DNA of 64,000 bases, taken from Rhodobacteraceae bacterium WFHF2C18 (GTDB lineage Bacteria; Pseudomonadota; Alphaproteobacteria; Rhodobacterales; Rhodobacteraceae). The notes beneath the pieces are model-generated. The model was not told where the DNA came from and made no database searches. It was given only the letters and a program-made list of their open reading frames with translations. Of this stretch, positions 1 to 64,000 are shown piece after piece. The DNA is taken from contig NHTQ01000003.1 of NCBI GenBank assembly GCA_002166865.1, positions 62,001 through 126,000 on the forward strand, in the 5' to 3' direction. The position numbers were made by a program, and so were the translations under genes. The stretch's first letter is position 1, and every line of letters begins with the position of its first letter.

Positions 1-51
1 CCGACACATGGATTATGATTCCACTGCTCTAACCGACTGAGCTACTCCGCC
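1..51 (-). tRNA. tRNA-Met (CAT), 5' part, cut by the window edge
   Basis: Read on the minus strand this is the 5' two thirds of a tRNA: acceptor strand starting GGCGGAG, D-arm with TAGCTCAG and TTAGAGC, then an anticodon stem GTGGA/TCCAT closing the 7-base loop ATCATAA, so the anticodon is CAT. The T-arm and 3' end lie outside the window. The D-arm and loop fit elongator tRNA-Met; a lysidine-modified tRNA-Ile2 would also read CAT and cannot be excluded from a partial gene. Confidence 0.9.
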
Positions 52-128
52 AGACCGCGCTGCTGGGTATGACAGGCCATCCACGTCGTCAAGGGCGATT
101 GGGACAGAAATGTCGACCTCCGGTGCCA

Positions 129-671
129 TCATCCGGCGGCAAGCAGCGCCTCGATCTCGCGGGTCAGGCGCGGCGCCTGAGGGCGCACCATCGACCCGTA
201 GGTCGCCACGACCTCGCCCCGGGGACCCAGCAGGATCTTGTTGAAGTTCCACGCGGGCGCGAACCCCGTCGATGCCGCCACCCATTTGTAGAAATCATGG
301 GCCCCCTCCCCGCGGACCGGGGTGATCGTGGTCATCGGCATGTCGAGGTCGAAGTTCAGTTCGCAGAACTCCTTGACCTTCTCGTTCGTCGCGAGTTCCT
401 GCTTGAAATCCTGCGAGGGCACCGCCAGCACAACGAGGCCCGCATCGCGGTAACGGTCGTACAGTGCCTGCAATCCGTCGTACTGATCGGTGAAGCCGCA
501 GCGGGACGCGGTGTTGACCACCAGGATCGGCTGCCCCTGCCACTGTGACAGCGTGATCTGCCCGCCATCGATCGAGTCGAAGCGCCAGTCGTTCTCTGCC
601 GCGGCGGCGGCACCGACGGCCGTGACGGCGAGGAAAAGACAGACAAGGCGGCGCAGGATGGGCAGGGGCAT
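129..671 (-). CDS. Glutathione peroxidase family protein, exported, Cys type
   Basis: A 180-residue thiol peroxidase that reduces hydroperoxides. Residues 1-25 form a signal peptide (two Arg, a hydrophobic stretch, Ala-rich end), so it should act in the periplasm. The peroxidatic residue is Cys58 in NTASRCGFT, where some homologues have selenocysteine. Gln87 (PSQDF) and Trp141-Asn142 (WNFNK) complete the catalytic tetrad. I chose ATG 671 because GGAG sits about 9 bases upstream; an in-frame ATG at 686 would add five residues. The gene stands alone between the tRNA and a divergent dehydrogenase gene. Being a non-seleno enzyme it may use thioredoxin-like reductants rather than glutathione; this is inferred from the family. 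Confidence 0.93.
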   Translation of the reverse strand: MPLPILRRLVCLFLAVTAVGAAAAAENDWRFDSIDGGQITLSQWQGQPILVVNTASRCGFTDQYDGLQALYDRYRDAGLVVLAVPSQDFKQELATNEKVKEFCELNFDLDMPMTTITPVRGEGAHDFYKWVAASTGFAPAWNFNKILLGPRGEVVATYGSMVRPQAPRLTREIEALLAAG

Positions 672-769
672 GATCTCGGTCTCCATGATGCTTGGGGGAA
701 AGCTTAGAACACCGCCCGTAAACGTCCAGCCCGCTTGTGCCCCGGGCGCGGCTGTCGCAATGTTCCGCC

Positions 770-2200
770 ATGACAGACGCAGCGAACACCGACATCCTTG
801 CCGAGCTCGAACAGATCGTCGGCCCCGCGAACGTGGCACAGGGCGCGGCCGCGGCGGCCTGGACACGCGATTGGACCGGCGCCTACAGCTGGACGCCGCT
901 GGCGGTCGCGCGCCCCGCTGCAACGCCCGAAGTGGCCCGGATCGTCCGCCTTGCCAACCAGACCGGCACGCCGCTGGTGCCCGTTGGCGGCAACACCGGC
1001 CTGTCGGGGGGCAGCGCGGGCGAAGGTGCGATCATGGTCTCGCTGGACCGCATGACCGCCGTGCGCGAAATCCGCCCCGAGGCCCGCATCGCCGTGGTGG
1101 AGGCCGGCGTGATCCTCTCGCGCCTGCACGACGCGGCCGAGGAGGCGGACCTGATCTTTCCGCTGACCTTTGGCGCCCGGGGATCGGCCATGATCGGCGG
1201 CTGCCTGTCCACGAATGCCGGCGGGTCGAACGTGCTGCGCTACGGCAATGCGCGGGATCTGTGCCTGGGGCTGGAGGCGGTGCTACCCACGGGCGAGGTG
1301 CTGGACCTGATGAGCGCGCTGCACAAGGACAATTCGGGCTACGACCTGCGCGACCTGCTGATCGGTGCGGAAGGGACGCTCGGCATCATCACCGCCGCCG
1401 TTCTGAAGCTTCACCCCAGGCCGCGCGCGCATGCCACGGCAATGGTCGCCGCGCCCTCGCTCGATGCGGCGCTCGGCCTTCTCAACCGCCTGCAGGCGGA
1501 AACCGGCGGAGCGGTGGAAGCCTTCGAATACATGCCCGGTGCCTACCTGGACGCCTATGCGAGGAAATTCCCCGACAGCCGCCCGCCCTTCGCCGACCGG
1601 CACGAGGTGAATATCCTCGTGGAGGTTGGCGCCTTGTCGGCGCGTGACGCGCACCCAGCCCCCGATGGCAGCCTGCCGGTGGTCAACCACCTCGAGACGG
1701 TCCTGGCCGATCTTCTGGAAACCGGCGCCGTTCTGGATGCCGTGGTCGCCAGGACCGAGGCGCAACGCAGCGAGATGTGGGCCCGGCGCGAGGCGGCGGC
1801 GGAGGTAGCCCTCACTCGCAAGCCCATGGTCAACAACGATATTTCTGTGCCGCTGGACAAGGTCCAGACCTTTCTGGAGACCATGGCGCGGCGCCTGCGG
1901 GAAATCGAACCCGGGGCGCGGGACATGACCGTGGCGCACCTGGGCGACGGCAACATCCATTACACCGTCTGGCCGGCCACCGACGCGCCGGCGGTGCACG
2001 ATGCCATCATGGAGGCGGTCGAGGACGTGGCGCTGCACCTGGGCGGGAGTTTCTCGGCCGAGCATGGCATCGGGATCAGCAAGAAGCCCTCGATGGCGCG
2101 GCGCAAGGACGCGGTGGCCCTGCAAACGATGCGTGCGGTGAAGCAGGCCATCGACCCGGCGGGCATCATGAATCCCGCCAAGGTCCTGCCCGGGGTCTAA
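770..2200 (+). CDS. FAD-binding oxidoreductase, GlcD / D-2-hydroxyglutarate dehydrogenase type
   Basis: A 476-residue flavoprotein that should oxidise a D-2-hydroxy acid (D-lactate, glycolate or D-2-hydroxyglutarate). The N-terminal half is the PCMH-type FAD-binding domain, with VPVGGNTGLSGGS and GCLSTNAGGSN followed by GAEGTLGIITAAVLKLHP. The C-terminal FAD-oxidase cap contains HLGDGNIHY, EHGIGISKK and IDPAGIMNPAKVLP, the usual end of the family. Start ATG 770 is chosen because homologues begin near here; no strong ribosome-binding site is visible. It converges on hemC with one base between stop codons. The exact substrate cannot be read from sequence. Confidence 0.9.
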   Translation: MTDAANTDILAELEQIVGPANVAQGAAAAAWTRDWTGAYSWTPLAVARPAATPEVARIVRLANQTGTPLVPVGGNTGLSGGSAGEGAIMVSLDRMTAVREIRPEARIAVVEAGVILSRLHDAAEEADLIFPLTFGARGSAMIGGCLSTNAGGSNVLRYGNARDLCLGLEAVLPTGEVLDLMSALHKDNSGYDLRDLLIGAEGTLGIITAAVLKLHPRPRAHATAMVAAPSLDAALGLLNRLQAETGGAVEAFEYMPGAYLDAYARKFPDSRPPFADRHEVNILVEVGALSARDAHPAPDGSLPVVNHLETVLADLLETGAVLDAVVARTEAQRSEMWARREAAAEVALTRKPMVNNDISVPLDKVQTFLETMARRLREIEPGARDMTVAHLGDGNIHYTVWPATDAPAVHDAIMEAVEDVALHLGGSFSAEHGIGISKKPSMARRKDAVALQTMRAVKQAIDPAGIMNPAKVLPGV

Positions 2201-2201
2201 G

Positions 2202-3149
2202 TCACTGACGCCAGTCGAAGAATCCCTCGCCCGCCTGCGCCAGAAGCTTGCCGGCCATCTCGCGGCCCAACTCCGCGCCGTCCTCGATCGGGGCGCGCTG
2301 ATCGTCGCTGAGGCACTCGCTGCCGTCGGGGCGCAGGATCTCGCCGCGCAACCGCAGGGTTCCGCCCTCCAGTTCGGCCAGCCCGGCAATCGGCGTCTCG
2401 CAGGAGCCATCGAGCGCCGCAAGGAAGGCCCGTTCCGCTGCCAGCTGCTTGCCCGTTTCGGCATCATGGATGGCCGCCAGCATGTCGGCGGCGCGGTTGT
2501 CTTCGGCGCGGCGCTCGATTCCGATCGCCCCTTGGGCGAGGGCGGGCAGCATCTCTTCGGGGGCGATGGCCGCCGTGGCCACGTCGGTGCGATCCAGCCG
2601 CTTGAGCCCGGCCATCGCCAGGAAGGTGCAGGCGGCGACACCGTCGTCGAGTTTTCTCAATCTTGTCTGGACGTTGCCGCGAAATTCCACCACCTCCAGG
2701 CGCGGGTAGGCTACCAGTACCTGCGCCCGGCGCCGCAGCGACGACGTGCCGACCCTTGCCCCCTCGGGAAGATCGGCAAGGCCACTGACCGCGGGCGAGA
2801 CGAAGGCATCGCGCGGATCCTCGCGCGGCAGGTAGGTGTCAAGCGCCAGGCCCTCGGGCTGAAGAACCGGCATGTCCTTCATGGAATGCACCGCGAGGTC
2901 GATCTCGCCGGTCAGGAGCGCCTCCTCGATCTCGCGCGTGAACAGGCCCTTGCCGCCGATTTCCTTCAACGGGCGGTCGGTAACGCGATCCCCGGTGGTC
3001 TTTATCACCTTGATTTCAAACGCATCCCGGGGAAGATCGAAGGCCGCGGCGAGACGGTCGCGCGTTTCGTGCGCCTGGGCCAGGGCCAGGGGAGAACCGC
3101 GGGTGCCGAGCTTCATCGGCCGGTGGGGGGTGGGCAGGTCGATTGTCAT
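2202..3149 (-). CDS. hemC: Hydroxymethylbilane synthase (porphobilinogen deaminase)
   Basis: A 315-residue cytosolic enzyme that joins four porphobilinogen units into hydroxymethylbilane, the precursor of haem, bacteriochlorophyll and cobalamin. Seen: [11 protein letters not shown] near the N-terminus, [15 protein letters not shown] with [41 protein letters not shown], and Cys250 in LDGSCETP, which carries the dipyrromethane cofactor. Length is normal. An internal Met at residue 12 is an alternative start. It is divergent from hemE with a 92-base gap, a known Rhodobacteraceae arrangement that allows shared control of tetrapyrrole synthesis. Confidence 0.97.
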
Positions 3150-3241
3150 GGCAACGGTCTATCCACGCCGCGGGGTGGTGGCAAGCGGCCTTGACATCGG
3201 CAGGCCCCGGGGTGAGGGGTTGGCCGGCGATGGAGGTGACG

Positions 3242-4276
3242 ATGACCGGGCAAAAGACGATCTTGCGGGCACTGGCGGGCGAGGCACAGGATGTGCCGCC
3301 GATCTGGATGATGCGCCAGGCGGGGCGCTACCTGCCGGAGTACCGCGCGACACGGGAACAGGCAGGGGATTTCCTGTCGCTGTGCTACAACAGCGACCTG
3401 GCGACCGAGGTCACGCTGCAGCCGATCCGGCGTTACCATTTCGACGCGGCGATCCTGTTTGCCGATATTCTTCTTGTGCCCCAAGCACTTGGCGCGGACC
3501 TGTGGTTCGTGAAGGGGGAAGGGCCGCGGCTGTCCACGGTGACCGGGCAGGCCGATTTCGACCGCCTGGCCCCGGCGGCGGACATCCACGAAACCCTGAA
3601 CCCGATCTACCAGACCGTGCGCAACCTGACCGGCGCCTTGCCCGGCGACGTCACGCTGATCGGATTCGCCGGCGCCCCCTGGACCGTGGCCACCTACATG
3701 ATTGCCGGGCGGGGCACCCCGGACCAAGGGCCCGCGCATGCCTTGAAGTCTGAAAACAAAGAACTTTTCGACGCGCTCATGGAACGGCTGACCGCGGCCA
3801 CGATCGAGTATCTCTCCGCCCAGATCGCGGCGGGCGCGGAATGCGTGAAGATCTTCGACAGCTGGGCGGGATCGCTGAACGATGAAGATTTCGAAACCTA
3901 CGCGACCGCCCCCGCGCGGCGGATCACCGCGGAACTGAAGGCCCGCCATGGCAACGTGCCGGTCATCGCCTTCCCGCGGCAGGCAGGGGACAAGTACATA
4001 GGATTCCACGAGAAAACCGGGGCCGACTGCGTGGCCCTGGACGATTCGGTCAGCCCCGAATGGGCGGCGGAACATGTTCAGGTCTCGGGCTGCGTGCAGG
4101 GAAATCTTTCGCCGAAACATATGGTTACGGGCGGGCCCGCGCTGGTCGAGGAGAGCCGGCGCATCGTCTCGGCCTTCCGCGGGGGGCCGCATATCTTCAA
4201 CCTTGGCCACGGGATCACCCCCGATGCCGATCCCGACAACGTCCAGCGCATGATCGACGCGGTACGCGGCGCCTGA
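3242..4276 (+). CDS. hemE: Uroporphyrinogen decarboxylase
   Basis: A 344-residue cytosolic enzyme that removes four carboxyl groups from uroporphyrinogen III to give coproporphyrinogen III. The signature [17 protein letters not shown] lies near the N-terminus; [38 protein letters not shown] and [16 protein letters not shown] follow in the family order. Start ATG 3242 follows GGAGGTGAC at a good distance. The longer reading frame to 3143 overlaps hemC and is not needed. A near-perfect palindrome directly after the stop codon probably ends transcription. Confidence 0.97.
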
Positions 4277-4308
4277 CGCCCGTACGGTTCGTACGAGCCG
4301 TACGGGCG
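4277..4308 (+). terminator. Near-perfect 32-bp palindrome after hemE
   Basis: The 16-base arms pair with a single T-G mismatch. The core is built of three GTACG units spaced exactly 9 bases apart (4282, 4291, 4300). It starts on the base after the hemE stop. There is no U-tract, so it is either a factor-assisted terminator or mRNA-end stabiliser, or a protein-binding palindrome upstream of dddP (ATG at 4418). Confidence 0.55.
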
Positions 4309-4417
4309 ATCGGTACCCTCGCCCGGCCGCCCGCGCCCGAAAGCGACACCCGCGGCTGTCGCAATCCAGCATGCGTCCAATCCTCCCGCTGGCAGTCTGG
4401 CCGGGGGAGGGACCACG

Positions 4418-5761
4418 ATGAACGAACACTACCGTGACAGGCGCAAGATCGAGCCGGCGCGGGACGGCACTCTGGCCGACGGCAGCCCGAACGACAACGA
4501 CCGGGCCGAGATCGGGCCGACGCAACTGGCCTTCGCGGAATGGGCCGCAGCGGGGCTGGAGCTGCCCGACCTGGACGCGATGCGGCGCTACCGATGGCGG
4601 CGGCTGACCGCGGCGGTGGTGGCGCGCGACCATGCCGGGATCCTGATGTTCGATCCGATGAACATCCGCTACGCCACCGATTCCACCAACATGCAGCTTT
4701 GGAACGCGCACAATCCGTTCCGGGCGGTCCTGCTTTGTGCGGACGGCTACATGGTGATCTGGGATTACAAGTGCGCGACGTTTCTCAGCGACTTCAACCC
4801 GCTGGTGCGCGAGCGGCGCTCGGGCGCGGATCTGTTCTACTTCGATCGCGGCGACAAGATCGACGTGGCCGCCGACCGGTTCGCCAAGGAGGTCGCCGCG
4901 TTGCTGGCCGAACACGCGCCCGGCAACCGGCGGCTGGCCGTGGACAAGCCCACGCTGCACGGGCTGCGCGCGCTGGAAGCGCAGGGGTTGCAGGTGATGG
5001 AGGGGGAGGAGGTCACCGAGAAGACCCGCGCGGTCAAGGGCCCCGACGAGATCAAGGCGATGCGCTGCGCCATGCACGCCTGCGAGACGGCGGTGTCCGA
5101 GATGGAGCGCTTCGCGCGCACGGCCGTTCCCCGCGGCGGGGTGAGCGAGGACGACATCTGGGCGGTCCTGCACGCCGAGAACATCCGCCGCGGCGGCGAG
5201 TGGATCGAGACCCGGCTTCTGGCCTCGGGGCCGCGGACGAACCCGTGGTTCCAGGAGTGCGGCCCGCGGATCGTGTCGGAGAACGAGATCGTGGCCTTCG
5301 ACACCGATCTGGTGGGCAGCTACGGCATCTGCTGCGACATCTCGCGCACCTGGTGGATCGGCGACGGCGCACCGCGGCCGGACATGGTGGCGGCGATGCG
5401 CCACGCGCACGAGCACATCCTGTCCAACATGGAGATGCTGAAGCCGGGGGTGACGATCCCCGAGCTCAGCGCCGGCACCCATGTGCTGGAGGACCGCTAC
5501 CAGGCGCAGAAATACGGCTGCCTGATGCACGGCGTGGGCCTTTGCGACGAATGGCCGCTGGTCGTCTATCCCGATAGCGCGGTGGCCGGCGCCTTCGACT
5601 ATCCGCTGGAGCCGGGCATGGTGATGTGTGTCGAGGCGCTGGTCAGCGAAACGGGCGGCGACTTCTCGATCAAGCTGGAGGACCAGGTTCTGATCACCGA
5701 GGACGGATACGAGAACCTGACCCGTTATCCATTCGACTCGCGGTTGATGGGCAAGGGCTGA
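4418..5761 (+). CDS. dddP: DMSP lyase DddP (M24-fold, DMS-releasing)
   Basis: A 447-residue enzyme, the exact length of Roseobacter DddP, that cleaves dimethylsulfoniopropionate into dimethyl sulfide and acrylate in the cytoplasm. It has the fold of M24 metallopeptidases. All residues reported for crystallised DddP are present at the same numbers: metal ligands Asp295, Asp297, Asp307, His371, Glu406, Glu421, plus Tyr366 and the proposed catalytic Asp377 (HGVGLCDEW). The characteristic stretch TDSTNMQLWNAHNPFR is intact, which separates it from related creatinases and prolidases. GGGAGG precedes ATG 4418. It stands alone between hemE and a convergent GGDEF gene, with which its last 37 bases overlap; no acrylate-handling genes are adjacent. 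Confidence 0.95.
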   Translation: MNEHYRDRRKIEPARDGTLADGSPNDNDRAEIGPTQLAFAEWAAAGLELPDLDAMRRYRWRRLTAAVVARDHAGILMFDPMNIRYATDSTNMQLWNAHNPFRAVLLCADGYMVIWDYKCATFLSDFNPLVRERRSGADLFYFDRGDKIDVAADRFAKEVAALLAEHAPGNRRLAVDKPTLHGLRALEAQGLQVMEGEEVTEKTRAVKGPDEIKAMRCAMHACETAVSEMERFARTAVPRGGVSEDDIWAVLHAENIRRGGEWIETRLLASGPRTNPWFQECGPRIVSENEIVAFDTDLVGSYGICCDISRTWWIGDGAPRPDMVAAMRHAHEHILSNMEMLKPGVTIPELSAGTHVLEDRYQAQKYGCLMHGVGLCDEWPLVVYPDSAVAGAFDYPLEPGMVMCVEALVSETGGDFSIKLEDQVLITEDGYENLTRYPFDSRLMGKG

Positions 5762-6510
5762 GCCGGGGCGGGGGGTTGCGGCCCGTCATCGACGCCGGGT
5801 TGGTAGGCGCAGGCCCGGTCGCGGCCATCGGCCTTGGCGCGGTAAAGCGCGCGGTCGGCGCGGCGCATCGCCGTTTCGATCCCGTCCGGCCCCTCGAGCG
5901 GCGCCAGGCCGAAGCTGACGGTGATGCGCACCGGCTGACCGTCCAGCACGACCGGTTCCTCGCGGATGCGCCGGCACAGGCGAGCGGCGGCGCGGTAACC
6001 CTGCAGCGGCGTCACGTCCTGAAGCAGGATCACGAATTCCTCGCCGCCGAATCGCGCGACCACGTCCCCCTGCCGGCAGTTGCGGCGCAGGGCCTGCGCC
6101 ACCTGCCACAGGGCGGAATCCCCGGCCGGGTGGCCGTAGCGGTCATTGACGGCCTTGAAGTGGTCGATGTCGGCCACCGCCAGCACCTTGGGTCCCGGCG
6201 GCAGGGCCGCGACCCGCGCGTGAAAGCGCGCCCGCGTGCCCAGCCCGGTCAGGGGATCGTGGCTGAGGGCGTGTTCCAGCTGCGCGGTCAGGCCCTCGGC
6301 CCGGCGCAGGCGCCCGCCCACCACGACGGCGATGGGGGCGGCCAGGATCAGCACCACCACGGTGCCCGGCAGGGCCGTACGCAGGAACAGATCGGGCGGC
6401 AGGAAAAGAAACCGCAGCCCCAGCGAGCCCAGCGCCGCCGCAGCCGAGACGGCCAGGGCGAACAGCCAGACATCGTTGCGGGTTTTCAGACGCAGTTTCA
6501 TGGCCGGCAT
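5725..6510 (-). CDS. Membrane-anchored diguanylate cyclase (GGDEF)
   Basis: A 261-residue protein with two predicted membrane helices (about 15-40 and 45-66) and a cytoplasmic GGDEF domain from about residue 80. The active-site loop is GGEEF at 155-159, and an inhibitory site RxxD (Arg146-Asp149) lies five residues before it, so it should make c-di-GMP and be product-inhibited. SHDPLTGLGTR and DIDHFKAVNDRYGH are the usual GTP and metal-binding motifs. There is no sensory domain beyond the helices. The last codons overlap the end of dddP on the other strand. Start could be ATG 6510 or Met4. Confidence 0.93.
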   Translation of the reverse strand: MPAMKLRLKTRNDVWLFALAVSAAAALGSLGLRFLFLPPDLFLRTALPGTVVVLILAAPIAVVVGGRLRRAEGLTAQLEHALSHDPLTGLGTRARFHARVAALPPGPKVLAVADIDHFKAVNDRYGHPAGDSALWQVAQALRRNCRQGDVVARFGGEEFVILLQDVTPLQGYRAAARLCRRIREEPVVLDGQPVRITVSFGLAPLEGPDGIETAMRRADRALYRAKADGRDRACAYQPGVDDGPQPPAPAQPLPINRESNG

Positions 6511-6714
6511 CCCGGTGACGTGTTGGCCCGCAGGATGGCGCGCGCGGGTTAACGGCCGCTCGGCACGGCGCGGCTTTCTGCGGACAAATCGCCTAGAATT
6601 GCGGGGATCCGTGGCGGGGGACGGCTCATATCTGCGTGACGCGGGCCGATGGGGGCTGGCGCCGGGCCGGCGGCCTTCTTAGGGTGCCGTCAAGCTGGAC
6701 AAGAGGAGGCACCG

Positions 6715-7950
6715 ATGCCGACGGAACGCCTGACTTTCACGGGCCATGCCGGAACCGAGCTGGCCGCGCGCCTGGACCTGCCGGAGGGCCCGCACCTGGC
6801 CACCGCGTTGTTCGCGCATTGCTTTACCTGTTCCAAGGACATCCCGGCGGCGAAGCGGATCTCGCAGCGCCTGGCCGGGGCGGGAATCGCGGTGCTGCGC
6901 TTCGACTTCACCGGCCTGGGCCATTCCGAGGGCGAATTCGAGAACACCTCGTTCAACTCGAACGTCGCGGACCTTGTGCATGCGGCCGATGCGCTGGCCG
7001 AGCGCGACATGGCGCCCGCGCTCCTGGTGGGGCATTCGCTGGGGGGCGCGGCGGTGCTGGCGGCGGCGCGGCGGATCGAAAGCGCGCGCGCGGTGGCCAC
7101 GATCGGCGCGCCCTACGATCCCCAGCATGTCACGCACAATTTCGACGATGCGCTGGAGGAGATCGACGCGCAGGGCACGGCCGAGGTGGACCTGGGCGGC
7201 CGGCCGGTGCGCATCGGGCGCGATTTCGTGGAAAGCGTGAAGGCCGAATCGCTGACCGAGGAAATCCGCGGCCTGCGGCGGGCCCTTCTGGTCCTGCACG
7301 CCCCCCGCGATTCCATCGTGGGCATCGACAACGCGGCGGAAATCTTCAAGACCGCCAAGCACCCCAAGAGCTTCGTCACGCTGAACGAGGCCGATCACCT
7401 GGTCACCGATCCCAAGGATGCCGAATATGCCGCCGAGGTCATCGCGGCCTGGACCACGCGCTACCTGGACCTGACCCCGCCGGCGCCGCCCCCGGGCGCG
7501 CCGGAGGGGGTGGTCCGCGTGAGCGAGGCCGATCCGGGCGGCTTCCTGCAGGACGTCAACGCCGGGCCCGAGCACCATCTGCTGGCCGACGAGCCCGAGG
7601 CCTATGGCGGCACCAACCGGGGGCTTTCGCCCTATGGCTTCCTGAGCGCGGGGCTGGGCGCCTGCACCTCGATGACCATCCGCATGTACGCGCGGCGCAA
7701 GGGCTGGCCGCTGGACGATGTCAGCGTCGACGTCTGCCACGACAAGGTGCACGCGCAGGACGCCGAGAGCGGCGGCACCGCCAAGGCCGACAAGTTCACC
7801 CGCGTGATCCGGCTGGAAGGCGACCTGGACGACGAGCAGCGCGCCCGGCTGATCGAGATCGCGGACAAGTGCCCGGTGCACCGCACCCTGACCCGCAGCT
7901 CCGAGGTCGTGACCAAGTCGGCCGAGACCGTGGAGCGCGAATCGGACTGA
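6715..7950 (+). CDS. Bifunctional alpha/beta hydrolase - OsmC fusion protein
   Basis: A 411-residue two-domain protein. Residues 1-255 are an alpha/beta hydrolase with nucleophile elbow GHSLGG (Ser108), Asp199 (APRDS) and His228 (NEADHLV). After a Pro-rich linker (254-263) residues 275-411 form an OsmC/Ohr-type domain with the two reactive cysteines Cys317 (GACTSM) and Cys386 (DKCPVHR), typical of thiol peroxidases that act on organic hydroperoxides. Fusions of this kind are a recognised family; the substrate is unknown, but hydrolysis followed by reduction of oxidised lipid esters is plausible. AGGAGG precedes ATG 6715. Confidence 0.92.
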   Translation: MPTERLTFTGHAGTELAARLDLPEGPHLATALFAHCFTCSKDIPAAKRISQRLAGAGIAVLRFDFTGLGHSEGEFENTSFNSNVADLVHAADALAERDMAPALLVGHSLGGAAVLAAARRIESARAVATIGAPYDPQHVTHNFDDALEEIDAQGTAEVDLGGRPVRIGRDFVESVKAESLTEEIRGLRRALLVLHAPRDSIVGIDNAAEIFKTAKHPKSFVTLNEADHLVTDPKDAEYAAEVIAAWTTRYLDLTPPAPPPGAPEGVVRVSEADPGGFLQDVNAGPEHHLLADEPEAYGGTNRGLSPYGFLSAGLGACTSMTIRMYARRKGWPLDDVSVDVCHDKVHAQDAESGGTAKADKFTRVIRLEGDLDDEQRARLIEIADKCPVHRTLTRSSEVVTKSAETVERESD

Positions 7951-7970
7951 CCCGGCGCCGCCCCGTCCGG

Positions 7971-8333
7971 CTACCGGCGCGCGCCGTGGTATTCCACCAC
8001 CGCCGTGAGATCCTCGGGCGGGACATCCGATTGCAGGAAGGCGCAGGCGTTGGCGCAGTGCGCGAAGATCGAGCCGTCGGAAAACATGGCCGTATCTGTC
8101 ACGAAGATCAGCTTGGTATCCGGGTAGCGATAACTGGCCAGATCGGCAATCGCCAGCGCACTGCCCTCTTCGAGGATGAGGTCGAGCACGATCACCTGGA
8201 ATTCCTGGGTGTCGAGCGCGGTGGCGGCCTGGGCCTGGGTGTGGGCGACTCGCACTTCAAGCCCCTGGCGCGTCATGTGATCGTGCCAGCGCTGCGCGAG
8301 ATCCCGCGCGCTTTCCACGATCAGGACGTCCAT
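7971..8333 (-). CDS. Stand-alone, partly degenerate receiver domain protein
   Basis: A 120-residue protein that is only a CheY-like receiver. Beta1 is VLIVE with one acidic residue; the phospho-acceptor Asp51 lies in VIVLDLIL; beta4 ends in FVTDT with the conserved Thr. The conserved Lys-Pro of beta5 is missing (AFLQSD around 99-103). Phosphorylation is therefore possible but switching is likely altered. No histidine kinase is adjacent, and it has no output domain, so any partner is elsewhere. It converges on the hydrolase-OsmC gene. Confidence 0.75.
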   Translation of the reverse strand: MDVLIVESARDLAQRWHDHMTRQGLEVRVAHTQAQAATALDTQEFQVIVLDLILEEGSALAIADLASYRYPDTKLIFVTDTAMFSDGSIFAHCANACAFLQSDVPPEDLTAVVEYHGARR

Positions 8334-8564
8334 GGCGGTTCTCCTGGCGGGATACGTCGGTGCCCGTTTGTGTCAGCGCGTTTTTCCAAGTTCACAAGTC
8401 ATAGCGCATCCGGCGCGCCGCGGCGAGCCTGATCTTGCCAGGGGCGCAGAAATCCGCTTGAAAAGGCCCGGCAACGGCCGGGAAAGGCATGACGTGGCGG
8501 ACCAGCATCAGCGACAGGGACAAGCGTCGCGTGCGCACGGTCGCGCGCAGCGGGGGCTGAGCCG

Positions 8565-9500
8565 ATGACCGCGCAACGCGATCACGGCGGGGGAATCGAT
8601 GCCGCCGTGGCCCGCCACGGCGGCACGCGGGCCGCGTGGCTTGATCTGTCCACCGGCATCAACCCGGTGCCCTATCCCCTGCCCCGGCTTGACCCGGAGG
8701 TCTGGACCGCCCTGCCCGACCGGTGTGCCGAGGCGGCGCTGGTCGCGGCGGCGCGGCGGTGCTGGCAGGTGCCGGCGGGGGCGGAGGTTCTGGCCGCGCC
8801 GGGCGCGTCGAGCCTGATCGCGCGCCTGCCCGCCCTGCGGGTGCCGGGCCGGGTGCAGATCCCCGCCCCGACCTACAACGAACACGCCGCCGCCTTTGCC
8901 GCGCATGGCTGGCACCGGGCAGAGGAGCGCGCGGACGCCAAGGTGCTGGTGCATCCCAACAACCCCACGGGGCATTGGTATGCGCCAAGTGACGTGGACG
9001 CGCCCCTGACCGTGATCGACGAGAGTTTCGCCGATGTCGCGCCGGGCCGCTCGCTGGTCGGGCTGGCGGACCGGGACGGGGTGCTCGTGCTCAAGAGCTT
9101 CGGCAAGTTCTGGGGCCTGGCGGGCCTGCGGCTGGGGTTCGCCATCGGGCCGCCCGGCCTGATCGCCCCCCTGCGCGAGTTGCTGGGGCCCTGGCCCGTC
9201 TCGGGCCCGGCGCTGGCCGTGGGGGCCACGGCACTGGACGACGCGGACTGGCAGGCGCGCACGCGCCGGCGACTTGAAGAGGATGCCGCGCGGCTGGACG
9301 CCCTGATGCACAGCGCGGGCGCGGAGGTGGCCGGGGGAACGCCGCTTTTCCGGCTTTACCGGGTGGCGAAGGCCGCGGACTGGCAGGCGCGGCTGGCCCG
9401 GCATCACATCTGGAGCCGCGTCTTTCCCTACTCCGACAGCTACCTGCGGCTGGGCCTGCCCGCGCCGGAGGGATGGCCGCGGCTGGAGTCGGCGTTATGA
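8565..9500 (+). CDS. cobC: Threonine-phosphate decarboxylase (cobalamin synthesis)
   Basis: A 311-residue PLP enzyme of aminotransferase class I fold that decarboxylates L-threonine O-3-phosphate to (R)-1-amino-2-propanol phosphate, the linker of the cobalamin nucleotide loop. Seen: [12 protein letters not shown] at the N-terminus, HPNNPTG, DESFAD, and the PLP lysine Lys181 in [12 protein letters not shown]. It overlaps the next cobalamin gene by four bases (ATGA), so the pair is translationally coupled. A G-rich stretch precedes ATG 8565. No cobalamin riboswitch is recognisable upstream. Confidence 0.93.
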
Positions 9501-10408
9501 GCCTGGGCGCGGCGGTCATCGGCATGGCGCTTGACGCCATGCTGGGCGAGCCCCGCTGGCTGTGGCAGCGCTGGCCGCATCCGGCGACGCTGATGGGCCG
9601 GGCGGTGACCTGGCTGGAGACGCGGTTGAACCGGGGCGGGAACCGCCGCGCCAAGGGGGCGGCGGCGCTGGCCGTTCTGGTGCTGGGCGCCGGCGTGCTG
9701 GGGCGGGTGCTGGGCGCCTTCGGGTGGCCGGTGGAGGCGCTGGTGCTGGCGATCCTGCTGGCGCAGCGCGCGCTGGTGGAGCACGTGGGCGACGTCGCCG
9801 CGGGGCTGCGGCTGTCCCTTGGCGATGCGCGGATGCAGGTGGCGCGGATCGTGGGCCGCGACACCGCCCAGATGACACCGCCGGAGGTGGCGCGCGCGGC
9901 CATCGAATCAGGGGCGGAGAACCTCAGCGACGGGGTTGTCGCGCCGCTGTTCTGGTTTCTCGTCGCGGGCTTGCCCGGGCTGCTGGTTTACAAGGTGGTC
10001 AATACCGCGGACAGCATGATCGGCCACCGCACGGAACGGCATGCCGCCTTCGGATGGGCGGCCGCGCGTCTGGACGACCTGCTGAACCTGATTCCTGCCC
10101 GGCTGACCGCCGGGCTGATCGCGGTCGTCCACGGCGTCTGGCGGGACTGGCCGGCGATCACCGAGGAGGCCGCCCGGCACCGCTCGCCCAATGCCGGCTG
10201 GCCCGAGGCGGCGCTGGCCCGCGCCCTTGACGTGGCGCTGTCAGGGCCGCGCAGCTACCAGGGGCGGCGCGAGCTGTATCCATTCGTCAATCCCGGCGGG
10301 CGCGGGTCGATCGGCGCGGCGGAGGTCGAGGCCGCCTGCACCGCGCTCTGGCGGGTCTGGGCGGCGATGCTGGCGGCGCTGGCCCTGGGGGCGGTTGTAT
10401 CGGCCTGA
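9497..10408 (+). CDS. cobD: Adenosylcobinamide-phosphate synthase (CobD/CbiB)
   Basis: A 303-residue integral membrane enzyme that attaches aminopropanol (phosphate) to adenosylcobyric acid, directly using the product of cobC. It has several hydrophobic segments and the family motifs [52 protein letters not shown] and a C-terminal [15 protein letters not shown]. The start ATG overlaps the cobC stop. The name follows the Pseudomonas denitrificans scheme; in Salmonella the same enzyme is CbiB. Confidence 0.95.
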
Positions 10409-10456
10409 CGCTCTGCCTAGGGTGAGCGGAGGTTCCGATGTTTTCACGAGGTTTCC

Positions 10457-11629
10457 ATGCGCATTGCCCCGTTTCTGGCCGCGCTGGTGCTGGGCGCGGG
10501 CCCCGCACCGGCCGAGGTTTCCTGCGGCGGGCCCTTCCCGCAGTTCGTCGCGGACCTGAAGGAAGAGGCGGTGGCGCGCGGCCATGCGCCGGACACGGTG
10601 AACCGGTTCTTCGATTCCGTGCGCCGCGACCCCGACGTGATCGCCGCGGACCGCAAGCAGGGCGTCTTCACCATGACCTTCACCGATTTCGCGCGCCGGC
10701 TGATCAGCGGGTACCGCCTGAAGACAGGCCGCGCCAAGGCCCGCGAACACGATGGCGTCTTCGACCGGATCGAACGCGATTTCGGCATCAGCCGTGGGGT
10801 CCTGCTGGCCTTCTGGGCCTTCGAGACGGATTACGGCGGCTACCAGGGCGATTACAAAACCGCCGATGCCCTGGTCACGCTGGCGCATGACTGCCGCCGG
10901 CCCGAGCTGTTCCGGCCGCAGATCTTCGCGGCCATCGAGTTGTTCGCGCAGGGCGGCTTCGATCCCGCGACGACAACGGGCGCCTGGGCCGGGGAGATCG
11001 GCATGGTGCAGATGCTGCCCGAGGATATCCTGGCCTATGGCACCGATGCCGACGGCGACGGGCGGGTGGCGCTCAAGTCCTCGGCGCCCGATGCGCTGGT
11101 CTCGGGGGCGAAGATGCTGCAGGGCCTGGGCTGGCGACCGAACGAACCCTGGCTTCAGGAGGTGCAGGTGCCGGCGACGCTGGACTGGTCCCAGACCGGC
11201 CGCGACGCGCCCAGGAGCGGGGCGGAATGGGCCGACCTGGGCGTGCGCCCGCGGCACGGGCAGATCGCCCGGGATCTGCCGGCCGACCTGCTGCTGCCGC
11301 AGGGGCGCAAGGGGCCGGCCTTCCTCGCCTATCCCAATTTCGACGTCTATTTCGAGTGGAACAAGAGCTTCGTCTACGTCCTGACGGCCGGCTATTTCGC
11401 CAACCGGCTGGAGGGGGCGCCGGTCTTCGACCCGGGCAACCCGCCGCCGCGCCTGTCGGACGGGCAGATGAAGACATTGCAGCGCAAGCTCCGGGCGCGC
11501 GGCTACGACGTGGGCGGGGTTGACGGCATCCTGGGCGCCGGCACCCGCGCCGCGGTGCAGGACATGCAGGAAAAGCTGGGGCTGCCGGCGGACGCCTGGC
11601 CGACCCGGGACCTCCTGAACCGGCTGTGA
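10457..11629 (+). CDS. Lytic murein transglycosylase, MltB-like, with peptidoglycan-binding domain
   Basis: A 390-residue exported enzyme that cleaves the glycan strand of peptidoglycan. Residues 1-19 are a signal peptide. The catalytic domain (about 25-300) has Glu123 in LLAFWAFETDYGG as the acid, followed by DYKTADALVTLAHD and the GEIGMVQMLPEDILAYG motif of the SLT_2 family. The C-terminal 60 residues (KTLQRKLRARGYDVGGVDG) are a PG_binding_1 domain. It follows cobD by 48 bases and could be cotranscribed, though the functions are unrelated. Confidence 0.92.
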   Translation: MRIAPFLAALVLGAGPAPAEVSCGGPFPQFVADLKEEAVARGHAPDTVNRFFDSVRRDPDVIAADRKQGVFTMTFTDFARRLISGYRLKTGRAKAREHDGVFDRIERDFGISRGVLLAFWAFETDYGGYQGDYKTADALVTLAHDCRRPELFRPQIFAAIELFAQGGFDPATTTGAWAGEIGMVQMLPEDILAYGTDADGDGRVALKSSAPDALVSGAKMLQGLGWRPNEPWLQEVQVPATLDWSQTGRDAPRSGAEWADLGVRPRHGQIARDLPADLLLPQGRKGPAFLAYPNFDVYFEWNKSFVYVLTAGYFANRLEGAPVFDPGNPPPRLSDGQMKTLQRKLRARGYDVGGVDGILGAGTRAAVQDMQEKLGLPADAWPTRDLLNRL

Positions 11630-11680
11630 GACAGGGGCTCCGGCGCGCGGCGGGACGCGCCGAGCAAAGGGGCGAATGCC

Positions 11681-12544
11681 CTATTCGGCGGCCAGGGGGC
11701 GCGCGGCTGGACGGCCGATCTGCGTGATCTCGGCGATCACGCCCTCCAGCAGGCGCTGGAACGCCGGGAAGTTGCCGTTGCGGCGGATCAGGCGCTCGTT
11801 CATGTAAAGCGCGCGGTCGATTTCCACCTGCACGGCGTGGCGGTTGCGCCGGGGGCGGCCGTAGGCCTGGGTGACATAGGCCCCCGCGAAGGGCGTGTTG
11901 CGCACCACCTTGAGCCCCGCGGCTTCGAAGGCGGCCTCGATCCGGTCCACGATCTCGCCCCCTGCCGCGGCGCCGAACCGGTCGCCCAGCACCACCTCGG
12001 GGCGGCGGGTCCCGGCGCGGGCGACAGAATCCATCGCCTCGTGCGGCATCGAGTGGCAGTCGACCAAGATCGCCTGGCCGAACGTCTCCTGTGCCTGGTC
12101 GAGCTGCGCGGCGAGCGTCGCATGGTAGGGACGCCAGTACTGGTCGATCCGGCGGCGGGCCTCGGCCATCGGGATCTTCCCGGAATAGATGGCCTTGCCG
12201 TTGGCGACCACCCGCGGCACCACGCCCAGCCCTGAGGCCACGCGCGGGTTGTGGCCGCTGCGGGGGGCACCCTCGATCAGGGCGGGATCGAGTTCTTCCG
12301 CGCCGCGGTTGAGATCGACGAAGGCCCGCGGCGCCCCGGCCGACAGCAGCGGCGCGCCGAACCGCGGCGCGGCGGCGAAGAGTTCATCGACGAAGGCGTC
12401 CTCGGAACTGCGCACCGACCGTTCATCCAGCGCGATGCGGCGCAGAAAGCTCCAGGGGTAGTCCCGCGCGCTGTGCGGCGAGGCGAAGACCACGGCGGTG
12501 GTCCGGCGCTGCGGTTGCAGGAGATGATAGGCGTGTCGCGGCAT
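11681..12544 (-). CDS. N-formylglutamate amidohydrolase family protein
   Basis: A 287-residue protein of the FGase family, which releases formate from N-formyl-L-glutamate in the last step of one histidine degradation route. Seen: FASPHSARDYP (metal-binding His), SSEDAFVDELF, RAFVDLNRGAEELDP, ILVDCHSMPHEA and GAYVTQAYGRP, and VQVEIDRALYMNE near the C-terminus. No hut genes are adjacent, so the role in histidine breakdown is uncertain; related proteins act on other N-formyl amino acids. Confidence 0.88.
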   Translation of the reverse strand: MPRHAYHLLQPQRRTTAVVFASPHSARDYPWSFLRRIALDERSVRSSEDAFVDELFAAAPRFGAPLLSAGAPRAFVDLNRGAEELDPALIEGAPRSGHNPRVASGLGVVPRVVANGKAIYSGKIPMAEARRRIDQYWRPYHATLAAQLDQAQETFGQAILVDCHSMPHEAMDSVARAGTRRPEVVLGDRFGAAAGGEIVDRIEAAFEAAGLKVVRNTPFAGAYVTQAYGRPRRNRHAVQVEIDRALYMNERLIRRNGNFPAFQRLLEGVIAEITQIGRPAARPLAAE

Positions 12545-12691
12545 CGCTCCTCCGGCTTCAATGCCATCATAGAGCGAAATCGGCGCACTAAAAGCCCTTG
12601 ATCCCCCCTGCGACTCCTTTTATAGACCTGCCGCACGGCGCGGATTTCCGCGCCCCTCTTTGTTTGGGGCGGGTGACGTGCCGGCAGTCAC

Positions 12692-12766
12692 GGGCGGTTA
12701 GCTCAGCGGTAGAGCACTTCGTTGACATCGAAGGGGTCACTGGTTCAATCCCAGTACCGCCCACCA
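12692..12766 (+). tRNA. tRNA-Val (GAC)
   Basis: Complete 75-base tRNA. The acceptor stem GGGCGGT/ACCGCCC pairs perfectly, the anticodon stem CTTCG/CGAAG closes the loop TTGACAT (anticodon GAC), the T-arm is intact, and ACCA is encoded at the 3' end. Confidence 0.97.
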
Positions 12767-12849
12767 TGATTTCGCCGCCCTGCCGCGCGATGGCAGGGCC
12801 CCGCAACCCCAGGCGCTGGCCCGCGCCGCGACAACGTCAGGAGAGACCG

Positions 12850-12975
12850 ATGAAGGTCAAGAACTCGCTCCGCTCGCTGAAGAACCGGCATCGGGACTGC
12901 CGGGTCGTGCGCCGCAAAGGCCGCGTCTACGTCATCAACAAGACGCAGAAGCGCTTCAAGGCCCGCCAGGGCTGA
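12850..12975 (+). CDS. rpmJ: Ribosomal protein bL36
   Basis: A 41-residue basic protein of the large ribosomal subunit. [17 protein letters not shown] at the start and [16 protein letters not shown] at the end are the typical form of the longer alphaproteobacterial bL36, which lacks the four-cysteine zinc site (only Cys17 is present). GGAGAG precedes ATG 12850. A strong intrinsic terminator follows, so it is a single-gene unit behind tRNA-Val. Confidence 0.97.
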
Positions 12976-12999
12976 ATTCCTGCGCAGCGCGACAGCAAG

Positions 13000-13024
13000 A
13001 ACCCCGCTCCGGCGGGGTTTTTCG
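13000..13024 (+). terminator. Rho-independent terminator of rpmJ
   Basis: Stem AACCCCGC/GCGGGGTT with the loop TCCG, followed by a T-run (TTTTT then CGTTTT). It lies 25 bases after the rpmJ stop. Confidence 0.93.
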
Positions 13025-13092
13025 TTTTGGGCATTGCCCTGCGCGGCGGCCCGCCGTTAGCTGCCGTCAGGCAACCGGGAGATCGAACGAGG

Positions 13093-14355
13093 ATGCGCGA
13101 ACCCCCAAGGACGGTCGTGATCGGCGCAGGCATCTGCGGGCTGAGCGCCGCGCTCTGGCTGCGCCGGGCCGGGCAGGCGGTGACGCTGATCGACCGGGAA
13201 GGCCCCGGTGCCGGGGCCTCCTTCGGCAATGCCGGGATCCTGGCGCAATGGGCGGTCGTGCCGGTCAACGCGCCGGGGCTGCTGCGCCAGGGGCTGGGGT
13301 ACATGGCCGACCCCGACTCGCCTCTTTTCCTGCGGTGGCGGCACCTGCCGCACCTGGCGCCCTGGCTGATGCGTTTCGCCGCCCGCGCCAACGACCGCGA
13401 CACCCGGGCGACCGCGCGCGCATTGTTGCCGCTGATCGGCGATTCGCTGGAGCAGCACCGGGCGCTCGCGCGCGGGACCGTGGCCGAGAAATGGCTGGCA
13501 TCCAGCGAGATCGGCTTTGCCTATCCCGGTCGCGCGGACTACGCCGCCGACAGCTATGGCTGGACGTTGAAGCGCGATGCCGGTTTCGAACCCGAGGTGA
13601 TCGAGGGCCCGGCGGTGCAGGAGGCCGAACCGGCCCTCGGGCCGGAAATCGGCTGCCTGGCGCTGATGAAGGGGCACGGGCACATCCTGGACCCCGGCGC
13701 CTACATGGCCGACCTGGCCCGCGCGCTGGAGGCCGAGGGCGGCCGCGTCCTGCGCGCCGAGGCCCGGGACATCGTGCTGGAAGACGGGCGCGTCACGCGG
13801 GTGGAAACGGACGCCGGCCCCCTGCCCTGCGCGGCGGCGGTGCTGGCTGCCGGTATCTGGTCGGGCCCGATCGCGCGCAAGCTGGGCCTGGCCGTGCCGA
13901 TGGTGGCCGAGCGGGGGTATCACCTGCATTTCACCGGCGCCAGGCCGCTGCCCCGCCGGCCGCTGATGATCACGCGGGGCAAGTTCGGCGCGACGCCGAT
14001 GGCCGACGGGCTGCGCTGCGCGGGGCTGGTCGAACTGGGCGGGCTGGACCCGCGCCCCTCGCCCCGGCCGCTGAAGGTGCTGCGCCGGCACGCGGCGCGG
14101 GCCTTTCCCGGCCTCGCCCACGAGGGTGCCCGGGAATGGATGGGCATGCGCCCCTCGACCGCCGACAGCCTGCCGGTGGTGGGCGAGATTGGCCGCACCG
14201 GTGTGCATGCCGCTTTCGGCCATCAGCACGTCGGCCTGACGGCGGGGCCGAAGACCGGCCGCCTGGTCGCCGACATGATCGCCGGACGCCGGCCAAATCT
14301 GGACATGGCGCCCTACGCCCCCGCCCGGTTCGGGCGCGGGCGGCCGGGCGACTGA
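13093..14355 (+). CDS. FAD-dependent oxidoreductase, D-amino-acid dehydrogenase (DadA) type
   Basis: A 420-residue flavoprotein of the DAO family. The dinucleotide-binding motif VVIGAGICGLSAALWLRRAG is at the N-terminus; GAGASFGNAGI follows, a DadA hallmark; the C-terminal region has EWMGMRPSTADSLPVVGEIG and FGHQHVGLTAGPKTGRLVADMI, which closes the FAD site. It probably deaminates D-amino acids and passes electrons to the respiratory chain. Start ATG 13093 avoids overlap with the rpmJ terminator; an in-frame upstream start would begin inside it. Substrate is not determined by sequence. Confidence 0.88.
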   Translation: MREPPRTVVIGAGICGLSAALWLRRAGQAVTLIDREGPGAGASFGNAGILAQWAVVPVNAPGLLRQGLGYMADPDSPLFLRWRHLPHLAPWLMRFAARANDRDTRATARALLPLIGDSLEQHRALARGTVAEKWLASSEIGFAYPGRADYAADSYGWTLKRDAGFEPEVIEGPAVQEAEPALGPEIGCLALMKGHGHILDPGAYMADLARALEAEGGRVLRAEARDIVLEDGRVTRVETDAGPLPCAAAVLAAGIWSGPIARKLGLAVPMVAERGYHLHFTGARPLPRRPLMITRGKFGATPMADGLRCAGLVELGGLDPRPSPRPLKVLRRHAARAFPGLAHEGAREWMGMRPSTADSLPVVGEIGRTGVHAAFGHQHVGLTAGPKTGRLVADMIAGRRPNLDMAPYAPARFGRGRPGD

Positions 14356-14425
14356 TCTGCATCAATGACCCTTGCCCTTGACCGCGCTAGGGGCAGGGCA
14401 CCCAGAACCACAGGACGACAGTTTC

Positions 14426-16240
14426 ATGGCCGATCCCGTTCCGATGCGCCCCCGTGCGACCCCCGAAAGCCCCCGCCCCACGATTTCCGATCTGCCGACG
14501 CAGCATTCCCCGGATGACAGCTGCGAGCACCCGCACATGAACATGGACCGTTCGATACGCGCGGCCATGGCGCGGGTGACCAACGGCGTCTCGCCCTTCG
14601 CCACCGCCCAGGCCTGGACCGACTGGGCGATGCACCTGGCCCGTGCGCCGGGCCGGCAGCTGGAACTGGCCGAACGCGCCGTCAGCAGCGCCCAGAAACT
14701 CTGGGGTTTCACCCTTCAATCCATGATGCCGGGCGAGACGGCGCAGCCCCCCTTCGTGGCCCGGCGGCAGGATCACCGTTTCACGCACGCGGGCTGGACG
14801 AAGCCGCCCTTCAGCATCCTTCAGCAGCATTTCCTGGCCACGCAGGACTGGTGGGATCATGCCGCCTCGGACCTGCGCGGGATGCGGGACAAGAACGCCG
14901 ACCGGACGCGCTTCATGCTGCGGCAGGCCCTGGACACGGTTTCGCCCTCGAACTTCGCGCCCACCAATCCCGAAATCCTGGAATCCTTGCAGGAGACGGG
15001 CGGCGGCGCGCTGCTGAAGGGGGCGCAGAACCTGGGCCGCGACGTTCTGCAGGAAATGAGCCAGACGCCCCCGCCCGAGGGCTATGTCGTGGGCGAGGAT
15101 CTGGCCTGTACGCCGGGACAGGTGGTCTATCGCAACGACATCTTCGAACTGATCCAGTACAGCCCCCAGACCGAGACGGTCCACCCCGAGCCTGTGCTGG
15201 TCGTGCCGGCCTGGATCATGAAATACTACATCCTCGACCTCAGCCCGCACAATTCGCTGATCAACTGGCTGGTGGGCCAGGGATTCACGGTCTTCGCGAT
15301 GTCCTGGTGCAACCCGACCGCGGCGCAGGCCGACCTGTCGCTGGCCGATTACCGTGAACGCGGGGTGATGACCGCGCTGGAGGCGGTGAACGCCATCGTC
15401 CCCGACCGCAAGGTGCATGCCTGCGGTTACTGCCTGGGCGGCACCATCCTGAGCATCGCCGCGTCCGCGATGGCGCGGGACGGCGATGACCGGCTGGCCT
15501 CGATCACGCTCTTGGCGGCGCAAACCGACTTCGCCCAGGCCGGGGAGCTTCTGCTTTTCGTGGACGAAAGCCAGGTCGCCTTCCTGGAGGACATGATGTG
15601 GGACCAGGGCTACCTGGATCCCGAGCAGATGACCGGGGCCTTCAAGGCCCTGCGGGCCGAGGATCTGGTCTGGACCCGGGCGGTGCGCCGGTACCTGATG
15701 GGCGAGGCGGACATGCCTACCGACATGGGCGTGTGGAACGCCGATGCCACCCGGATGCCGGCGCGGATGCATGGCGAATACCTGCGCGGCCTGTTCCTGG
15801 AGAACCGCCTGTCGGCGGGCCGCTTCGCGGTGGATGGCCGGGTCATCGCGCTGAAGGACATCAAGGCGCCGCTGTTCGTGGTGGGCACCGAGGAGGACCA
15901 CATCGCGCCCTGGCGGTCGGTCTACAAGATCAAGCTGTTCACCGACGCCGACCTGCGGTTCGTTCTGTCGAACAAGGGCCACAACGGCGGGATCGTGTCA
16001 GAGCCGGGGCACCGCGGCCGCCACTACAGAATCGGGCATCGGGCACCCGGGGCACTCTACAGCGATCCCGATACCTGGGCCGAGCGCCAGCCCCCGCAGG
16101 AGGGGTCGTGGTGGCCGGAGTGGTCCGGCTGGCTGGCCGAGCGCTCCGGCGCGCGCACCACGCCGCCGGCAATGGGCGCGCCCGGGGCCGGCTATGTGCC
16201 GTTGGCGCCGGCGCCCGGAACCTACGTGCACCAGCGGTAG
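14426..16240 (+). CDS. phaC: Class I poly(3-hydroxyalkanoate) synthase
   Basis: A 604-residue polymerase that links hydroxyacyl-CoA monomers into storage polyester at the granule surface. The lipase-like box is GYCLGG with nucleophile Cys336; the other catalytic residues are Asp491 (GTEEDHIAPW) and His519 (NKGHNGGIVSEPG). VPAWIMKYYILDLSPHNSL and WNADATRMPARMHGEYLR are standard family blocks. Length fits class I enzymes that need no second subunit. GGA precedes ATG 14426. No phasin, PhaR or depolymerase gene is adjacent. Confidence 0.95.
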   Translation: MADPVPMRPRATPESPRPTISDLPTQHSPDDSCEHPHMNMDRSIRAAMARVTNGVSPFATAQAWTDWAMHLARAPGRQLELAERAVSSAQKLWGFTLQSMMPGETAQPPFVARRQDHRFTHAGWTKPPFSILQQHFLATQDWWDHAASDLRGMRDKNADRTRFMLRQALDTVSPSNFAPTNPEILESLQETGGGALLKGAQNLGRDVLQEMSQTPPPEGYVVGEDLACTPGQVVYRNDIFELIQYSPQTETVHPEPVLVVPAWIMKYYILDLSPHNSLINWLVGQGFTVFAMSWCNPTAAQADLSLADYRERGVMTALEAVNAIVPDRKVHACGYCLGGTILSIAASAMARDGDDRLASITLLAAQTDFAQAGELLLFVDESQVAFLEDMMWDQGYLDPEQMTGAFKALRAEDLVWTRAVRRYLMGEADMPTDMGVWNADATRMPARMHGEYLRGLFLENRLSAGRFAVDGRVIALKDIKAPLFVVGTEEDHIAPWRSVYKIKLFTDADLRFVLSNKGHNGGIVSEPGHRGRHYRIGHRAPGALYSDPDTWAERQPPQEGSWWPEWSGWLAERSGARTTPPAMGAPGAGYVPLAPAPGTYVHQR

Positions 16241-16249
16241 GCGCCGGGC

Positions 16250-17890
16250 CTACCGCCCGGCCATCAGGCGCACCATCGTGTCCTGAGAGACGTAGCCGGT
16301 GACGGGCAGGCCGCGGCTGCGCTGGTAGCGGCGGATGGCGCGGCGCGCTTCGGCGTCGAACGCGCCGTCCACCGTGCCGGGATCGAAACGCAACTGTTCC
16401 AGCCGCTTCTCGACCAGAAGGCGGGCGATGCGATTGTTCACGAAGCGGTCCTCCTCGGCCCGGGCGCGGCGGGCGGCCTCGGAGTCGCGGGCCTTCCGGC
16501 GCAATTCGTCCAGCCGGCTGCGCGCGGCCTCGGCGAAGGTGCTGTCGGGATAGGCGTCAACGAAGTCGCGGTATCCGGCGATCGTGTCCATCTCGCGCGC
16601 CGCCTGCCAGGCGTCGCGCTCGGCGCGTTCGGCCTCGGACAGCTTGGAGTCCTCGATCTCCGCGAGCCGTTGGCGGGCCAGGTCCGCGAACTGGCCGTCG
16701 GGATAGCGTTCGAGATAGGCGCGCAGGCCGGCCTCGTCGCTACCCCGGCCGATCTCGCGCCAGTAGGCGCGGTCCTGCCGCTCTTCCTGCTGGCGCCGCT
16801 GGCGGGCCTCCTCTTCCAGTTCCTCGGCCCGGGCACGGGCCTGATCGCGCAGCCGCAGGAGCTGGTTGCCGGTCAGATAGCCGGTTTCGGCGAAGCCATT
16901 GGCCCGCTGCCAGGCGGTCAGCGCCGAGCGGGTCCCGGGGCCGAAGATGCCGTCGATGCCGCGCGGATCGAACCCCAGAAGCGAGAGGTTGCGCTGCACC
17001 TCGCGGCGGGCTTCGCGGCTGAGTTCGAGCGCCTGTTCCTCCTGCGCGGCCCGGCGCTCTGGCGCGGCCTTCAGCCGATCGATCCGTTCCCGCGCGTCCT
17101 CGGCGTGCGGACCCTCGGGGTAGTCATCAAGATAGACTTCATAGGCGGCCACTGTGTCCAGCGCCTGCACGGCCCGCCAGAAACCCTGTTCGACCGCCGC
17201 CGGAGAGGGCGCGACGGCGGCCCGCCCCATCAGCCCCACCTCGTCGGAGAGAAAGCCGGAAAAGGCGACGCTGTCGGGCGCGGCGCGGGCGGCGGCGGTC
17301 AGGGCGGTGCCGCGGTCCAGCAGGTGATCGCGCAGCACCCGGGCGAGCGCCGGTGCCGGGCCGGTGGCGTAGGTCACGCCCTCTGCCCGGCGGAAGGGCC
17401 CCAGGCCGGCGTCGAGGCCCGGGCCCGCCGCATCGGGGGCGGGGCCGGGGGCGACCAGCACCACCGCCCGGCCACGGGCCTGCGCCGCCAGCTCGCCCAG
17501 CATCCCCAGCGAAAGCCCGACGGCGGGCACACCGGCGCGCCCGGGGCGATCCGCCCCGTCGCCGAGCAGCCAGCTGTCGTGGTCGGAATGGGCGAAGGGC
17601 CCCGCCGCAACAATCACGAGGCGCGCCACCTCGCCCGCGGCGAGCGCGGCTTCGACCCGCCCCGCGGCCCGGCGCAGGGCCCCGGGCGCACGGGAGTCGG
17701 GGGTGACGATGGTGAAGCCTGCGGCGCGCAGGGGATCGGCGAAATCCTCGGGCGCGGCCGAATCGCGGCCGGAGAGGAACCCGGGCGCCTCGCCCCCGAT
17801 CAGGATGAGCGCGCGATCCTCGGCCCGCAACGGCGCGGCCAGAAGGCACAGGACCAGAAGCAGGCCGGACGGAACGTGCAAGAGCCGCAT
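16250..17890 (-). CDS. Secreted repeat protein with two peptidoglycan-binding domains
   Basis: A 546-residue protein with a clear signal peptide (1-23). Residues 24-200 begin DRALILIGGEAPGF and resemble a caspase/peptidase C14-like Rossmann domain, but I see no His-Cys dyad. Three short TPR-like repeats share the pattern Y..Y...YP.G.F/H.A.AR.R.. (AYEVYLDDYPEGPHAEDAR, AYLERYPDGQFADLAR, YRDFVDAYPDSTFAEAAR). Two PG_binding_1 domains lie at about 290-345 and 485-540 (GIDGIFGPGTRSAL, TVDGAFDAEARRAI). A charged helical stretch (about 340-370) links them. It is convergent with phaC. The role is unknown; periplasmic cell-wall association is likely. Confidence 0.8.
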   Translation of the reverse strand: MRLLHVPSGLLLVLCLLAAPLRAEDRALILIGGEAPGFLSGRDSAAPEDFADPLRAAGFTIVTPDSRAPGALRRAAGRVEAALAAGEVARLVIVAAGPFAHSDHDSWLLGDGADRPGRAGVPAVGLSLGMLGELAAQARGRAVVLVAPGPAPDAAGPGLDAGLGPFRRAEGVTYATGPAPALARVLRDHLLDRGTALTAAARAAPDSVAFSGFLSDEVGLMGRAAVAPSPAAVEQGFWRAVQALDTVAAYEVYLDDYPEGPHAEDARERIDRLKAAPERRAAQEEQALELSREARREVQRNLSLLGFDPRGIDGIFGPGTRSALTAWQRANGFAETGYLTGNQLLRLRDQARARAEELEEEARQRRQQEERQDRAYWREIGRGSDEAGLRAYLERYPDGQFADLARQRLAEIEDSKLSEAERAERDAWQAAREMDTIAGYRDFVDAYPDSTFAEAARSRLDELRRKARDSEAARRARAEEDRFVNNRIARLLVEKRLEQLRFDPGTVDGAFDAEARRAIRRYQRSRGLPVTGYVSQDTMVRLMAGR

Positions 17891-17911
17891 GATACCCCCG
17901 GTCTTTCGGTG

Positions 17912-19132
17912 TCAGTCGTAGCTGCGCTGATCCTCTATCACTTTGCCGTCGTTGGGAAGAGTGCCCTTCGGCAGGATTTCCACCCGGCCCTTGAGCTTCA
18001 GCGCCTCGGCCACCGCGCCGGCATAGGTTTCGGGATCGCCCTGCTCGGCCTCGATCTGGACGGTCATGACGTCCTGTTCGCCTTCGCGGGTGGCGATCAC
18101 GCGGGCGCGCGAAATCTCGCCGTGCCGGTCGACCAGCGCGGCCACCTGTTCGGGGCGCACGAACATGCCCTTGATCTTGGTGGTCTGGTCGGCCCGGCCC
18201 ATCCAGCCCTTGATGCGAATATTCGTGCGGCCGCAGGGGCTTGCGCCCTCCATCAGGGCCGACAGGTCGCCGGTGGCGAAACGGATCAGCGGGTAGTCGG
18301 GATTGAGCGTGGTCACCACGACCTCGCCGACTTCGCCGGGGGGCACCGGGTCGCCCGTGCCGGGGCGGACGATCTCGACCAGCACGCCCTCGTCCACGAT
18401 CAGGCCCTCCTGGGCTTGGGATTCGTAGGCGATGTTGCCCAGATCGGCGGTGGCATAGCATTGCAGGCAGGTGATGCCGCGGTCGGCATATTCCTGCCGG
18501 AGCGACGGGAAGAGCGCCCCGCCCCCAACCGCCGCCTTGGTGATGCCGAGCGGCAGGCCCATCTCGGCGGCCTTGTCCAGGATCACCTTCAGGTAATCCG
18601 GTGTCCCGGCATAGGCGGTCACGCCGATGTCGTGCGCCGCCCGCGCCTGCAATTCGGTCTGCCCGGTGCCGGCGGGCAGCACGGCGGCCCCCACGGCGCG
18701 CGCGCCGTTCTCGAAGATCATGCCCGCCGGCGTGAGGTGGTAGCCGAAACAGTTCTGCACGATGTCGTTCGCCCCCACGCCGCAGGCATGCAGGAAGCGG
18801 CCCATGCGCCACCAGTCCTGTGCGACCCGGCCGGGTTCGTAGATCGGGCCCGGCGACTGGAAGACATGGTCGAACCCGCTGGGGGGCCGCGTGGTCAGCC
18901 CGCCGAAGGGGGCCGCATCGCCCTGGGCGCGGCCCAGGTCGGCCTTGCGCAACACCGGCAGGGCCGCGAGGTCCGCCGCGCTGCGGATGGTCAGCGGATC
19001 GACACCGGCCAGCATGTCGCCGTAGCCCGGCAGCTTCTGCGCGCGGGCGATCTGCTGCGGCAGCGCGAGGGCGATCGCCTCGGCGCGTTCCGCGGGGCTT
19101 CGGGTTTCCAGATCGTCGAAATGGGTGCTCAT
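17912..19132 (-). CDS. Phenylacetate-CoA ligase (PaaK)-like adenylate-forming enzyme
   Basis: A 406-residue member of the PaaK branch of AMP-forming acyl/aryl-CoA ligases. The N-terminal region lacks the usual PaaK P-loop SSGTTGKP and has only QSPGPIYEPGRVAQDW at that place. The C-terminal part is well kept: YATADLGNIAYE, PLIRFATGDLS, IRIKGWMGRADQTTKIKGMFVRPEQV. A CoA-ligase role is therefore likely but the altered loop leaves it open. It is the last gene of the minus-strand transporter cluster that also has a second ligase (25185-27161), pointing to import and CoA-activation of a carboxylic acid. Confidence 0.82.
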   Translation of the reverse strand: MSTHFDDLETRSPAERAEAIALALPQQIARAQKLPGYGDMLAGVDPLTIRSAADLAALPVLRKADLGRAQGDAAPFGGLTTRPPSGFDHVFQSPGPIYEPGRVAQDWWRMGRFLHACGVGANDIVQNCFGYHLTPAGMIFENGARAVGAAVLPAGTGQTELQARAAHDIGVTAYAGTPDYLKVILDKAAEMGLPLGITKAAVGGGALFPSLRQEYADRGITCLQCYATADLGNIAYESQAQEGLIVDEGVLVEIVRPGTGDPVPPGEVGEVVVTTLNPDYPLIRFATGDLSALMEGASPCGRTNIRIKGWMGRADQTTKIKGMFVRPEQVAALVDRHGEISRARVIATREGEQDVMTVQIEAEQGDPETYAGAVAEALKLKGRVEILPKGTLPNDGKVIEDQRSYD

Positions 19133-19254
19133 GGCGTCATCCTCCAGCCACGATTGGCGTTGCGGCGTCTTGGCCGGCCGGGGCGGCGCCGGGCCCTGCG
19201 CCGTGCGGGCGGTGTTCGAACGGACGGGGGCGGGGCCGGCGCACGGCTGCCCCC

Positions 19255-20079
19255 TCAGCTCAGCCAGCGCTTGCGGCGGCGGTAGGACCGCACGTCGCGG
19301 AAGCTCTTGCGCCCTTCCTCGGACATGCCGAGGTAGAATTCCTTGACGTCGGGGTTCTCGCGCAGGTCATCGGCGGGGCCGTCCATCACGACGCGCCCCG
19401 ATTCCAGGATATAACCGTAATGGGCGAAGCGCAGGGCCACGTTGGTGTTCTGTTCGGCCAGAAGGAAGGTGGCGCCCTCGTTCTCGTTGAGAGACTTCAC
19501 GATGTTGAAGATTTCCTCCACCAGCTGCGGGGCCAGCCCCATGGAGGGCTCATCCAGCAGGATCGTCTCGGGCCGGCTCATCAGGGCGCGGCCGATGGCG
19601 GTCATCTGCTGCTCGCCGCCCGAGGTGTAGCCGGCCTGGCTCTTGCGGCGTTCCTTGAGGCGGGGGAAATAGGAATAGACCAGGTCGAGGTCGGCCTCGA
19701 TGTCGCCGCGCCCGGCATTGCGGGTGTAGGCGCCGGTCAGCAGGTTTTCCTCGACGGTGAGGTGTTCGAAACAGTGGCGGCCCTCCATCACCTGGATGAC
19801 GCCCTTCTTGACCACGTCCGAGGGCGCGAGATCCTGCACCCGCTCGCCGTGATAGCGGATGTTGCCCTTGGTGACCTCGCCGCGCTCGGATTTCAGCAGG
19901 TTCGAGATCGCCTTGAGCGTGGTGGTCTTGCCGGCGCCGTTGCCGCCCAGCAGCGCGGTGATGCCGCCCTTGGGCACCGCAAGGCTGACACCCTTGAGCA
20001 CGAGGATCACGTGGTTGTAGATCACCTCGATGTTGTTGACCTCGAGCAGTGCCTCTTCGGTCGGTCCTGCATCCAGCAT
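19255..20079 (-). CDS. HAAT-family ABC transporter ATPase, LivF-like
   Basis: A 274-residue ATPase of a branched-chain-amino-acid-type importer. Walker A GGNGAGKTT, signature TSGGEQQ, Walker B ETILLDEPS and the switch His region LLAEQN are present. The sequence EGRHCFEHLTVEENLL is the LivF-type region around the Q-loop (Gln94-His100). A basic C-terminal tail (RRRKRW) is added. It works with the LivG-like ATPase at 24367-25188 and the two permeases in the same cluster; the transported compound is probably the substrate of the two clustered CoA ligases rather than an amino acid. Confidence 0.93.
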   Translation of the reverse strand: MLDAGPTEEALLEVNNIEVIYNHVILVLKGVSLAVPKGGITALLGGNGAGKTTTLKAISNLLKSERGEVTKGNIRYHGERVQDLAPSDVVKKGVIQVMEGRHCFEHLTVEENLLTGAYTRNAGRGDIEADLDLVYSYFPRLKERRKSQAGYTSGGEQQMTAIGRALMSRPETILLDEPSMGLAPQLVEEIFNIVKSLNENEGATFLLAEQNTNVALRFAHYGYILESGRVVMDGPADDLRENPDVKEFYLGMSEEGRKSFRDVRSYRRRKRWLS

Positions 20080-20132
20080 TTGGCCTGTCTCCGTCGCGTC
20101 CCGGTGGCCCGGGCCCTTTGGGTCATGGGGGT

Positions 20133-20157
20133 GGGGCGGCGGCGTGCCCGCCGCCCC
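20133..20157 (-). other. G+C-rich stem-loop between binding-protein and LivF-like genes
   Basis: Perfect 10-bp stem GGGGCGGCGG/CCGCCGCCCC with a 5-base loop. The four-T tract lies on the plus-strand side, so as an intrinsic terminator it would face the wrong way for these minus-strand genes. A 3'-end stabiliser that keeps binding-protein mRNA above transporter mRNA is the likelier role. Confidence 0.5.
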
Positions 20158-20177
20158 CTTTTGTCATGGCCGCGCGA

Positions 20178-21464
20178 TCACTCGTCGCAGCGCAGTTCGA
20201 TGTCGTTCTCCTCGGCGTACTGCATAGAGTCTTCCTCGATGAGCGGCTGGAGGATTTCCTGATCCGACTGGAAGTAGTCGGTGATCAGGCTCCATTCCTC
20301 GGCCTCGGCGTCCCACTGGGCCACCGCGCCCATGCCGTTGCCGCCGTGGTTCTCGCAGGTGACGGTGAACTCGGGGCCGAAGTTCGGAAGGCCGATGGCG
20401 GCCATCTTCTCCTCGGTCATTTCCAGGTTCTCCATGCCGTCGCGCATCTGTTCCGCCGTGATGGCGGAGGTGTCGTGGATTTCCTGCGCCGTCTTGGCGG
20501 CCTCCGTAGCCAGCATCGCGGCATACATCCCGCGATTGTAGAGCACGGTGCCGATCTGGTCCCCGGCGCCGGCGGCCTTGCCACGATCGACGACGTATTC
20601 CTGGATGTCGTCATAGACCGGGTAGTCGCTGCCGAGGTTGTGGAAGGTCAGCGCCTTGTAGCCGTCGGCGGCCTTGCCGGCGGGCTTCACGTCGTTCTCG
20701 GAGCCGGACCACCAGATGCCGATGAAGTTCTCCATCGGGAAGCGGATGTTCACGGCTTCCTGGATGGCGACCTGGTTCATCACGCCCCAGCCCCACATGA
20801 TGACGTAGTCGGGCTTCTCGCGGCGGATCTGCAGCCACTGCGACTTCTGCTCCTGCCCGGGGTGGTCCACCGGCAGCAGGGTCAGGTCGTAGCCGTGCTT
20901 CTCGGAAAGCTTTTCAAGCGTGCGGATCGGCTCCTTGCCGTAGGCGGAGTTGTGGTAGACCAGCGCGATGGTCTTGTCGCTGATGTCGCCGTCGTTTTCG
21001 TTCAGGATGTGGGTGACCGCGTGGCTGGCGCCGTCCCAGTAGTTTGCCGGGTAGTTGAAGACCCACTTGAACACCCGGCCGTTCTTGGCCGAGGTCCGGC
21101 CGTAGCCCATGGTGTGCATCGGGATTCCGTCGGCGCTGACCTTGGGGATCAGCTGATATGTGATGCCGGTGCTCAGCGGCTGGTAGACCAGGCTTCCCTC
21201 GCCCTTGGTCGATTCGTAACACTCCACGCCCTTTTCGGTGTTGTAGCCCGTCTCGCACTCGTTGATGGTGATCTTCTCGCCGCCGATGCCGCCGTCGCGC
21301 TCGTTCAGCAGGGTCAGGTAATCCTGATACCCGTCCGAGAACGGGATGCCGTTTGCGGCGTAGGGCCCCGTGCGATAGCTCAGATCCGGGAAGACCAGAT
21401 CCGCCATCGCAGGGGCGGCGGCCAGTATGGCCGCGGCTGTTGCGGTTGCCAGTTTCAGTTTCAT
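20178..21464 (-). CDS. ABC transporter periplasmic substrate-binding protein (HAAT type 1)
   Basis: A 428-residue exported binding protein. Residues 1-21 are a Sec signal peptide (KLKLATATAAAILAAAPAMA). The mature part follows the Leu/Ile/Val-binding protein plan: GEKITINECETGYNTEKGVECYE near the first lobe, and ALVYHNSAYGKEPIRTLEKL in the middle. GGGAGGAT lies just upstream of ATG 21464, which rules out the long frame extension beyond it. It delivers the substrate to the LivM/LivH-like permeases encoded upstream in the same operon. Ligand unknown; the ligase-rich neighbourhood suggests an aromatic or aliphatic acid. Confidence 0.92.
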   Translation of the reverse strand: MKLKLATATAAAILAAAPAMADLVFPDLSYRTGPYAANGIPFSDGYQDYLTLLNERDGGIGGEKITINECETGYNTEKGVECYESTKGEGSLVYQPLSTGITYQLIPKVSADGIPMHTMGYGRTSAKNGRVFKWVFNYPANYWDGASHAVTHILNENDGDISDKTIALVYHNSAYGKEPIRTLEKLSEKHGYDLTLLPVDHPGQEQKSQWLQIRREKPDYVIMWGWGVMNQVAIQEAVNIRFPMENFIGIWWSGSENDVKPAGKAADGYKALTFHNLGSDYPVYDDIQEYVVDRGKAAGAGDQIGTVLYNRGMYAAMLATEAAKTAQEIHDTSAITAEQMRDGMENLEMTEEKMAAIGLPNFGPEFTVTCENHGGNGMGAVAQWDAEAEEWSLITDYFQSDQEILQPLIEEDSMQYAEENDIELRCDE

Positions 21465-21547
21465 CGGTACGTATCCTCCCTTGGTCATGGTCCGATGGTT
21501 GCAAGTGCCGGGGGTTTGCGCCCCCGGTCCGTTCGGTCCGCCCGTCC

Positions 21548-22624
21548 CTAGTGGGGGAAGGGCCAGAGCCTCAGTTTCTCCTTGGCCACGCGCCAGAGCT
21601 GCGCCAGGCCGTGCGGCTCGGCCACCAGGAAGGTGACGATGAGCCCGCCGACGATGATGAACTCCAGATGCGCGGCGAGGTCCGTGGGCCAGCCGAGGCC
21701 GCCCACCAGCAGGTTCTTGAGCAGGACTGGCAGGAGCACCAGGAAGGCCGCCCCGGCGAAACTGCCGAAGATCGATCCCAGCCCGCCGATGATCACCATG
21801 AACAGGACCAGGAACGACTTGTTGATGCCGAAGACCTCGCCCACCTCGACCGCGCCCAGATAGACGGCGAAGAACAGCGCCCCGGCGATGCCCACGAAGA
21901 AGGAGCTGACGGCAAAGGCCGAGAGCTTGGCACGCAGGGGGTTCACCCCGATGATCTCGGCGGCGATGTCCATGTCGCGGATGGCCATCCACTTGCGCCC
22001 GGCCATGCCGCGCGTGAGGTTGCGCGCGATCAGCGCGCTGGCCGTCAGGAACACCAGACACAGCAGGTACGTGGCCCAGGGCGCGGTCTCGGCCCCGGTG
22101 ACGGGGATGCCGAAGATCGTCCGCTCGGGCGCGTTGATCTGGCCGGAGGCGGAGTAGTTGTAGAACCACGGCACACGGTTGAAGAGCCAGACCAGGAAGA
22201 ATTGCGCCGCCAGGGTCGCCACCGCCAGGTAGAAGCCCTTGATCCGCAGCGAGGGCAGGCCGAAGAGCGTTCCGACCGCCGCCGTCACGCCGCCGGCGAT
22301 GATGACGTGGAAGAAGATGTTCACGTCGGGAAAGGCGGTCATCAGCTTGTAGCAGGCGTAGGCGCCCACGGCCATGAACCCGCCGGTGCCAAGGCTGACC
22401 TGCCCGCAGTAGCCCACGAGGATGTTCAGCCCGATCGCCGCGATCGAGTAGATCAGGAAGGGCAGGAAGACGGCGTTCAGCCAGTAGTCGTTGATGACGA
22501 AGGGCACCACCAGGAAGGCCACCGCCAGCACCGCGAAGTACCGATAGCGGTCGAAGCGGATCGGGAAGGTCTGGGTGTCTTCTGCGTAGGAGGTTTTGAA
22601 GTCCCCCGCTTCACGATAGAACAT
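21548..22624 (-). CDS. HAAT-family ABC permease, LivM-like
   Basis: A 358-residue membrane protein with about ten helices. GLNILVGYCGQVSLGTGGFMAVGAYACY is the LivM-type start of the permease core, and IGVNPLRAKLSAFAVSSFFVGIAGAL contains the loop that touches the ATPases. GGLGSIFGSFAGA follows. It pairs with the LivH-like protein (23279-24265) to form the membrane channel. The stop codon of the next upstream gene lies one base from its start, so translation is probably coupled. Confidence 0.94.
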   Translation of the reverse strand: MFYREAGDFKTSYAEDTQTFPIRFDRYRYFAVLAVAFLVVPFVINDYWLNAVFLPFLIYSIAAIGLNILVGYCGQVSLGTGGFMAVGAYACYKLMTAFPDVNIFFHVIIAGGVTAAVGTLFGLPSLRIKGFYLAVATLAAQFFLVWLFNRVPWFYNYSASGQINAPERTIFGIPVTGAETAPWATYLLCLVFLTASALIARNLTRGMAGRKWMAIRDMDIAAEIIGVNPLRAKLSAFAVSSFFVGIAGALFFAVYLGAVEVGEVFGINKSFLVLFMVIIGGLGSIFGSFAGAAFLVLLPVLLKNLLVGGLGWPTDLAAHLEFIIVGGLIVTFLVAEPHGLAQLWRVAKEKLRLWPFPH

Positions 22625-22888
22625 TTAGATTACCTCCCCTTCGGTTTCTTCGCTCGTATCGGGTTCGCGTTTCTCGGCGCGGTTGGGCGGTTTGGCGTAA
22701 CCGGTGCGTTCCGAGTGGCGCACCAGCCAGAAAAAGGCGAGCATCCCCACCCCGCCGCCCAGCGCGGCGAGGAGCGCGGCGGTAACCATCTGCCCGGTCT
22801 GGGCGGGCTGCGCCGTGAGGGCGAGGTAGCCGAAGGCCCAGAAGCCCGCCCAGGCGATGACGTTGAGGATGGCGATGAGCTTGGTCAT
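22625..22888 (-). CDS. Small two-helix membrane protein, unknown function
   Basis: An 87-residue protein with two hydrophobic helices (about 4-27 and 33-57) and a charged, acidic C-terminal tail (RAEKREPDTSEETEGEV). It sits between the two permease genes, overlapping the VOC gene by four bases (ATGA) and abutting the LivM-like gene, so it is clearly part of the operon. I do not recognise the family. It might be an accessory subunit of the transporter; nothing in the sequence proves this. Confidence 0.8.
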   Translation of the reverse strand: MTKLIAILNVIAWAGFWAFGYLALTAQPAQTGQMVTAALLAALGGGVGMLAFFWLVRHSERTGYAKPPNRAEKREPDTSEETEGEVI

Positions 22889-23274
22889 GCGCCCGTGCCC
22901 CCCTCGAATTCGGCCGCGGCGCCGGGCCAGTCGGCGCCCTGCGGGCCGACCAGGCAGAACCGGTGCCCGGTGGGGGCCTCCATCACGATCCAGTCGCGCA
23001 TGCGCGCCACCTCGGTGGCGCCGAGGCCCTCGAGCCGGGCGCATTCGGCGTTCATGTCGTCCGTCTCGATATCGAGATGCACGCGCGGGGCGTGATCGAC
23101 CGCCTGCAGCAGCACCTTGGGATGGCCGGCGTGGCCGTCGAAAACGGTGTATTTCCCGCGTTCGTCGATCTCGCCCCGCATGCCCAGCATCGCCGACCAG
23201 AACGCCGTTGCCTGGCTCAGGTCCTGCGTCCGGCAATCTATGCAGACCACGCCGATGCGTGACTTGTGCGCCAT
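22885..23274 (-). CDS. VOC superfamily (glyoxalase/bleomycin-resistance fold) protein
   Basis: A 129-residue single VOC domain: RIGVVCIDCRTQDLSQATAFW at the N-terminus, VHLDIETDDMNAEC with the metal-type His in the middle, and WIVMEAPTGHRFCLV with Glu near the end. Such proteins include dioxygenases, isomerases and binding proteins. Its place inside the transporter-ligase operon hints at a role in metabolism of the imported compound. It overlaps the small membrane protein gene by four bases and is four bases from the LivH-like gene. Confidence 0.88.
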   Translation of the reverse strand: MAHKSRIGVVCIDCRTQDLSQATAFWSAMLGMRGEIDERGKYTVFDGHAGHPKVLLQAVDHAPRVHLDIETDDMNAECARLEGLGATEVARMRDWIVMEAPTGHRFCLVGPQGADWPGAAAEFEGGTGA

Positions 23275-23278
23275 GCCG

Positions 23279-24265
23279 TCACACCCTCTCGATGATCTTC
23301 TCGCCGAACAGGCCCTGCGGCCGGAAGACGAGGAAGACGAGCGCCAGCACGTAGGCGAACCAGTTCTCGGTCGCGCCGCCCACGAGCGGGCCGACGATGA
23401 ACTCGAACAGCTTCTCGCCCACCCCGATGATCAGCCCGCCGACGATGGCGCCGGGGATCGAGGTGAAGCCGCCCAGCATGAGCACCGGCAGCGCCTTGAG
23501 CGCGATCAGCGACAGCGAGAACTGCACGCCGGACTTGGTGCCCCACATGATGCCGGCGACCAGCGCCACGAAGCCGGCCAGCGACCAGACCATCACCCAG
23601 ATGAAGTTCAGGCTGATGCCCACCGACAGGGCCGCCTGGTGGTCGTCGGCGACGGCCCGCATGGCGCGACCCTGCTTTGTATACTGCGCGAAGACCACCA
23701 GCGCCACGACCAGGACCGCCGCGATGCCGGTGGCCCAGAGGTCCAGATTGTCGATGAAGAACCCGTAGCCGAAAATGCCGTAGGTGACCTCGTCGATCAT
23801 GGGGTTGATCCCCTGCGGCAGGCCGACGTCGAGCGTCTTGATGTCACTGCCCCACATCATGTCGCCCATGCCTTCCAGGAAATAGGCCAGGCCGATGGTG
23901 GCCATGAACAGGATGATCGGCTCCTGGTTCACCAGGTGCTGGAAGACCAGCTTGTTCACCAGCCAGGCCAGGAGCACCATCACCGCCATGGTCAGCAGGA
24001 TCGCGAGCAGCGCCGGCACGTGCCAGCCGAAGTGGTGGATCTCGGTGCCGAAGGTCGCGTTGATGAGGTGGCTGAAGGGCACCTGCCCTTCCATGATGCC
24101 CACCAGGGTCAGCGCCGCGAAGAGCGCCATGACCCCCTGGCTGTAGTTGAAGATGCCGCTGGCCTTGAAGATCAGCACGAAGCCCAGGGCGACGAGGGCA
24201 TAGAGAACCCCGGCCATGAGGCCGTTCAGAAAGACCTCCATTCCCCAAATGACCTGTTCAGGCAT
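23279..24265 (-). CDS. HAAT-family ABC permease, LivH-like
   Basis: A 328-residue membrane protein. FLNGLMAGVLYALVALGFVLIFKASGIFNYSQG is the standard LivH start; AMRAVADDHQAALSVGISLN is the ATPase-contact loop, and LPVLMLGGFTSIPGAIVGG follows. GGGAGAG precedes ATG 24265. The open frame extends 33 codons further but that part translates a palindromic repeat and is not needed. It forms the channel with the LivM-like permease. Confidence 0.94.
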   Translation of the reverse strand: MPEQVIWGMEVFLNGLMAGVLYALVALGFVLIFKASGIFNYSQGVMALFAALTLVGIMEGQVPFSHLINATFGTEIHHFGWHVPALLAILLTMAVMVLLAWLVNKLVFQHLVNQEPIILFMATIGLAYFLEGMGDMMWGSDIKTLDVGLPQGINPMIDEVTYGIFGYGFFIDNLDLWATGIAAVLVVALVVFAQYTKQGRAMRAVADDHQAALSVGISLNFIWVMVWSLAGFVALVAGIMWGTKSGVQFSLSLIALKALPVLMLGGFTSIPGAIVGGLIIGVGEKLFEFIVGPLVGGATENWFAYVLALVFLVFRPQGLFGEKIIERV

Positions 24266-24328
24266 GTGCTCTCTCCCGCATGGTGTCTGTCGCGTTCCGG
24301 GCGCAGGCCGGGGCCTGGCGACCAAGAG

Positions 24329-24349
24329 ATCCCGGATCAAGTCCGGGAT
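24329..24349. repeat. Short palindrome in the LivG-LivH gap
   Basis: Eight-base arms ATCCCGGA/TCCGGGAT with a TCAAG loop. The core CCCGGATCAAGTCCGGG is of a type found dispersed in many alphaproteobacterial genomes (recalled, not searched). It fills the only large gap (101 bases) in the otherwise tightly packed operon. Confidence 0.6.
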
Positions 24350-24366
24350 GTTTCTGCGCCGCAAAG

Positions 24367-25188
24367 TCAGTCATGGGCGACCCCCAGGTAGGCGTCGATC
24401 ACGTCCTGGTTGTTGCGCACCTCGTCCGGCGAGCCGTCGCCGATCTTCTTGCCGTAGTCCATCACCACGACGCGGTCGGAGAGGTCCATGACCACGCCCA
24501 TGTCGTGTTCGATCAGCGCGATGGTGGTGCCGAACTCGTCGTTCACGTCGAGGACGAAGCGCGACATGTCCTCCTTCTCCTCGACGTTCATGCCCGCCAT
24601 CGGCTCATCCAGCAGCAGGATGGACGGCTCGGCGGCCAGTGCGCGCGCCAGTTCCACCCGCTTCTTGAGGCCATAGGGCAGGCGGCCCACCGGCGTCTTG
24701 CGGATGTGCTGGATTTCGAGGAAGTCGATGATCTTCTCCACCGACTCGCGGTTCTTGACCTCCTCGGCCTCGGCGCGGCCTTTCCAGAGGCTCTGCGCCA
24801 CAAGCCCGGCGTGCATGTGCCGCAACCGGCCGGTCATCACGTTGTCCAGCACCGTCATGCCCTCGAAGAGCGCGATGTTCTGGAACGTGCGGGCGATGCC
24901 CTGGCGGGCGACCTGGTAGGGTTTCATCTGGGGGCGGCGTTCGCCCTTGTACCAGACCTCGCCCACCTGGGGGTTGTAGAACCCCGAGATGACGTTGAGC
25001 ATCGACGACTTTCCGGCGCCGTTGGGCCCGATGATCGCGCGGATCTCGCCCTGGCGTATGTCGAAGGAGATGTCCTTGATCGCCACGACCCCGCCGAAGC
25101 GCAGGGTGATGTTGCGCATTTCCATCACCACGCCGCCGATCTTGCGGCCGTCCTCGGTGACGTATCCTTCGGTGTTCATCTCGTTCAT
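24367..25188 (-). CDS. HAAT-family ABC transporter ATPase, LivG-like
   Basis: A 273-residue ATPase. Walker A GPNGAGKSS, a LivG-type RTFQNIALFEGMTVLDNVM segment, a signature loop PYGLKKRVELARAL (Gly-Leu in place of the usual Ser-Gly-Gly) and Walker B PSILLLDEPMAGMN are seen, then LIEHDMGVV with the switch His. The first ~20 residues (up to GGVVMEM) are an extension. It overlaps the ligase gene by four bases, tying transport to activation of the imported acid. Confidence 0.93.
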   Translation of the reverse strand: MNEMNTEGYVTEDGRKIGGVVMEMRNITLRFGGVVAIKDISFDIRQGEIRAIIGPNGAGKSSMLNVISGFYNPQVGEVWYKGERRPQMKPYQVARQGIARTFQNIALFEGMTVLDNVMTGRLRHMHAGLVAQSLWKGRAEAEEVKNRESVEKIIDFLEIQHIRKTPVGRLPYGLKKRVELARALAAEPSILLLDEPMAGMNVEEKEDMSRFVLDVNDEFGTTIALIEHDMGVVMDLSDRVVVMDYGKKIGDGSPDEVRNNQDVIDAYLGVAHD

Positions 25189-27161
25189 TCCGCCGCCACC
25201 TTCTTGTCGTCGGCCACGTCCACAACCGCGGCATCACGGATTTCCAGCGTCGCGCTGATCGAGCCCTTGCGGCCGTCCTCGTAGGTGACCTCGGTCGTCG
25301 TCGAGATCTCCTTGGAGCCGTCATAAAGGGCCGTGAGCAGATCGCCGTATTTCTCGGCGACGACACCGCGGCGCACCTTGCGGGTGCGGGTGATCTCGCC
25401 GTCGTCGGCATCCAGTTCCTTGTGCAGCACGAGGAAGCGGTGCACCTGGCAATGCGACAGCATCGGGTCCTCGGACAGGGAGCGGTTCACGTCCTCCACG
25501 TGTTGCTGGATCATGTCCAGCACCCGCGGGTGCCCGGCCAGTTCCTGGTAGGAGGCATAGCCGATGTTGTTGCGCTCGGCCCAGTTGCCGACGGCGTTGA
25601 GGTCGATGTTGATGAAGGCCGTGCAGGCATCGCGGCCGTCGCCGAAGACCACCGCTTCGAGGATGTTGGGGAAGAACTTTAGCTTGTTCTCCACGTATTT
25701 CGGCGCGAACATCTTCCCGTCGGCCATCTTGCCGACGTCCTTGGCCCGGTCGATGATGCGCAGGTGGCCCGAGTCCTCCTCGAAGAAGCCGGCGTCGCCC
25801 GTGGCCACCCAGCCGTCCTCGGTCTTGGTCTTCTTCGTGCTTTCCTCGTTCTTGTAATAGTACTCGAAAACGCCCGGGCCGCGGTACCAGACCTCGCCGT
25901 TCTCGTCGATCTCGACCTCCACCCCCGGGGCGGGCACGCCCACCGTGTCCGAGCGGACCTCGCCGTCGGGCTGCACGGTGATGAACACGCTCGCCTCGGT
26001 CTGGCCGTAGAGCTGCTTGAGGTTGATGCCGAGCGAGCGGTAGAAATCGAAGATCTCGGGCCCGATCGCCTCGCCCGCGGTATAGCCGACCCGCACCCTG
26101 GAAAAGCCCAGGGTATCCTTGAGCGGCCCGTAGACCAGGGCGTGGCCCAGCGCGTACTTGGCCCGGTCCCAGGCGCCGACGGGCTTGCCGTCGAGGATCG
26201 CGGGGCCGACCTTGCGCGCGTGTTCCATGAAGACGTCGAAAAGCCACTTCTTGAGCCGGCCCGCGTCCTCCATCCGGATCATCACGTTGGTCAGCTGGGT
26301 CTCGAAGACCCGCGGCGGGGCGAAGTAATAGGTCGGTCCGATCTCGCGCAGGTCGATCTGCATGGTATCCGCCGATTCCGGGCAATTCACGCAGAAGCCG
26401 CACCAGTAGGCCTGACCGACCGAGAAGATGAAGTCGCCCACCCAGGCCATGGGCAGGTAGGCCAGCACCTCTTCGTGTTCGGTGAGGTTGTCGAACTCGG
26501 CCGAGGCCCTGGAGGCCTCGATGATGTTGCGGTTGGACAGCACCACGCCCTTGGGCTTGCCCGTCGTCCCGGAGGTGTAGAGCATCACGCAGATGCTGTC
26601 ATAGTCGAGCTTGCCGCGCCGTTCCTTGAGGTCCTCGATGAATTCCCAGTAGGCGGCGCGCCCCTGCTCCTGGATGTCCGCGAAGATGTGCAGCTTGTGG
26701 TGGTCGTATTTCCGCAGCCCCCGCGGATCGACGTAGATCATGTGCTCGAACTGGTGGAGCTCTTCCTGGATCTCGATGACCTTGTCGACCTGCTCCTGGT
26801 CCTCCACCACGGCAAAGCGCGCGCCGCAATGTCCCATCACATAGGCCATCTCCTCGGCCGCGGCGTCCTGGTAGAGCGGCACGGGGATCGCGCCCACGGA
26901 CTGCGCGGCGACCATCGCCCAGTAGAAATAGGGCCGGTTGCGCCCGATGATGGCGACGAAATCGCCCTCGTCGACGCCGAGGTTGAGAAACCCCAGCGCG
27001 AGCGCCTCGATCTCCTTCTCGGTTTCCGCCCAGGTCCAGCTTTGCCAGATGCCGAACTCTTTCTCGCGGTAGGCGGGGCGTGTACCGAAGCGTTCGGCGT
27101 TACGCTGCAATAGCGCGGGAACGGAGGCCATGCCCTCCGCCGCCTGTGACGACTGTCCCAA
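25185..27161 (-). CDS. AMP-dependent acyl-CoA synthetase (long-chain fatty acid-CoA ligase type)
   Basis: A 658-residue ligase that activates a carboxylic acid with ATP and CoA. P-loop YTSGTTGKPKGVVLSN, the A5 motif YGQTEAS and the A7-A8 region WVATGDAGFFEEDSGHLRIIDRAKD are intact, and a C-terminal extension (EVTYEDGRKGSISATLEIRDA) follows. I set the start at TTG 27161 because GGAGGAG lies five bases upstream; ATG 27131 (648 residues) is a good alternative. It is the first gene of the minus-strand transporter operon and is divergent from a hybrid kinase gene, which may regulate it. Confidence 0.9.
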   Translation of the reverse strand: MGQSSQAAEGMASVPALLQRNAERFGTRPAYREKEFGIWQSWTWAETEKEIEALALGFLNLGVDEGDFVAIIGRNRPYFYWAMVAAQSVGAIPVPLYQDAAAEEMAYVMGHCGARFAVVEDQEQVDKVIEIQEELHQFEHMIYVDPRGLRKYDHHKLHIFADIQEQGRAAYWEFIEDLKERRGKLDYDSICVMLYTSGTTGKPKGVVLSNRNIIEASRASAEFDNLTEHEEVLAYLPMAWVGDFIFSVGQAYWCGFCVNCPESADTMQIDLREIGPTYYFAPPRVFETQLTNVMIRMEDAGRLKKWLFDVFMEHARKVGPAILDGKPVGAWDRAKYALGHALVYGPLKDTLGFSRVRVGYTAGEAIGPEIFDFYRSLGINLKQLYGQTEASVFITVQPDGEVRSDTVGVPAPGVEVEIDENGEVWYRGPGVFEYYYKNEESTKKTKTEDGWVATGDAGFFEEDSGHLRIIDRAKDVGKMADGKMFAPKYVENKLKFFPNILEAVVFGDGRDACTAFINIDLNAVGNWAERNNIGYASYQELAGHPRVLDMIQQHVEDVNRSLSEDPMLSHCQVHRFLVLHKELDADDGEITRTRKVRRGVVAEKYGDLLTALYDGSKEISTTTEVTYEDGRKGSISATLEIRDAAVVDVADDKKVAAE

Positions 27162-27356
27162 AATGTCTCCTCCCTTGTCCGCCTGCGCGAACCGATCACC
27201 CTTGCCGGCGATTCCTCCTCCGTCAAAAGTGCCGAGGTGACGGTCGTCGTCAATCATTTCCTGATCATTTCGCAATCCTTACGAATTGTAACAGGGTGGC
27301 GGGGGGCTTTGCGCCCCTGCCCAACGGTGCTAGCGAATGGGAAAAGAGACAACGCC

Positions 27357-29264
27357 ATGACCCCCGCTCCTACCGATACAGACACGATGACCATGGCGGG
27401 CCTGAACCTGATCCAGCAGGCCCTGTCGATCTACGACGCCAACCTGCGGCTGGCCGTGTGCAACCAGCGGTTCCAGGAGATGTTCGCCCTGCCCGATCAC
27501 CTGGTCACGCCAGGGGCGAGCTTCGCCGACACGATCCGCCACCTGGCCGAGCGGGGCGATTACGGCGACGTGGGCGATGTGGCGGCCTTCGTGCGGGCGC
27601 GCGTCGACCAGGCCCGCGCCTTCGAGCCGCACTACATGGAACGCACCCGCGCCAACGGCCGCACGATCAGCGTGGAGGGCACGCCCCTGCCCGAGGGCGG
27701 CTGGGTCACGGTCTATACCGACATCACCCGCACCAAGCGGCAAGAGGCGCTGCTGCGCGCGCGCTCGGCGGAACTGTCGGACCAGCTTCTGAGCTATTCC
27801 GAGGAACTGGCGGCGACGAACCGCGAATTGTCGGCCACGATCACCGCACTGGAAGAGGCCAAGCGGCAGCTCACGGCCTCGGAGGCGCGCACGCGTCTGA
27901 CGACGGAAATGATGCCGGCCCATATCGCCCACGTCGGCCGGGACCGGCGCTACACCTATTCCAACCGTCGGCTGAGCACCGTGATGCCCGGCTCGCAGAG
28001 CGACCCCGTCGGCCTGCACGCTCGCGACGCCCTGGGCGAAGAGACCTTTGCCGTCATCGCGCCCTACCTCGACCGCGCGGATCGGGGCGAACCCTCGGTT
28101 TTCGAATTCACGCACGAGCCCAGTTCCCGGCGGATCCGCGTGGCCTTCACCCCCGACGAGACCGAGGGCGGCGTCTACATCCTGTCGATGGACATCACCG
28201 AGGAGGCGCAGACCCGGGCCGCCCTGCAGCAGACCCGGCGGCGCGAGATGGCCGCGCAGCTGACCAGCGGGCTGGCCCACGACTTCTCCAACCTGCTGAC
28301 GATCATCCTTGGCCTGCAGTCCAAGCTCCAGCGGATGGACCTGCCCGCCGGCGCCGAAGAGATGGTCGCCGGCACCCTGGCGGCGGCACGGCGCGGGGGC
28401 GGGCTGCTGAACCGGATCGCCGACATGACCGGCCCGCGCGAACATGCGCCCGTACCCACTGATCTGGCGAACTTCCTGGGCGACCTGGAAACGCTGGCGC
28501 GCTCCACCCTGCCCGACGCCGTGACGCTGACCGTGAACAACCTGGCCGGGTCGGGCGCCTTCCTGCTGGATGCGGCAATGTTGCAGGATTCGCTTCTGAA
28601 CCTGGTCATCAACGCGCGCGATGCCTGCGGCCCGCGCGGCCGGATCGACCTGACGGCGCGGCTGGTGCAGGACACCTGGCTGGAGTTCACGATCAGCGAC
28701 ACCGGGCCCGGATTCTCCGACGAGGCGCTGGCCCACGCGCTCGACCCCTTCTTCACCACCAAGGGGGGCGAGGGATCCGGCCTGGGGCTGTCGATGGTCT
28801 ATGACATGACAAAGCTGGCCGGCGGGCGGGTGACGCTGAACAACACGGACACGGGCGGGCAGGTGACATTGCGCCTGCCGCTGCGCCGCGCCGACCGCCC
28901 CGGCGACCCGGGGCTGGTGCTGCTGGTGGAGGACAGCCCGGACCTGCGCGGCGCAGTGCGCGACATGCTGCGCGAGGCCGGCCACGCCGTGGTCGAGGCG
29001 GCCAGCGCCGGGGAGGCGCTGGCGCTTTTGCCCGACCTTCCGGAGATCTCGGCGCTTCTGTCCGACATATCGCTGGAGGGCGCGCGCACGGGCCTGGACC
29101 TGATCGACGCGCTACCCGAGGGGCACTGCCCGGCCTACCTGATGACCTCGCTGCCGCCCGACGATCCTCTGCACCGCGCTGCCCGCGCCCGCGCGCCGGT
29201 CCTGCGCAAGCCCTTTACCTCGGCGCAGCTTGATGCCTTCCTTGCCGGGGGGGGCGCGCCATGA
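27357..29264 (+). CDS. Hybrid sensor histidine kinase (PAS-PAS-HisKA-HATPase-REC), soluble
   Basis: A 635-residue kinase without membrane helices. Residues 12-130 are a PAS_7-type domain (IYDANLRLAVCNQRFQEMF), followed by a coiled coil (about 130-180) and a second PAS (about 180-285). The dimerisation helix has the phospho-acceptor in GLAHDFSNLL. The ATPase has NLVINARDA, DTGPGF and GSGLGLSM. A C-terminal receiver (LVLLVEDSPDLRG, phospho-Asp in LLSDISLEG, Lys in RKPFT) completes a hybrid. It overlaps the response regulator gene by four bases. Its divergence from the acid-uptake operon suggests it senses a related cytoplasmic signal; this is inference. Confidence 0.92.
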   Translation: MTPAPTDTDTMTMAGLNLIQQALSIYDANLRLAVCNQRFQEMFALPDHLVTPGASFADTIRHLAERGDYGDVGDVAAFVRARVDQARAFEPHYMERTRANGRTISVEGTPLPEGGWVTVYTDITRTKRQEALLRARSAELSDQLLSYSEELAATNRELSATITALEEAKRQLTASEARTRLTTEMMPAHIAHVGRDRRYTYSNRRLSTVMPGSQSDPVGLHARDALGEETFAVIAPYLDRADRGEPSVFEFTHEPSSRRIRVAFTPDETEGGVYILSMDITEEAQTRAALQQTRRREMAAQLTSGLAHDFSNLLTIILGLQSKLQRMDLPAGAEEMVAGTLAAARRGGGLLNRIADMTGPREHAPVPTDLANFLGDLETLARSTLPDAVTLTVNNLAGSGAFLLDAAMLQDSLLNLVINARDACGPRGRIDLTARLVQDTWLEFTISDTGPGFSDEALAHALDPFFTTKGGEGSGLGLSMVYDMTKLAGGRVTLNNTDTGGQVTLRLPLRRADRPGDPGLVLLVEDSPDLRGAVRDMLREAGHAVVEAASAGEALALLPDLPEISALLSDISLEGARTGLDLIDALPEGHCPAYLMTSLPPDDPLHRAARARAPVLRKPFTSAQLDAFLAGGGAP

Positions 29265-29962
29265 GCGCGCCGCTGATCACGATCCTCGATGACGAGCCGG
29301 CGATCCGCAGCATGCTGGCCGACGCGCTGGAAGAGGCGGGGTTCCGCACCCGCGCCTTCGCCCGCGCCACCGAGTTCGAGGCCGCGCTGCGCACCGCCAC
29401 GCCGGATGTCTGCCTGGTGGACCTGTCCTTGCCCGACCGCGACGGGCTGACGCTCGTGCACCGGCTGGCGCTGGAACGGGGGGCGGCGGTCATCATCATC
29501 TCGGGCCGTGCGGAAGTGCAGGATCGCGTCACCGGCCTGGAACTGGGCGCGGACGACTACATCATCAAACCCTTTGATCCGGCCGAAGTGGTCGCCCGAA
29601 TCCGCGCCCGCCTGCGCCGCGATGCCCCCGTGGCCCCGGGCGGCGCGACCGCGCGTTTCAACGGCTGGGTCGCACATTTCGACCGCTACGTCCTGCAGGA
29701 CGAGACAGGGGCCGAGACCCCGTTTTCCCACGCCGAGGGCGAGGTCCTGCGCTTGTTCCTGGAACGGCCCAAGCGGCTGATCTCGCGGCAGGCCATGCAG
29801 GAGGCCCTGGGCGGGGCGGCGGGTGACAGCTTCGACCGGGCGATGGACGTCCGCATTTCGCGCCTGCGCACCAAGCTGCGCGAGGACCCAAAGAACCCCC
29901 GCCTTATCAAGACGATATACGGGGCCGGCTACATCTTCCTCGGCGATGTGAGCTGGAACTGA
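29261..29962 (+). CDS. OmpR-family response regulator
   Basis: A 233-residue regulator. Receiver: ILDDEPAIR (acidic pair), phospho-Asp in CLVDLSLPD, Ser in IIISGR, Lys in IIKPFD. A winged-helix DNA-binding domain follows (about 130-230) with DVRISRLRTKLREDPKNPRLIKTIYGAGYIF, the standard recognition helix and wing. It is translationally coupled to the hybrid kinase and should be its phosphorylation target. No binding site is evident by eye. Confidence 0.95.
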   Translation: MSAPLITILDDEPAIRSMLADALEEAGFRTRAFARATEFEAALRTATPDVCLVDLSLPDRDGLTLVHRLALERGAAVIIISGRAEVQDRVTGLELGADDYIIKPFDPAEVVARIRARLRRDAPVAPGGATARFNGWVAHFDRYVLQDETGAETPFSHAEGEVLRLFLERPKRLISRQAMQEALGGAAGDSFDRAMDVRISRLRTKLREDPKNPRLIKTIYGAGYIFLGDVSWN

Positions 29963-30082
29963 CCGGCTGTCGCCTTTCTGGCATCGGCTCATCGGAGCGC
30001 GGCGGGGATTGATCGGGAACACCCCGCGTCACGAGACGTTACCCTGCCATGTAGCGTATCTGTGAGCAGAGGGGGCAAGGCC

Positions 30083-31348
30083 ATGACAAGGAGCGTCGCC
30101 ATCGTCGGTTTCCAGGAGGACAGCCGTGAATACCTGGAGGACAGCCTGCGCACGGACGTGCATTTCTTCAATGCCGTCAGCCGCGCGGAGTCCATCGTCT
30201 GGACGCCCGACTATCCCTTCGGCGAACGGGTGGAAACGGGGTACGCGCGGCTGAAGGATGCCGCGGCCGAGGGTATCATGACCTACTGGGACTTTCCCGC
30301 CTCGATGCTGACGGCCTTCATCGCCGAACGCGCCGGCCTGCCCTATGCCGGCACCTCCGCCGTGATGCAGTGCGAGCACAAGTACTGGTTCCGGCAGCAG
30401 CAAAGCAAGGTGACGGACACGCCGGGATTCTGCGCCTTCGATCCCTTCGCCGACGATCCCCTGGCGCAGATCGACCTCGACTATCCGTTCTGGATCAAGC
30501 CGGTTGTGGGTCATTCCTCGATGCTGGGATTCGAGATCCAGAGCGAGGAGGATTTCGCCGAAGCCCTGTCCGAGATCCGCGAGGGGATCGAGCTGCTGAC
30601 GCGGCCGTTCCGCTATCCGCTGGACAACGTCGATATGCCGAAGGACATCGCGGATCTGGGCGCGACCTGCTGCCTGGCCGAAGAGATCATCTCGCACGGC
30701 GAGCAATACACGCTGGAAGGCTACGTGCGCGACGGCGAGGTCGTGGTCTACGGCGTGGTCGCCTCGATCCGCCACCCCAACGGCCACACCTTCGCGCGGT
30801 ATCAGTATCCCGCACGGCTGCCGAAGGGGGTGGAGGCGCGCATGATCGACACCACCAAGAAGATCCTCGCGCAGATCGGCTATGACGGTTCCCCGTTCAA
30901 CATCGAGTTCTTCTACAACGAGGATACCGGCCGGCTGGACGTGGTGGAGCTGAATTCGCGGCTGTCGCAGTCCCATTCCGACCTTTTCAAGAAGGTGGAC
31001 GGCCAGCCGCATCAGCAGATCGCCGTGGCCCTGGCCCTGGACGAGACGCCGCAGTGGCGGCGCCGCGAAGGCGAATTCGCCATGGCCGCCAAATGCTTCC
31101 TGCGCAAGTTCGAGGACGCCACTGTGACCCGCGTTCCCACCGAAGAGGACTTCGAGCGCCTGCACGCGGAAATGCCGGATGTGCGCGTGGACGTGGCCGT
31201 GCACGAGGGCACGCGGCTGAGCGCGATGGTGGAGCAGGAAAGCTACAGCTACGAGATCGCCGACATCTTCGTGGGCGGTGCCGACGAGGACGAGATCGTC
31301 CGGAAATACGATCGCGCAGTGGAAATCCTCCAGTTCCGATACGAATGA
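30083..31348 (+). CDS. ATP-grasp enzyme, substrate unknown
   Basis: A 421-residue protein with an ATP-grasp fold of the D-Ala-D-Ala ligase/carbamoyl phosphate synthase type. The N-terminal part (1-110) includes TYWDFPASMLTAFIAERAGLPYAGTSA, then HKYWFRQQQSKV introduces the grasp domain, YPFWIKPVVGHSSMLGFEI gives the ATP-binding Lys, and FNIEFFYNEDTGRLDVVELNSRLSQSH holds the metal-binding Glu and Asn. It therefore should ligate a carboxylate to an amine or thiol. I do not recognise a named subfamily. A gtg at 30062 is an alternative start. A G+C hairpin two bases after the stop ends the unit. Confidence 0.85.
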   Translation: MTRSVAIVGFQEDSREYLEDSLRTDVHFFNAVSRAESIVWTPDYPFGERVETGYARLKDAAAEGIMTYWDFPASMLTAFIAERAGLPYAGTSAVMQCEHKYWFRQQQSKVTDTPGFCAFDPFADDPLAQIDLDYPFWIKPVVGHSSMLGFEIQSEEDFAEALSEIREGIELLTRPFRYPLDNVDMPKDIADLGATCCLAEEIISHGEQYTLEGYVRDGEVVVYGVVASIRHPNGHTFARYQYPARLPKGVEARMIDTTKKILAQIGYDGSPFNIEFFYNEDTGRLDVVELNSRLSQSHSDLFKKVDGQPHQQIAVALALDETPQWRRREGEFAMAAKCFLRKFEDATVTRVPTEEDFERLHAEMPDVRVDVAVHEGTRLSAMVEQESYSYEIADIFVGGADEDEIVRKYDRAVEILQFRYE

Positions 31349-31350
31349 TC

Positions 31351-31380
31351 CGGCCCCTGCCCGCCGACCGGCAGGGGCCG
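31351..31380 (+). terminator. Perfect hairpin after the ATP-grasp gene
   Basis: Arms CGGCCCCTGCC and GGCAGGGGCCG are exact complements with an 8-base loop. There is no T-tract, so termination would need Rho or another factor, or the hairpin may simply protect the mRNA 3' end. Confidence 0.55.
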
Positions 31381-31520
31381 CGACCGGTCAAACGCGTCCC
31401 CAGAGCCGAAAAAGCCCGCCATCCCTTCAAACGGGAAGGCAGGCCTGGCAGGCGTTGCGAAACCCGATCTTTGCCAGAGCGCCCGCTGCGGGACCGTCCC
31501 GGCTGAAGCCCGGAAAGGCG

Positions 31521-31877
31521 TTATTCGTCCCAGGGGCGGAGTTCCTCCAGTTGCTGGGCGGTCATCTTGGAGACGTACTGCGCGCCGTTCCATTCCAGCG
31601 CCTCGGCCGGCACGGCCACTTCCGAATCGGCCAGGCCGAAGAAGCCGCCCAGTTCCAGAAGGAAGCCCGCGGGGTGGCCCTTCTCGTCGATGAGGATTTC
31701 CTCGATTTCGGCGATGATCTCGCCGTCATTGTTGAGCACGTCGATATCCTCGGCGCTCTGCATATAGGACGCGTCGCGGAAATCCCGGGGGCCCGCGGCG
31801 CCCTCTTCGGCATCCTGCGCGAAACCCGCTGCGGGCGCGAGCGTCAGGGCCGAGATGACAAGTGTCGTCCGGATCAT
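31521..31877 (-). CDS. Exported PRC-barrel domain protein
   Basis: A 118-residue protein with a signal peptide (about 1-20, ending GFAQD) and one PRC-barrel (about 35-95: IDVLNNDGEIIAEIEEILIDEKG, then SEVAVPAEALEW). GGAGGA precedes ATG 31877. PRC-barrels serve in photosynthetic reaction centre H subunits, RimM and stress proteins; exported single-domain forms are common in alphaproteobacteria and their role is not known. It lies downstream of the formate dehydrogenase gene on the same strand with a 59-base gap. Confidence 0.85.
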   Translation of the reverse strand: MIRTTLVISALTLAPAAGFAQDAEEGAAGPRDFRDASYMQSAEDIDVLNNDGEIIAEIEEILIDEKGHPAGFLLELGGFFGLADSEVAVPAEALEWNGAQYVSKMTAQQLEELRPWDE

Positions 31878-31936
31878 AACATCCTCCTTCTCAGGTCTGG
31901 TCACGATCCGAACGCCACGCGCGGGCGGCGGGTTCC

Positions 31937-34717
31937 CTATTCCGCCGCCACCCGCTCGTCGACCGGTTCGACCTTCACGGCGCAATACTTGAATTCGGGG
32001 ATCTTGCCGTAGGGATCGATCGCGGGATTGGTCAGGATGTTCGCGGCCGCCTCGACATAGGCGAAGGGCAGGAACACCATGTCCGGGGCGATCGCACGGT
32101 CCGCCCGGGCCATCAGGCGGATGCTACCGCGCCGGGTGCTCAGGCGCACGTAATCGCCGGCCTCCAGCCCCATCTTGCGCAGGGTGGAGGGATGCAGCGA
32201 GCAGTTGGCCTCGGGCTCGACCGCGTCCAGCACCTTGGCGCGGCGGGTCATGGACCCGGTGTGCCAATGCTCCAGCTGCCGGCCGGTGGTCAGCACCATC
32301 GGATAGTCCGCATCCGGCATCTCGTCGGGCGGGATGACGCTTGCGGGGGTGAAGCGCGCCCGCCCCTCGCCGCGCGGGAACCCGTCGCCGAAGACCACCG
32401 CCTCGCCGGGGCCCTCGGGATCCTTGCAGGGGTAGGTGACGGCATTCTCGCGCTCCAGCCGCTCCCAGGTGATGTTGTCCAGCGAGCGCATGTTGACCTT
32501 CATCTCAGCAAACACGTCCGCGGGGCTGTCATACTGCCACTGCAGGCCCATCCGGTTGGCCAGATCGACGGTGATCGCCCAGTCCTCGCGCGCGCCGCCC
32601 GGCGGGGGCACGGCCGGCCGGCCCATCTGGACCTGCCGGTTGGTGTTCGTGACGGTGCCCGTCTTCTCGAAAAAGGCCGAGGCGGGCAGGATGACATCGG
32701 CGTAGTTCGCCGTCTCGGTCAGGAAGATGTCCTGCACCACCAGATGCTCCAGCCTTGCTAGCGCCGCGCGGGCGTGATCGACATCCGGGTCGGACATCGC
32801 CGGGTTCTCGCCCAGGATATACATGCCGCGGATCCGATCGGCGTGGACGGCATCCATGATCTCGGTGACGGTCAGACCTTTCTCGTCGCTGAAATCGTCG
32901 GCCCCCCAGACCTCGGTGAAGGCCGAGCGCACCCCGTCGTCGGTCACGGTTTGATAGTCGGGCAGGAACATCGGGATGAGCCCCGCGTCGGACGCGCCCT
33001 GCACGTTGTTCTGGCCACGCAGGGGATGGAGGCCCGTGCCGGGGCGGCCGACGTGGCCGCACATCAGCGCGAGGCTGATGAGGCAGCGCGAGTTGTCGGT
33101 GCCGTGGATGTGCTGCGACACGCCCATGCCCCAGAAGATCATGCCGGCCTGCGCCTTCGCGAATTCGCGCGCGACCTGCCGCAGCGTCTCGGCCGGGATG
33201 CCGCAGAGCGCCTCCATCTTCTCGGGGGGGAACTGGGCCAGGTGTTCCTTTTCGGCCTCCCAGTTCTCGGTGAAGGCCTCGATGTACTGCCGGTCGTAGA
33301 GCCCCTCCTCGACGATCACATGCATCAGCGCGTTCAGCATCGAGACATCCGAGCCCGGCTTGAACTGCAGCATGTGGGTGGCAAACCGGCGCAGCCCCAC
33401 GCCGCGCGGGTCCATCACGATCAGCTTGCCGCCGCGCTTGGTGAACTGCTTGAAATAGGTCGCCGCGACGGGGTGGTTCTCGATCGGGTTGGCGCCGATG
33501 ATGATCGCGACGTCGGCGTTCTCGATCTCGTTGAAGGTGGCCGTCACCCCGCCCGAGCCGATGTTCTCGATCAGCGCGGCGACCGAGGAGGCGTGGCACA
33601 GCCGCGTGCAGTGGTCCACGTTGTTGTGGCCGAAGCCCTGCCGGATGAATTTCTGGAAAAGGTAGGCTTCCTCGTTGGTGCACTTGGCGCTGCCGAAGCC
33701 CGCGACCGCCTTGCCGCCGTGGTCGTCCTTGAGGCGCTTCAGACCGCCCGCCGCGACGTCCAGCGCCTCGTCCCAGTCCGCCTCGCGGAAGAAATCGTGC
33801 CAGTTGGAGGGATCGACGTTCAGCCCCTTGGCCGGCGCGTCCTCGCGCCGGATCAGCGGCCTGGTCAGGCGGTGGTCGTGGTGGATGTAGTCGAAGCCGA
33901 ACCGCCCCTTGACGCACAGCCGCCCCTCGTTGGCGGGGCCGTTGATGCCCTCGACGAATTTCACCTTGTCGTCCTTGACCTTCAGGCTGACCTGGCAGCC
34001 CACCCCGCAGAAGGGGCAGACGCTCTCGACCTCGCGGTCGTAGTCGGCGCTGTCACCGACCTGGTTGTCGTCGACGACCGTGGCCTCCATCAGCGCGCCG
34101 GTGGGGCAGGCCTGCACGCATTCGCCGCAGGCCACGCAGGTCGACTCGCCCATCGGATCGTCGAAGTCGAACACCGGGAAGCTGTCATGCCCGCGCCCGG
34201 CCATGCCGATGACGTCGTTGACCTGCACCTCGCGGCAGGCGCGGACGCACAGGTTGCACTGGATGCAGGCGTCAAGGTTGACGCGCATGGCGACGTGGCT
34301 GTCGTCCAGCAGCGGCACGCGGTCGGATTCCATCGCCGGGAAGCGGCTTTCCGAAACGCCGTTGAGCGCGGCCATGTCCCACAGGTGGGAGGACTTGTCA
34401 TGCGCCGCGTCCTGCGCCGGCTGGTCGGCCAGAAGCATTTCCATGACGGTCTTGCGGGCCTTCTCGGCCCGGTCGGTGGTGGTCTTCACCACCATGCCGT
34501 CGCGGGCCTCGCGGATGCAGGAGGCGACCAGCACGCGCTCGCCCTCCACCTCGACCATGCAGGCCCGGCAGTTCCCGTCGGGCCGGTAGCCGGGGGCGGG
34601 CTTGTGGCACAGGTGCGGAATCACCAGGCCGCAGCCGTGGGCGACCTCCCAGATCGTCTGGCCGGCCTCGGCCTCCACCTCCTGGCCGTCCAGGGTGATG
34701 CGAATCTTCTCGGACAT
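31937..34717 (-). CDS. Molybdenum formate dehydrogenase, alpha (catalytic) subunit
   Basis: A 926-residue bis-MGD enzyme that oxidises formate to CO2. Domains in order: a plant-type [2Fe-2S] domain (1-80, cysteines in CGLVIPHLCHKP, GNCRACM and ASC), a His-Cys iron-sulfur segment, a 2x[4Fe-4S] ferredoxin domain (CIQCNLCVRAC, CVACGECVQAC), and the MopB catalytic domain opening with CPFCGVGC. The molybdenum ligand is Cys374 in HCTRLCHASS, so this is the non-selenium form. The C-terminal cofactor-binding domain includes TTGRQLEHWHTGSMTRR. AAGGAGG precedes ATG 34717. Unlike fds operons, no FdsB/FdsG electron-transfer subunits are adjacent; fdhD and mobA-mobB-moeA lie 17 kb away. Confidence 0.95.
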   Translation of the reverse strand: MSEKIRITLDGQEVEAEAGQTIWEVAHGCGLVIPHLCHKPAPGYRPDGNCRACMVEVEGERVLVASCIREARDGMVVKTTTDRAEKARKTVMEMLLADQPAQDAAHDKSSHLWDMAALNGVSESRFPAMESDRVPLLDDSHVAMRVNLDACIQCNLCVRACREVQVNDVIGMAGRGHDSFPVFDFDDPMGESTCVACGECVQACPTGALMEATVVDDNQVGDSADYDREVESVCPFCGVGCQVSLKVKDDKVKFVEGINGPANEGRLCVKGRFGFDYIHHDHRLTRPLIRREDAPAKGLNVDPSNWHDFFREADWDEALDVAAGGLKRLKDDHGGKAVAGFGSAKCTNEEAYLFQKFIRQGFGHNNVDHCTRLCHASSVAALIENIGSGGVTATFNEIENADVAIIIGANPIENHPVAATYFKQFTKRGGKLIVMDPRGVGLRRFATHMLQFKPGSDVSMLNALMHVIVEEGLYDRQYIEAFTENWEAEKEHLAQFPPEKMEALCGIPAETLRQVAREFAKAQAGMIFWGMGVSQHIHGTDNSRCLISLALMCGHVGRPGTGLHPLRGQNNVQGASDAGLIPMFLPDYQTVTDDGVRSAFTEVWGADDFSDEKGLTVTEIMDAVHADRIRGMYILGENPAMSDPDVDHARAALARLEHLVVQDIFLTETANYADVILPASAFFEKTGTVTNTNRQVQMGRPAVPPPGGAREDWAITVDLANRMGLQWQYDSPADVFAEMKVNMRSLDNITWERLERENAVTYPCKDPEGPGEAVVFGDGFPRGEGRARFTPASVIPPDEMPDADYPMVLTTGRQLEHWHTGSMTRRAKVLDAVEPEANCSLHPSTLRKMGLEAGDYVRLSTRRGSIRLMARADRAIAPDMVFLPFAYVEAAANILTNPAIDPYGKIPEFKYCAVKVEPVDERVAAE

Positions 34718-34901
34718 GCGCGCCTCCTTGCTGGCCTCATGATAAAACATGGGGCCGCGATCGGGAGTCCGCCAATTTCGACACCTACCTGCGTGTTTGC
34801 GCCACTCTCCTGCCCGGAAAATATTTCGCGGCCCCGCCTTTTCCCTCGGCGGGCCCGGCGGTAACGTGCCGGCGTTGCGGAAATGAGAGGGCGTACGACG
34901 C

Positions 34902-35552
34902 GTGGCGGAGATCATCCTGGTACGGCACGGACAGGCGAACAGCCGGGCCGAAAACGAGGCGGAATATGACCGCCTCTCGCCCCTGGGGCGGGAACAGGCC
35001 CGTTGGCTGGGTGCGCATCTGGCCGCGACGAACGGTCATTTCGACCGGGTCGTCACCGGCACGCTGACGCGGCAGCGCGACACCGCCAGCGCCATGGGCT
35101 ACCGGGTCACCGAAGAGGATCCGCGCCTGAACGAGTTGAGCTATTTCAGCCTGGCGCAGGCGATGGAGGCGCAGCACGGCATCCCCGCCCCGCGCGACGC
35201 GCGCGAGTTCGCCACGCATCTGCCGCAGGTGATCGACCACTGGACGCGCGACGGGCTGGAGCAGGTGCCCGAGACCTATGCCGCCTTCGCCGCCCGCGTC
35301 ACCGCGGTGATCGACGAGATCTGCGCACGGCCCGGAAGGGTGCTGGTGGTCACCTCGGGCGGCGTGATCGGCATGACCCTTCGGCATGCCCTGGGGCTGC
35401 AAAACGGCGGCATGGCCAAGGTGATGCTGCAGATCATGAACAGCTCGCTGCATCGGTTCGAGTTCGTGCACGGCCAGTTCATGCTGGCGGGGTTCAACGC
35501 CACGCCGCATCTGGACACCCCCGACCGCGCCCATGCCCGTACCTATGTCTGA
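34902..35552 (+). CDS. Histidine phosphatase family protein
   Basis: A 216-residue enzyme of the phosphoglycerate-mutase-like superfamily. ILVRHGQANSRAEN gives the phospho-acceptor His in RHG; the second catalytic region is VLVVTSGGVIGMT, where the usual His is replaced by Ser-Gly, so activity may be weakened. GTG 34902 is the start; no closer ATG fits. It leads into the saccharopine genes with a 12-base gap, so it may be the first gene of that operon. Substrate unknown. Confidence 0.82.
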   Translation: MAEIILVRHGQANSRAENEAEYDRLSPLGREQARWLGAHLAATNGHFDRVVTGTLTRQRDTASAMGYRVTEEDPRLNELSYFSLAQAMEAQHGIPAPRDAREFATHLPQVIDHWTRDGLEQVPETYAAFAARVTAVIDEICARPGRVLVVTSGGVIGMTLRHALGLQNGGMAKVMLQIMNSSLHRFEFVHGQFMLAGFNATPHLDTPDRAHARTYV

Positions 35553-35564
35553 AGGAGGCCCACC

Positions 35565-36620
35565 ATGACACATCTCTGGGTCCGCGCCGAGACCCGCCCC
35601 AACGAGCAGCGGGTAGGCCTGACGCCCGACGGCGCGGCGCAGCTCGTCGCCCGCGGCATCGCGGTGACGGTGGAGGACAGCCCCACCCGCATCCTGCCGC
35701 TGGAGCCCTACCGCGCGGCCGGGTGCACCATCGCGCCCGCGGGCAGTTGGCCACGGGCCCCGGCAGAGGCCATCATCTTCGGCCTCAAGGAACTGCCCGA
35801 TGACGGCACGCCCCTGCCCCACCGCCACATCATGTTCGGCCACGCCTTCAAGGGCCAGCACGCCGGCCGCCGCCTGCTGGACCGCTTCCGGGCGGGGGGC
35901 GGCACGCTCTACGACCTGGAATACCTGGTCGATGCGGCGGGCCGGCGCGTGGCCGCCTTCGGCTACTGGGCGGGGTATGCCGGCGCGGCCGTCAGCCTCA
36001 AGGCCTGGGCGGCGCAGCACCGCGGCGAGATCTGCCCGGCCGTGGACACATGGCCCGACAAGGCGGCGCTGCTGTCGGATCTGGAGGCCGATCTGGCCGG
36101 CATACCCGAGCGCCCGCGCGCCATCGTGATCGGCGCCCTGGGGCGGGTCGGCACCGGCGCGGCCGACCTGTGCAGCGCCATGGGCGTCACGCCCACGTCG
36201 TGGGACATCGCCGAAACCGCCCAAGGCGGACCTTTTCCCGAAATCCTGGCGCACGAGATCTTTCTCAACTGCATCCTGGCGCGGCCCGGCACACCGGTCT
36301 TCGTGCCCGAAACGGCGCTGACGGCCGAGCGGCGGCTGCGGGTCGTGGGCGACGTGGCCTGCGACCCGGACAGCGATTACAATCCCGTGCCGGTCTATTC
36401 CGCGGCGACCACCTGGGACAGGCCGGTGACGCGGGTTCACGAGCATCCGCCGCTGGATGTCATGGCCATCGACAACCTGCCCTCGCTGCTGCCCAAGGAG
36501 TCCTCGGAGGATTACGCGGCGCAGCTCTTGCCCTCGCTCATGGGCTTGGACAGGCTGGACCAGGGGGTCTGGGCGCGCGCCGAGGCCACGTTCAACGAAA
36601 ACATGGAAGAAGAGGTGTGA
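35565..36620 (+). CDS. Saccharopine dehydrogenase (NAD+, L-lysine-forming type, LYS1/LKR-like)
   Basis: A 351-residue enzyme with the alanine-dehydrogenase-like N-terminal domain (WVRAETRPNEQRVGLTPDGA) and Rossmann part (AIVIGALGRVGTGAADLC). It interconverts lysine plus 2-oxoglutarate with saccharopine. VGDVACDPDSDYNPVPVY and VMAIDNLPSLLPKESSEDY are family blocks near the C-terminus. GGAGG precedes ATG 35565, and one base separates its stop from the next start. With the following gene it forms a complete two-enzyme saccharopine route. In plants and animals these activities are fused; separate genes in bacteria have been linked to lysine breakdown and osmotic stress. Confidence 0.9.
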   Translation: MTHLWVRAETRPNEQRVGLTPDGAAQLVARGIAVTVEDSPTRILPLEPYRAAGCTIAPAGSWPRAPAEAIIFGLKELPDDGTPLPHRHIMFGHAFKGQHAGRRLLDRFRAGGGTLYDLEYLVDAAGRRVAAFGYWAGYAGAAVSLKAWAAQHRGEICPAVDTWPDKAALLSDLEADLAGIPERPRAIVIGALGRVGTGAADLCSAMGVTPTSWDIAETAQGGPFPEILAHEIFLNCILARPGTPVFVPETALTAERRLRVVGDVACDPDSDYNPVPVYSAATTWDRPVTRVHEHPPLDVMAIDNLPSLLPKESSEDYAAQLLPSLMGLDRLDQGVWARAEATFNENMEEEV

Positions 36621-36621
36621 G

Positions 36622-37761
36622 ATGACGATTCACTGGTGCGGCACCGGCCTGTCGGCCATTCCCGGCCTGCGCCGCCTGATCGAGGCGGGCCACGACGTGA
36701 CCGTCTGGAACCGGACGGTCGACAAGGCGCAGGAGGCCGTCGGCGACCTGACAAGCGACATCCGCGCCTTCGACAGGGACGCGCTGGCCGAAACGCTGGC
36801 CAAGGGCGATGTCGTCGTCTCCATGCTGCCGGGCGACTGGCACGTGCCGCTGGCGGAGCTCTGCATCGAGACGGGCGCGCACTTCGTGTCGTCAAGCTAT
36901 ATCGCGCCGGAGATGCGCGCGCTGGACGCCGCCGCGCGCGAGGCCGGCGTCTGCGCGGTCAACGAGGTGGGCCTGGATCCGGGCATCGACCACCTGATGG
37001 CGCACCACCTGGTGGCCGATTACCGCGCCTCGGACGCCTACGACGCGCAGAACGTCATCAGCTTCACCTCCTATTGCGGGGGCGTGCCGAAGCATCCCAA
37101 TCCCTTCCGCTACAAGTTCAGCTGGTCGCCCCTGGGCGTGCTCAAGGCGCTGCGCTCGCCCTCGCGGTCGATCCGCGATTTCTCGGAACTCAACGTCGCC
37201 CGGCCCTGGGACGCGCTGTCGAGCTATACCGCGCCCCTGCCGCAGCCGGAGACCTTCGAGGTCTATCCCAACCGCGATTCCATCCCCTTCATGGAGGATT
37301 ACCGCTTCGACCCGGACTGGAAGGTCAAGCATTTCGTCCGGGGCACCCTGCGGCTCAAGGGCTGGTCCGAGGCCTGGTCGGAGATCTTCCGCGAGATCGA
37401 GACGCTGGAGGGCCCCGAGGGCGAGGCGCGGCTCAAGGAGATGTCCGAAAAGTTCTGGGCCGAGAACGCCTATGCCGAGGGCGAACCCGACCGGGTGGTG
37501 CTTTGCGTGTCGCTGAAGGCCGAGCGCGACGGCGTCCCCGTCTGGCACAAGACCTATGTCATGGATGCCTGGGGCGATGCCCGCGGCACGGCGATGTCAC
37601 GGCTGGTCTCGATCCCGCTGTCGATGGTGGTCGAGGCGGTGCAGAACCACGAGATCCCCGCGGGCGTCACCCCCGCCCCGCACGACCCGAAACTGGTGAA
37701 CCGGCTCCTGGGCGAGGTCGACCGGCTGGCGCAGCATCTAGAGGTGGTCGACCACCTGTGA
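36622..37761 (+). CDS. Saccharopine dehydrogenase (L-glutamate-forming type, LYS9/SDH-like)
   Basis: A 379-residue oxidoreductase that splits saccharopine into glutamate and 2-aminoadipate semialdehyde. The N-terminal dinucleotide site is degenerate at its start (IHWCGTGLSAIPGLRRLIEAG) but keeps the fold order; VSMLPGDWHVPLAELCIE and VNEVGLDPGIDHLMAHHL and SYCGGVPKHPNPFRYKFSWSP are typical of the family. Start ATG 36622 overlaps nothing and lies one base after the preceding stop, so the two enzymes are coupled. It converges on a DUF3775 gene. Direction (catabolic) is inferred from bacterial precedent. Confidence 0.9.
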   Translation: MTIHWCGTGLSAIPGLRRLIEAGHDVTVWNRTVDKAQEAVGDLTSDIRAFDRDALAETLAKGDVVVSMLPGDWHVPLAELCIETGAHFVSSSYIAPEMRALDAAAREAGVCAVNEVGLDPGIDHLMAHHLVADYRASDAYDAQNVISFTSYCGGVPKHPNPFRYKFSWSPLGVLKALRSPSRSIRDFSELNVARPWDALSSYTAPLPQPETFEVYPNRDSIPFMEDYRFDPDWKVKHFVRGTLRLKGWSEAWSEIFREIETLEGPEGEARLKEMSEKFWAENAYAEGEPDRVVLCVSLKAERDGVPVWHKTYVMDAWGDARGTAMSRLVSIPLSMVVEAVQNHEIPAGVTPAPHDPKLVNRLLGEVDRLAQHLEVVDHL

Positions 37762-37855
37762 GCGCGGCCCGGGTGGGCGTGCGGGCAGCGACCCTGGCGG
37801 CGCTGCTCCAGACCCCGGAACGTCTCCGGCAATACGACGATGGCGTGCGGCGGGA

Positions 37856-38182
37856 TCAGCCGCCGCGCACCAGATCGTCCTCGGCGTCGACGATGGAGAT
37901 GCCCAGCTCGTCCAGGCCGTTCTCCAGATGGTCGGACAGATGCGGCGTGCCCAGCAGGTAATCCGCCGTCGGCGTCGTCGCCTCGGCCATCGCGGTGGCC
38001 TTGGCCTCCTCCAGGTCGTCGGAGGTGAAGCTGTCGCGCCCGATCCACATGAGCGCCACCAGGCTGGCCTGCTCCTCCTCGGTCAGGCGGTCGATGAAGG
38101 CCCTGAGCTCGGGCTCTGCCCGGTCGAGTTCGCGCGCCATCAGGACGACCTGCGCGATCTTGTATGTGCTGATATCAAGCAT
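37856..38182 (-). CDS. DUF3775 family protein
   Basis: A 108-residue acidic cytosolic protein recognised as DUF3775: LVALMWIGRDSF in the middle and a C-terminal half with PTADYLLGTPHLSDHLENGLDELG. It has no membrane or signal segments. GGAGGAAG precedes the ATG. Function is unknown for the family. It is a single gene, convergent with the saccharopine operon. Confidence 0.82.
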   Translation of the reverse strand: MLDISTYKIAQVVLMARELDRAEPELRAFIDRLTEEEQASLVALMWIGRDSFTSDDLEEAKATAMAEATTPTADYLLGTPHLSDHLENGLDELGISIVDAEDDLVRGG

Positions 38183-38247
38183 GTCTTCCTCCTGTCAGCG
38201 CCAGACTAGCACAGCTTGCGCCGGCGGCGATGCCACCGTCCTTGATC

Positions 38248-38982
38248 CTACGCAAAAAGGCGGTAATAGGCCCAGTCCGGCAGGAACCGCGAGGCGCGGA
38301 ATATCAGGCTGAAGGCCCAGGGAAAATGCTTTTCGAAGCGGTGCTCGTCGCACATCAGTTCGAACATCTCCTGCGCGGCCGCCTCGGGGGTCATCAGGAA
38401 GGGCATGTGGAAATCGTTCTTGTCCGTGAGGCGTGTCTCGATGAAGCCGGGATTGGCCAGCTGGACCCGCACGCCGGTGCGCCACATGTCCGCGCGCATC
38501 GATTGGGCCAGGGCCATGACGCCGGACTTGGAGGCGACGTAACCGATCGCGCCGGGTAGCCCGCGAAAGCCCGAAAGCGACCCTGTCAGCACGATATGGC
38601 CCGTATCCCGCGCCACCATGTCCGGTACGACCTGGCCCAGCACGCGCACAGCGCCGGTGAAGTTCACGTCGGCCATGGCGGTGACCTTGCCGGCCTCCCA
38701 GGCGCGGGAGGACATGGGCCAATACACGCCGGCCAGATAGACCAGCCCGTCGACCTGCCCCGCGGCACGGGCAGCCTGCGCGACGCTGTCGTCATCGCGG
38801 ACATCCATCGGCACGCTCCGGGCACGGCAGGGCAAGTCCCGCGCCAGGGCCTCCAGGCGGTCGGTATCTCGCGCCGAAAGGATCAGTTCGGCACCCGCCG
38901 CGCCCAGCTTGTACGCCAGCGCCCGGCCCAGGCCCTCGCTCGCGCCGACCAGCCAGTAGCGTTTGCCGCGGAAGTCGCTCAT
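38248..38982 (-). CDS. Short-chain dehydrogenase/reductase in RpoE-linked operon
   Basis: A 244-residue SDR. The NAD(P) site is modified (VGASEGLGRALA), with the catalytic Ser in LTGSLSG and YVASK (Tyr-Lys). It is the last gene of a five-gene minus-strand operon whose members overlap by four bases, headed by a putative RpoE-type promoter. In Rhodobacter sphaeroides an equivalent block belongs to the RpoE-ChrR singlet-oxygen regulon (recalled). Reaction unknown; lipid-related oxidation-reduction is likely by context. Confidence 0.9.
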   Translation of the reverse strand: MSDFRGKRYWLVGASEGLGRALAYKLGAAGAELILSARDTDRLEALARDLPCRARSVPMDVRDDDSVAQAARAAGQVDGLVYLAGVYWPMSSRAWEAGKVTAMADVNFTGAVRVLGQVVPDMVARDTGHIVLTGSLSGFRGLPGAIGYVASKSGVMALAQSMRADMWRTGVRVQLANPGFIETRLTDKNDFHMPFLMTPEAAAQEMFELMCDEHRFEKHFPWAFSLIFRASRFLPDWAYYRLFA

Positions 38983-39542
38983 GTCGTCTCGACCTTTCTC
39001 ATCGTGGCCACCAGTTCGGCCACCTTGATCCCGAACTTGCGGAACTGCGACCGGTTCACGATGGTGCCATTGGGCGCCAGATACATCCAGTCGGTCACGT
39101 CCAGAACATGGCCGCCGGCCTCTTGCGGCAACCGCAGGCGATAGCGCAGCTGCACGGCCGATCCGGCCTGCCGGCCCTGCCCGGCCCCCACGACATCCGC
39201 GGCCTCGGCCCGGATCCGGCCATCGTTGCCAAGGCTCATGTGCCACGCGCGGTCCTGCGTGCGGCCACTGTCGTACCGGAAGTGCTCGTGCATGACACCG
39301 CAGCTACCCTCCCAGCTGGCCTGGAAGTCGCCGGTGAACCGCGACACGACCCGCCCGGTCGGCCCGTAGATGACGCCCTCGCAGATCAGATCGCCGTCAA
39401 GATGCCGGCGCAGGTCGAACTGCGGCTGCCCCTCGGCGTAGTCCGCCGGGCGTTGCGCCACGAATCCGGCCAGCCGTTCCCGCAGGGCCGTCAGCAGCAG
39501 CGCCAGGGCGGCGCCCAGCCCGAACCAGGTCAATCCGGTCAT
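38979..39542 (-). CDS. DUF3833 family protein, membrane-anchored
   Basis: A 187-residue protein with one N-terminal hydrophobic helix (about 5-25) and a DUF3833 domain: FDLRRHLDGDLICEGVIYG, FTGDFQASW, WMYLAPNGTIVNRSQFRKFGIKV. Some relatives are lipoproteins; no lipobox Cys is visible here. It overlaps its operon neighbours by four bases on each side. Function is not established; it may bind or carry a lipid made by the operon. Confidence 0.88.
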   Translation of the reverse strand: MTGLTWFGLGAALALLLTALRERLAGFVAQRPADYAEGQPQFDLRRHLDGDLICEGVIYGPTGRVVSRFTGDFQASWEGSCGVMHEHFRYDSGRTQDRAWHMSLGNDGRIRAEAADVVGAGQGRQAGSAVQLRYRLRLPQEAGGHVLDVTDWMYLAPNGTIVNRSQFRKFGIKVAELVATMRKVETT

Positions 39543-40786
39543 GATCCAATACTCCCTTGGTTGACGGCAGATGCCGGCACGTCGCGCGGGCCGATGCGGG
39601 CCGTGGCCAGCAGCCCGATCGCCACGGCCTTGAGCGTGCAGGGCAGCGCGCCGTAGAGCAGGCTGAGCAGCTGAAGCGCCGTTGGGTCGTTTTCCTGTCC
39701 CGCCCGGAAACCGCCGGCTTCCAGCAGCGGCAGAATCCCCGCGGCGGCCAGCGCCAGGGTGAACTTCGACACGAAGGACCAGAGCCCGAACCCTTCGCTG
39801 GCCCCGGGCGAGATCGTTTCCATCCTGCGCGCGAAGAGCGCGGGCAGCACGGTCATGTCGGCCCCCAGCGCCGCGCCCGAGGCCAGGCAGATCGCCGCGA
39901 AGGGCCAGACATCGCCCGCGCGCAGGCTCACCGCCGCCGCGAAGGCCAGGATCGACAGCACCATGCCCGCGATCAGTACGCGCTTGGCGCCCAGCCTCTC
40001 GGCCAGCCGCCCCCAGGCGGGCGCGGCCACGGCCGCCGACAGGAAGAACAGCAGCAGAAACGGCCCCGCCAGGCCCGGCGCCTGCAACCGGCTTTCGACA
40101 AAGAACAGGAACAGGGTCGAGGTCACGGCGACGGGCGCGGCATTGACCAGCGCCACCGCCAGCAACCGCCGCGCCACCGGGTCGCGCAGAACGGGGCCGA
40201 ATCCGCCCGACGCCACCGGCGCGCCGTGCCATTGGCCGCGCATCGCAAGGCCCGCCGCCAGCGCCAGCCCCGCGAAGGCCAGGGCGAATCCCGCGTAGCC
40301 CCCCAGGGCCACGGGCGCCACGGCCGCGGCACAGATCCCCAGAAGCGCCCCGGTCTCGCGCCAGCGCGCCAGCCGCAGGTGCCCCTGCTCGGGCAGGCGA
40401 CCGGCGGCCGAGACACCCTGCGCGTAAAAGCAGATGGTCAGGTAGCTGAAGGCCGAGAACACAAGCGTCAGCATCGCCGCGAACCACGCCAGCGGCCAGA
40501 CCGGCGGCGTGACGGCGAAAAGCCCCAGCATCCCGCCGGCCATCACCGTCACGGCGAGCGTGACCGACAGCCCCCGCCGGGCGCGCAGCCGCTCGGCCAG
40601 CCGCCCCAGAAGCGGATCCTGCACCACGTCCAGCAGGCGCAGGGCGAACAGGACGCTGCCGAGGCTGGCCAGCGAGACGCCGTAGGCATCCACGTAGAAC
40701 TTGGGCGCGTGGATGTAGAGCGGCAGGCCGGCAGCGGCCAGCATCGCGGCGAAAAGCGCATAGGCAGGCAGGCGGGGCGCCGTCAT
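39539..40786 (-). CDS. MFS transporter of the GPH (sugar:cation symporter) type
   Basis: A 415-residue polytopic protein with about twelve helices. FALRLLDVVQDPLLGRLAERLRARRG is the GPH-family motif near the first cytoplasmic loop; WRETGALLGICAA follows, and the second half repeats the plan (WGRLAERLGAKRVLIAGM). Part of the five-gene operon under the putative RpoE promoter. GPH proteins move sugars or lipids; the lipid-modifying neighbours favour a lipid-like cargo, but this is inference. Confidence 0.9.
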   Translation of the reverse strand: MTAPRLPAYALFAAMLAAAGLPLYIHAPKFYVDAYGVSLASLGSVLFALRLLDVVQDPLLGRLAERLRARRGLSVTLAVTVMAGGMLGLFAVTPPVWPLAWFAAMLTLVFSAFSYLTICFYAQGVSAAGRLPEQGHLRLARWRETGALLGICAAAVAPVALGGYAGFALAFAGLALAAGLAMRGQWHGAPVASGGFGPVLRDPVARRLLAVALVNAAPVAVTSTLFLFFVESRLQAPGLAGPFLLLFFLSAAVAAPAWGRLAERLGAKRVLIAGMVLSILAFAAAVSLRAGDVWPFAAICLASGAALGADMTVLPALFARRMETISPGASEGFGLWSFVSKFTLALAAAGILPLLEAGGFRAGQENDPTALQLLSLLYGALPCTLKAVAIGLLATARIGPRDVPASAVNQGSIGS

Positions 40787-41538
40787 CGGCTGGTCTCCTG
40801 CGCCGGAGGCGCGGGCCGCGCCCGATAGCGGGCGCCCTTCCACCAGAGCTTCAGGGCCTGCCAATGGATGAGGGCCAGGACCCGGCGCGACCCCAGGGGG
40901 CGGCGCAGGCAGGCGCGCAGCAGGCCCCGCGTGCTCAGGCAGCGGCGCGGGCCGGTCAGGGTGGCGGTCAGGCCGTCGGAACCGTCGGTGAAATCGATCC
41001 AGATCCCGATACGGTCGTCGCGCAGATCGAACCGGAAGCGATAGCCGCCCGCGACCCGCTGAAAGGGCGATACGTGAAAGATCTTGCTTGCCTCCAGCCG
41101 ATCATGGGGGGTGATCGGTTCAAGGTCATCGCGGTGGCACAGGTACGAGTGGCGGTCGCCAAAGGTATTGGTCACCTCCGCGATCACGACCCGCAGCTCG
41201 CCGCCCTCGTCCCGGCAGATCCAGAAGGAGACCGGATTGAAGACGTGGCCCAGGACCCGCGGCTGCGCCAGCAGCTCGATCCGCGCGGGCGCGGGCAGGT
41301 CATGGGCGTCGAGCACTTGGCGCACCCAGGCGGCGCCGCGGCCGTGACGGGGCGCGCCGCCGTGGTCGATGTCCCACAACGAGGCCAGCCCCGCCCGGTT
41401 GCGCCCGAAAAGCGCAGGCGTGGCGACATCGGCCTCGGCGTCCAGCAGCACGTAATCCACACCGTAGCGGAAGGCGTTCCCGATGGCGCCCTTCCGCCCG
41501 TGCCAGGTATGGCCCGGGATATGGTCGATCCGGCTCAT
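40783..41538 (-). CDS. DUF1365 family protein
   Basis: A 251-residue protein recognised by VLGHVFNPVSFWICRDE, VIAEVTNTFGDRHSYLC and KIFHVSPFQRVAGGYRFRF. The family is nearly always paired with the FAD enzyme that precedes it here and frequently with a cyclopropane-fatty-acid-synthase-like methyltransferase, so it is tied to fatty-acyl chain modification. Start and stop overlap both neighbours by four bases. No catalytic role is established from sequence. Confidence 0.9.
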   Translation of the reverse strand: MSRIDHIPGHTWHGRKGAIGNAFRYGVDYVLLDAEADVATPALFGRNRAGLASLWDIDHGGAPRHGRGAAWVRQVLDAHDLPAPARIELLAQPRVLGHVFNPVSFWICRDEGGELRVVIAEVTNTFGDRHSYLCHRDDLEPITPHDRLEASKIFHVSPFQRVAGGYRFRFDLRDDRIGIWIDFTDGSDGLTATLTGPRRCLSTRGLLRACLRRPLGSRRVLALIHWQALKLWWKGARYRARPAPPAQETSR

Positions 41539-42836
41539 TCCGCTGCCACCGCCGGGGCGGCGCGCGCCGTGATTCCTTCGGCCACCTCCAGCGCGGTTGC
41601 CAGGCCGTCCTCGTGGAACCCGTTGCGCATCCAGGCCCCGCAGAACCAGGTGCCGTTCCGGCCGTTCATGGCGCGCACCGCGTCCTGCGCGTCCAGCACG
41701 CCCTGGTCGTAGACCGGGTGATGAAGCGTCACCCTGTCATAGGTCAGGTCATCGCGGATCGGGCGCGTCGCGTTCAGCGTGACGAAATGGGGATCGTCGT
41801 GCGGGATGGGCTGAAGACGGTTCATCCAGTAGGTGACACCGATCCGCGCATCGGGGCCTCCGGCGCCCTCGGTGTAGTTCCAGGACGACCAGACGGCGCG
41901 CCGTCGCGGCATGACGGCGGGATCGGCATGCAGGACGATGTCGTTGGGCTGGTAGCGCACCGCGCCGAGCGCCGAACGTTCCTGCGGTGTCGGGTCGGCC
42001 AGCAGGCGCAGGGTGACATCGGAATGGGTGGCGAAGATGACCTCGTCGAAAAGCTCCCACTCGCCGCCTTCGGCGCGCACTTCGGCCCCGGCCGGGCCGC
42101 GCCGGACCCCCGCCACGGGACACCCCGTGCGCAGGCCGACGCCGCGTGCACGCAGGACGGCGGCAAGCCGCTCCACGTAGCGCACCGAGCCGCCCTGCAC
42201 GGTATACCATTGGTGCTGTCCGCTGGCCTGCAGCAGCGCGTGATTGTCGAAAAAGCGGATCATGGCGCTGGCGGGAAACTGCATGATCCGGTCCTTGGGT
42301 GTCGACCAGATGGCACCGGAAAAGGGCAGCAGATAGCAATCGCGGAACCAGGCGCCCGTGCCCAGCTCCGCCAGGAAGTCGCGCAGCGGCAGGTCGGGCT
42401 GCGCCGCGGCCAGCTCCACCGCCCGGGCGTTGAATCGCAGGATGTCGCGCAGCATCCGCAGGAAACGCGGGTCGAGCGCATTCCACGGCTGGGCGAAGAG
42501 TTTCCGGGGACTTTCCAGCGCGTATTCCAGCCGCCCGCCGCGCAGGGAGGCACCGAAGCTCATGTCGCTCCTGGCCACTGGCACATCCAGCTCGTCGAAG
42601 AGCCGGGACAGCGCAGGATAGTTGGCGTAATTGAACACGATGAACCCGGTATCCACCGGCTGGTCGCCGCGCTTGCCCGCGGTGACGGTGCGCGCATGCC
42701 CGCCAAGCCGCGGTTCGGCCTCGAAGAGGGTGACATCATGGCTGTCGGACAGCGCATGAGCCGCGCCGAGCCCCGAGATACCTGCCCCGATCACCGCGAT
42801 CCGCCTGCGCCCCGCCGCGCCCGTTTCGAATGGCAT
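41535..42836 (-). CDS. FAD-dependent amine-oxidase-like oxidoreductase, first gene of RpoE-linked operon
   Basis: A 433-residue flavoprotein: IAVIGAGISGLGAAHAL binds the ADP part of FAD, TLFEAEPRLGGHART follows, and GTWFCGAWMRNGFHEDGLATALEVAEGI is the C-terminal flavin motif. The fold is that of phytoene-desaturase-like amine oxidases. Together with DUF1365 it is believed to act on unsaturated or methylated fatty acyl chains; in Rhodobacter sphaeroides this block has been linked to furan fatty acid formation (recalled, details uncertain). GGAGG lies 12 bases before ATG 42836. A matching RpoE-type promoter is at 42871-42899. Confidence 0.9.
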   Translation of the reverse strand: MPFETGAAGRRRIAVIGAGISGLGAAHALSDSHDVTLFEAEPRLGGHARTVTAGKRGDQPVDTGFIVFNYANYPALSRLFDELDVPVARSDMSFGASLRGGRLEYALESPRKLFAQPWNALDPRFLRMLRDILRFNARAVELAAAQPDLPLRDFLAELGTGAWFRDCYLLPFSGAIWSTPKDRIMQFPASAMIRFFDNHALLQASGQHQWYTVQGGSVRYVERLAAVLRARGVGLRTGCPVAGVRRGPAGAEVRAEGGEWELFDEVIFATHSDVTLRLLADPTPQERSALGAVRYQPNDIVLHADPAVMPRRRAVWSSWNYTEGAGGPDARIGVTYWMNRLQPIPHDDPHFVTLNATRPIRDDLTYDRVTLHHPVYDQGVLDAQDAVRAMNGRNGTWFCGAWMRNGFHEDGLATALEVAEGITARAAPAVAAE

Positions 42837-42870
42837 TTTCTTTTCCGCCTCCGTTTGGGATGTTTCGGGG

Positions 42871-42899
42871 TCCTACGAAGGCCGCCACGTTATGGATGA
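42871..42899 (-). promoter_or_regulatory. Putative RpoE (ECF) promoter for the FAD-oxidoreductase operon
   Basis: On the minus strand TCATCC is followed after exactly 17 bases by GTAGGA. It has the same layout as the divergent rpoE promoter (TGATCC-N17-GTAAG), with one mismatch in each box. It lies about 35 bases before the operon's first start codon. Confidence 0.6.
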
Positions 42900-42922
42900 A
42901 ACGAATTTTTTTTCCGCCCCAC

Positions 42923-42951
42923 TGATCCGGTGTGGAGCCCCGCGCGTAAGC
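42923..42951 (+). promoter_or_regulatory. Putative autoregulatory RpoE promoter of rpoE-chrR
   Basis: TGATCC at 42923-42928, a 17-base spacer and GTAAG at 42946-42950 match the consensus described for Rhodobacter sphaeroides RpoE. It is placed about 95 bases upstream of the rpoE start codon, implying positive autoregulation. Confidence 0.72.
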
Positions 42952-43043
42952 TGGTCATGTATTGCGAAACCGACACCCTGGATCCAAGGCGCGCCTCGCC
43001 CGTTCCGCCTGCGTGTGGTAAGGCCGGGGTCAAAGAACGCGGG

Positions 43044-43613
43044 ATGTCGGAATCGTATACTGTGACACGGACGAAAGATAGCGAGAACGCGGAGTGGGTG
43101 GCCTGTATCGCCCGGATCCGCGACAATCAGGATCAGGCGGCCTTCACCCGGCTGTTCCGCCACTTCGCCCCGCGGGTCAAGGCGTTCCTGATACGCTCGG
43201 GCGCCGACGACACGCTGGCCGAGGAATGCACACAGGAGGTCATGGTCACGCTCTGGCGCAAGGCGCATCTGTTCGACCCGACCCGGGCCAGTGCGGCGAC
43301 CTGGATCTTCACAATCGCCCGGAACCGCAAGATCGACGCGATCCGCCGGGTGAAACGGCCCGAGCCCGAAGACCTGCCCTGGGGTCCGGAACAGGAGCCC
43401 GACCAGGCCGACGTGCTGGTGCTGCAACAGGAAAGCGAACATCTGGGCACGGCCATCTCCGCCCTGCCCGAGAAGCAACGGGTGCTGATCGAGAAAGCCT
43501 ATTACGGCGATCTCACCCATTCCGAGATCGCCGAGGAAACCGGCCTGCCGCTCGGCACAATAAAATCCCGCATCCGCCTGGCGCTGGACCGCCTGCGCCA
43601 TGCCATGAAGTAG
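43044..43613 (+). CDS. rpoE: ECF sigma factor RpoE (ChrR-controlled)
   Basis: A 189-residue sigma factor. Region 2 spans about 25-95 (FTRLFRHFAPRVKAFLIRSGAD, then ASAATWIFTIARNRKIDAIRR, the -10 recognition helix). Region 4 lies at about 130-185 (LPEKQRVLIEKAYYGDLTHSEIAEETGLPLGTIKSRIRLALDRLR), which reads the -35 box. Start ATG 43044 gives the normal length; the longer frame would include the promoter. The anti-sigma gene chrR follows nine bases later. In Rhodobacter this pair responds to singlet oxygen, so the cell may face light-driven stress. Confidence 0.95.
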   Translation: MSESYTVTRTKDSENAEWVACIARIRDNQDQAAFTRLFRHFAPRVKAFLIRSGADDTLAEECTQEVMVTLWRKAHLFDPTRASAATWIFTIARNRKIDAIRRVKRPEPEDLPWGPEQEPDQADVLVLQQESEHLGTAISALPEKQRVLIEKAYYGDLTHSEIAEETGLPLGTIKSRIRLALDRLRHAMK

Positions 43614-43622
43614 AAGACGGAC

Positions 43623-44276
43623 ATGAAAGAGACGATCAAACACCACCTGACAGACGCGTTGCTGATGGCCTACTCGGCCGGCACCCTGCCCGAGGCGTTC
43701 AGCCTGACAGTGGCCGCGCATGTCTCCATGTGTGACGAATGCCGCGCCCGGCTGGGCGCCTTCGACTCCGTGGGCGGTGCCCTGATCGAAGAGGGCGAGA
43801 CCGCGGCTCTGTCGCAGGGCAGCCTGGAGGACACGCTGGCCCGGATCGCCCGGGCCGGTCCGCCCGAAGCACCGCGCCGGGCGCCGGGTCGCAAGGGTGT
43901 GCTACCCGCGCCGATCCGGGATTACGTGGGCGGCGATCTTGAGGCCGTGCACTGGCGGCCCGTCGGCATGGGGGTGAAGCAGGCGATCCTGCCCACGGCC
44001 CAGGATGCCTCGGCCCGCCTGCTGTACATCCCGGCCGGCGCAGCCGTCCCCGACCACGGCCACCGCGGCACGGAACTGACGCTGGTCTTGCAGGGGGCCT
44101 TCGAGGACGAGGTCGATCATTTCGGCCCCGGCGATATCGAGGTGGCGGACGAAGAGCTTGACCACACGCCGGTCGCGGACATCGGGCAGGACTGCATCTG
44201 CCTGGCGGCCACCGACGCACCGCTGCGCTTCAAGGGATGGATGCCGCGGCTCGCGCAGCCCTTCCTGCGCATCTGA
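43623..44276 (+). CDS. chrR: Zinc-binding anti-sigma factor ChrR
   Basis: A 217-residue anti-sigma factor with two zinc sites. The N-terminal anti-sigma domain carries His8, His33, Cys37 and Cys40 (HVSMCDEC), the ZAS motif. The C-terminal cupin-like domain has His145, His147, Glu151 and His181; these are the counterparts of the R. sphaeroides ChrR residues shifted by a constant four. It sequesters RpoE until singlet oxygen triggers its loss, for which the cupin domain is needed in Rhodobacter. Both zinc sites are complete, so normal signalling is expected. Confidence 0.96.
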   Translation: MKETIKHHLTDALLMAYSAGTLPEAFSLTVAAHVSMCDECRARLGAFDSVGGALIEEGETAALSQGSLEDTLARIARAGPPEAPRRAPGRKGVLPAPIRDYVGGDLEAVHWRPVGMGVKQAILPTAQDASARLLYIPAGAAVPDHGHRGTELTLVLQGAFEDEVDHFGPGDIEVADEELDHTPVADIGQDCICLAATDAPLRFKGWMPRLAQPFLRI

Positions 44277-44311
44277 GACACGGGCCAGGCGTAGCAGCAG
44301 CACCGGGGCGA

Positions 44312-45007
44312 TCAGACGCCGATATAGCGCTCCACGATGCCGTGATCGGCGCGCAGCGTCTCTGCCGGGAGGGTTTCGGTGACGCATCCGGTTTCAAGGA
44401 AGGTGACCCTGTCGGCCACCGGCAGCACCGCGTCGACCCGCTGCTCGACCATCAGGACGGCGACGCCGGCGGCGCGCATGCGGATTATGACGTCGCGGAT
44501 GGCCTCGATCATCGAGGGTTGAAGCCCCTCGGTCGGTTCATCCAGCAACAGCGCGCGGGGGCGCAGGCACAGGGCACGGGCGGTGGCCAGCATTTGCTGC
44601 TCGCCGCCCGAAAGGGTCTGCGCCCGCTGGCGGAACCGATCGCCCAGGCGAGGGAACAGCGCCAGCACCTCCTCCAGCGTCGTCGCGTCCGCGCCCCCCG
44701 CGCGCAGACCGATCTCCAGGTTCTGCGCGACCGTCAGCCCGGCGAACAGGCGCCGCCCCTGCGGGACGTACCCGATCCCGGCCTTTGGCACGTGGTGGGC
44801 GGGCAGGCGGCTGACCTCGATCCCGTCCAGCCGGACCGCGCCCCCCATGAGCGGCAGCAGCCCCATGATCGCCTTCATCGCCGTGGTCTTGCCGGCGCCA
44901 TTGCGGCCCAGCAGGCAGAGGATCTCGCCAGCCGCCACCCGCAGCGAGACCTGCCGCAGCACCTGTGCCCGGCCGTATCCGGCGCTGACGGCGTCGAGTT
45001 CCAGCAT
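44312..45007 (-). CDS. HAAT-family ABC ATPase, LivF-like (second importer)
   Basis: A 231-residue ATPase: Walker A GRNGAGKTT, the LivF segment GYVPQGRRLFAGLTVAQNLEIGL, signature LSGGEQQ, Walker B RALLLDEPTEGL and MVEQRV at the switch (Gln-Arg in place of the usual His). The start codon overlaps the LivG-like stop by one base. It is the last gene of the five-gene minus-strand importer operon at 44.3-49 kb. The substrate is unknown; urea-, amide- and amino-acid-type systems share this layout. Confidence 0.93.
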   Translation of the reverse strand: MLELDAVSAGYGRAQVLRQVSLRVAAGEILCLLGRNGAGKTTAMKAIMGLLPLMGGAVRLDGIEVSRLPAHHVPKAGIGYVPQGRRLFAGLTVAQNLEIGLRAGGADATTLEEVLALFPRLGDRFRQRAQTLSGGEQQMLATARALCLRPRALLLDEPTEGLQPSMIEAIRDVIIRMRAAGVAVLMVEQRVDAVLPVADRVTFLETGCVTETLPAETLRADHGIVERYIGV

Positions 45008-45714
45008 CAGTTCGTCCCCAGGTAGGCCGCCTGCACGGCCGGGTTGTCGTGGATCTCGGCGGGCGTGCCCTCGGCCAGGATGGCACCCTGGTTCATAACC
45101 GTCACCGCGTCGGCCACCTGCATGACGACGTGCATGTTATGCTCGATCAGAAGGACGGTGACCTGCCCGGCGAGCGCGCGCACCAGCCCGGTGAAGCGCG
45201 CGATCTCGCTGTCGGAAAGCCCTTGGGTGGGCTCGTCCAGGATCAGCAGCCGCGGCGCCTGCACCAGCCCCATCGCCAGTTCCAGAAGCCGCTGGTGGCC
45301 GTAGCTCAGATCGCCCGCGGGCCGGTCGGGATCCTCGGTCAGCCCCACACGGTCCAGCGCCTCGCGCACGGCCGCATCCACCTGCGGACCCGCCAGCCGG
45401 CGGCGTGCGGCCAGCGCCACGTTCTCGTGCACCGGCAGCCGCCCGAACACCGAGGTGATCTGGAAGGTATAGGCCATGCCGCGCCGGATCCGGCGATGCG
45501 CGGCCATGCCGGTGACGTCACGCCCGTCAAAGACCACCCGGCCCGCGTCCGCCCGCAGGCGGCCGCAAATCATGCCAACCAGGGTCGTCTTGCCGGCACC
45601 GTTGGGGCCGATGAGGGCGCGCACCTGGCCTTCGGGCAGGTCGAAATCCACCTCCGCCACCGCGCTCAGCCCGGCGAAGTGCTTGGACAGCCCCTCGGTG
45701 CACAGAAGGCTCAT
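45007..45714 (-). CDS. HAAT-family ABC ATPase, LivG-like (second importer)
   Basis: A 235-residue ATPase: Walker A GPNGAGKTT, RRGMAYTFQITSVFGRLPVHENV around the Q-loop, signature LSYGHQRLLELAMGL, Walker B PRLLILDEPTQGL and LLIEHNMHVV with the switch His. ATG 45714 gives the normal length, and its overlap with the LivM-like stop (ATGA) supports it; a much longer open frame upstream runs through that gene and is a shadow. Confidence 0.93.
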   Translation of the reverse strand: MSLLCTEGLSKHFAGLSAVAEVDFDLPEGQVRALIGPNGAGKTTLVGMICGRLRADAGRVVFDGRDVTGMAAHRRIRRGMAYTFQITSVFGRLPVHENVALAARRRLAGPQVDAAVREALDRVGLTEDPDRPAGDLSYGHQRLLELAMGLVQAPRLLILDEPTQGLSDSEIARFTGLVRALAGQVTVLLIEHNMHVVMQVADAVTVMNQGAILAEGTPAEIHDNPAVQAAYLGTN

Positions 45715-46655
45715 GGCAACCACCCCCAGAGCCGGCGGCGCACCTCGCCCATGAGCCCCTGCGGCGCGAAAAGCGTGAGCGCCACCAGCACCACGCCGGC
45801 GATCAGCATGTAGGCGGTCGTCACCCCCGAGGCCAGATCGATCAGGTAGAACATGAACAGCGTGCCGACGAAGGGGCCCAGCACCGTGCCCGCGCCGCCC
45901 AGGAGCACCCAGAGCAGCGGGAAGATCGAGTACTGGACGCTGGCGAAGGTTGCCCCCGCGTAGCCGAACAGCAGGCCATAGACGGCGCCCGCCGCAGCCG
46001 ACATCGTGCCCGACACCACCAGCGCCCCCAGCTTGTGCAGGAAGGGATCGTAGCCCAGCATGCGCACCCGTTCCTCGTTCTCGCGGATGGCGATCAGCAC
46101 CTTCCCGAAGGGCCGGCGCACCAACCAGAGCGTGGACAGCAGGCACACCGCGAAAAGGCCCCAGGCGGCGAAATACCGGCTGACCGGGTCGGCAAGGTCG
46201 ATCCCCCACAGCACCCGCCGGGTCGCCGCTATCACGAAGCCCTCGTCGCCCCGGGTCCACTCGCCGAAATACAGGATCGTCAGGTGCCCCGCCTGCGCGA
46301 ACATCAGCGTCACGATCATGAAGGCCACCCCGGCCGTGCGCAGGGCCAGCAGCCCCAGCAGCGCCGAGACGGCGATGCCCGCCGCCAGCCCCGCCAGCAG
46401 CGCCGGGGCCGGCGCGGCCTCCAGGTGCTGCATGCTCAGGGCCATGCCGTACATGCCGGCCGCGAAGAACAGGGCGTGGCCCAGGCTGAGCAGCCCGGTG
46501 TAGCCGAACAGCAGGTTGTAGCCCAGCGCGTAGCTGGCCAGCACCATGATCCGGGCCAGGTTGCCGTGGTGATAGGCGGGCAGCACGAACTGCGCCGCGA
46601 AAAGCACCGCCAGCAGCCCCCCGTGCAGGGCGAGGATCCTGGCCCGCCGGCTCAC
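45711..46655 (-). CDS. HAAT-family ABC permease, LivM-like (second importer)
   Basis: A 314-residue membrane protein with about nine helices: YALGYNLLFGYTGLLSLGHALFF starts the core, AIRENEERVRMLGYDPFLHKLGA is the ATPase-contact loop and GGAGTVLGPFVGT follows. It overlaps both neighbours by four bases. Pairs with the LivH-like permease. Confidence 0.94.
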   Translation of the reverse strand: MSRRARILALHGGLLAVLFAAQFVLPAYHHGNLARIMVLASYALGYNLLFGYTGLLSLGHALFFAAGMYGMALSMQHLEAAPAPALLAGLAAGIAVSALLGLLALRTAGVAFMIVTLMFAQAGHLTILYFGEWTRGDEGFVIAATRRVLWGIDLADPVSRYFAAWGLFAVCLLSTLWLVRRPFGKVLIAIRENEERVRMLGYDPFLHKLGALVVSGTMSAAAGAVYGLLFGYAGATFASVQYSIFPLLWVLLGGAGTVLGPFVGTLFMFYLIDLASGVTTAYMLIAGVVLVALTLFAPQGLMGEVRRRLWGWLP

Positions 46656-47578
46656 GGCGCGCGCACCCCGAACAGCCCCTGCGGCCGGAACACCAGCACC
46701 AGCCCCACCAGAAGCGTGGCCAGGATCTTGGCCAGCGTGGGCGAGAAGAAGACCGAGATGATCCCGTCGCTCAGCCCGATCAGCACCGCCGCCAGCACCG
46801 TGCCCGGCAGGCTGCCCAGCCCGCCGATGATGACCACGACGAAGGACAGAAGCAGCGGATCACCCCCCATCAGGTAGTGCGCCTGCTGGATGGGCACGAT
46901 CAGCACCGCCGCCAGCGCGGCCAGCCCCGCGCCCAGCCCGAAGACCAGGGCATAGACCCGCTCCACCGGGATCGCGAAGGCCAGGGCCATCTCGCGGTCC
47001 ATCTGGGTGGCGCGCATCAACAGGCCGATGCGCGTGCGCGCCATCAGCGCCCAGACCCCCAGCAGCACGGCCACCGCGGCGCCGATCACGGCCAGCTTGT
47101 AGGTGGTCGTGCCCAGACCCCAGGGCCAGATCACCTGCCATCCCTCGGGGCCGTGCTCCAGCCAGGGCAGCGCGATCCGGGTGCTGAAGGGCGCCTGCAC
47201 CGGCCGCGCCTCGGGGCCGTAGGTCATCAGGGTGAGTTGCTGGATGATGTAGAGCAGCCCGATGGTGGCCACGATCGTGCGCTCGGGGTCGTAGTCCAGA
47301 TGCCGCAGGATGGTCACGTCGGCGGCCACGGCCACGGCGCCCACCACCACCGGCGCCACCACCAATGCTGCGGCGAAGCCAAGCGCGGGATGCCCGGCGA
47401 TGCCCTGGGCCACCCACCAGGCGATCACGGCCCCCAGCATGAAGAACTCGCCATGCGCGATGTTGACCACGCGCATGACGCCGAAGACAAGGCTCAGCCC
47501 GCAGGCCGTCAGCGCCAGCACGGCGGCCGTGACCGCCCCTTCGAGCGAGGCGAGCATGATATAGGGCCCGATTTCCAT
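46652..47578 (-). CDS. HAAT-family ABC permease, LivH-like (second importer)
   Basis: A 308-residue membrane protein: SLVFGVMRVVNIAHGEFFMLGA is the LivH start, MRATQMDREMALAFAIPVERVY the coupling loop, and VVIIGGLGSLPGTVLAAVLIG follows. Start ATG 47578 is preferred because translation from there begins at the first helix. A 166-base gap with a hairpin separates it from the binding-protein gene. Confidence 0.93.
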   Translation of the reverse strand: MEIGPYIMLASLEGAVTAAVLALTACGLSLVFGVMRVVNIAHGEFFMLGAVIAWWVAQGIAGHPALGFAAALVVAPVVVGAVAVAADVTILRHLDYDPERTIVATIGLLYIIQQLTLMTYGPEARPVQAPFSTRIALPWLEHGPEGWQVIWPWGLGTTTYKLAVIGAAVAVLLGVWALMARTRIGLLMRATQMDREMALAFAIPVERVYALVFGLGAGLAALAAVLIVPIQQAHYLMGGDPLLLSFVVVIIGGLGSLPGTVLAAVLIGLSDGIISVFFSPTLAKILATLLVGLVLVFRPQGLFGVRAP

Positions 47579-47714
47579 CGGCGCGCACCATTGCCCGCAA
47601 TCGCGCCGGTGGCAAGCGGAATGGCGCCAAGGCGCCTGCGCCGTTTGGTCCGTCCAGCGGCGGTCGGCGACCTGCGCGCCATCGCCCGCCACGTCCGCGC
47701 GGCCAGGCGGGAGC

Positions 47715-47734
47715 TGCCGGCCTGACGGCCGGCA
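47715..47734 (-). other. Small hairpin after the second binding-protein gene
   Basis: Seven-base arms TGCCGGC/GCCGGCA with a six-base loop, 11 bases beyond the stop codon on the transcribed strand and with no T-run. It may limit read-through or protect the abundant binding-protein message. Confidence 0.4.
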
Positions 47735-47744
47735 CCCGGTCCCC

Positions 47745-49031
47745 TCAGAGCGGGCGCTTGGTGTAATCCACCTCGTCGGGGTAGAAGGTGTCCTCGATGG
47801 AGGTGGTATGCACCTTGACGAGGTTGCCGTTCTCCACGCGCGAGATGTGCTGCTGGCCGAAGACCTGGTGGGTCTTGCCGTTGAACACCTTGGGCCCTTG
47901 CGGATGCTCGCGGGAGTGCGGCATCACGGTGATGTCCTCCACCGCCTCGACCAGGGAGGCGCGATCCTGCGGGCCGCGGTAGCCCGCCGCCTCCATCGCC
48001 TGCTTGATGACATACAGCGTCTCCCAGCAGCCGAACATGTGACCGTAGGTCGAGACATCGGCGGGATCGTTGATGGCGGCGCCGCGGTCGTTCACGCCCA
48101 CCTGTGCGCGATAGTACTTGTCGAACTCAGACTGGTCGGGCTGCGCATGGCGCGGCATGCCTTCCCAGAAGTGCGAGCCCTCGAGAAACTCAAGGCCGGG
48201 GCTGTCCATGGCCACCGCCTCGAGGCTGTCGATGAAGCCGAAGAGCTCCGGGCCCCGCCCCCCGAAGAATTCGCCCAGTTCCTTTACGAAGGTCAGCACC
48301 CCGGGCCCCACCATGACGTGGTAGAGCACCTCCGTCTCGCGCGGGATCTTGGGGAAATACTTCGTGAACGAGGTCTCGGACGGCGGGATTGCGAGCTTGG
48401 CCAGCACCTCGCCACCCTGTGCCTCCACCGCGGCGGAAAAGAAATCGCGATGGTCGTGGCCGTAGGCGTAGTCGGGAAAGACCAGGGTGACCTTCTTGCC
48501 AAGGTTTTCGGTCACGAACGGGGCCATTGCCTTCACCTGGCTTTTCACATCGGTGATCCCCGGTTGCAGCGTGTAGCGGTTGAGCATGCCGCTGGCGACG
48601 TGATGGCCCTCGGAGACCACGAAATAGGGAAGCTTCAGTTCCCCTGCCCGCGGGGCCGACCCGATGACGACATGGCTGAACAGCGTGCCGAAGGCCACGT
48701 CGGCATTGTGCTGCGTGGCGAATTTCTCGACGACCTCGGCACCGCGCTTGGGGTCGGTGCCGTCGTCTTCGGCGACGATCTCCACCGGCCGGCCATTGAT
48801 GCCGCCGGCGTCGTTGATGAGCTTCGCCGCCGCCTCGGTGGTGCGACCGTACCAGCGTCCGTAGGCGGCCCCGATGCCCGTGCGGTGCACCTGGAAACCG
48901 ATCCGGATCGGTTCGGCCGACTGGGCATGGCTGAAGCGCGCCCAGAGCGGCAGACTGGCCGCGCCCGCGGCCCCGCCGGCCAGCGTCTTGAGCGCGCCGC
49001 GGCGCGTGGTGCCGGTCTTGGGGTTGGTCAT
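47745..49031 (-). CDS. Tat-exported substrate-binding protein of the second HAAT importer
   Basis: A 428-residue periplasmic binding protein. The N-terminus has a twin-arginine motif (TTRRGALKTLAGG), a hydrophobic stretch and a cut near SHAQSAEP, so it is exported folded, possibly with a bound cofactor or ligand. The mature part begins IRIGFQVHRTGIGAAYGRW, then INDAGGINGRPVEIVAEDDGTDP, the Peripla_BP_6 pattern. It leads the importer operon (44312-47578). Relatives bind amides, urea or amino acids; the ligand is not evident. Confidence 0.92.
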   Translation of the reverse strand: MTNPKTGTTRRGALKTLAGGAAGAASLPLWARFSHAQSAEPIRIGFQVHRTGIGAAYGRWYGRTTEAAAKLINDAGGINGRPVEIVAEDDGTDPKRGAEVVEKFATQHNADVAFGTLFSHVVIGSAPRAGELKLPYFVVSEGHHVASGMLNRYTLQPGITDVKSQVKAMAPFVTENLGKKVTLVFPDYAYGHDHRDFFSAAVEAQGGEVLAKLAIPPSETSFTKYFPKIPRETEVLYHVMVGPGVLTFVKELGEFFGGRGPELFGFIDSLEAVAMDSPGLEFLEGSHFWEGMPRHAQPDQSEFDKYYRAQVGVNDRGAAINDPADVSTYGHMFGCWETLYVIKQAMEAAGYRGPQDRASLVEAVEDITVMPHSREHPQGPKVFNGKTHQVFGQQHISRVENGNLVKVHTTSIEDTFYPDEVDYTKRPL

Positions 49032-49130
49032 GTCGTTCGTCCTCCAGAATTTGGCCGACCATCTTACCGGTTCGGCACCTTACGTTGCGTCACAATCAAA
49101 TCCCGGCCGGATTGTCCAGCCGGCCGGGCC

Positions 49131-50453
49131 CTACACGCCGCGTGGCGAGGCCAGCAGCCAGAGCCCGAAGAAGGTATAGGCGACCATGAAGCCGGCCAAG
49201 GGGGCCTGCCCCAGCGTGGCCCGCCAGGAACTGCCGTGGCCGCGCACCGCCAGGGCATGGGCCACCAGGATGGCCAGGACATGGCCGCCCACCACGGCGC
49301 CGGCCTGGGTGAGCCAGATTGCCTGCACGGTGCCGGGCGTGTTCAGGAACCCGGTCGTGACGTGGAAGGTTCCCAGGCCCAGAAGATCGGCCCCGCTGTT
49401 CAGCGGATCGTTCAGCGCCTTGAGCACGTATTGCCCGTTGACCAGGGCGCTGGTGAGGTAATGCGCGATGTGATAGCCCAGCGCGATCGGCAGGATGGAG
49501 GGGGCGAAGACGCGAACCGACTGCAGGACCGTCCGGTTCGTACCGGCGATCCGTTCGCCCAGCCAGAGGCTGACCGCGAAGATCGCCACCAGCGCCACGT
49601 TGGCGACGAGAAGGCCCACGAGGTTCTCGGCAACCACCGCCGAGCGGCCGGGAAACTCCAGCGGGTTGATCCCGATCTGGACCAGCCACCAGAAGGTTTC
49701 GTTCACGCCGTCGAAGCTGCCGGCGCCCAGCATGAGCAGGATGAAGAGCGCCAGGCTTGCAGGCACCTTCCGGCCGCGCGCGTAGCTGCGCATAAGCACG
49801 GTCAGCGCCTCGCCCCGGACCATCCAGCGCGGACCGAAAAGCACCACCCCGGCCAGCATCGCCAGCCAGTATAGCCCTGCCACCACCGCCAGGCGATGCG
49901 GATCCGCCGGCGCGATATCGGCCATCAGGAATCCCGCGAACCCCATGAACAGAACGATCGCCGGCGCATGGCCCAGGGCGCGCGGCAGGCGCAGTGGCGG
50001 CCGCCCCCCGCTCATGCGGGCCAGGGCCGCCGCCGGGCCGGTAAAGGGATTGGTCCAGCGCCAGTGATTGCCAAGCAGCCCCTGCACCGTCACCAGCCCG
50101 ATCCACCAGACCGTCCAGACCGCCAGCGGCAGCGGATTGGTCAGCGGATCGTGACCGCCGGTCAGGCCGCGCCAGACCAGAAAGGCCAGCAGCGCCGCCG
50201 ACAGGCAGCTTGTCACGTGCCGCAGCGGGATTCCCGACCGGGGCAGCAGCGCGACCGGCCGAAACAGCGCCGCGGCCACCCCAGGGGGCAGGACCGCCAG
50301 AAGCCCCACCGTCAGGGCCACCGTCGCCACGCCGGCGGCGATGTAGATATCCGTTGGCAGCAGCAGCACGAAGCCCTGGTCGGCGGCATGTGCCAGCGCC
50401 TTGCCGGGCCCTAGGGTCAGCGCTGCCGCGACGGCGACACCCAAGCGCCGCAT
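49131..50453 (-). CDS. Polytopic membrane protein of unknown function
   Basis: A 440-residue protein with an N-terminal signal-like segment ending KALAHAADQG and about ten further hydrophobic helices. Motifs that stand out are NHWRWTNPFTGP, PRWMVRGEALTVLMRSYARG and SILPIALGYHIAHYLTSALVNGQYVLKALNDP. Similar bacterial membrane proteins have been labelled fenitrothion hydrolase-like (recalled, weak). I cannot give a function. GGAGGAAA precedes ATG 50453. It has no clear link to the neighbouring importer or azlCD. Confidence 0.78.
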   Translation of the reverse strand: MRRLGVAVAAALTLGPGKALAHAADQGFVLLLPTDIYIAAGVATVALTVGLLAVLPPGVAAALFRPVALLPRSGIPLRHVTSCLSAALLAFLVWRGLTGGHDPLTNPLPLAVWTVWWIGLVTVQGLLGNHWRWTNPFTGPAAALARMSGGRPPLRLPRALGHAPAIVLFMGFAGFLMADIAPADPHRLAVVAGLYWLAMLAGVVLFGPRWMVRGEALTVLMRSYARGRKVPASLALFILLMLGAGSFDGVNETFWWLVQIGINPLEFPGRSAVVAENLVGLLVANVALVAIFAVSLWLGERIAGTNRTVLQSVRVFAPSILPIALGYHIAHYLTSALVNGQYVLKALNDPLNSGADLLGLGTFHVTTGFLNTPGTVQAIWLTQAGAVVGGHVLAILVAHALAVRGHGSSWRATLGQAPLAGFMVAYTFFGLWLLASPRGV

Positions 50454-50545
50454 GTGGTTTCCTCCCTCGCAGAATTGGCGGGTCATCAAGCGGGGTCTCA
50501 CCGGTTCCTAAAGCGCCCGACCGCCGCCTGCCCTGCGGCAGAGCG

Positions 50546-50872
50546 TCACCCAAGCAGGTAGAGCGCCCCATACAGCGTGGCCGCGCCCAGGCAGATCGAC
50601 AAAACGACGTTGCGGGTGCCCACCCCGACACCGAGGGTCACCGCGGCGGCCATCATCCGCGGGGCATCCATTTGACCGCCCGTGGCCTCGGGCCAGACGA
50701 CAAGCGGCGCCACGAGCCCCGGCAGCACGGCGACGGCCGTGTAGCGCAGGTGGCGCAGCACCCAGGCCGGCATGGCGCGGTCCCCGATCAGGCCGGTGAA
50801 GACGAAACGCAGGCCGAAGGTGCCCACCCCCAGCAGACCGATCACGGTCCAGAGCGCGCCGGTTTCGATCAT
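50546..50872 (-). CDS. azlD: AzlD-type branched-chain amino acid export subunit
   Basis: A 108-residue protein with about four helices, typical of AzlD (GLLGVGTFGLRFVF, LRYTAVAVLPGLVAPL). With AzlC it forms an exporter of branched-chain amino acids or their analogues. Its start overlaps the azlC stop by four bases. Confidence 0.9.
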   Translation of the reverse strand: MIETGALWTVIGLLGVGTFGLRFVFTGLIGDRAMPAWVLRHLRYTAVAVLPGLVAPLVVWPEATGGQMDAPRMMAAAVTLGVGVGTRNVVLSICLGAATLYGALYLLG

Positions 50873-51594
50873 GCCCCCTCCCCGCGCGCGGCGCGGCGCG
50901 CCTCGATCACCTCGACGCGCGCACCGGTCATCATCGCCAGGACCGCGGCGAGCAGAAGCCCCAGATTGTACGGCAGGAAGGCGAAGACCAGCGCCGCCGT
51001 CACCGACACGACCGCCGCGGCCAGATGCGCCCGGGTATGCAGCATCGGCCCCACCATGGCCAGGAAGGTGATCGGCACCGCGAAATCCAGCGCCAGCCCG
51101 GCGGGCATCGCGCTGCCCACCAGCGCGCCGACCAGGGTAAAGGCATACCACAGGGGCACGATCGGCACGGCGACCGCCAGGAAATACCCGAGCTTTTGTC
51201 GCGCGGTCCAGTCGGGGCGGTTCTGGTACTTCAGGATCGAGCAGGCGTAGGTCTGATCCACCGTCAGGTAGGCCGCCAGCGCCCGCTGCCACAGCGGCGC
51301 GGCCCCCAGGTGCGGCGTGAGCGAGGCGGAATACATCGCCATGCGAAGGTTGACGGCCAGCGCCGAGACCAGCGCGATCACCGCCGGCGCGTCCTTGCTG
51401 AGCAGTTCCACCGCCGTGAACTGCGCCGCCCCCGCGATCACGAGGACCGAAAAGGCCATCGTTTCCACGAGGTTCAGCCCGGCCTCGGTGGCCACGACGC
51501 CGAACAGCAGGGCGAAGGGCACGATCACCAGCACGAAGGGCGCGCCATCGCGCACCCCCTGCCAGAAGATGGATTTCGTGGTTTCCGTCGTCAC
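50869..51594 (-). CDS. azlC: AzlC-type branched-chain amino acid exporter, large subunit
   Basis: A 241-residue membrane protein: PFALLFGVVATEAGLNLVETMAFSVLVIAGAAQFTAVELL and ALAVNLRMAMYSASLTPHLG are the AzlC hallmarks. About six helices. It is coupled to azlD (ATGA) and divergent from fdhD, 62 bases apart. Confidence 0.93.
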   Translation of the reverse strand: MTTETTKSIFWQGVRDGAPFVLVIVPFALLFGVVATEAGLNLVETMAFSVLVIAGAAQFTAVELLSKDAPAVIALVSALAVNLRMAMYSASLTPHLGAAPLWQRALAAYLTVDQTYACSILKYQNRPDWTARQKLGYFLAVAVPIVPLWYAFTLVGALVGSAMPAGLALDFAVPITFLAMVGPMLHTRAHLAAAVVSVTAALVFAFLPYNLGLLLAAVLAMMTGARVEVIEARRAARGEGA

Positions 51595-51656
51595 CGCGAG
51601 GCCCTAGATTGTCCGGTATCCGGCGTTGGCCTACGCCCTCGCGGAAGGAGATGCAA

Positions 51657-52541
51657 TTGGCAAGACCCGACGACCCAGACGGCTACGTCATCGCGCCCGA
51701 TCCCAAGGCGCCGCGCCTGACCCGGGCGGTGGAGGGCGTGGACCAGAACGGCGCGCCCGCGGCCATCCGCGTGGTCGAGGAACGGCCCCTGACGATCTTC
51801 CTCAACGGGCAGGAGATCGTGACCGCGATGACCATCGGGGATTATCCCGAATACCTGGCCCTCGGCTTTCTGCGCAACCAGGGCATGCTGCGGGCCGACG
51901 AGACGGTCGAGCGCGTCGATTTCGACGAGGATCTGGACACCGTGGTGGTGCGCACCGACGGGCAGACCACCTACGAGGAAAAACTGAAGAAGAAGACCCG
52001 GACCAGCGGCTGCGCCGTCGGGACCGTCTTCGGCGACATGATGGAGGGGCTGGAGGCGGTGGAACTGCCGGATCTGGCGGTGCGCGCCTCGCATCTCTAC
52101 GCGCTGGCCAGCACGATCAACCGGACGCCGTCCTTGTATCTCGAGGCGGGCGCGATCCACGGCACGGTGCTGTGCCAGGGGGACCGGCCGCTTGTCTACA
52201 TGGAGGACGTGGGCCGGCACAACGCCGTCGACAAGATCGCGGGCTGGATGTTCTCCGAAGGCGTCTCGCCGGGGGACAAGCTGCTTTACACCACCGGGCG
52301 GCTGACCTCGGAGATGGTGATCAAGACGGCGCTGATGGGCATTCCGGCACTGGCCTCGCGCTCGGGCTTCACCGCCTGGGGGGTGGAGATCGCCCGCGAG
52401 GTGGGCCTCACGCTGATCGGCCGGATGCGCGGCAAGCGGTTCGTCTGCCTCAGCGGCGCGGCGCGGCTGGTGCGCGATGCCGACCCCGAGAGCGTGCCCG
52501 AGGAAGACGCGCGGCACCGCCGCAAGGGAGCGCAGGCATGA
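51657..52541 (+). CDS. fdhD: FdhD/FdsC-type formate dehydrogenase accessory protein
   Basis: A 294-residue protein needed to deliver the sulfurated Mo cofactor to formate dehydrogenase. RPLTIFLNGQEIVTAMTIGDYPEYLALGFL and VYMEDVGRHNAVDKIAGW are the family signatures. At the position of the E. coli sulfur-transfer CxxC motif it has GCAVGT, with only one Cys, as in alphaproteobacterial FdsC-like forms (recalled). I set the start at TTG 51657 because AAGGAG lies six bases upstream; ATG 51651 would be too close to that site. It heads the fdhD-mobA-mobB-moeA operon and probably serves the enzyme at 31937-34717. Confidence 0.9.
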   Translation: MARPDDPDGYVIAPDPKAPRLTRAVEGVDQNGAPAAIRVVEERPLTIFLNGQEIVTAMTIGDYPEYLALGFLRNQGMLRADETVERVDFDEDLDTVVVRTDGQTTYEEKLKKKTRTSGCAVGTVFGDMMEGLEAVELPDLAVRASHLYALASTINRTPSLYLEAGAIHGTVLCQGDRPLVYMEDVGRHNAVDKIAGWMFSEGVSPGDKLLYTTGRLTSEMVIKTALMGIPALASRSGFTAWGVEIAREVGLTLIGRMRGKRFVCLSGAARLVRDADPESVPEEDARHRRKGAQA

Positions 52542-52560
52542 GCGCGGCGGACCCGGCGGC

Positions 52561-53160
52561 ATGAAGCAGCCCCTGGGCGTCATCCTTGCCGGCGGGCGGG
52601 CGACCCGCATGGGCGGCGGCGACAAGGGCCTGCTGCCGCTCGGGACAGGCACGATCCTCGACCAGGTGATCGACCGGCTGCGCCCGCAGGTGGCGGGGCT
52701 CGCCCTGAACGCCAACGGCGATCCGGCGCGCTTCGCGTTCTTGGGGGTGCCCGTCCTGCCCGACAGCGTGGAGGGCTTTGCCGGGCCGCTGGCCGGGGTG
52801 CTGGCGGGGCTTGATTGGGCGGCGGGCGAAGGGGCCGAGACCATCGTCACCGTGGCCGCCGATACGCCGTTCTTCCCCTGCGACCTTGTCCCGCGCCTGC
52901 AGCTGGCCGCCGAGGGCATGGCGCATCCGCTGGCCCTGGCCGCCACACCGGACGGACGCCAGCCCACCTTCGGCCTCTGGCCCGTGGTCCTGCGCGCGGA
53001 CCTGCGCGCCGCCCTTGCCGGCGGACTGCGCAAGGTGGTCCAATGGACCGACGCACACGGCGGGCGGCGCGCGCTTTTCGACGAGGGGGGCGATCCCTTC
53101 TTCAACGTCAACACGCCGCAGGATCTTGCGCGGGCACAGCACATGGCGGCGCGTTCATGA
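52561..53160 (+). CDS. mobA: Molybdenum cofactor guanylyltransferase
   Basis: A 199-residue enzyme that joins GMP from GTP to molybdopterin, giving MGD. The nucleotide site is VILAGGRATRMGGGDKGLLPLG; VTVAADTPFFPCDLV holds the metal-binding Asp, and FFNVNTPQDL closes the family pattern. It follows fdhD by 19 bases and overlaps mobB by four. bis-MGD is the cofactor of the formate dehydrogenase in this window. Confidence 0.95.
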   Translation: MKQPLGVILAGGRATRMGGGDKGLLPLGTGTILDQVIDRLRPQVAGLALNANGDPARFAFLGVPVLPDSVEGFAGPLAGVLAGLDWAAGEGAETIVTVAADTPFFPCDLVPRLQLAAEGMAHPLALAATPDGRQPTFGLWPVVLRADLRAALAGGLRKVVQWTDAHGGRRALFDEGGDPFFNVNTPQDLARAQHMAARS

Positions 53161-53648
53161 GGCTTTACGGCGTGGTCGGCTGGAAGAACGCGGGCAAGAC
53201 CGGGCTGATGGAACGGCTGGTGGCCGAGATTTCGGGCCGCGGGCTGCGCGTCTCCACCGTCAAGCACGCCCATCACCGCATCGACGTGGACCAGCCCGGG
53301 ACCGACAGCCACCGCCACCGGCAGGCCGGCGCGACCGAGGTGCTGCTGGCCTCCGCCACGCGGTTCGCCCTGATGCACGAGCTGCGCGACGAGGGCGAGC
53401 CGGCGCTGGAGACGCTTCTGGCGCGCCTCGCCCCGGTCGACCTGGTGCTCGTGGAAGGCTACAAGCGCGCGGCCCATCCCAAGGTCGAGGCGCATCGCGC
53501 CGAGACGGGCAAGGGCCTCATCGCGGAAAACGACGCCTCGGTGCGCGCGGTGGCCAGCGATGTCGCGCTGGATCTCGACCGGCCGGTTTTCGCCCTTGAC
53601 GACACGCGGGCAATCGCGGATTTCATCCTGTCCGAGGTCGGTCTGTGA
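53157..53648 (+). CDS. mobB: Molybdopterin-guanine dinucleotide biosynthesis adaptor (GTPase)
   Basis: A 163-residue P-loop protein: VVGWKNAGKTGLMERLV is the Walker A site, VSTVKHAHHRIDVDQPGTDSHRH the conserved block, LVLVEGYKRAAHPKVEAHR the Walker B region. It assists MobA. ATGA overlap with mobA and GTGA overlap with moeA show tight coupling. Confidence 0.95.
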   Translation: MRLYGVVGWKNAGKTGLMERLVAEISGRGLRVSTVKHAHHRIDVDQPGTDSHRHRQAGATEVLLASATRFALMHELRDEGEPALETLLARLAPVDLVLVEGYKRAAHPKVEAHRAETGKGLIAENDASVRAVASDVALDLDRPVFALDDTRAIADFILSEVGL

Positions 53649-55759
53649 GACCCTTCGACAGCTTCGCGATGATCGACTGGTCGGGTGGCAACGACACCGG
53701 CCCCCGTCCGCGGCGCGATGCCATCTGGATGGGCACGGTTCTGGGCGGCGTCGAGGGCCAGCCGCGCTACCTGCGCAACCGGCGATTGGCCGAGGTGGCC
53801 CTCGCCCACCTCATCGAAACCGAAAGCGCCGCGCGCCGGCGGCTTCTGATCGGTTTCGATTTCCCCTTCGGCTATCCGGCCGGCTTTGCTCGGGCCTTGA
53901 CCGGGCGCGCCGATCCCTTCGCCGTCTGGGACTGGCTGGAGGAACGGATCATCGACGGCCCCGGCTCCAACAACCGGTTCGAGGTCGCCGGCGCGATCAA
54001 CCGCCTGCTGGGCGGCGGGGCCGGGCCCTTCTGGGGCAATGCCCGGCCCAATCACGACGTGGCCGGCCTGCCGCGCAACAAGCGGGGGTATCGCACGCCC
54101 TTTCCCGAGCGGCGGCAGTGCGAGCGCCGTGCCAGGGGCAGCTTCACCTGCTGGCAACTCGCCGGCGCGGGGGCCGTCGGCTCGCAGGCGCTGACCGGCC
54201 TGCCGGTGCTGGCGCGCCTGCGCCGGCGTTTTCCCGAAGAGATCGCCGTCTGGCCATTCGAGCCCCTGGCGGCGCCGGTGGCCTTTGTCGAGATCTGGCC
54301 GGGCCTGATCGAGCGCGCGGTGAAACGCGCCGAGGCGCGGGGCGGTCTGCGCGATGCGCACCAGGTGCGGCTGATGGCCCGGGCGCTGGCGCGCTTGCCC
54401 GCGGCCGATCTGGGTGAGATGCTGGCGGTCGACACCGGCGAGGAGGGCTGGATCATGGGCCTGGGACATGAGGACAGACTGACCCAAGCGGCGGGGGAGC
54501 GGCTGCAGCCCCCGCCGCTGCGCGACGACTGCTTCGCACTGCCCGCCGGCGTCGACTGGACGCCGGTGGACGCGGCGCTGGCCCGCCTGCGCGACAGCCT
54601 GCACCCGGTGGTGGGACAAGAAACCGTGCCGCTGACGCAGGCACAGGGCCGGGTTCTGGCCGCCCCGGTCAGCGCGCAGCGCTCCAACCCGCCGCAGGCC
54701 AATTCGGCGGTCGACGGCTACGGCTTCGCCCATGCCGCGCTTGGGCCCGGCGACCAGGTTCTGCCGCTGGTCCCGGGCCGCGCAGCCGCGGGCGCCCCCT
54801 ACGACGGGGCGGTGCCGGCGGGTCACGCGGTGCGGGTTCTGACCGGCGCGGCCCTGCCCGAGGGCGTGGATACCGTAATCCTGGAAGAGGACGTGACCCT
54901 GGGCGCGGGTGAGATCGCGTTCCGCCCTGGCATCAAGCCGGGTGCGAACACGCGCGCGGCCGGCGAAGACGTGACCGCCGGCCAGAGCGTGCTGGACGCG
55001 GGCCGCCGCGTCACCGCCGCCGACCTCGCGCTTCTGGCCGCCGTCGGCGTTGACTCGCTGGCCGTGCATGACCCCCTGCGCATCGCCGTGATCTCCACTG
55101 GCGACGAACTGGTCGACCCGGGGGACACGGCCGGGCCCGGGCAGATCTTCGATGCCAACCGCCCGATGCTGCTGGGGCTGGTCCGCGATTTCGGCTTCCA
55201 GGCGCTGGACCTGGGCCGGGTGGTCGACGACCGCGAAGCCCTTCGCGCCGCGCTGGACCGCGGGGCGGAGGCGGCGCACTTGGTGCTGACCTCGGGCGGC
55301 GCGTCGGCGGGTGACGAGGACCATGTCTCGGCCCTGCTGAACGAGGCAGGGGCCATGGCCGAATGGCGGGTCGCGGTGAAACCCGGCCGGCCCCTTGCCC
55401 TTGGCCTTTGGCAGGGCACGCCGGTTATCGGGCTGCCGGGCAACCCGGTGGCCGCGATGGTCTGCACGCTCGTGTTCGCGCGCCCGGCGATGGGGCTGCT
55501 GGCGGGGGCGGGATGGCACGTTCCGCAGGGTTTCGACGTGCCCGCGAACTTCGCCAAGTCGAAGAAGCCGGGGCGCCGCGAATACCTGCGCGCCCGCATG
55601 CGCGACGGCCGGGCCGAGGTCTTCAAGTCCGAAGGATCCGGCAGGATCAGCGGACTGAGCTGGGCGGAGGGACTGGTGGAACTGCCCGATGGCGCGGCAG
55701 AGATCGCACCGGGCGATCCGGTGCGCTACATCCCCTTCTCTGCCTTCCATCACCCCTGA
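53645..55759 (+). CDS. moeA: MoeA-type molybdopterin molybdotransferase with a large N-terminal extra domain
   Basis: A 704-residue fusion starting at GTG 53645. Residues from about 303 onward are a complete MoeA: PLTQAQGRVLAAPV, NSAVDGYGFAH, GAALPEGVDTVILEED, AVISTGDELVDPGD, TSGGASAGDEDHV, GLPGNPVAAMVC. MoeA inserts molybdate into adenylylated molybdopterin. Residues 1-300 are an extra domain beginning FDSFAMIDWSGGNDTGP, with RRLLIGFDFPFGYPAGFARAL, GPFWGN and AFVEIWPGLIE; they recall DUF429-like nuclease-fold proteins, but I do not recognise a proven role. The fourth gene of the fdhD operon. Confidence 0.92.
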   Translation: MRPFDSFAMIDWSGGNDTGPRPRRDAIWMGTVLGGVEGQPRYLRNRRLAEVALAHLIETESAARRRLLIGFDFPFGYPAGFARALTGRADPFAVWDWLEERIIDGPGSNNRFEVAGAINRLLGGGAGPFWGNARPNHDVAGLPRNKRGYRTPFPERRQCERRARGSFTCWQLAGAGAVGSQALTGLPVLARLRRRFPEEIAVWPFEPLAAPVAFVEIWPGLIERAVKRAEARGGLRDAHQVRLMARALARLPAADLGEMLAVDTGEEGWIMGLGHEDRLTQAAGERLQPPPLRDDCFALPAGVDWTPVDAALARLRDSLHPVVGQETVPLTQAQGRVLAAPVSAQRSNPPQANSAVDGYGFAHAALGPGDQVLPLVPGRAAAGAPYDGAVPAGHAVRVLTGAALPEGVDTVILEEDVTLGAGEIAFRPGIKPGANTRAAGEDVTAGQSVLDAGRRVTAADLALLAAVGVDSLAVHDPLRIAVISTGDELVDPGDTAGPGQIFDANRPMLLGLVRDFGFQALDLGRVVDDREALRAALDRGAEAAHLVLTSGGASAGDEDHVSALLNEAGAMAEWRVAVKPGRPLALGLWQGTPVIGLPGNPVAAMVCTLVFARPAMGLLAGAGWHVPQGFDVPANFAKSKKPGRREYLRARMRDGRAEVFKSEGSGRISGLSWAEGLVELPDGAAEIAPGDPVRYIPFSAFHHP

Positions 55760-55794
55760 GCCCGCTTGCAGGGCCCATCTTCCCCGGGGACAGA

Positions 55795-57048
55795 ATGTCA
55801 GAGCCAAGCCTTCTCCTGCGCCGCCTTTTCCACCGCGCCGTGGCTGCAGCGGATCCGATGCGCTGCGTGCCGCCGCATTTGCCACCCCGGCCCGCGGGAC
55901 GGCTGGTGGTCGTGGGCGCCGGCAAGGCCAGCGCGCGCATGGCCGAGGCGGTCGAAGGCGTCTACGGCCCCTGCGACGGGCTGGTGATCACCCGCCATGG
56001 CCATGCCCGCCCCTGCCGGGGCGTGGAGGTCGTGGAGGCAGGCCACCCGGTGCCGGATGCGTCCGGCGTGACGGCAACGGCGCGGATGCTGGCGCTCTTG
56101 CGGGACCTCGGGCCGGAGGACCGCGTGCTCGCGCTGATGTCCGGCGGGGCCTCCGCGCTCCTGGTGCAGCCGGCGGACGGGATCAGCCTGGCGGAGAAAC
56201 GGGCGCTCACCGCCGCTTTGCTGGATTCCGGCGCGCCCATCAGCGAGATCAACACCCTGCGAAAGCACCTGAGCACCGTGAAGGGCGGCCAGCTGGCGGC
56301 CGCGGCCCATCCCGCGCGGATGCTGACGCTCATGATTTCGGATGTGCCGGGCGACGACCCGGGCGTCATCGGCTCCGGGCCCACGGTTGGCGAAGCAAGC
56401 ACCCCGGCGGACGCGCGCGCGATCCTGGATCGCCATGGCATTGCCGTGCCGGCCCCGGTGGCGAAGGTCTTGAGCGGCCCGTCACGGGTTGTCGCACCGG
56501 ACGACCCGCGCCTTGCGCATAGCGAGACGGTGATATGCGCCGCCCCGGCGATGTCGCTGGCGGCAGCCGCGGATTGCGCGCGCCGGTCGGGGCTGACCGT
56601 GGCCTGCCTGGGCGACGCGGTGGAAGGAGAGGCGCGCAGGCTCGCCAGGCAGCATGCCGCCCTGGCCCTGGAGGCGCAGGCCGCGATGACCCCGGACGCG
56701 GCCCCGCACCTGCTGTTGTCGGGCGGGGAACTGACGGTCACCCGCCGCGGCGCGGGCTGCGGCGGCCCGAACGCCGAATACGCGCTCGCCCTCGCCCTGG
56801 CCCTGAATGGCGCGCCGGGCATTCACGGCCTGGCCTGCGACACCGACGGGGTGGACGGCGCCGCCGAGGTCGCCGGCGCGGTCATCGGTCCGGCCACTCT
56901 GTCGCAGGCCGATACGATGGGCCTGGATGCCGCGACCGCCCTGGCCGACAACGATGCACACGCGTTCTTCGGGGCCCTCAACGATCAGGTCGTGACGGGC
57001 CCGACCTTGACCAACGTCAACGACTTCCGCGCCGTCCTCATCACGTAA
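55795..57048 (+). CDS. Glycerate 2-kinase (MOFRL type)
   Basis: A 417-residue kinase of the GckA/TtuD type that phosphorylates D-glycerate to 2-phosphoglycerate. The N-terminal domain has VVVGAGKASARMAEAVE, ALMSGGASALLVQP and NTLRKHLSTVKGGQLA; the C-terminal MOFRL domain has LLLSGGELTVTRRGAGCGGPNAEYAL and ACDTDGVDGAAEVAGAVI. ATG 55795 follows GGGGA. It is 35 bases behind moeA on the same strand and may be read through from that operon, though it belongs to serine-cycle or tartrate/glycolate metabolism. It is the last ordinary chromosomal gene before the mobile region. Confidence 0.93.
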   Translation: MSEPSLLLRRLFHRAVAAADPMRCVPPHLPPRPAGRLVVVGAGKASARMAEAVEGVYGPCDGLVITRHGHARPCRGVEVVEAGHPVPDASGVTATARMLALLRDLGPEDRVLALMSGGASALLVQPADGISLAEKRALTAALLDSGAPISEINTLRKHLSTVKGGQLAAAAHPARMLTLMISDVPGDDPGVIGSGPTVGEASTPADARAILDRHGIAVPAPVAKVLSGPSRVVAPDDPRLAHSETVICAAPAMSLAAAADCARRSGLTVACLGDAVEGEARRLARQHAALALEAQAAMTPDAAPHLLLSGGELTVTRRGAGCGGPNAEYALALALALNGAPGIHGLACDTDGVDGAAEVAGAVIGPATLSQADTMGLDAATALADNDAHAFFGALNDQVVTGPTLTNVNDFRAVLIT

Positions 57049-57233
57049 GCGCCGCTCCAGAACGAGCAAGGGGAACGACCCGACCAGAACCGCCTGCCCA
57101 AGACCGCCTTGGATAGCTAAGACAGGTGCGCGCCGCCGCGGTCTTCCATCGCAGTGAGCCAATGGGATGATGATCCTGCCCCGAATCGGTGGACACCCAT
57201 GACAGGCTGTCGAGCTAAAGGAAGGAGTGTCCG

Positions 57234-57465
57234 ATGGAGAAGAAGAAGCGCCAGTATTTTCCGGATGAGTTCAAGCGGCAGCCTGCGGAGCCCGTCGAGA
57301 CGAGCGGGGTGTCGGTCATGGATGTCGCGGCGGAACCGGGCGTTCACGAGACGCAGTTGCGTCGTTGGACACGACAGTTTGGCACGTCGGGGGCGGCCCT
57401 GCGCGGCGCCCCAATACGCAGGCGCAGGGCACGTCCCCGGCCGACCTGGCGGCGGAGAACGATGA
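57234..57465 (+). pseudogene. IS3 OrfA transposase remnant
   Basis: The helix-turn-helix protein of IS3 elements: FPDEFKRQPAEPVE, SVMDVAAEPGVHETQLRRWTRQFGT. The frame shifts near 57385-57393; the next frame continues GGPARRPNTQAQGTSPADLAAEN, and the sequence then stops matching at the internal deletion. Confidence 0.8.
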
Positions 57466-57477
57466 GCCATCGTCGCG

Positions 57478-57877
57478 CCGTCGATGGGGTGGAGCATGCG
57501 CGAACCGCTGGATGCCTCGATTGCCCTCGAAGCACGCGACATGGCCATCAGACGCCAGCGCCCGGCGCCCGGCGCCGGGGCTAATCCAGCACTCGGATCG
57601 CGGCATTCAATACCCGGCCGACGAGTATCGCCAAGCCCTTGCCGCCGCGAAGATAACGCCTTCCATGAGTCGGAAGGGCAATAGCCTCGACAACGCGCCC
57701 ATGGAGAGCTTCCTCCACCCGCTCAAGGTCCAACGCGTTCATCACCGCATTTACGCCACACGGGACGAAGCGCGCCGGGATCTCTTCGCCTACATCGAGG
57801 GATTCTACAATTCACGCCGCCTGCATTCCGCGATAGGCTACAGATCACCGGCCGACATGGAGATCATGCCGGCCTGA
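57478..57877 (+). pseudogene. IS3 OrfB integrase-core remnant
   Basis: Only the second half of the DDE integrase remains. It resumes with GWSMREPLDASIALEA, breaks in RQRPAPG, and continues in another frame with LIQHSDRGIQY (second Asp), MSRKGNSLDNAPMESFL (catalytic Glu) and YIEGFYNSRRLHSAIGY. The break is caused by a 7-base tandem duplication, CCGGCGC twice at 57562-57575. The first catalytic Asp is lost with the deletion. Confidence 0.85.
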
Positions 57878-57905
57878 TCCCGTCCACTTTTTCAGGGCAG
57901 AATCA

Positions 57906-58227
57906 CGGCGGCTGGGAAATCTTCTTGGCCATCGATGGGAGCGGCACGGCCAAGCAAATCGGCGACATGTCGAAGGGCACGAGGTTCCGGCTCTATCTGG
58001 CGCTGTGCCCGGCGGCATTTGAACAGATGGTAGCTCAAGGGGGTCTCCTGCCCGTCTTCTGCGACGACGTCTTCGAAACTTTCGACGAGTATCGCACCCG
58101 GGCGATTTGTTGGTGGATGGAGCGGATCGGGAAAAGCGGCCAGGCGGTCTATCTGACGCACCATGGCAACGTCGTGGAGCTCACGAGGGAGGTCTGCGAG
58201 GTCCAGCCGATGGTCCACGAAATCTAG
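57906..58227 (+). pseudogene. 3' remnant of a YhaN-like SMC-type ATPase gene
   Basis: The last ~100 residues of an AAA ATPase of the YhaN/chromosome-segregation type. MSKGTRFRLYLALC is the ABC-like signature, LLPVFCDDVFETFDEYR the Walker B segment, and QAVYLTHHGNVVELT the switch His. The frame is open from the last base of the IS3 element, with no plausible start or ribosome-binding site, so the rest of the gene was removed or displaced by the insertion. No upstream part is present left of the IS. Intact relatives are partners of YhaO-like nucleases. Confidence 0.75.
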
Positions 58228-58504
58228 CGGTAGAAGCTACCTGCTATCAAGCGAATGGGACCGAATTACGAAGCGATATGAAGGGCTTCGGCCCCTCTTG
58301 CTTCCACAGTGCTTCCACGGGCGGTGCAGACGCAAACGCCGCCCCGGAGGGCGGCCCTTAAGCGTTTGATAACGCGAAAAATTTTGGTTGCGGGAGCAGG
58401 ATTTGGTCTTTGGCGAACAACCCTGCTGGTTTCGAAACCATAGGAGCCAAGCTTGATCGGGACTTGGGGGCGGTCCTTCCCACGCACCTCTCAGGTGAAG
58501 GCGT
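58228..58504. other. Non-coding junction region in the mobile segment
   Basis: No gene is seen in 277 bases. It contains an 11-base-spaced direct repeat GCTTCCAC (58300 and 58311), a hairpin at 58338-58355 (GCCGCCC/GGGCGGC, CGGA loop), and the tRNA-like fragment at 58385-58405. The arrangement looks like an element border rather than a promoter region. Confidence 0.55.
58385..58405 (-). other. tRNA-fMet 3'-end fragment, candidate attachment site
   Basis: On the minus strand the 21 bases CAAATCCTGCTCCCGCAACCA match the T-loop-to-CCA end of alphaproteobacterial initiator tRNA-Met except for one base (recalled sequence). The rest of the tRNA is absent. Such 3'-end copies are left where integrative elements recombine into tRNA genes, so this may be an att half-site. 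Confidence 0.55.
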
Positions 58505-58996
58505 TCAGGCGTCAGCGCCGTCGTCGTCGGTGGAGGCGCTTTCGCCGTCGGGCCCGAACTTCTCTTTCAACCGTTCGAACTGCTCGCGCTCCTTCTGGCG
58601 CCGTTCCGCCTCGCGTTGCGCCTTGGCCTTCTCCGCCTCTTTAGCCCGCGCTGCATCGACCTGCTCAACGAGTTCATCCACGCCGTCGGGGCGCAGGGGA
58701 TGCGTGGCGATAAGCTTTCGCTGAGACGTGGAAGCAAGGCCTTCAAGTCCGGCGAAGATGTCACGCCGCAAGTCCTCATCCAATGCGCCCAGCGCGTTGG
58801 AAAGATTCGCCACAATCGCCTTGTCGCGGTCTCGCTCAAGCTTCTGCTGCTTACGGACATCTTTCTCAGTCATCCGGATGTAGCTGTCGAAGATCCGTTG
58901 CTTGGGATCCGGTTTCGCATCGGACGCCTCCGCCTGCCCAAGCTTGGTCATTTTGGGCGTGTCGGCCAGCTGTGCGACGATCGAGTTGGTGGCCAT
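58505..58996 (-). CDS. Hypothetical protein downstream of the relaxase gene
   Basis: A 163-residue, strongly charged protein with no membrane segment. Residues 45-75 (MTEKDVRKQQKLERDRDKAIVA) and 110-150 (ARAKEAEKAKAQREAERRQKEREQFERLKEKFG) look like helical coiled coils; the tail is acidic (STDDDGADA). AAAGGACA precedes ATG 58996. It lies 188 bases behind the relaxase gene on the same strand, so an accessory role in mobilisation or plasmid maintenance is possible. I do not recognise the family. Confidence 0.7.
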   Translation of the reverse strand: MATNSIVAQLADTPKMTKLGQAEASDAKPDPKQRIFDSYIRMTEKDVRKQQKLERDRDKAIVANLSNALGALDEDLRRDIFAGLEGLASTSQRKLIATHPLRPDGVDELVEQVDAARAKEAEKAKAQREAERRQKEREQFERLKEKFGPDGESASTDDDGADA

Positions 58997-59184
58997 ATCA
59001 ATGTCCTTTCAGGGTCTGGTTTCCATTCCTCATTGGCTTGGCGGGCAAGGTCCGCGTCAGCCGGGTGATCTGGAAATGGATGGTTCCGATTCTCCCGGAA
59101 ATTCGAAGGCGCAATTTCCGACGGAACCGCTCTTAAATGTCTGATTTTACGGCAAAGAAATTCCCAAACCAGGCCCTCCGGACA

Positions 59185-60477
59185 TCACAGACGGTCCCGA
59201 TCAGCGTTCCGCCCGTCGCCTCGCCCCTTGGAAGAGGGATCCAGGGACATGATTCGGGCCGTCAGCACGCGGCGCGATTGGGCGATGCGCTCGCGCAGGT
59301 GTGCCGGCAGTTGCGCCGCGATGTCGAATATCGTCTGATCAGCCTGCTTGATATCCGCGACTGCAGCTTCAACCTGTTTTGCCGCCCTTGCTTCGGCTTG
59401 CTTGCGCGCGCGCCTCTGAAAGCGTTTCGACGCAGCGAGGAATGCCCGCCGCGCCCGCGCAAATCCGGCTGAGCCGATGCGCAAGCGTCCCACCGGTTTC
59501 GATGGCTCGGATCCGCCGTCCGCTCGACCACGGTCGTCGGACACCGTTTGCCCTTTCTCGTCGATGGTACCCTCGGCGACGGCATCGGCGAACCCGATGA
59601 TGCCGTCGGCCTCGGCCTCGCGCTCTTCCAGCCCGCGCTTGCGCTTTTCCAGCCGCGCCGCCTTCTCGGCGAGGCGCTTTTCCTCATGACGGCGCCATTC
59701 GGCCGGCCGCACATGGCGGCGCTTCGCTGGCGGTTCGCGACCGTCCGACAGGGCATCCCGGATGGCCTGCTTGCGCCGTTCGCCCCGCACCAGCCCCAAC
59801 TCGGCGAACCATTCGCCGACGCTGTCCTGCGCTACCTCATAGTCGCGGATGACCTCGAACTTCGACGGCTGCAACATCTGCCGGGTCGCGATCGTCCTGG
59901 TCTCGCCGGTCGTCTTGTCGGTTCGGGTCATCTCGACCGTGGCCCGCGGCATGATGACGGCGTGGATATGATAGGCCTGCTCGTCGAGGTCGGCGCGGGC
60001 GTGGATCACGTCGTCGCCGAACTGATGCTTCAGCCATCCGACGGCCAGCCGTTCGAATGCTTCCACGCGCGGGTTGGCACCTTCACCGAGGAACTCCGAC
60101 AGGTCGTCGTCGAACCATTCCTTGTTGGCCGTCAGGATCACCTCGCGCATCGGGCCATGGCGCGTGGGGCGCCACGGGTCGTGGGGCCCTTCGGCCAGGC
60201 GGCGCCTGACGTCCTTCTTGCGCTTGCGGGCTTCCAGGCTTTCCAGTTCGGCGGCGAAGTTCCCGGCGCGGATCTTATCGATCTCGGCCAGCGCCTGCTT
60301 CGCCCAATCCTCGTCGCCGATCAGCCGCCGGTTACGGCCTCCGCGCTCACGATCGATGTGCCCGAGGTCCCCGCCCTTGCGCATCCGGTGCGCCTCGTAG
60401 CCGCCGAGATCCGAGGGGCTGAGACCCTCGAACCGCAGCACGACCGGGTAGCGTTTCTCGATGTTGGCGCCATCCAT
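59185..60477 (-). CDS. MobV/Pre-type plasmid relaxase
   Basis: A 430-residue mobilisation protein. The N-terminal part has AHRMRKGGDLGHIDRERGGRNRRLIG, the Mob_Pre opening; the metal-binding motif is DLDEQAYHIHAVIMPR (His170, His172, Glu166), the equivalent of HxDExxPHxH in MobV relaxases. A basic helical region (about 260-300, EEKRLAEKAARLEKRKRGLEE) and an Ala/Arg-rich C-terminal part follow. It should nick oriT and start transfer of a mobilisable plasmid or integrative element. GGAGGT in front of ATG 60477 is inside a hairpin. No type IV secretion genes are in the window, so it would depend on a helper. Confidence 0.85.
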   Translation of the reverse strand: MDGANIEKRYPVVLRFEGLSPSDLGGYEAHRMRKGGDLGHIDRERGGRNRRLIGDEDWAKQALAEIDKIRAGNFAAELESLEARKRKKDVRRRLAEGPHDPWRPTRHGPMREVILTANKEWFDDDLSEFLGEGANPRVEAFERLAVGWLKHQFGDDVIHARADLDEQAYHIHAVIMPRATVEMTRTDKTTGETRTIATRQMLQPSKFEVIRDYEVAQDSVGEWFAELGLVRGERRKQAIRDALSDGREPPAKRRHVRPAEWRRHEEKRLAEKAARLEKRKRGLEEREAEADGIIGFADAVAEGTIDEKGQTVSDDRGRADGGSEPSKPVGRLRIGSAGFARARRAFLAASKRFQRRARKQAEARAAKQVEAAVADIKQADQTIFDIAAQLPAHLRERIAQSRRVLTARIMSLDPSSKGRGDGRNADRDRL

Positions 60478-60479
60478 GA

Positions 60480-60506
60480 CCTGACCTCCGTGCAGTGGAG
60501 GTCAGG
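60480..60506 (-). promoter_or_regulatory. Hairpin that encloses the relaxase ribosome-binding site
   Basis: Ten-base perfect arms CCTGACCTCC/GGAGGTCAGG with the loop ACTGCAC on the transcribed strand, ending two bases before the start codon. The Shine-Dalgarno sequence GGAGGT is fully inside the 3' arm, so folding would block translation. The same inverted repeat could be a relaxase binding site (oriT arm). Confidence 0.65.
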
Positions 60507-60839
60507 AGATGGATGCTTTTGATCTTATCGTGAGTCGAAAGACTGGCGGCTTGCCAGCGGAGGGATCTCGGCTGAACGAGCGCGCGCATTCCTCACCTCG
60601 GCAGCCTGCCGCGTGAGGTTCCGATGTCAGCCCCGGAGAGCACCCATAGTGGTCAACCCAGCAGCCTCGCACACGCAGGTTTGGGCGGGAAGCAGACGTT
60701 CGCTGTAAATGCACGTTGACCTTCGCTCACTAATGACGCAATACCGCGCGGCAATCCATTACGTAGAAATCTCGCGCCTCGGCACTTACAGAAGTTCGAC
60801 GATTCATCAGGTCGCTTGACGATCGCCTTCGGCGGTCAG
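60507..60839. other. Non-coding gap between phosphatase and relaxase genes
   Basis: About 330 bases with no supported gene; a 70-codon minus-strand open frame (60502-60714) has no recognisable product and atypical composition. This is where promoter and oriT for the relaxase would be expected, but beyond the hairpin at its left edge I see no clear motif. Confidence 0.5.
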
Positions 60840-61370
60840 TTAGCGTTTCAACGATGCAAATTTCTCGAAAGGCAATTCAATTGGCTCGGCATGCGGAATT
60901 GCTGCGGACGAATTATCGCAGAGGAGGCGTATCACGCCAGAATGCGTGACTATTAGTGGCCTTGCGCCGACGATATGGGGTAGCGTATCCGCTACTCGCG
61001 CACGGAACCCCTCGGTGGTCTCGCCGCCCTCAGGATCTTGGCATCGGGCGCGCTCCGATTTCGGACGTCCTTCGAGAATACCCCAATGCCGTTCCGAGAG
61101 GCCCTTGAAGACCGTTACCGGCAACCCGAGGCACTCGCCGATGATCTCGGCAGACTCCTTGCAGCGGGAAAGTGGACTTGAGTAGATCGCGTTGATCCCT
61201 GCCAGCGATCTTACCGCCCTTCTCGCTTCCTGCCGCCCGCCAGCATCGAGTGCTATATCCTTCTGGCCAATGAGGATTTCGGCGCGATTCCACGCGGTCC
61301 GCCCATGACGTAGTAGGACAATCGTAGTGGGTGAACCTATCTCCATGGCTTGATGGTTGATCATGTTCAC
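60840..61370 (-). CDS. Histidine phosphatase, third gene of the HD-NTase operon
   Basis: A 176-residue phosphoglycerate-mutase-like phosphatase: IVLLRHGRTAWNRAEILIGQKDIALD has the phospho-acceptor His, YSSPLSRCKESAEII and GLSERHWGILEGRP follow, and the second catalytic His is in LIVTHSGVIRLL. All core residues are present, so it should be active; the pattern is close to alpha-ribazole phosphatase/2,3-BPG-type enzymes. GTG 61370 overlaps the nucleotidyltransferase stop (GTGA); ATG 61364 is an alternative. Its coupling to an NTase and an HD enzyme suggests it acts on a nucleotide or a phosphorylated product of them. Confidence 0.88.
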   Translation of the reverse strand: MNMINHQAMEIGSPTTIVLLRHGRTAWNRAEILIGQKDIALDAGGRQEARRAVRSLAGINAIYSSPLSRCKESAEIIGECLGLPVTVFKGLSERHWGILEGRPKSERARCQDPEGGETTEGFRARVADTLPHIVGARPLIVTHSGVIRLLCDNSSAAIPHAEPIELPFEKFASLKR

Positions 61371-62335
61371 AGGAGAAGCGCTTCCATGAGAGGGTCGCCG
61401 CGCGTATCCATATCAAGAAGAGTCAGAAGTTCAGCCTTGAATTCACGGGCCACTTCAGCGAATTGCGCGAATTCAGGTGTGGATAGTCCCTTAGCTCCGG
61501 GCAACTCCAGCTGTGATCGAACCGCCTCACGGTCCAGGGCCGACAGGAAGGTGGCGTAGAGAGCTCGGACCGGCATCATTGCGTCCTGCCCGTGGATCTG
61601 CGTAAGACGTTCCAAAGGCGGAAAAGCGAGCAGTTCGGCAAGCTTCTCCCTCTTGGCCGCCGCGTCACGGTCGACGGTCTGCCGAGCCGCCGCAATGCCT
61701 GCAACGTAGAGGAGCATGCGCGAGAGTCGCAGCTTCACGAGCCGGATTGCCCGCGGCTTGGTCGAATCAGCGGTCTTGTTCTCAAAGTCCACGCAGATCG
61801 TGCGCCAGTAGCGGATCACATCATTGAGGAAGAAGCGCACAATCTTATGGTCATTAAGATCTTCGGAGATGTAGCGCGCAATAAGGTCTAAGCGAAGACG
61901 GTTGAAACCATCCTCATTCGCCACCCATTCTCCTTCGAGAAGATAGAGCATTCGGCGAGTGATGTAGGTGTTCGTGTCGTCCTCCCCTCCGATGGTTGCC
62001 GTAAGCTGCGTCGTCCGAAGAGGACTCTCGAACACTCCGCCATGCGCGGGCATTTTTATTCCCTCTTCGACCAGGCGCTTGCGATACTCGTCCTGTGCCG
62101 CCTTGGCCGCCGCAAGATCACCGCTAAGCGTCAGAAAGAAGAGGTCGACGTCTGAGCCGCTCGTCGCTTCCCGACGCGCGACGCTGCCATTCACACCGAT
62201 TACGAGATCTGAGTTTCCGCCGCGTAGGTCCGCCGCGACCGAGCGAAGGGTTTCAAGAATGTCTTCGGATCTTTTGCGAGCGTCATCGAGTACGGCGGCC
62301 ACATCGGCGCCGTCTTTCAGCTTTGATATTTTCAT
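61367..62335 (-). CDS. Polymerase-beta-fold nucleotidyltransferase, second gene of the HD-NTase operon
   Basis: A 322-residue protein with the NTase signature G50-S51 followed by Asp62 and Asp64 in NGSVARREATSGSDVDLFF, the metal-binding GS...DxD motif. After it comes an all-helical region with MLYLLEGEWVANEDG, YWRTICVDFENK and a C-terminal ~100 residues with no known domain. It may transfer a nucleotide to a protein, small molecule or nucleic acid end, or make an oligonucleotide signal; sequence does not decide. It overlaps the HD gene by four bases and the phosphatase gene by four. A third catalytic acid is not obvious. Confidence 0.85.
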   Translation of the reverse strand: MKISKLKDGADVAAVLDDARKRSEDILETLRSVAADLRGGNSDLVIGVNGSVARREATSGSDVDLFFLTLSGDLAAAKAAQDEYRKRLVEEGIKMPAHGGVFESPLRTTQLTATIGGEDDTNTYITRRMLYLLEGEWVANEDGFNRLRLDLIARYISEDLNDHKIVRFFLNDVIRYWRTICVDFENKTADSTKPRAIRLVKLRLSRMLLYVAGIAAARQTVDRDAAAKREKLAELLAFPPLERLTQIHGQDAMMPVRALYATFLSALDREAVRSQLELPGAKGLSTPEFAQFAEVAREFKAELLTLLDMDTRGDPLMEALLL

Positions 62336-63468
62336 AGGGCTTCGACCAGTTCTTCAATCGTAACGCGTCGTGTGCGTTTGCTTTGTGTATAACGCTCGTC
62401 GAGTTGGTTAGGCTCTTTCAATTCTCTATCTGTCCGCACTGTGAAAGCCCGGTCCTTGGTCGTCACTTCTTCCTTCATCCAACTGCCAGGAAGACGATCT
62501 TTCAGGGATACTCGTCGGTCAGCTACAAGACCGAGCACCTCAAACAACTGGCGGTGACGCTTGCGAAGCGTTCCCTCACTACGTTCGAAATCCGTTGCAT
62601 CGAACTCATCGATATTAGTCTTCATGTAGGCCTGCGCAACGGCATCCATCAGGCGGCCACGTGCGCCGCCGATCAGAAGAGTGTAGACGTCATGCTTGAG
62701 CGTCCAGAACGCGTCGAACTCCGAAAGCGGAGCCTGGCCCGACTTAGCCCAAATTCGAACTGCCTTCAGCATGGCGCGCGGTGCGGCACGAGGCTTCATG
62801 AAGGCACGGCTTCGCGCGATGCCATCCAATGTATCAAAGTTGATAGAGCCTGCGAAGAGAAACGCGTCGGGTCCATCGTGATAGCCATCTATCATGGCGA
62901 GCACTTCTTCGGGATCGAGACCCGCCGCACGCAAGGAAAGGCAGACATCACGCCCATGGTGCGTCTCCCCGCGCACGATACGACGGGTCATCGAGTGGTG
63001 ATCGACATCGAATGCCTCCGCAAATACTGGCTCCAGTGTATGCGACAGCGGTCCGTGCCCGACATCATGCAGCAGCGCGGCAGCGAGGAGCAAGCGGCGG
63101 CGCTTCTCGCATAGCCCTGCCTCGTGCGCATATGTGTCGGCAAGGCGAGCCACGCCGAGAGTGTGCTCGAAGCGATTATGACGCCGCCTATGGGCGGAGC
63201 GTCCTGACCCGTGGCGGATGAAGTCTATGGCGCCGAGAAAGCCGATGCCCGCAAGCCGGCGCACAGGCGCAGTGGACATGAGTTCAAGGGCAAAAGGATC
63301 ATCAAAACTTATCGTCTCATCAGAACGGAACGTAGCTTCGGCGGCCGCAAGAGGCATGAGTTCGCACGCACCTGACGAAAGCATGTCGATCCTGCGCCCT
63401 CCCATCACATCCAGCATCCGAAATCCTTCTGAAACCATTGCCCGCTTGAAGCACGCGTCGCACCACAT
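62332..63468 (-). CDS. HD-domain phosphohydrolase, first gene of the operon
   Basis: A 378-residue HD-superfamily enzyme of the dGTPase/YdhJ type: RRHNRFEHTLGVARLADTYAHEAG (His102), LLLAAALLHDVGHGPLSHTLEP (His134-Asp135), then VDHHSMTRRIV and FDTLDGIARSR, which supplies the last metal-binding Asp. A cysteine pair CDAC sits at residues 3-6. It should remove phosphate or triphosphate from nucleotides. A sigma-70-like promoter ends about 20 bases before ATG 63468, leaving little leader; Met11 (63438) is a possible start. The operon's base composition is lower in G+C than the chromosome to the left. Confidence 0.87.
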   Translation of the reverse strand: MWCDACFKRAMVSEGFRMLDVMGGRRIDMLSSGACELMPLAAAEATFRSDETISFDDPFALELMSTAPVRRLAGIGFLGAIDFIRHGSGRSAHRRRHNRFEHTLGVARLADTYAHEAGLCEKRRRLLLAAALLHDVGHGPLSHTLEPVFAEAFDVDHHSMTRRIVRGETHHGRDVCLSLRAAGLDPEEVLAMIDGYHDGPDAFLFAGSINFDTLDGIARSRAFMKPRAAPRAMLKAVRIWAKSGQAPLSEFDAFWTLKHDVYTLLIGGARGRLMDAVAQAYMKTNIDEFDATDFERSEGTLRKRHRQLFEVLGLVADRRVSLKDRLPGSWMKEEVTTKDRAFTVRTDRELKEPNQLDERYTQSKRTRRVTIEELVEAL

Positions 63469-63487
63469 AGACTACACTGTTCGATCA

Positions 63488-63516
63488 GATATAAGTGCTT
63501 TTTCCAACCGTGTCCA
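63488..63516 (-). promoter_or_regulatory. Putative sigma-70 promoter of the HD-NTase-phosphatase operon
   Basis: On the minus strand TGGACA (5/6 to TTGACA), a 17-base A-rich spacer and TATATC (4/6 to TATAAT). It is the only promoter-like match in the short AT-rich stretch ahead of the HD gene. Confidence 0.55.
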
Positions 63517-63545
63517 AAGCTCCTGCTATCAAATTTTCGATGTGA

Positions 63546-63737
63546 TCACCTTCTGATGTGCCGCATCGCAGCATCCGCGAGTTCCATGAAGGTCCGCTCC
63601 GGGCCGGTAGCGCTTGATAACGCCGCTACGAATCGCGACTTCGCAGCGACGGCGTCGTGCAGACCGTAGACGGTGCAGTAGAACGCAGCAGACGGCAGCT
63701 CTGACGCCGGCTCGGGAAGGTCCGGGCCACGAAGCTT
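63546..63737 (-). pseudogene. 3' remnant of an unidentified gene
   Basis: A 63-codon open frame with natural-looking protein: it includes AAFYCTVYGLHDAVAAKSRF and ATGPERTFMELADAAMRHIRR and ends 77 bases before the HD gene. It begins after a TAG with no start codon, but the same frame stays open upstream of the TAG (VALAPRSMVMRR), so it may be the end of a larger gene with a nonsense mutation. I do not recognise the family. Confidence 0.35.
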
Positions 63738-64000
63738 CTACCGCCGCATCACCATCGACCGTGGTGCCAAGGCCACCGTGGCCCGTGGTGCCGACGCTGG
63801 CAACCCTGATCGCTTACCGCTCGCCACTTACTCACTAATCAGCTGGCACTCCGGCGCTTCGCGCCTGCGTTCCAGCTGTCGTTCGCCAGGGCGCTGCCCT
63901 GGACCCGCTTGGGGGAGCGTCGTTCCGCACTCCTCCCCCAAGACCCCCACCTGCTCGCGCGCCCCGCGCGGGCCAAGGGGCGTCGTTCGCCACTCCCCCT
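63738..64000. other. Non-coding end of the window with repeated TCGTTC(G)C blocks
   Basis: No supported gene in this stretch. Three related blocks occur: TGTCGTTCGCCA at 63877, GCGTCGTTCCGCACTCC at 63917 and GCGTCGTTCGCCACTCC at 63980. They are separated by C/G-rich strings such as CTCCCCCAAGACCCCCAC. The style is common in non-coding parts of alphaproteobacterial plasmids, supporting an accessory origin. Confidence 0.45.

Follow-up and report, generated by a model that had tools for sequence, protein, structure and literature searches.

The 64,000-nt stretch of Rhodobacteraceae bacterium WFHF2C18 analysed here (the window) carries three consecutive genes on its minus strand, encoding an HD-domain protein of SAMHD1/EF1143 type (62332..63468, with HDVGHGPLSHTLE), a nucleotidyltransferase (NTase; 61367..62335, 322 aa) and a histidine phosphatase (branch 1; 60840..61370). 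A sequence-only reading had described three genes with intact core motifs, and this was borne out: the minus-strand ORFs were confirmed, and the motifs lie at the positions given and are invariant in the aligned relatives. The longest HD ORF comprises 378 aa, and its likely start is ATG 63417 (361 aa), preceded by AGAAGGA. Four-base overlaps had been proposed at both junctions. The HD/NTase overlap stands and is also present in Roseovarius, whereas the NTase/phosphatase overlap depends on the GTG start of the longest phosphatase ORF (176 aa), which relatives do not support. The phosphatase more likely begins at ATG 61346 (168 aa), because this codon is aligned with the starts in Roseovarius and in an inovirus-like viral contig; a 20-nt gap then separates the two genes, as in Roseovarius.

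The shared promoter that had been suggested is a plausible 9/12 match only. The putative element (63488..63516, minus strand) consists of TGGACA (63516-63511), a 17-nt spacer and TATATC (63493-63488); the Roseovarius locus has the same layout (TGGACA-17-TACATC), although a generic promoter scan returned no minus-strand site. A block of 33 bp that precedes the HD gene (63565..63597, minus strand) is shared with Roseovarius and occurs as a single copy in the window. By blastn of window positions 52001-64000 against the Roseovarius locus, the common cassette extends over 60806..63612 at ~81% DNA identity, in two segments (60806-63536 and 63557-63612).

The cassette is foreign, with ~57% G+C within a ~69% window (0.573 versus 0.689 for positions 1-57000). 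An integrase-core (rve) remnant, which we take to be of IS3 type, lies at 57365-57877, and positions 59185-60477 encode a relaxase resembling MobV (48.9 bits, cut-off 100). These features uphold the mobile setting claimed earlier, except for its attachment site, for which no support was found; ARAGORN found no tRNA in positions 50000-64000. No PADLOC match was found among six cassette neighbours from the window's genome and Roseovarius. The trio recurs with unchanged gene order in Roseovarius (84/80/77% identity) and in the viral contig, which we call inovirus-like because Zot and Rep_trans genes lie alongside. Moreover, HD, NTase and Rop are the sole genes annotated, in an incomplete PLSDB table, on the 4.5-kb E. 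coli plasmid pISHS7_5.

The HD protein matches PF01966 (HD; E 1.1e-12), and its family profile matches 2o6i at 1e-22 and SAMHD1 at about 2e-12. Residues H102, H134, D135, H143, E146, H157/H158 and D212 are invariant in an alignment of seven sequences, the H134-D135 pair included, and are kept in the inovirus-like contig; the catalytic ones among them are presumed. The HD and HE dyads were intact in all seven family members tested. Together, these matches indicate that the protein is of SAMHD1/EF1143 type and probably acts as a dNTP triphosphohydrolase. Its structure model (pLDDT 43.4) was left out of our reasoning. A viral HD match, L029, aligned with residues 62-166 only (2e-10) and was therefore taken as a general HD protein rather than as a family member.

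By Pfam, the window NTase matches NTP_transf_2 at 0.003, under the curated cut-off; residues G50-S51, D62 and D64 are invariant over 14 aligned sequences. All 14, the window NTase among them, match the PADLOC candidate PDC-M70A (1.6e-49 over residues 14-307 for the window protein). The partner model M70B (PDLC04779) is matched by the NTase-relative partners in two loci (L004 and L005); it was not matched by the HD protein or the phosphatase. No family for the NTase was found in PHROGs, and a PDB sequence search with the window NTase alone gave no match.

The structure model of the NTase matched DrrA with Z 14.4 and GlnE with Z 14.3 and 13.6, spanning 248-256 residues; the next matches were a DrrA fragment (Z 7.7) and other proteins at 7.1 or less. 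These values come from a model with mean pLDDT 67.6 and pTM 0.73, in which 149 of 322 residues score below 70 and much of 158-200 under 50, and the aligner cautions that helical models may reach Z near 13 through common arrangement. Foldseek gave E 1.6e-4 for DrrA and 1.6e-3 and 0.011 for GlnE, DrrA alone passing 0.001; in addition, the NTase of the inovirus-like contig weakly matches Pfam SidM_N (DrrA) at 0.0035. In this moderate-confidence model, the protein resembles an NTase head followed by the C-terminal helical bundle of the GlnE/DrrA fold.

Other NTase classes fared less well. No PADLOC cyclase model of CBASS CD-NTases was among the window NTase's seven matches (E up to 1), and one relative (L022) weakly touches such models at 0.0016. 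Hailong HalB (16 bits, cut-off 190) and MntA of the type VII toxin-antitoxin MntA/HepT (12.1 bits, cut-off 60) were rejected, and no HEPN partner was found in the cassette.

The phosphatase matches His_Phos_1 at 8.8e-34, and its R21-H22-G23 and H143 are invariant in alignments of five and of three sequences. It is absent from the operon in G227, where no phosphatase was found, in the inspected g326 and g506 loci and on the E. coli plasmid. In two g326 loci a phosphatase lies 1.8 and 2.3 kb off on the opposite strand; in G551 one lies about 10 kb distant, and in two g506 genomes phosphatases are on other contigs, with 37-38% identity to the window phosphatase over the aligned part. The window phosphatase shares 38% identity with those near the g326 pair versus 29% with the inovirus one in the same type of alignment, and the gene may have been recruited twice rather than belong to an ancient trio. 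Both phosphatases fall into phrog_12933, which PHROGs labels 'unknown' in function. What is conserved is the HD-NTase core, with the phosphatase as an optional extra. Because the phosphatase is missing from these operons and the HD protein, with its dNTPase-like features, is a probable effector, the nucleotide cycle with two built-in erasers put forward earlier was not supported.

Co-localisation was kept in homologues, as the sequence-only reading had expected, and its loss was not seen. Among 385 genomes of the window's class, five carry the HD family (E below 1e-170; next best 5.3e-18), and these are five of the six with PDC-M70A and exactly those with the HD-type NTase; the chance figure of 8.7e-11 treats genomes as independent, though they represent three genera. 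This class is taken to be Alphaproteobacteria because the Dgt gene is nearest to those of Pseudorhodobacter and Paracoccus. In the sixth genome, G421, no HD match was found and the neighbour is a 2H-type ORF. Both genes were present in 29/29 genomes of genus g506, which belongs to the same class, and in 3/3 of a second genus. Where one contig holds both genes (28 g506 genomes), they share one strand with HD upstream, 25 to 8083 bp apart (<1 kb in 12) and in places with other genes now in between, and neighbours are common across the 3 + 3 loci inspected in the two genera. In a tree of 23 NTases, for which the program warns of long branches, the HD-partnered ones form one group (support 83/81), and partner type changes once versus a shuffled mean of 7.8. 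Within the window's family, by contrast, the pair occurs in 3/295 genomes, the window's own included, and was not found in G278, the one other sampled genome of its genus. G227 has an open HD ORF but an NTase broken across two frames; should this break be genuine, HD is tolerated with no intact NTase. G1026 has a stop within the HD stretch and an open NTase.

Searches of mobile-element collections gave few further members. There was no tblastn match in 50,697 phage records. In viral contigs, the single window NTase found no relative and the inovirus NTase only itself, whereas a 14-row NTase profile recovered two loci. A tblastn search of plasmids at 1e-5 found no HD protein, though direct comparison detects that of the E. 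coli plasmid.

Relatives of the NTase keep other company. In a defence island, one is partnered by a TIM-barrel protein that SIR2-HerA and BilD flank; another, on a prophage-like contig, has a CBASS-type exonuclease as its partner, and a third adjoins AbiEii; three relatives thus adjoin defence-model matches. Together with the NTase family's existing status as a PADLOC candidate, this agrees with the earlier suggestion of defence cargo. In three loci (L020, L022 and L065) the NTase relative is followed by mutually related 2H-type ORFs, of which only that of L022 has a Pfam match, a weak one (2_5_RNA_ligase2, 0.0092). In four loci of a second class, no NTase neighbour matched HD, phosphatase, 2H or TIM-barrel queries.

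On balance, we give about even credence to the view that HD plus NTase form a mobile conflict module, anti-phage or serving element stability, in which an HD dNTPase effector is kept in check by the NTase. The HD protein would hydrolyse dNTPs, and the NTase would be its negative regulator via nucleotide transfer, most likely attaching the nucleotide to the HD protein, in the way that GlnE and DrrA modify their protein targets. Alternatively, a second nucleotide could be the acceptor, yielding an inhibitory ligand of the kind that CloB makes in Clover. Infection would upset either the regulator or the dNTP pool, and the HD enzyme thus freed would stop replication; the phosphatase, as an optional add-on, may clear or reset a phosphorylated signal. 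A bolder version, which we entertain only tentatively, is an immune module of undescribed class: a GlnE/DrrA-like adenylyltransferase would silence interchangeable effectors (the HD dNTPase here; elsewhere a DEDDh exonuclease, TIM-barrel protein or 2H phosphoesterase) through their nucleotidylylation, the switch being covalent AMPylation rather than a diffusible signal, with a fixed core function in two genera.

Fixation of the pair in two genera is unusual for a defence gene and therefore counts against pure defence. Also unfavourable to the conflict-module reading are the cassette neighbours with no PADLOC match, the empty phage search and the G227 and G1026 loci in which one gene of the pair is broken and the other open. 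Fixation keeps alive, as a doubtful though serious reading, housekeeping nucleotide-pool control, in which HD and NTase would jointly regulate dNTP or stress homeostasis as a split analogue of GlnE/GlnD control that mobile elements sometimes take up. The constant upstream position of HD in the 28 g506 genomes, the GlnE-like predicted fold and the second-class NTases whose neighbours matched no partner query are in line with this reading; the very patchy occurrence elsewhere and the carriers (the inovirus-like contig, a small plasmid with Rop and a segment with a relaxase) argue against it. RNA or oligonucleotide end processing, in which the NTase would add nucleotides while phosphoesterases (HD, 2H or others) trim ends or 2',3'-cyclic phosphates, would suit the three loci with 2H-type ORFs, but we consider it improbable given a predicted NTase fold nearest protein adenylyltransferases and an HD protein of dNTPase type.

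It is very unlikely that the cassette is itself a Clover system, in which, according to PMC12265719, the dGTPase CloA, an HD enzyme activated by dTTP, is paired with CloB, which makes the inhibitor p3diT. The two activities are the same by class, and the HD and HE dyads (HDVGHGPLSHTLE) are spaced as in the likely CloA of a Phaeobacter plasmid (HDIGNPPFGHQGE). However, the cassette HD scores 19.0 bits against the dGTP_triPase model (TIGR01353-type; cut-off 152.35), versus 327.5 for this likely CloA. As a Clover reference we opened six plasmid dGTPase loci, one of which (L039) has an adjoining NTase-like ORF; the cassette NTase is not similar to P0001, which is the likely CloB by inference only (BLASTP E 1.2; hhalign probability 2%). 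Finally, an antibiotic-modifying adenylyltransferase with unrelated neighbours is scarcely credible: fold matches to AadA and ANT enzymes rank with the weaker ones, at Z 6 to 7, while those to GlnE/DrrA are twice as strong and the pairing with the HD gene is strict.

If the conflict-module reading is right, the arrangement of a partner NTase controlling an effector that destroys dNTPs arose at least twice, in Clover and in the cassette, with seemingly unrelated NTases, and one NTase family would plug into several unrelated effectors as their regulator. Fixation in two genera would offer an opening to ask how an immune module becomes a housekeeping gene, and the pair on the small E. coli plasmid is convenient for standard plaque and toxicity assays.

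Several known systems share parts of this design. The cassette NTase has its predicted fold in common with the protein adenylyltransferases GlnE and DrrA/SidM over about 250 residues, but at 9-12% identity and with the HD protein as a separate gene. It is a member of M70A of the PADLOC candidate PDC-M70 (M70A plus M70B), with an HD partner, with or without histidine phosphatase, instead of M70B. Hailong HalB and MntA of HepT/MntA are NTases that restrain an effector; the cassette NTase is likened to them in this role, although it scores far below their curated models. The cassette HD protein resembles the dNTP triphosphohydrolases EF1143 and SAMHD1 in its HD domain, HD and HE dyads and profile match, but is shorter, matches mainly over the HD core and is tied to an NTase in the sampled genomes. 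The trio was not found in the literature searched, although an earlier mention of the HD-NTase pair in Nicastro 2023 is possible; within that literature the claim that no such system had been described holds for the trio, but a dNTPase-NTase system, Clover, has been described (PMC12265719), and the cassette pair would probably work along the same lines. Like the cassette, Clover sets an HD dNTPase-type protein with HD and HE dyads beside a nucleotidyltransferase. CloA is longer, with residues cited up to 452, whereas the cassette HD is of the SAMHD1/EF1143 class with 361-378 aa. The NTases differ as well, with GSxxRxE...SDxD and a GlnE/DrrA-like predicted fold in the cassette versus GGxxRD...SDVD in the ORF adjoining the likely CloA, and the optional histidine phosphatase is a feature of the cassette. 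Close kinship was not seen, and by these comparisons the cassette is similar to Clover in design, apparently not in ancestry.

Three minus-strand ORFs encode an HD-domain protein (62332-63468), a nucleotidyltransferase (NTase; 61367-62335) and a histidine phosphatase (60840-61370). Comparison with a Roseovarius locus carrying the same cassette (L001) and with a viral contig termed inovirus-like because of its Zot and Rep_trans genes (L027) suggests ATG 63417 as the start codon of the HD gene and ATG 61346 as that of the phosphatase gene. With these likely starts, the four-base overlaps that the sequence-only reading had assigned throughout the three genes reduce to one that is clear, at the HD/NTase junction; the NTase/phosphatase overlap would no longer hold. 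The cassette segment has a G+C content of 57%, compared with 69% for the window, and adjoins an integrase-core remnant and a MobV-like relaxase. A large serine recombinase encoded ∼4 kb beyond the window end (L031:13693-15405, i.e. 67692-69404 in window numbering) is possibly the integrase of this segment. Upstream of the HD gene, a 33-bp block (63565-63597) that is single-copy in the window is well conserved in the Roseovarius locus.

The three genes are present in the same order in Roseovarius sp. ZX-A-9 (HD, NTase and phosphatase 84, 80 and 77% identical); within window positions 52001-64000, the 2.8-kb cassette block alone aligns well to that locus. The same order recurs on the 11.3-kb viral contig, where the NTase, HD and phosphatase proteins are 32, 24 and 29% identical to those of the window. 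HD and NTase genes also occur on the 4,499-bp E. coli plasmid pISHS7_5, whose sole further annotated gene is Rop; this HD-NTase stretch was found at near identity in 1 of 5,426 E. coli genomes. Overall, the NTase family is rare across the genome and plasmid samples, occurring in 3/295 genomes of the window's family, 6/385 of its class and 4/398 of the phylum sample (the window's own genome counted each time), in 5/369 genomes of a second class, and in 4 of 72,556 plasmid records. The only other sampled genome of the window's genus gave no match to the window NTase.

The HD and NTase genes go together. Among the 385 genomes sampled from the class, five matched the HD family at E < 1e-170 (next best, 5.3e-18), and these are five of the six that hold PDC-M70A, the NTase of a PADLOC defence candidate. 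The sixth, G421, yielded no HD match; there, a 2H-type ORF adjoins the NTase. The pair is present in 29/29 genomes of genus g506 and in 3/3 of genus g326. In the 28 g506 genomes with both genes on one contig, these share a strand with HD upstream, separated by 25 to 8083 bp (< 1 kb in 12) and, in the loci inspected, by intervening genes; one g506 genome (G1026) has a stop inside the HD stretch. An NTase tree (n = 23) placed the 13 HD-partnered NTases in one group with modest support (83/81), genome G227 being represented by the longer of its two NTase ORFs. In G227, the NTase is split into two overlapping frames (L021:5907-6874) and the HD gene is open; the split may reflect an assembly error, a real break or recoding.

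The motif HD[VI]GHxPxSHxxE, comprising HD and HE dyads, was found in 7/7 HD-family members tested. The family profile was nearest to 2o6i (1e-22), which we take to be EF1143, followed by 9mr6, an HD protein without a name (4e-14), and SAMHD1 (∼2e-12); Dgt-type entries scored 1e-5 or worse. EF1143 and SAMHD1 are dNTP-hydrolysing enzymes. All 14 aligned NTases match PDC-M70A and retain an invariant GSxxRxE...DxD. A structure model built from four NTase sequences (pLDDT 67.6, pTM 0.73) matched DrrA (Z 14.4) and the two GlnE halves (Z 14.3 and 13.6) over ∼250 residues, ahead of a DrrA fragment (7.7) and other proteins (≤ 7.1); DrrA alone passed the 0.001 threshold in Foldseek. RHG, R69, E93 and H143 of the phosphatase are kept in relatives.

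Elsewhere the NTase has other neighbours. Its downstream neighbour is PDC-M70B in both Mesorhizobium and Sinorhizobium. The Mesorhizobium partner, a TIM-barrel protein by Pfam, lies with its NTase between SIR2-HerA and a BilD-like gene in a plasmid defence island (L005:422-9921), and the Sinorhizobium pair is near AbiEii. A possible defence pair lies on a prophage-like viral contig (L028:7332-8978), where the gene immediately upstream of a PDC-M70A-like NTase encodes a DEDDh exonuclease with a match to a CBASS exonuclease effector model (1e-37). A 2H-type ORF stands 3′ of the NTase at three loci (L020, L022 and L065), with a weak Pfam match for that of L022 alone. At L022:4265-7577, the wider-family NTase and this ORF lie directly downstream of a gene that resembles pyrG at the start of its protein. 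A Rhizobium locus (L006) has the NTase followed by a histidine phosphatase and no HD match, and four second-class loci (L061-L064) matched none of the partner queries. Because partners change among its relatives, the NTase fits best as a shared regulator whose exchangeable partners degrade nucleotides or nucleic acids.

Most likely, the cassette is a conflict module in which the predicted HD dNTPase would act as effector, the NTase would restrain it and the phosphatase would be an optional part. The strongest counter-evidence is the fixation of the pair in two genera, together with the split G227 NTase beside an open HD ORF.

A comparable arrangement is known from Clover: CloA is a dTTP-activated dGTPase paired with the NTase CloB, CloB makes p3diT, which inhibits CloA, and loss of CloB activity leads to toxicity (PMC12265719). 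Our reference pair, from Phaeobacter piscinae plasmid pP14_b (L039:2917-5147), is likely to be Clover. Its HD protein is of the TIGR01353 type and has 10 of 11 checked CloA residues (between 25 and 75) at identical numbers; T25 is the exception, the numbering is offset further along, and a good many of the shared residues may be general to dGTPases. A 259-aa ORF with GGxxRD...SDVD, annotated as hypothetical, follows. The window NTase showed no similarity to this ORF (CloB by inference only), and the window HD protein matched the reference HD protein in the HD core alone (E 2e-4). For these reasons we keep the window pair apart from Clover, although the two may work in a similar way.
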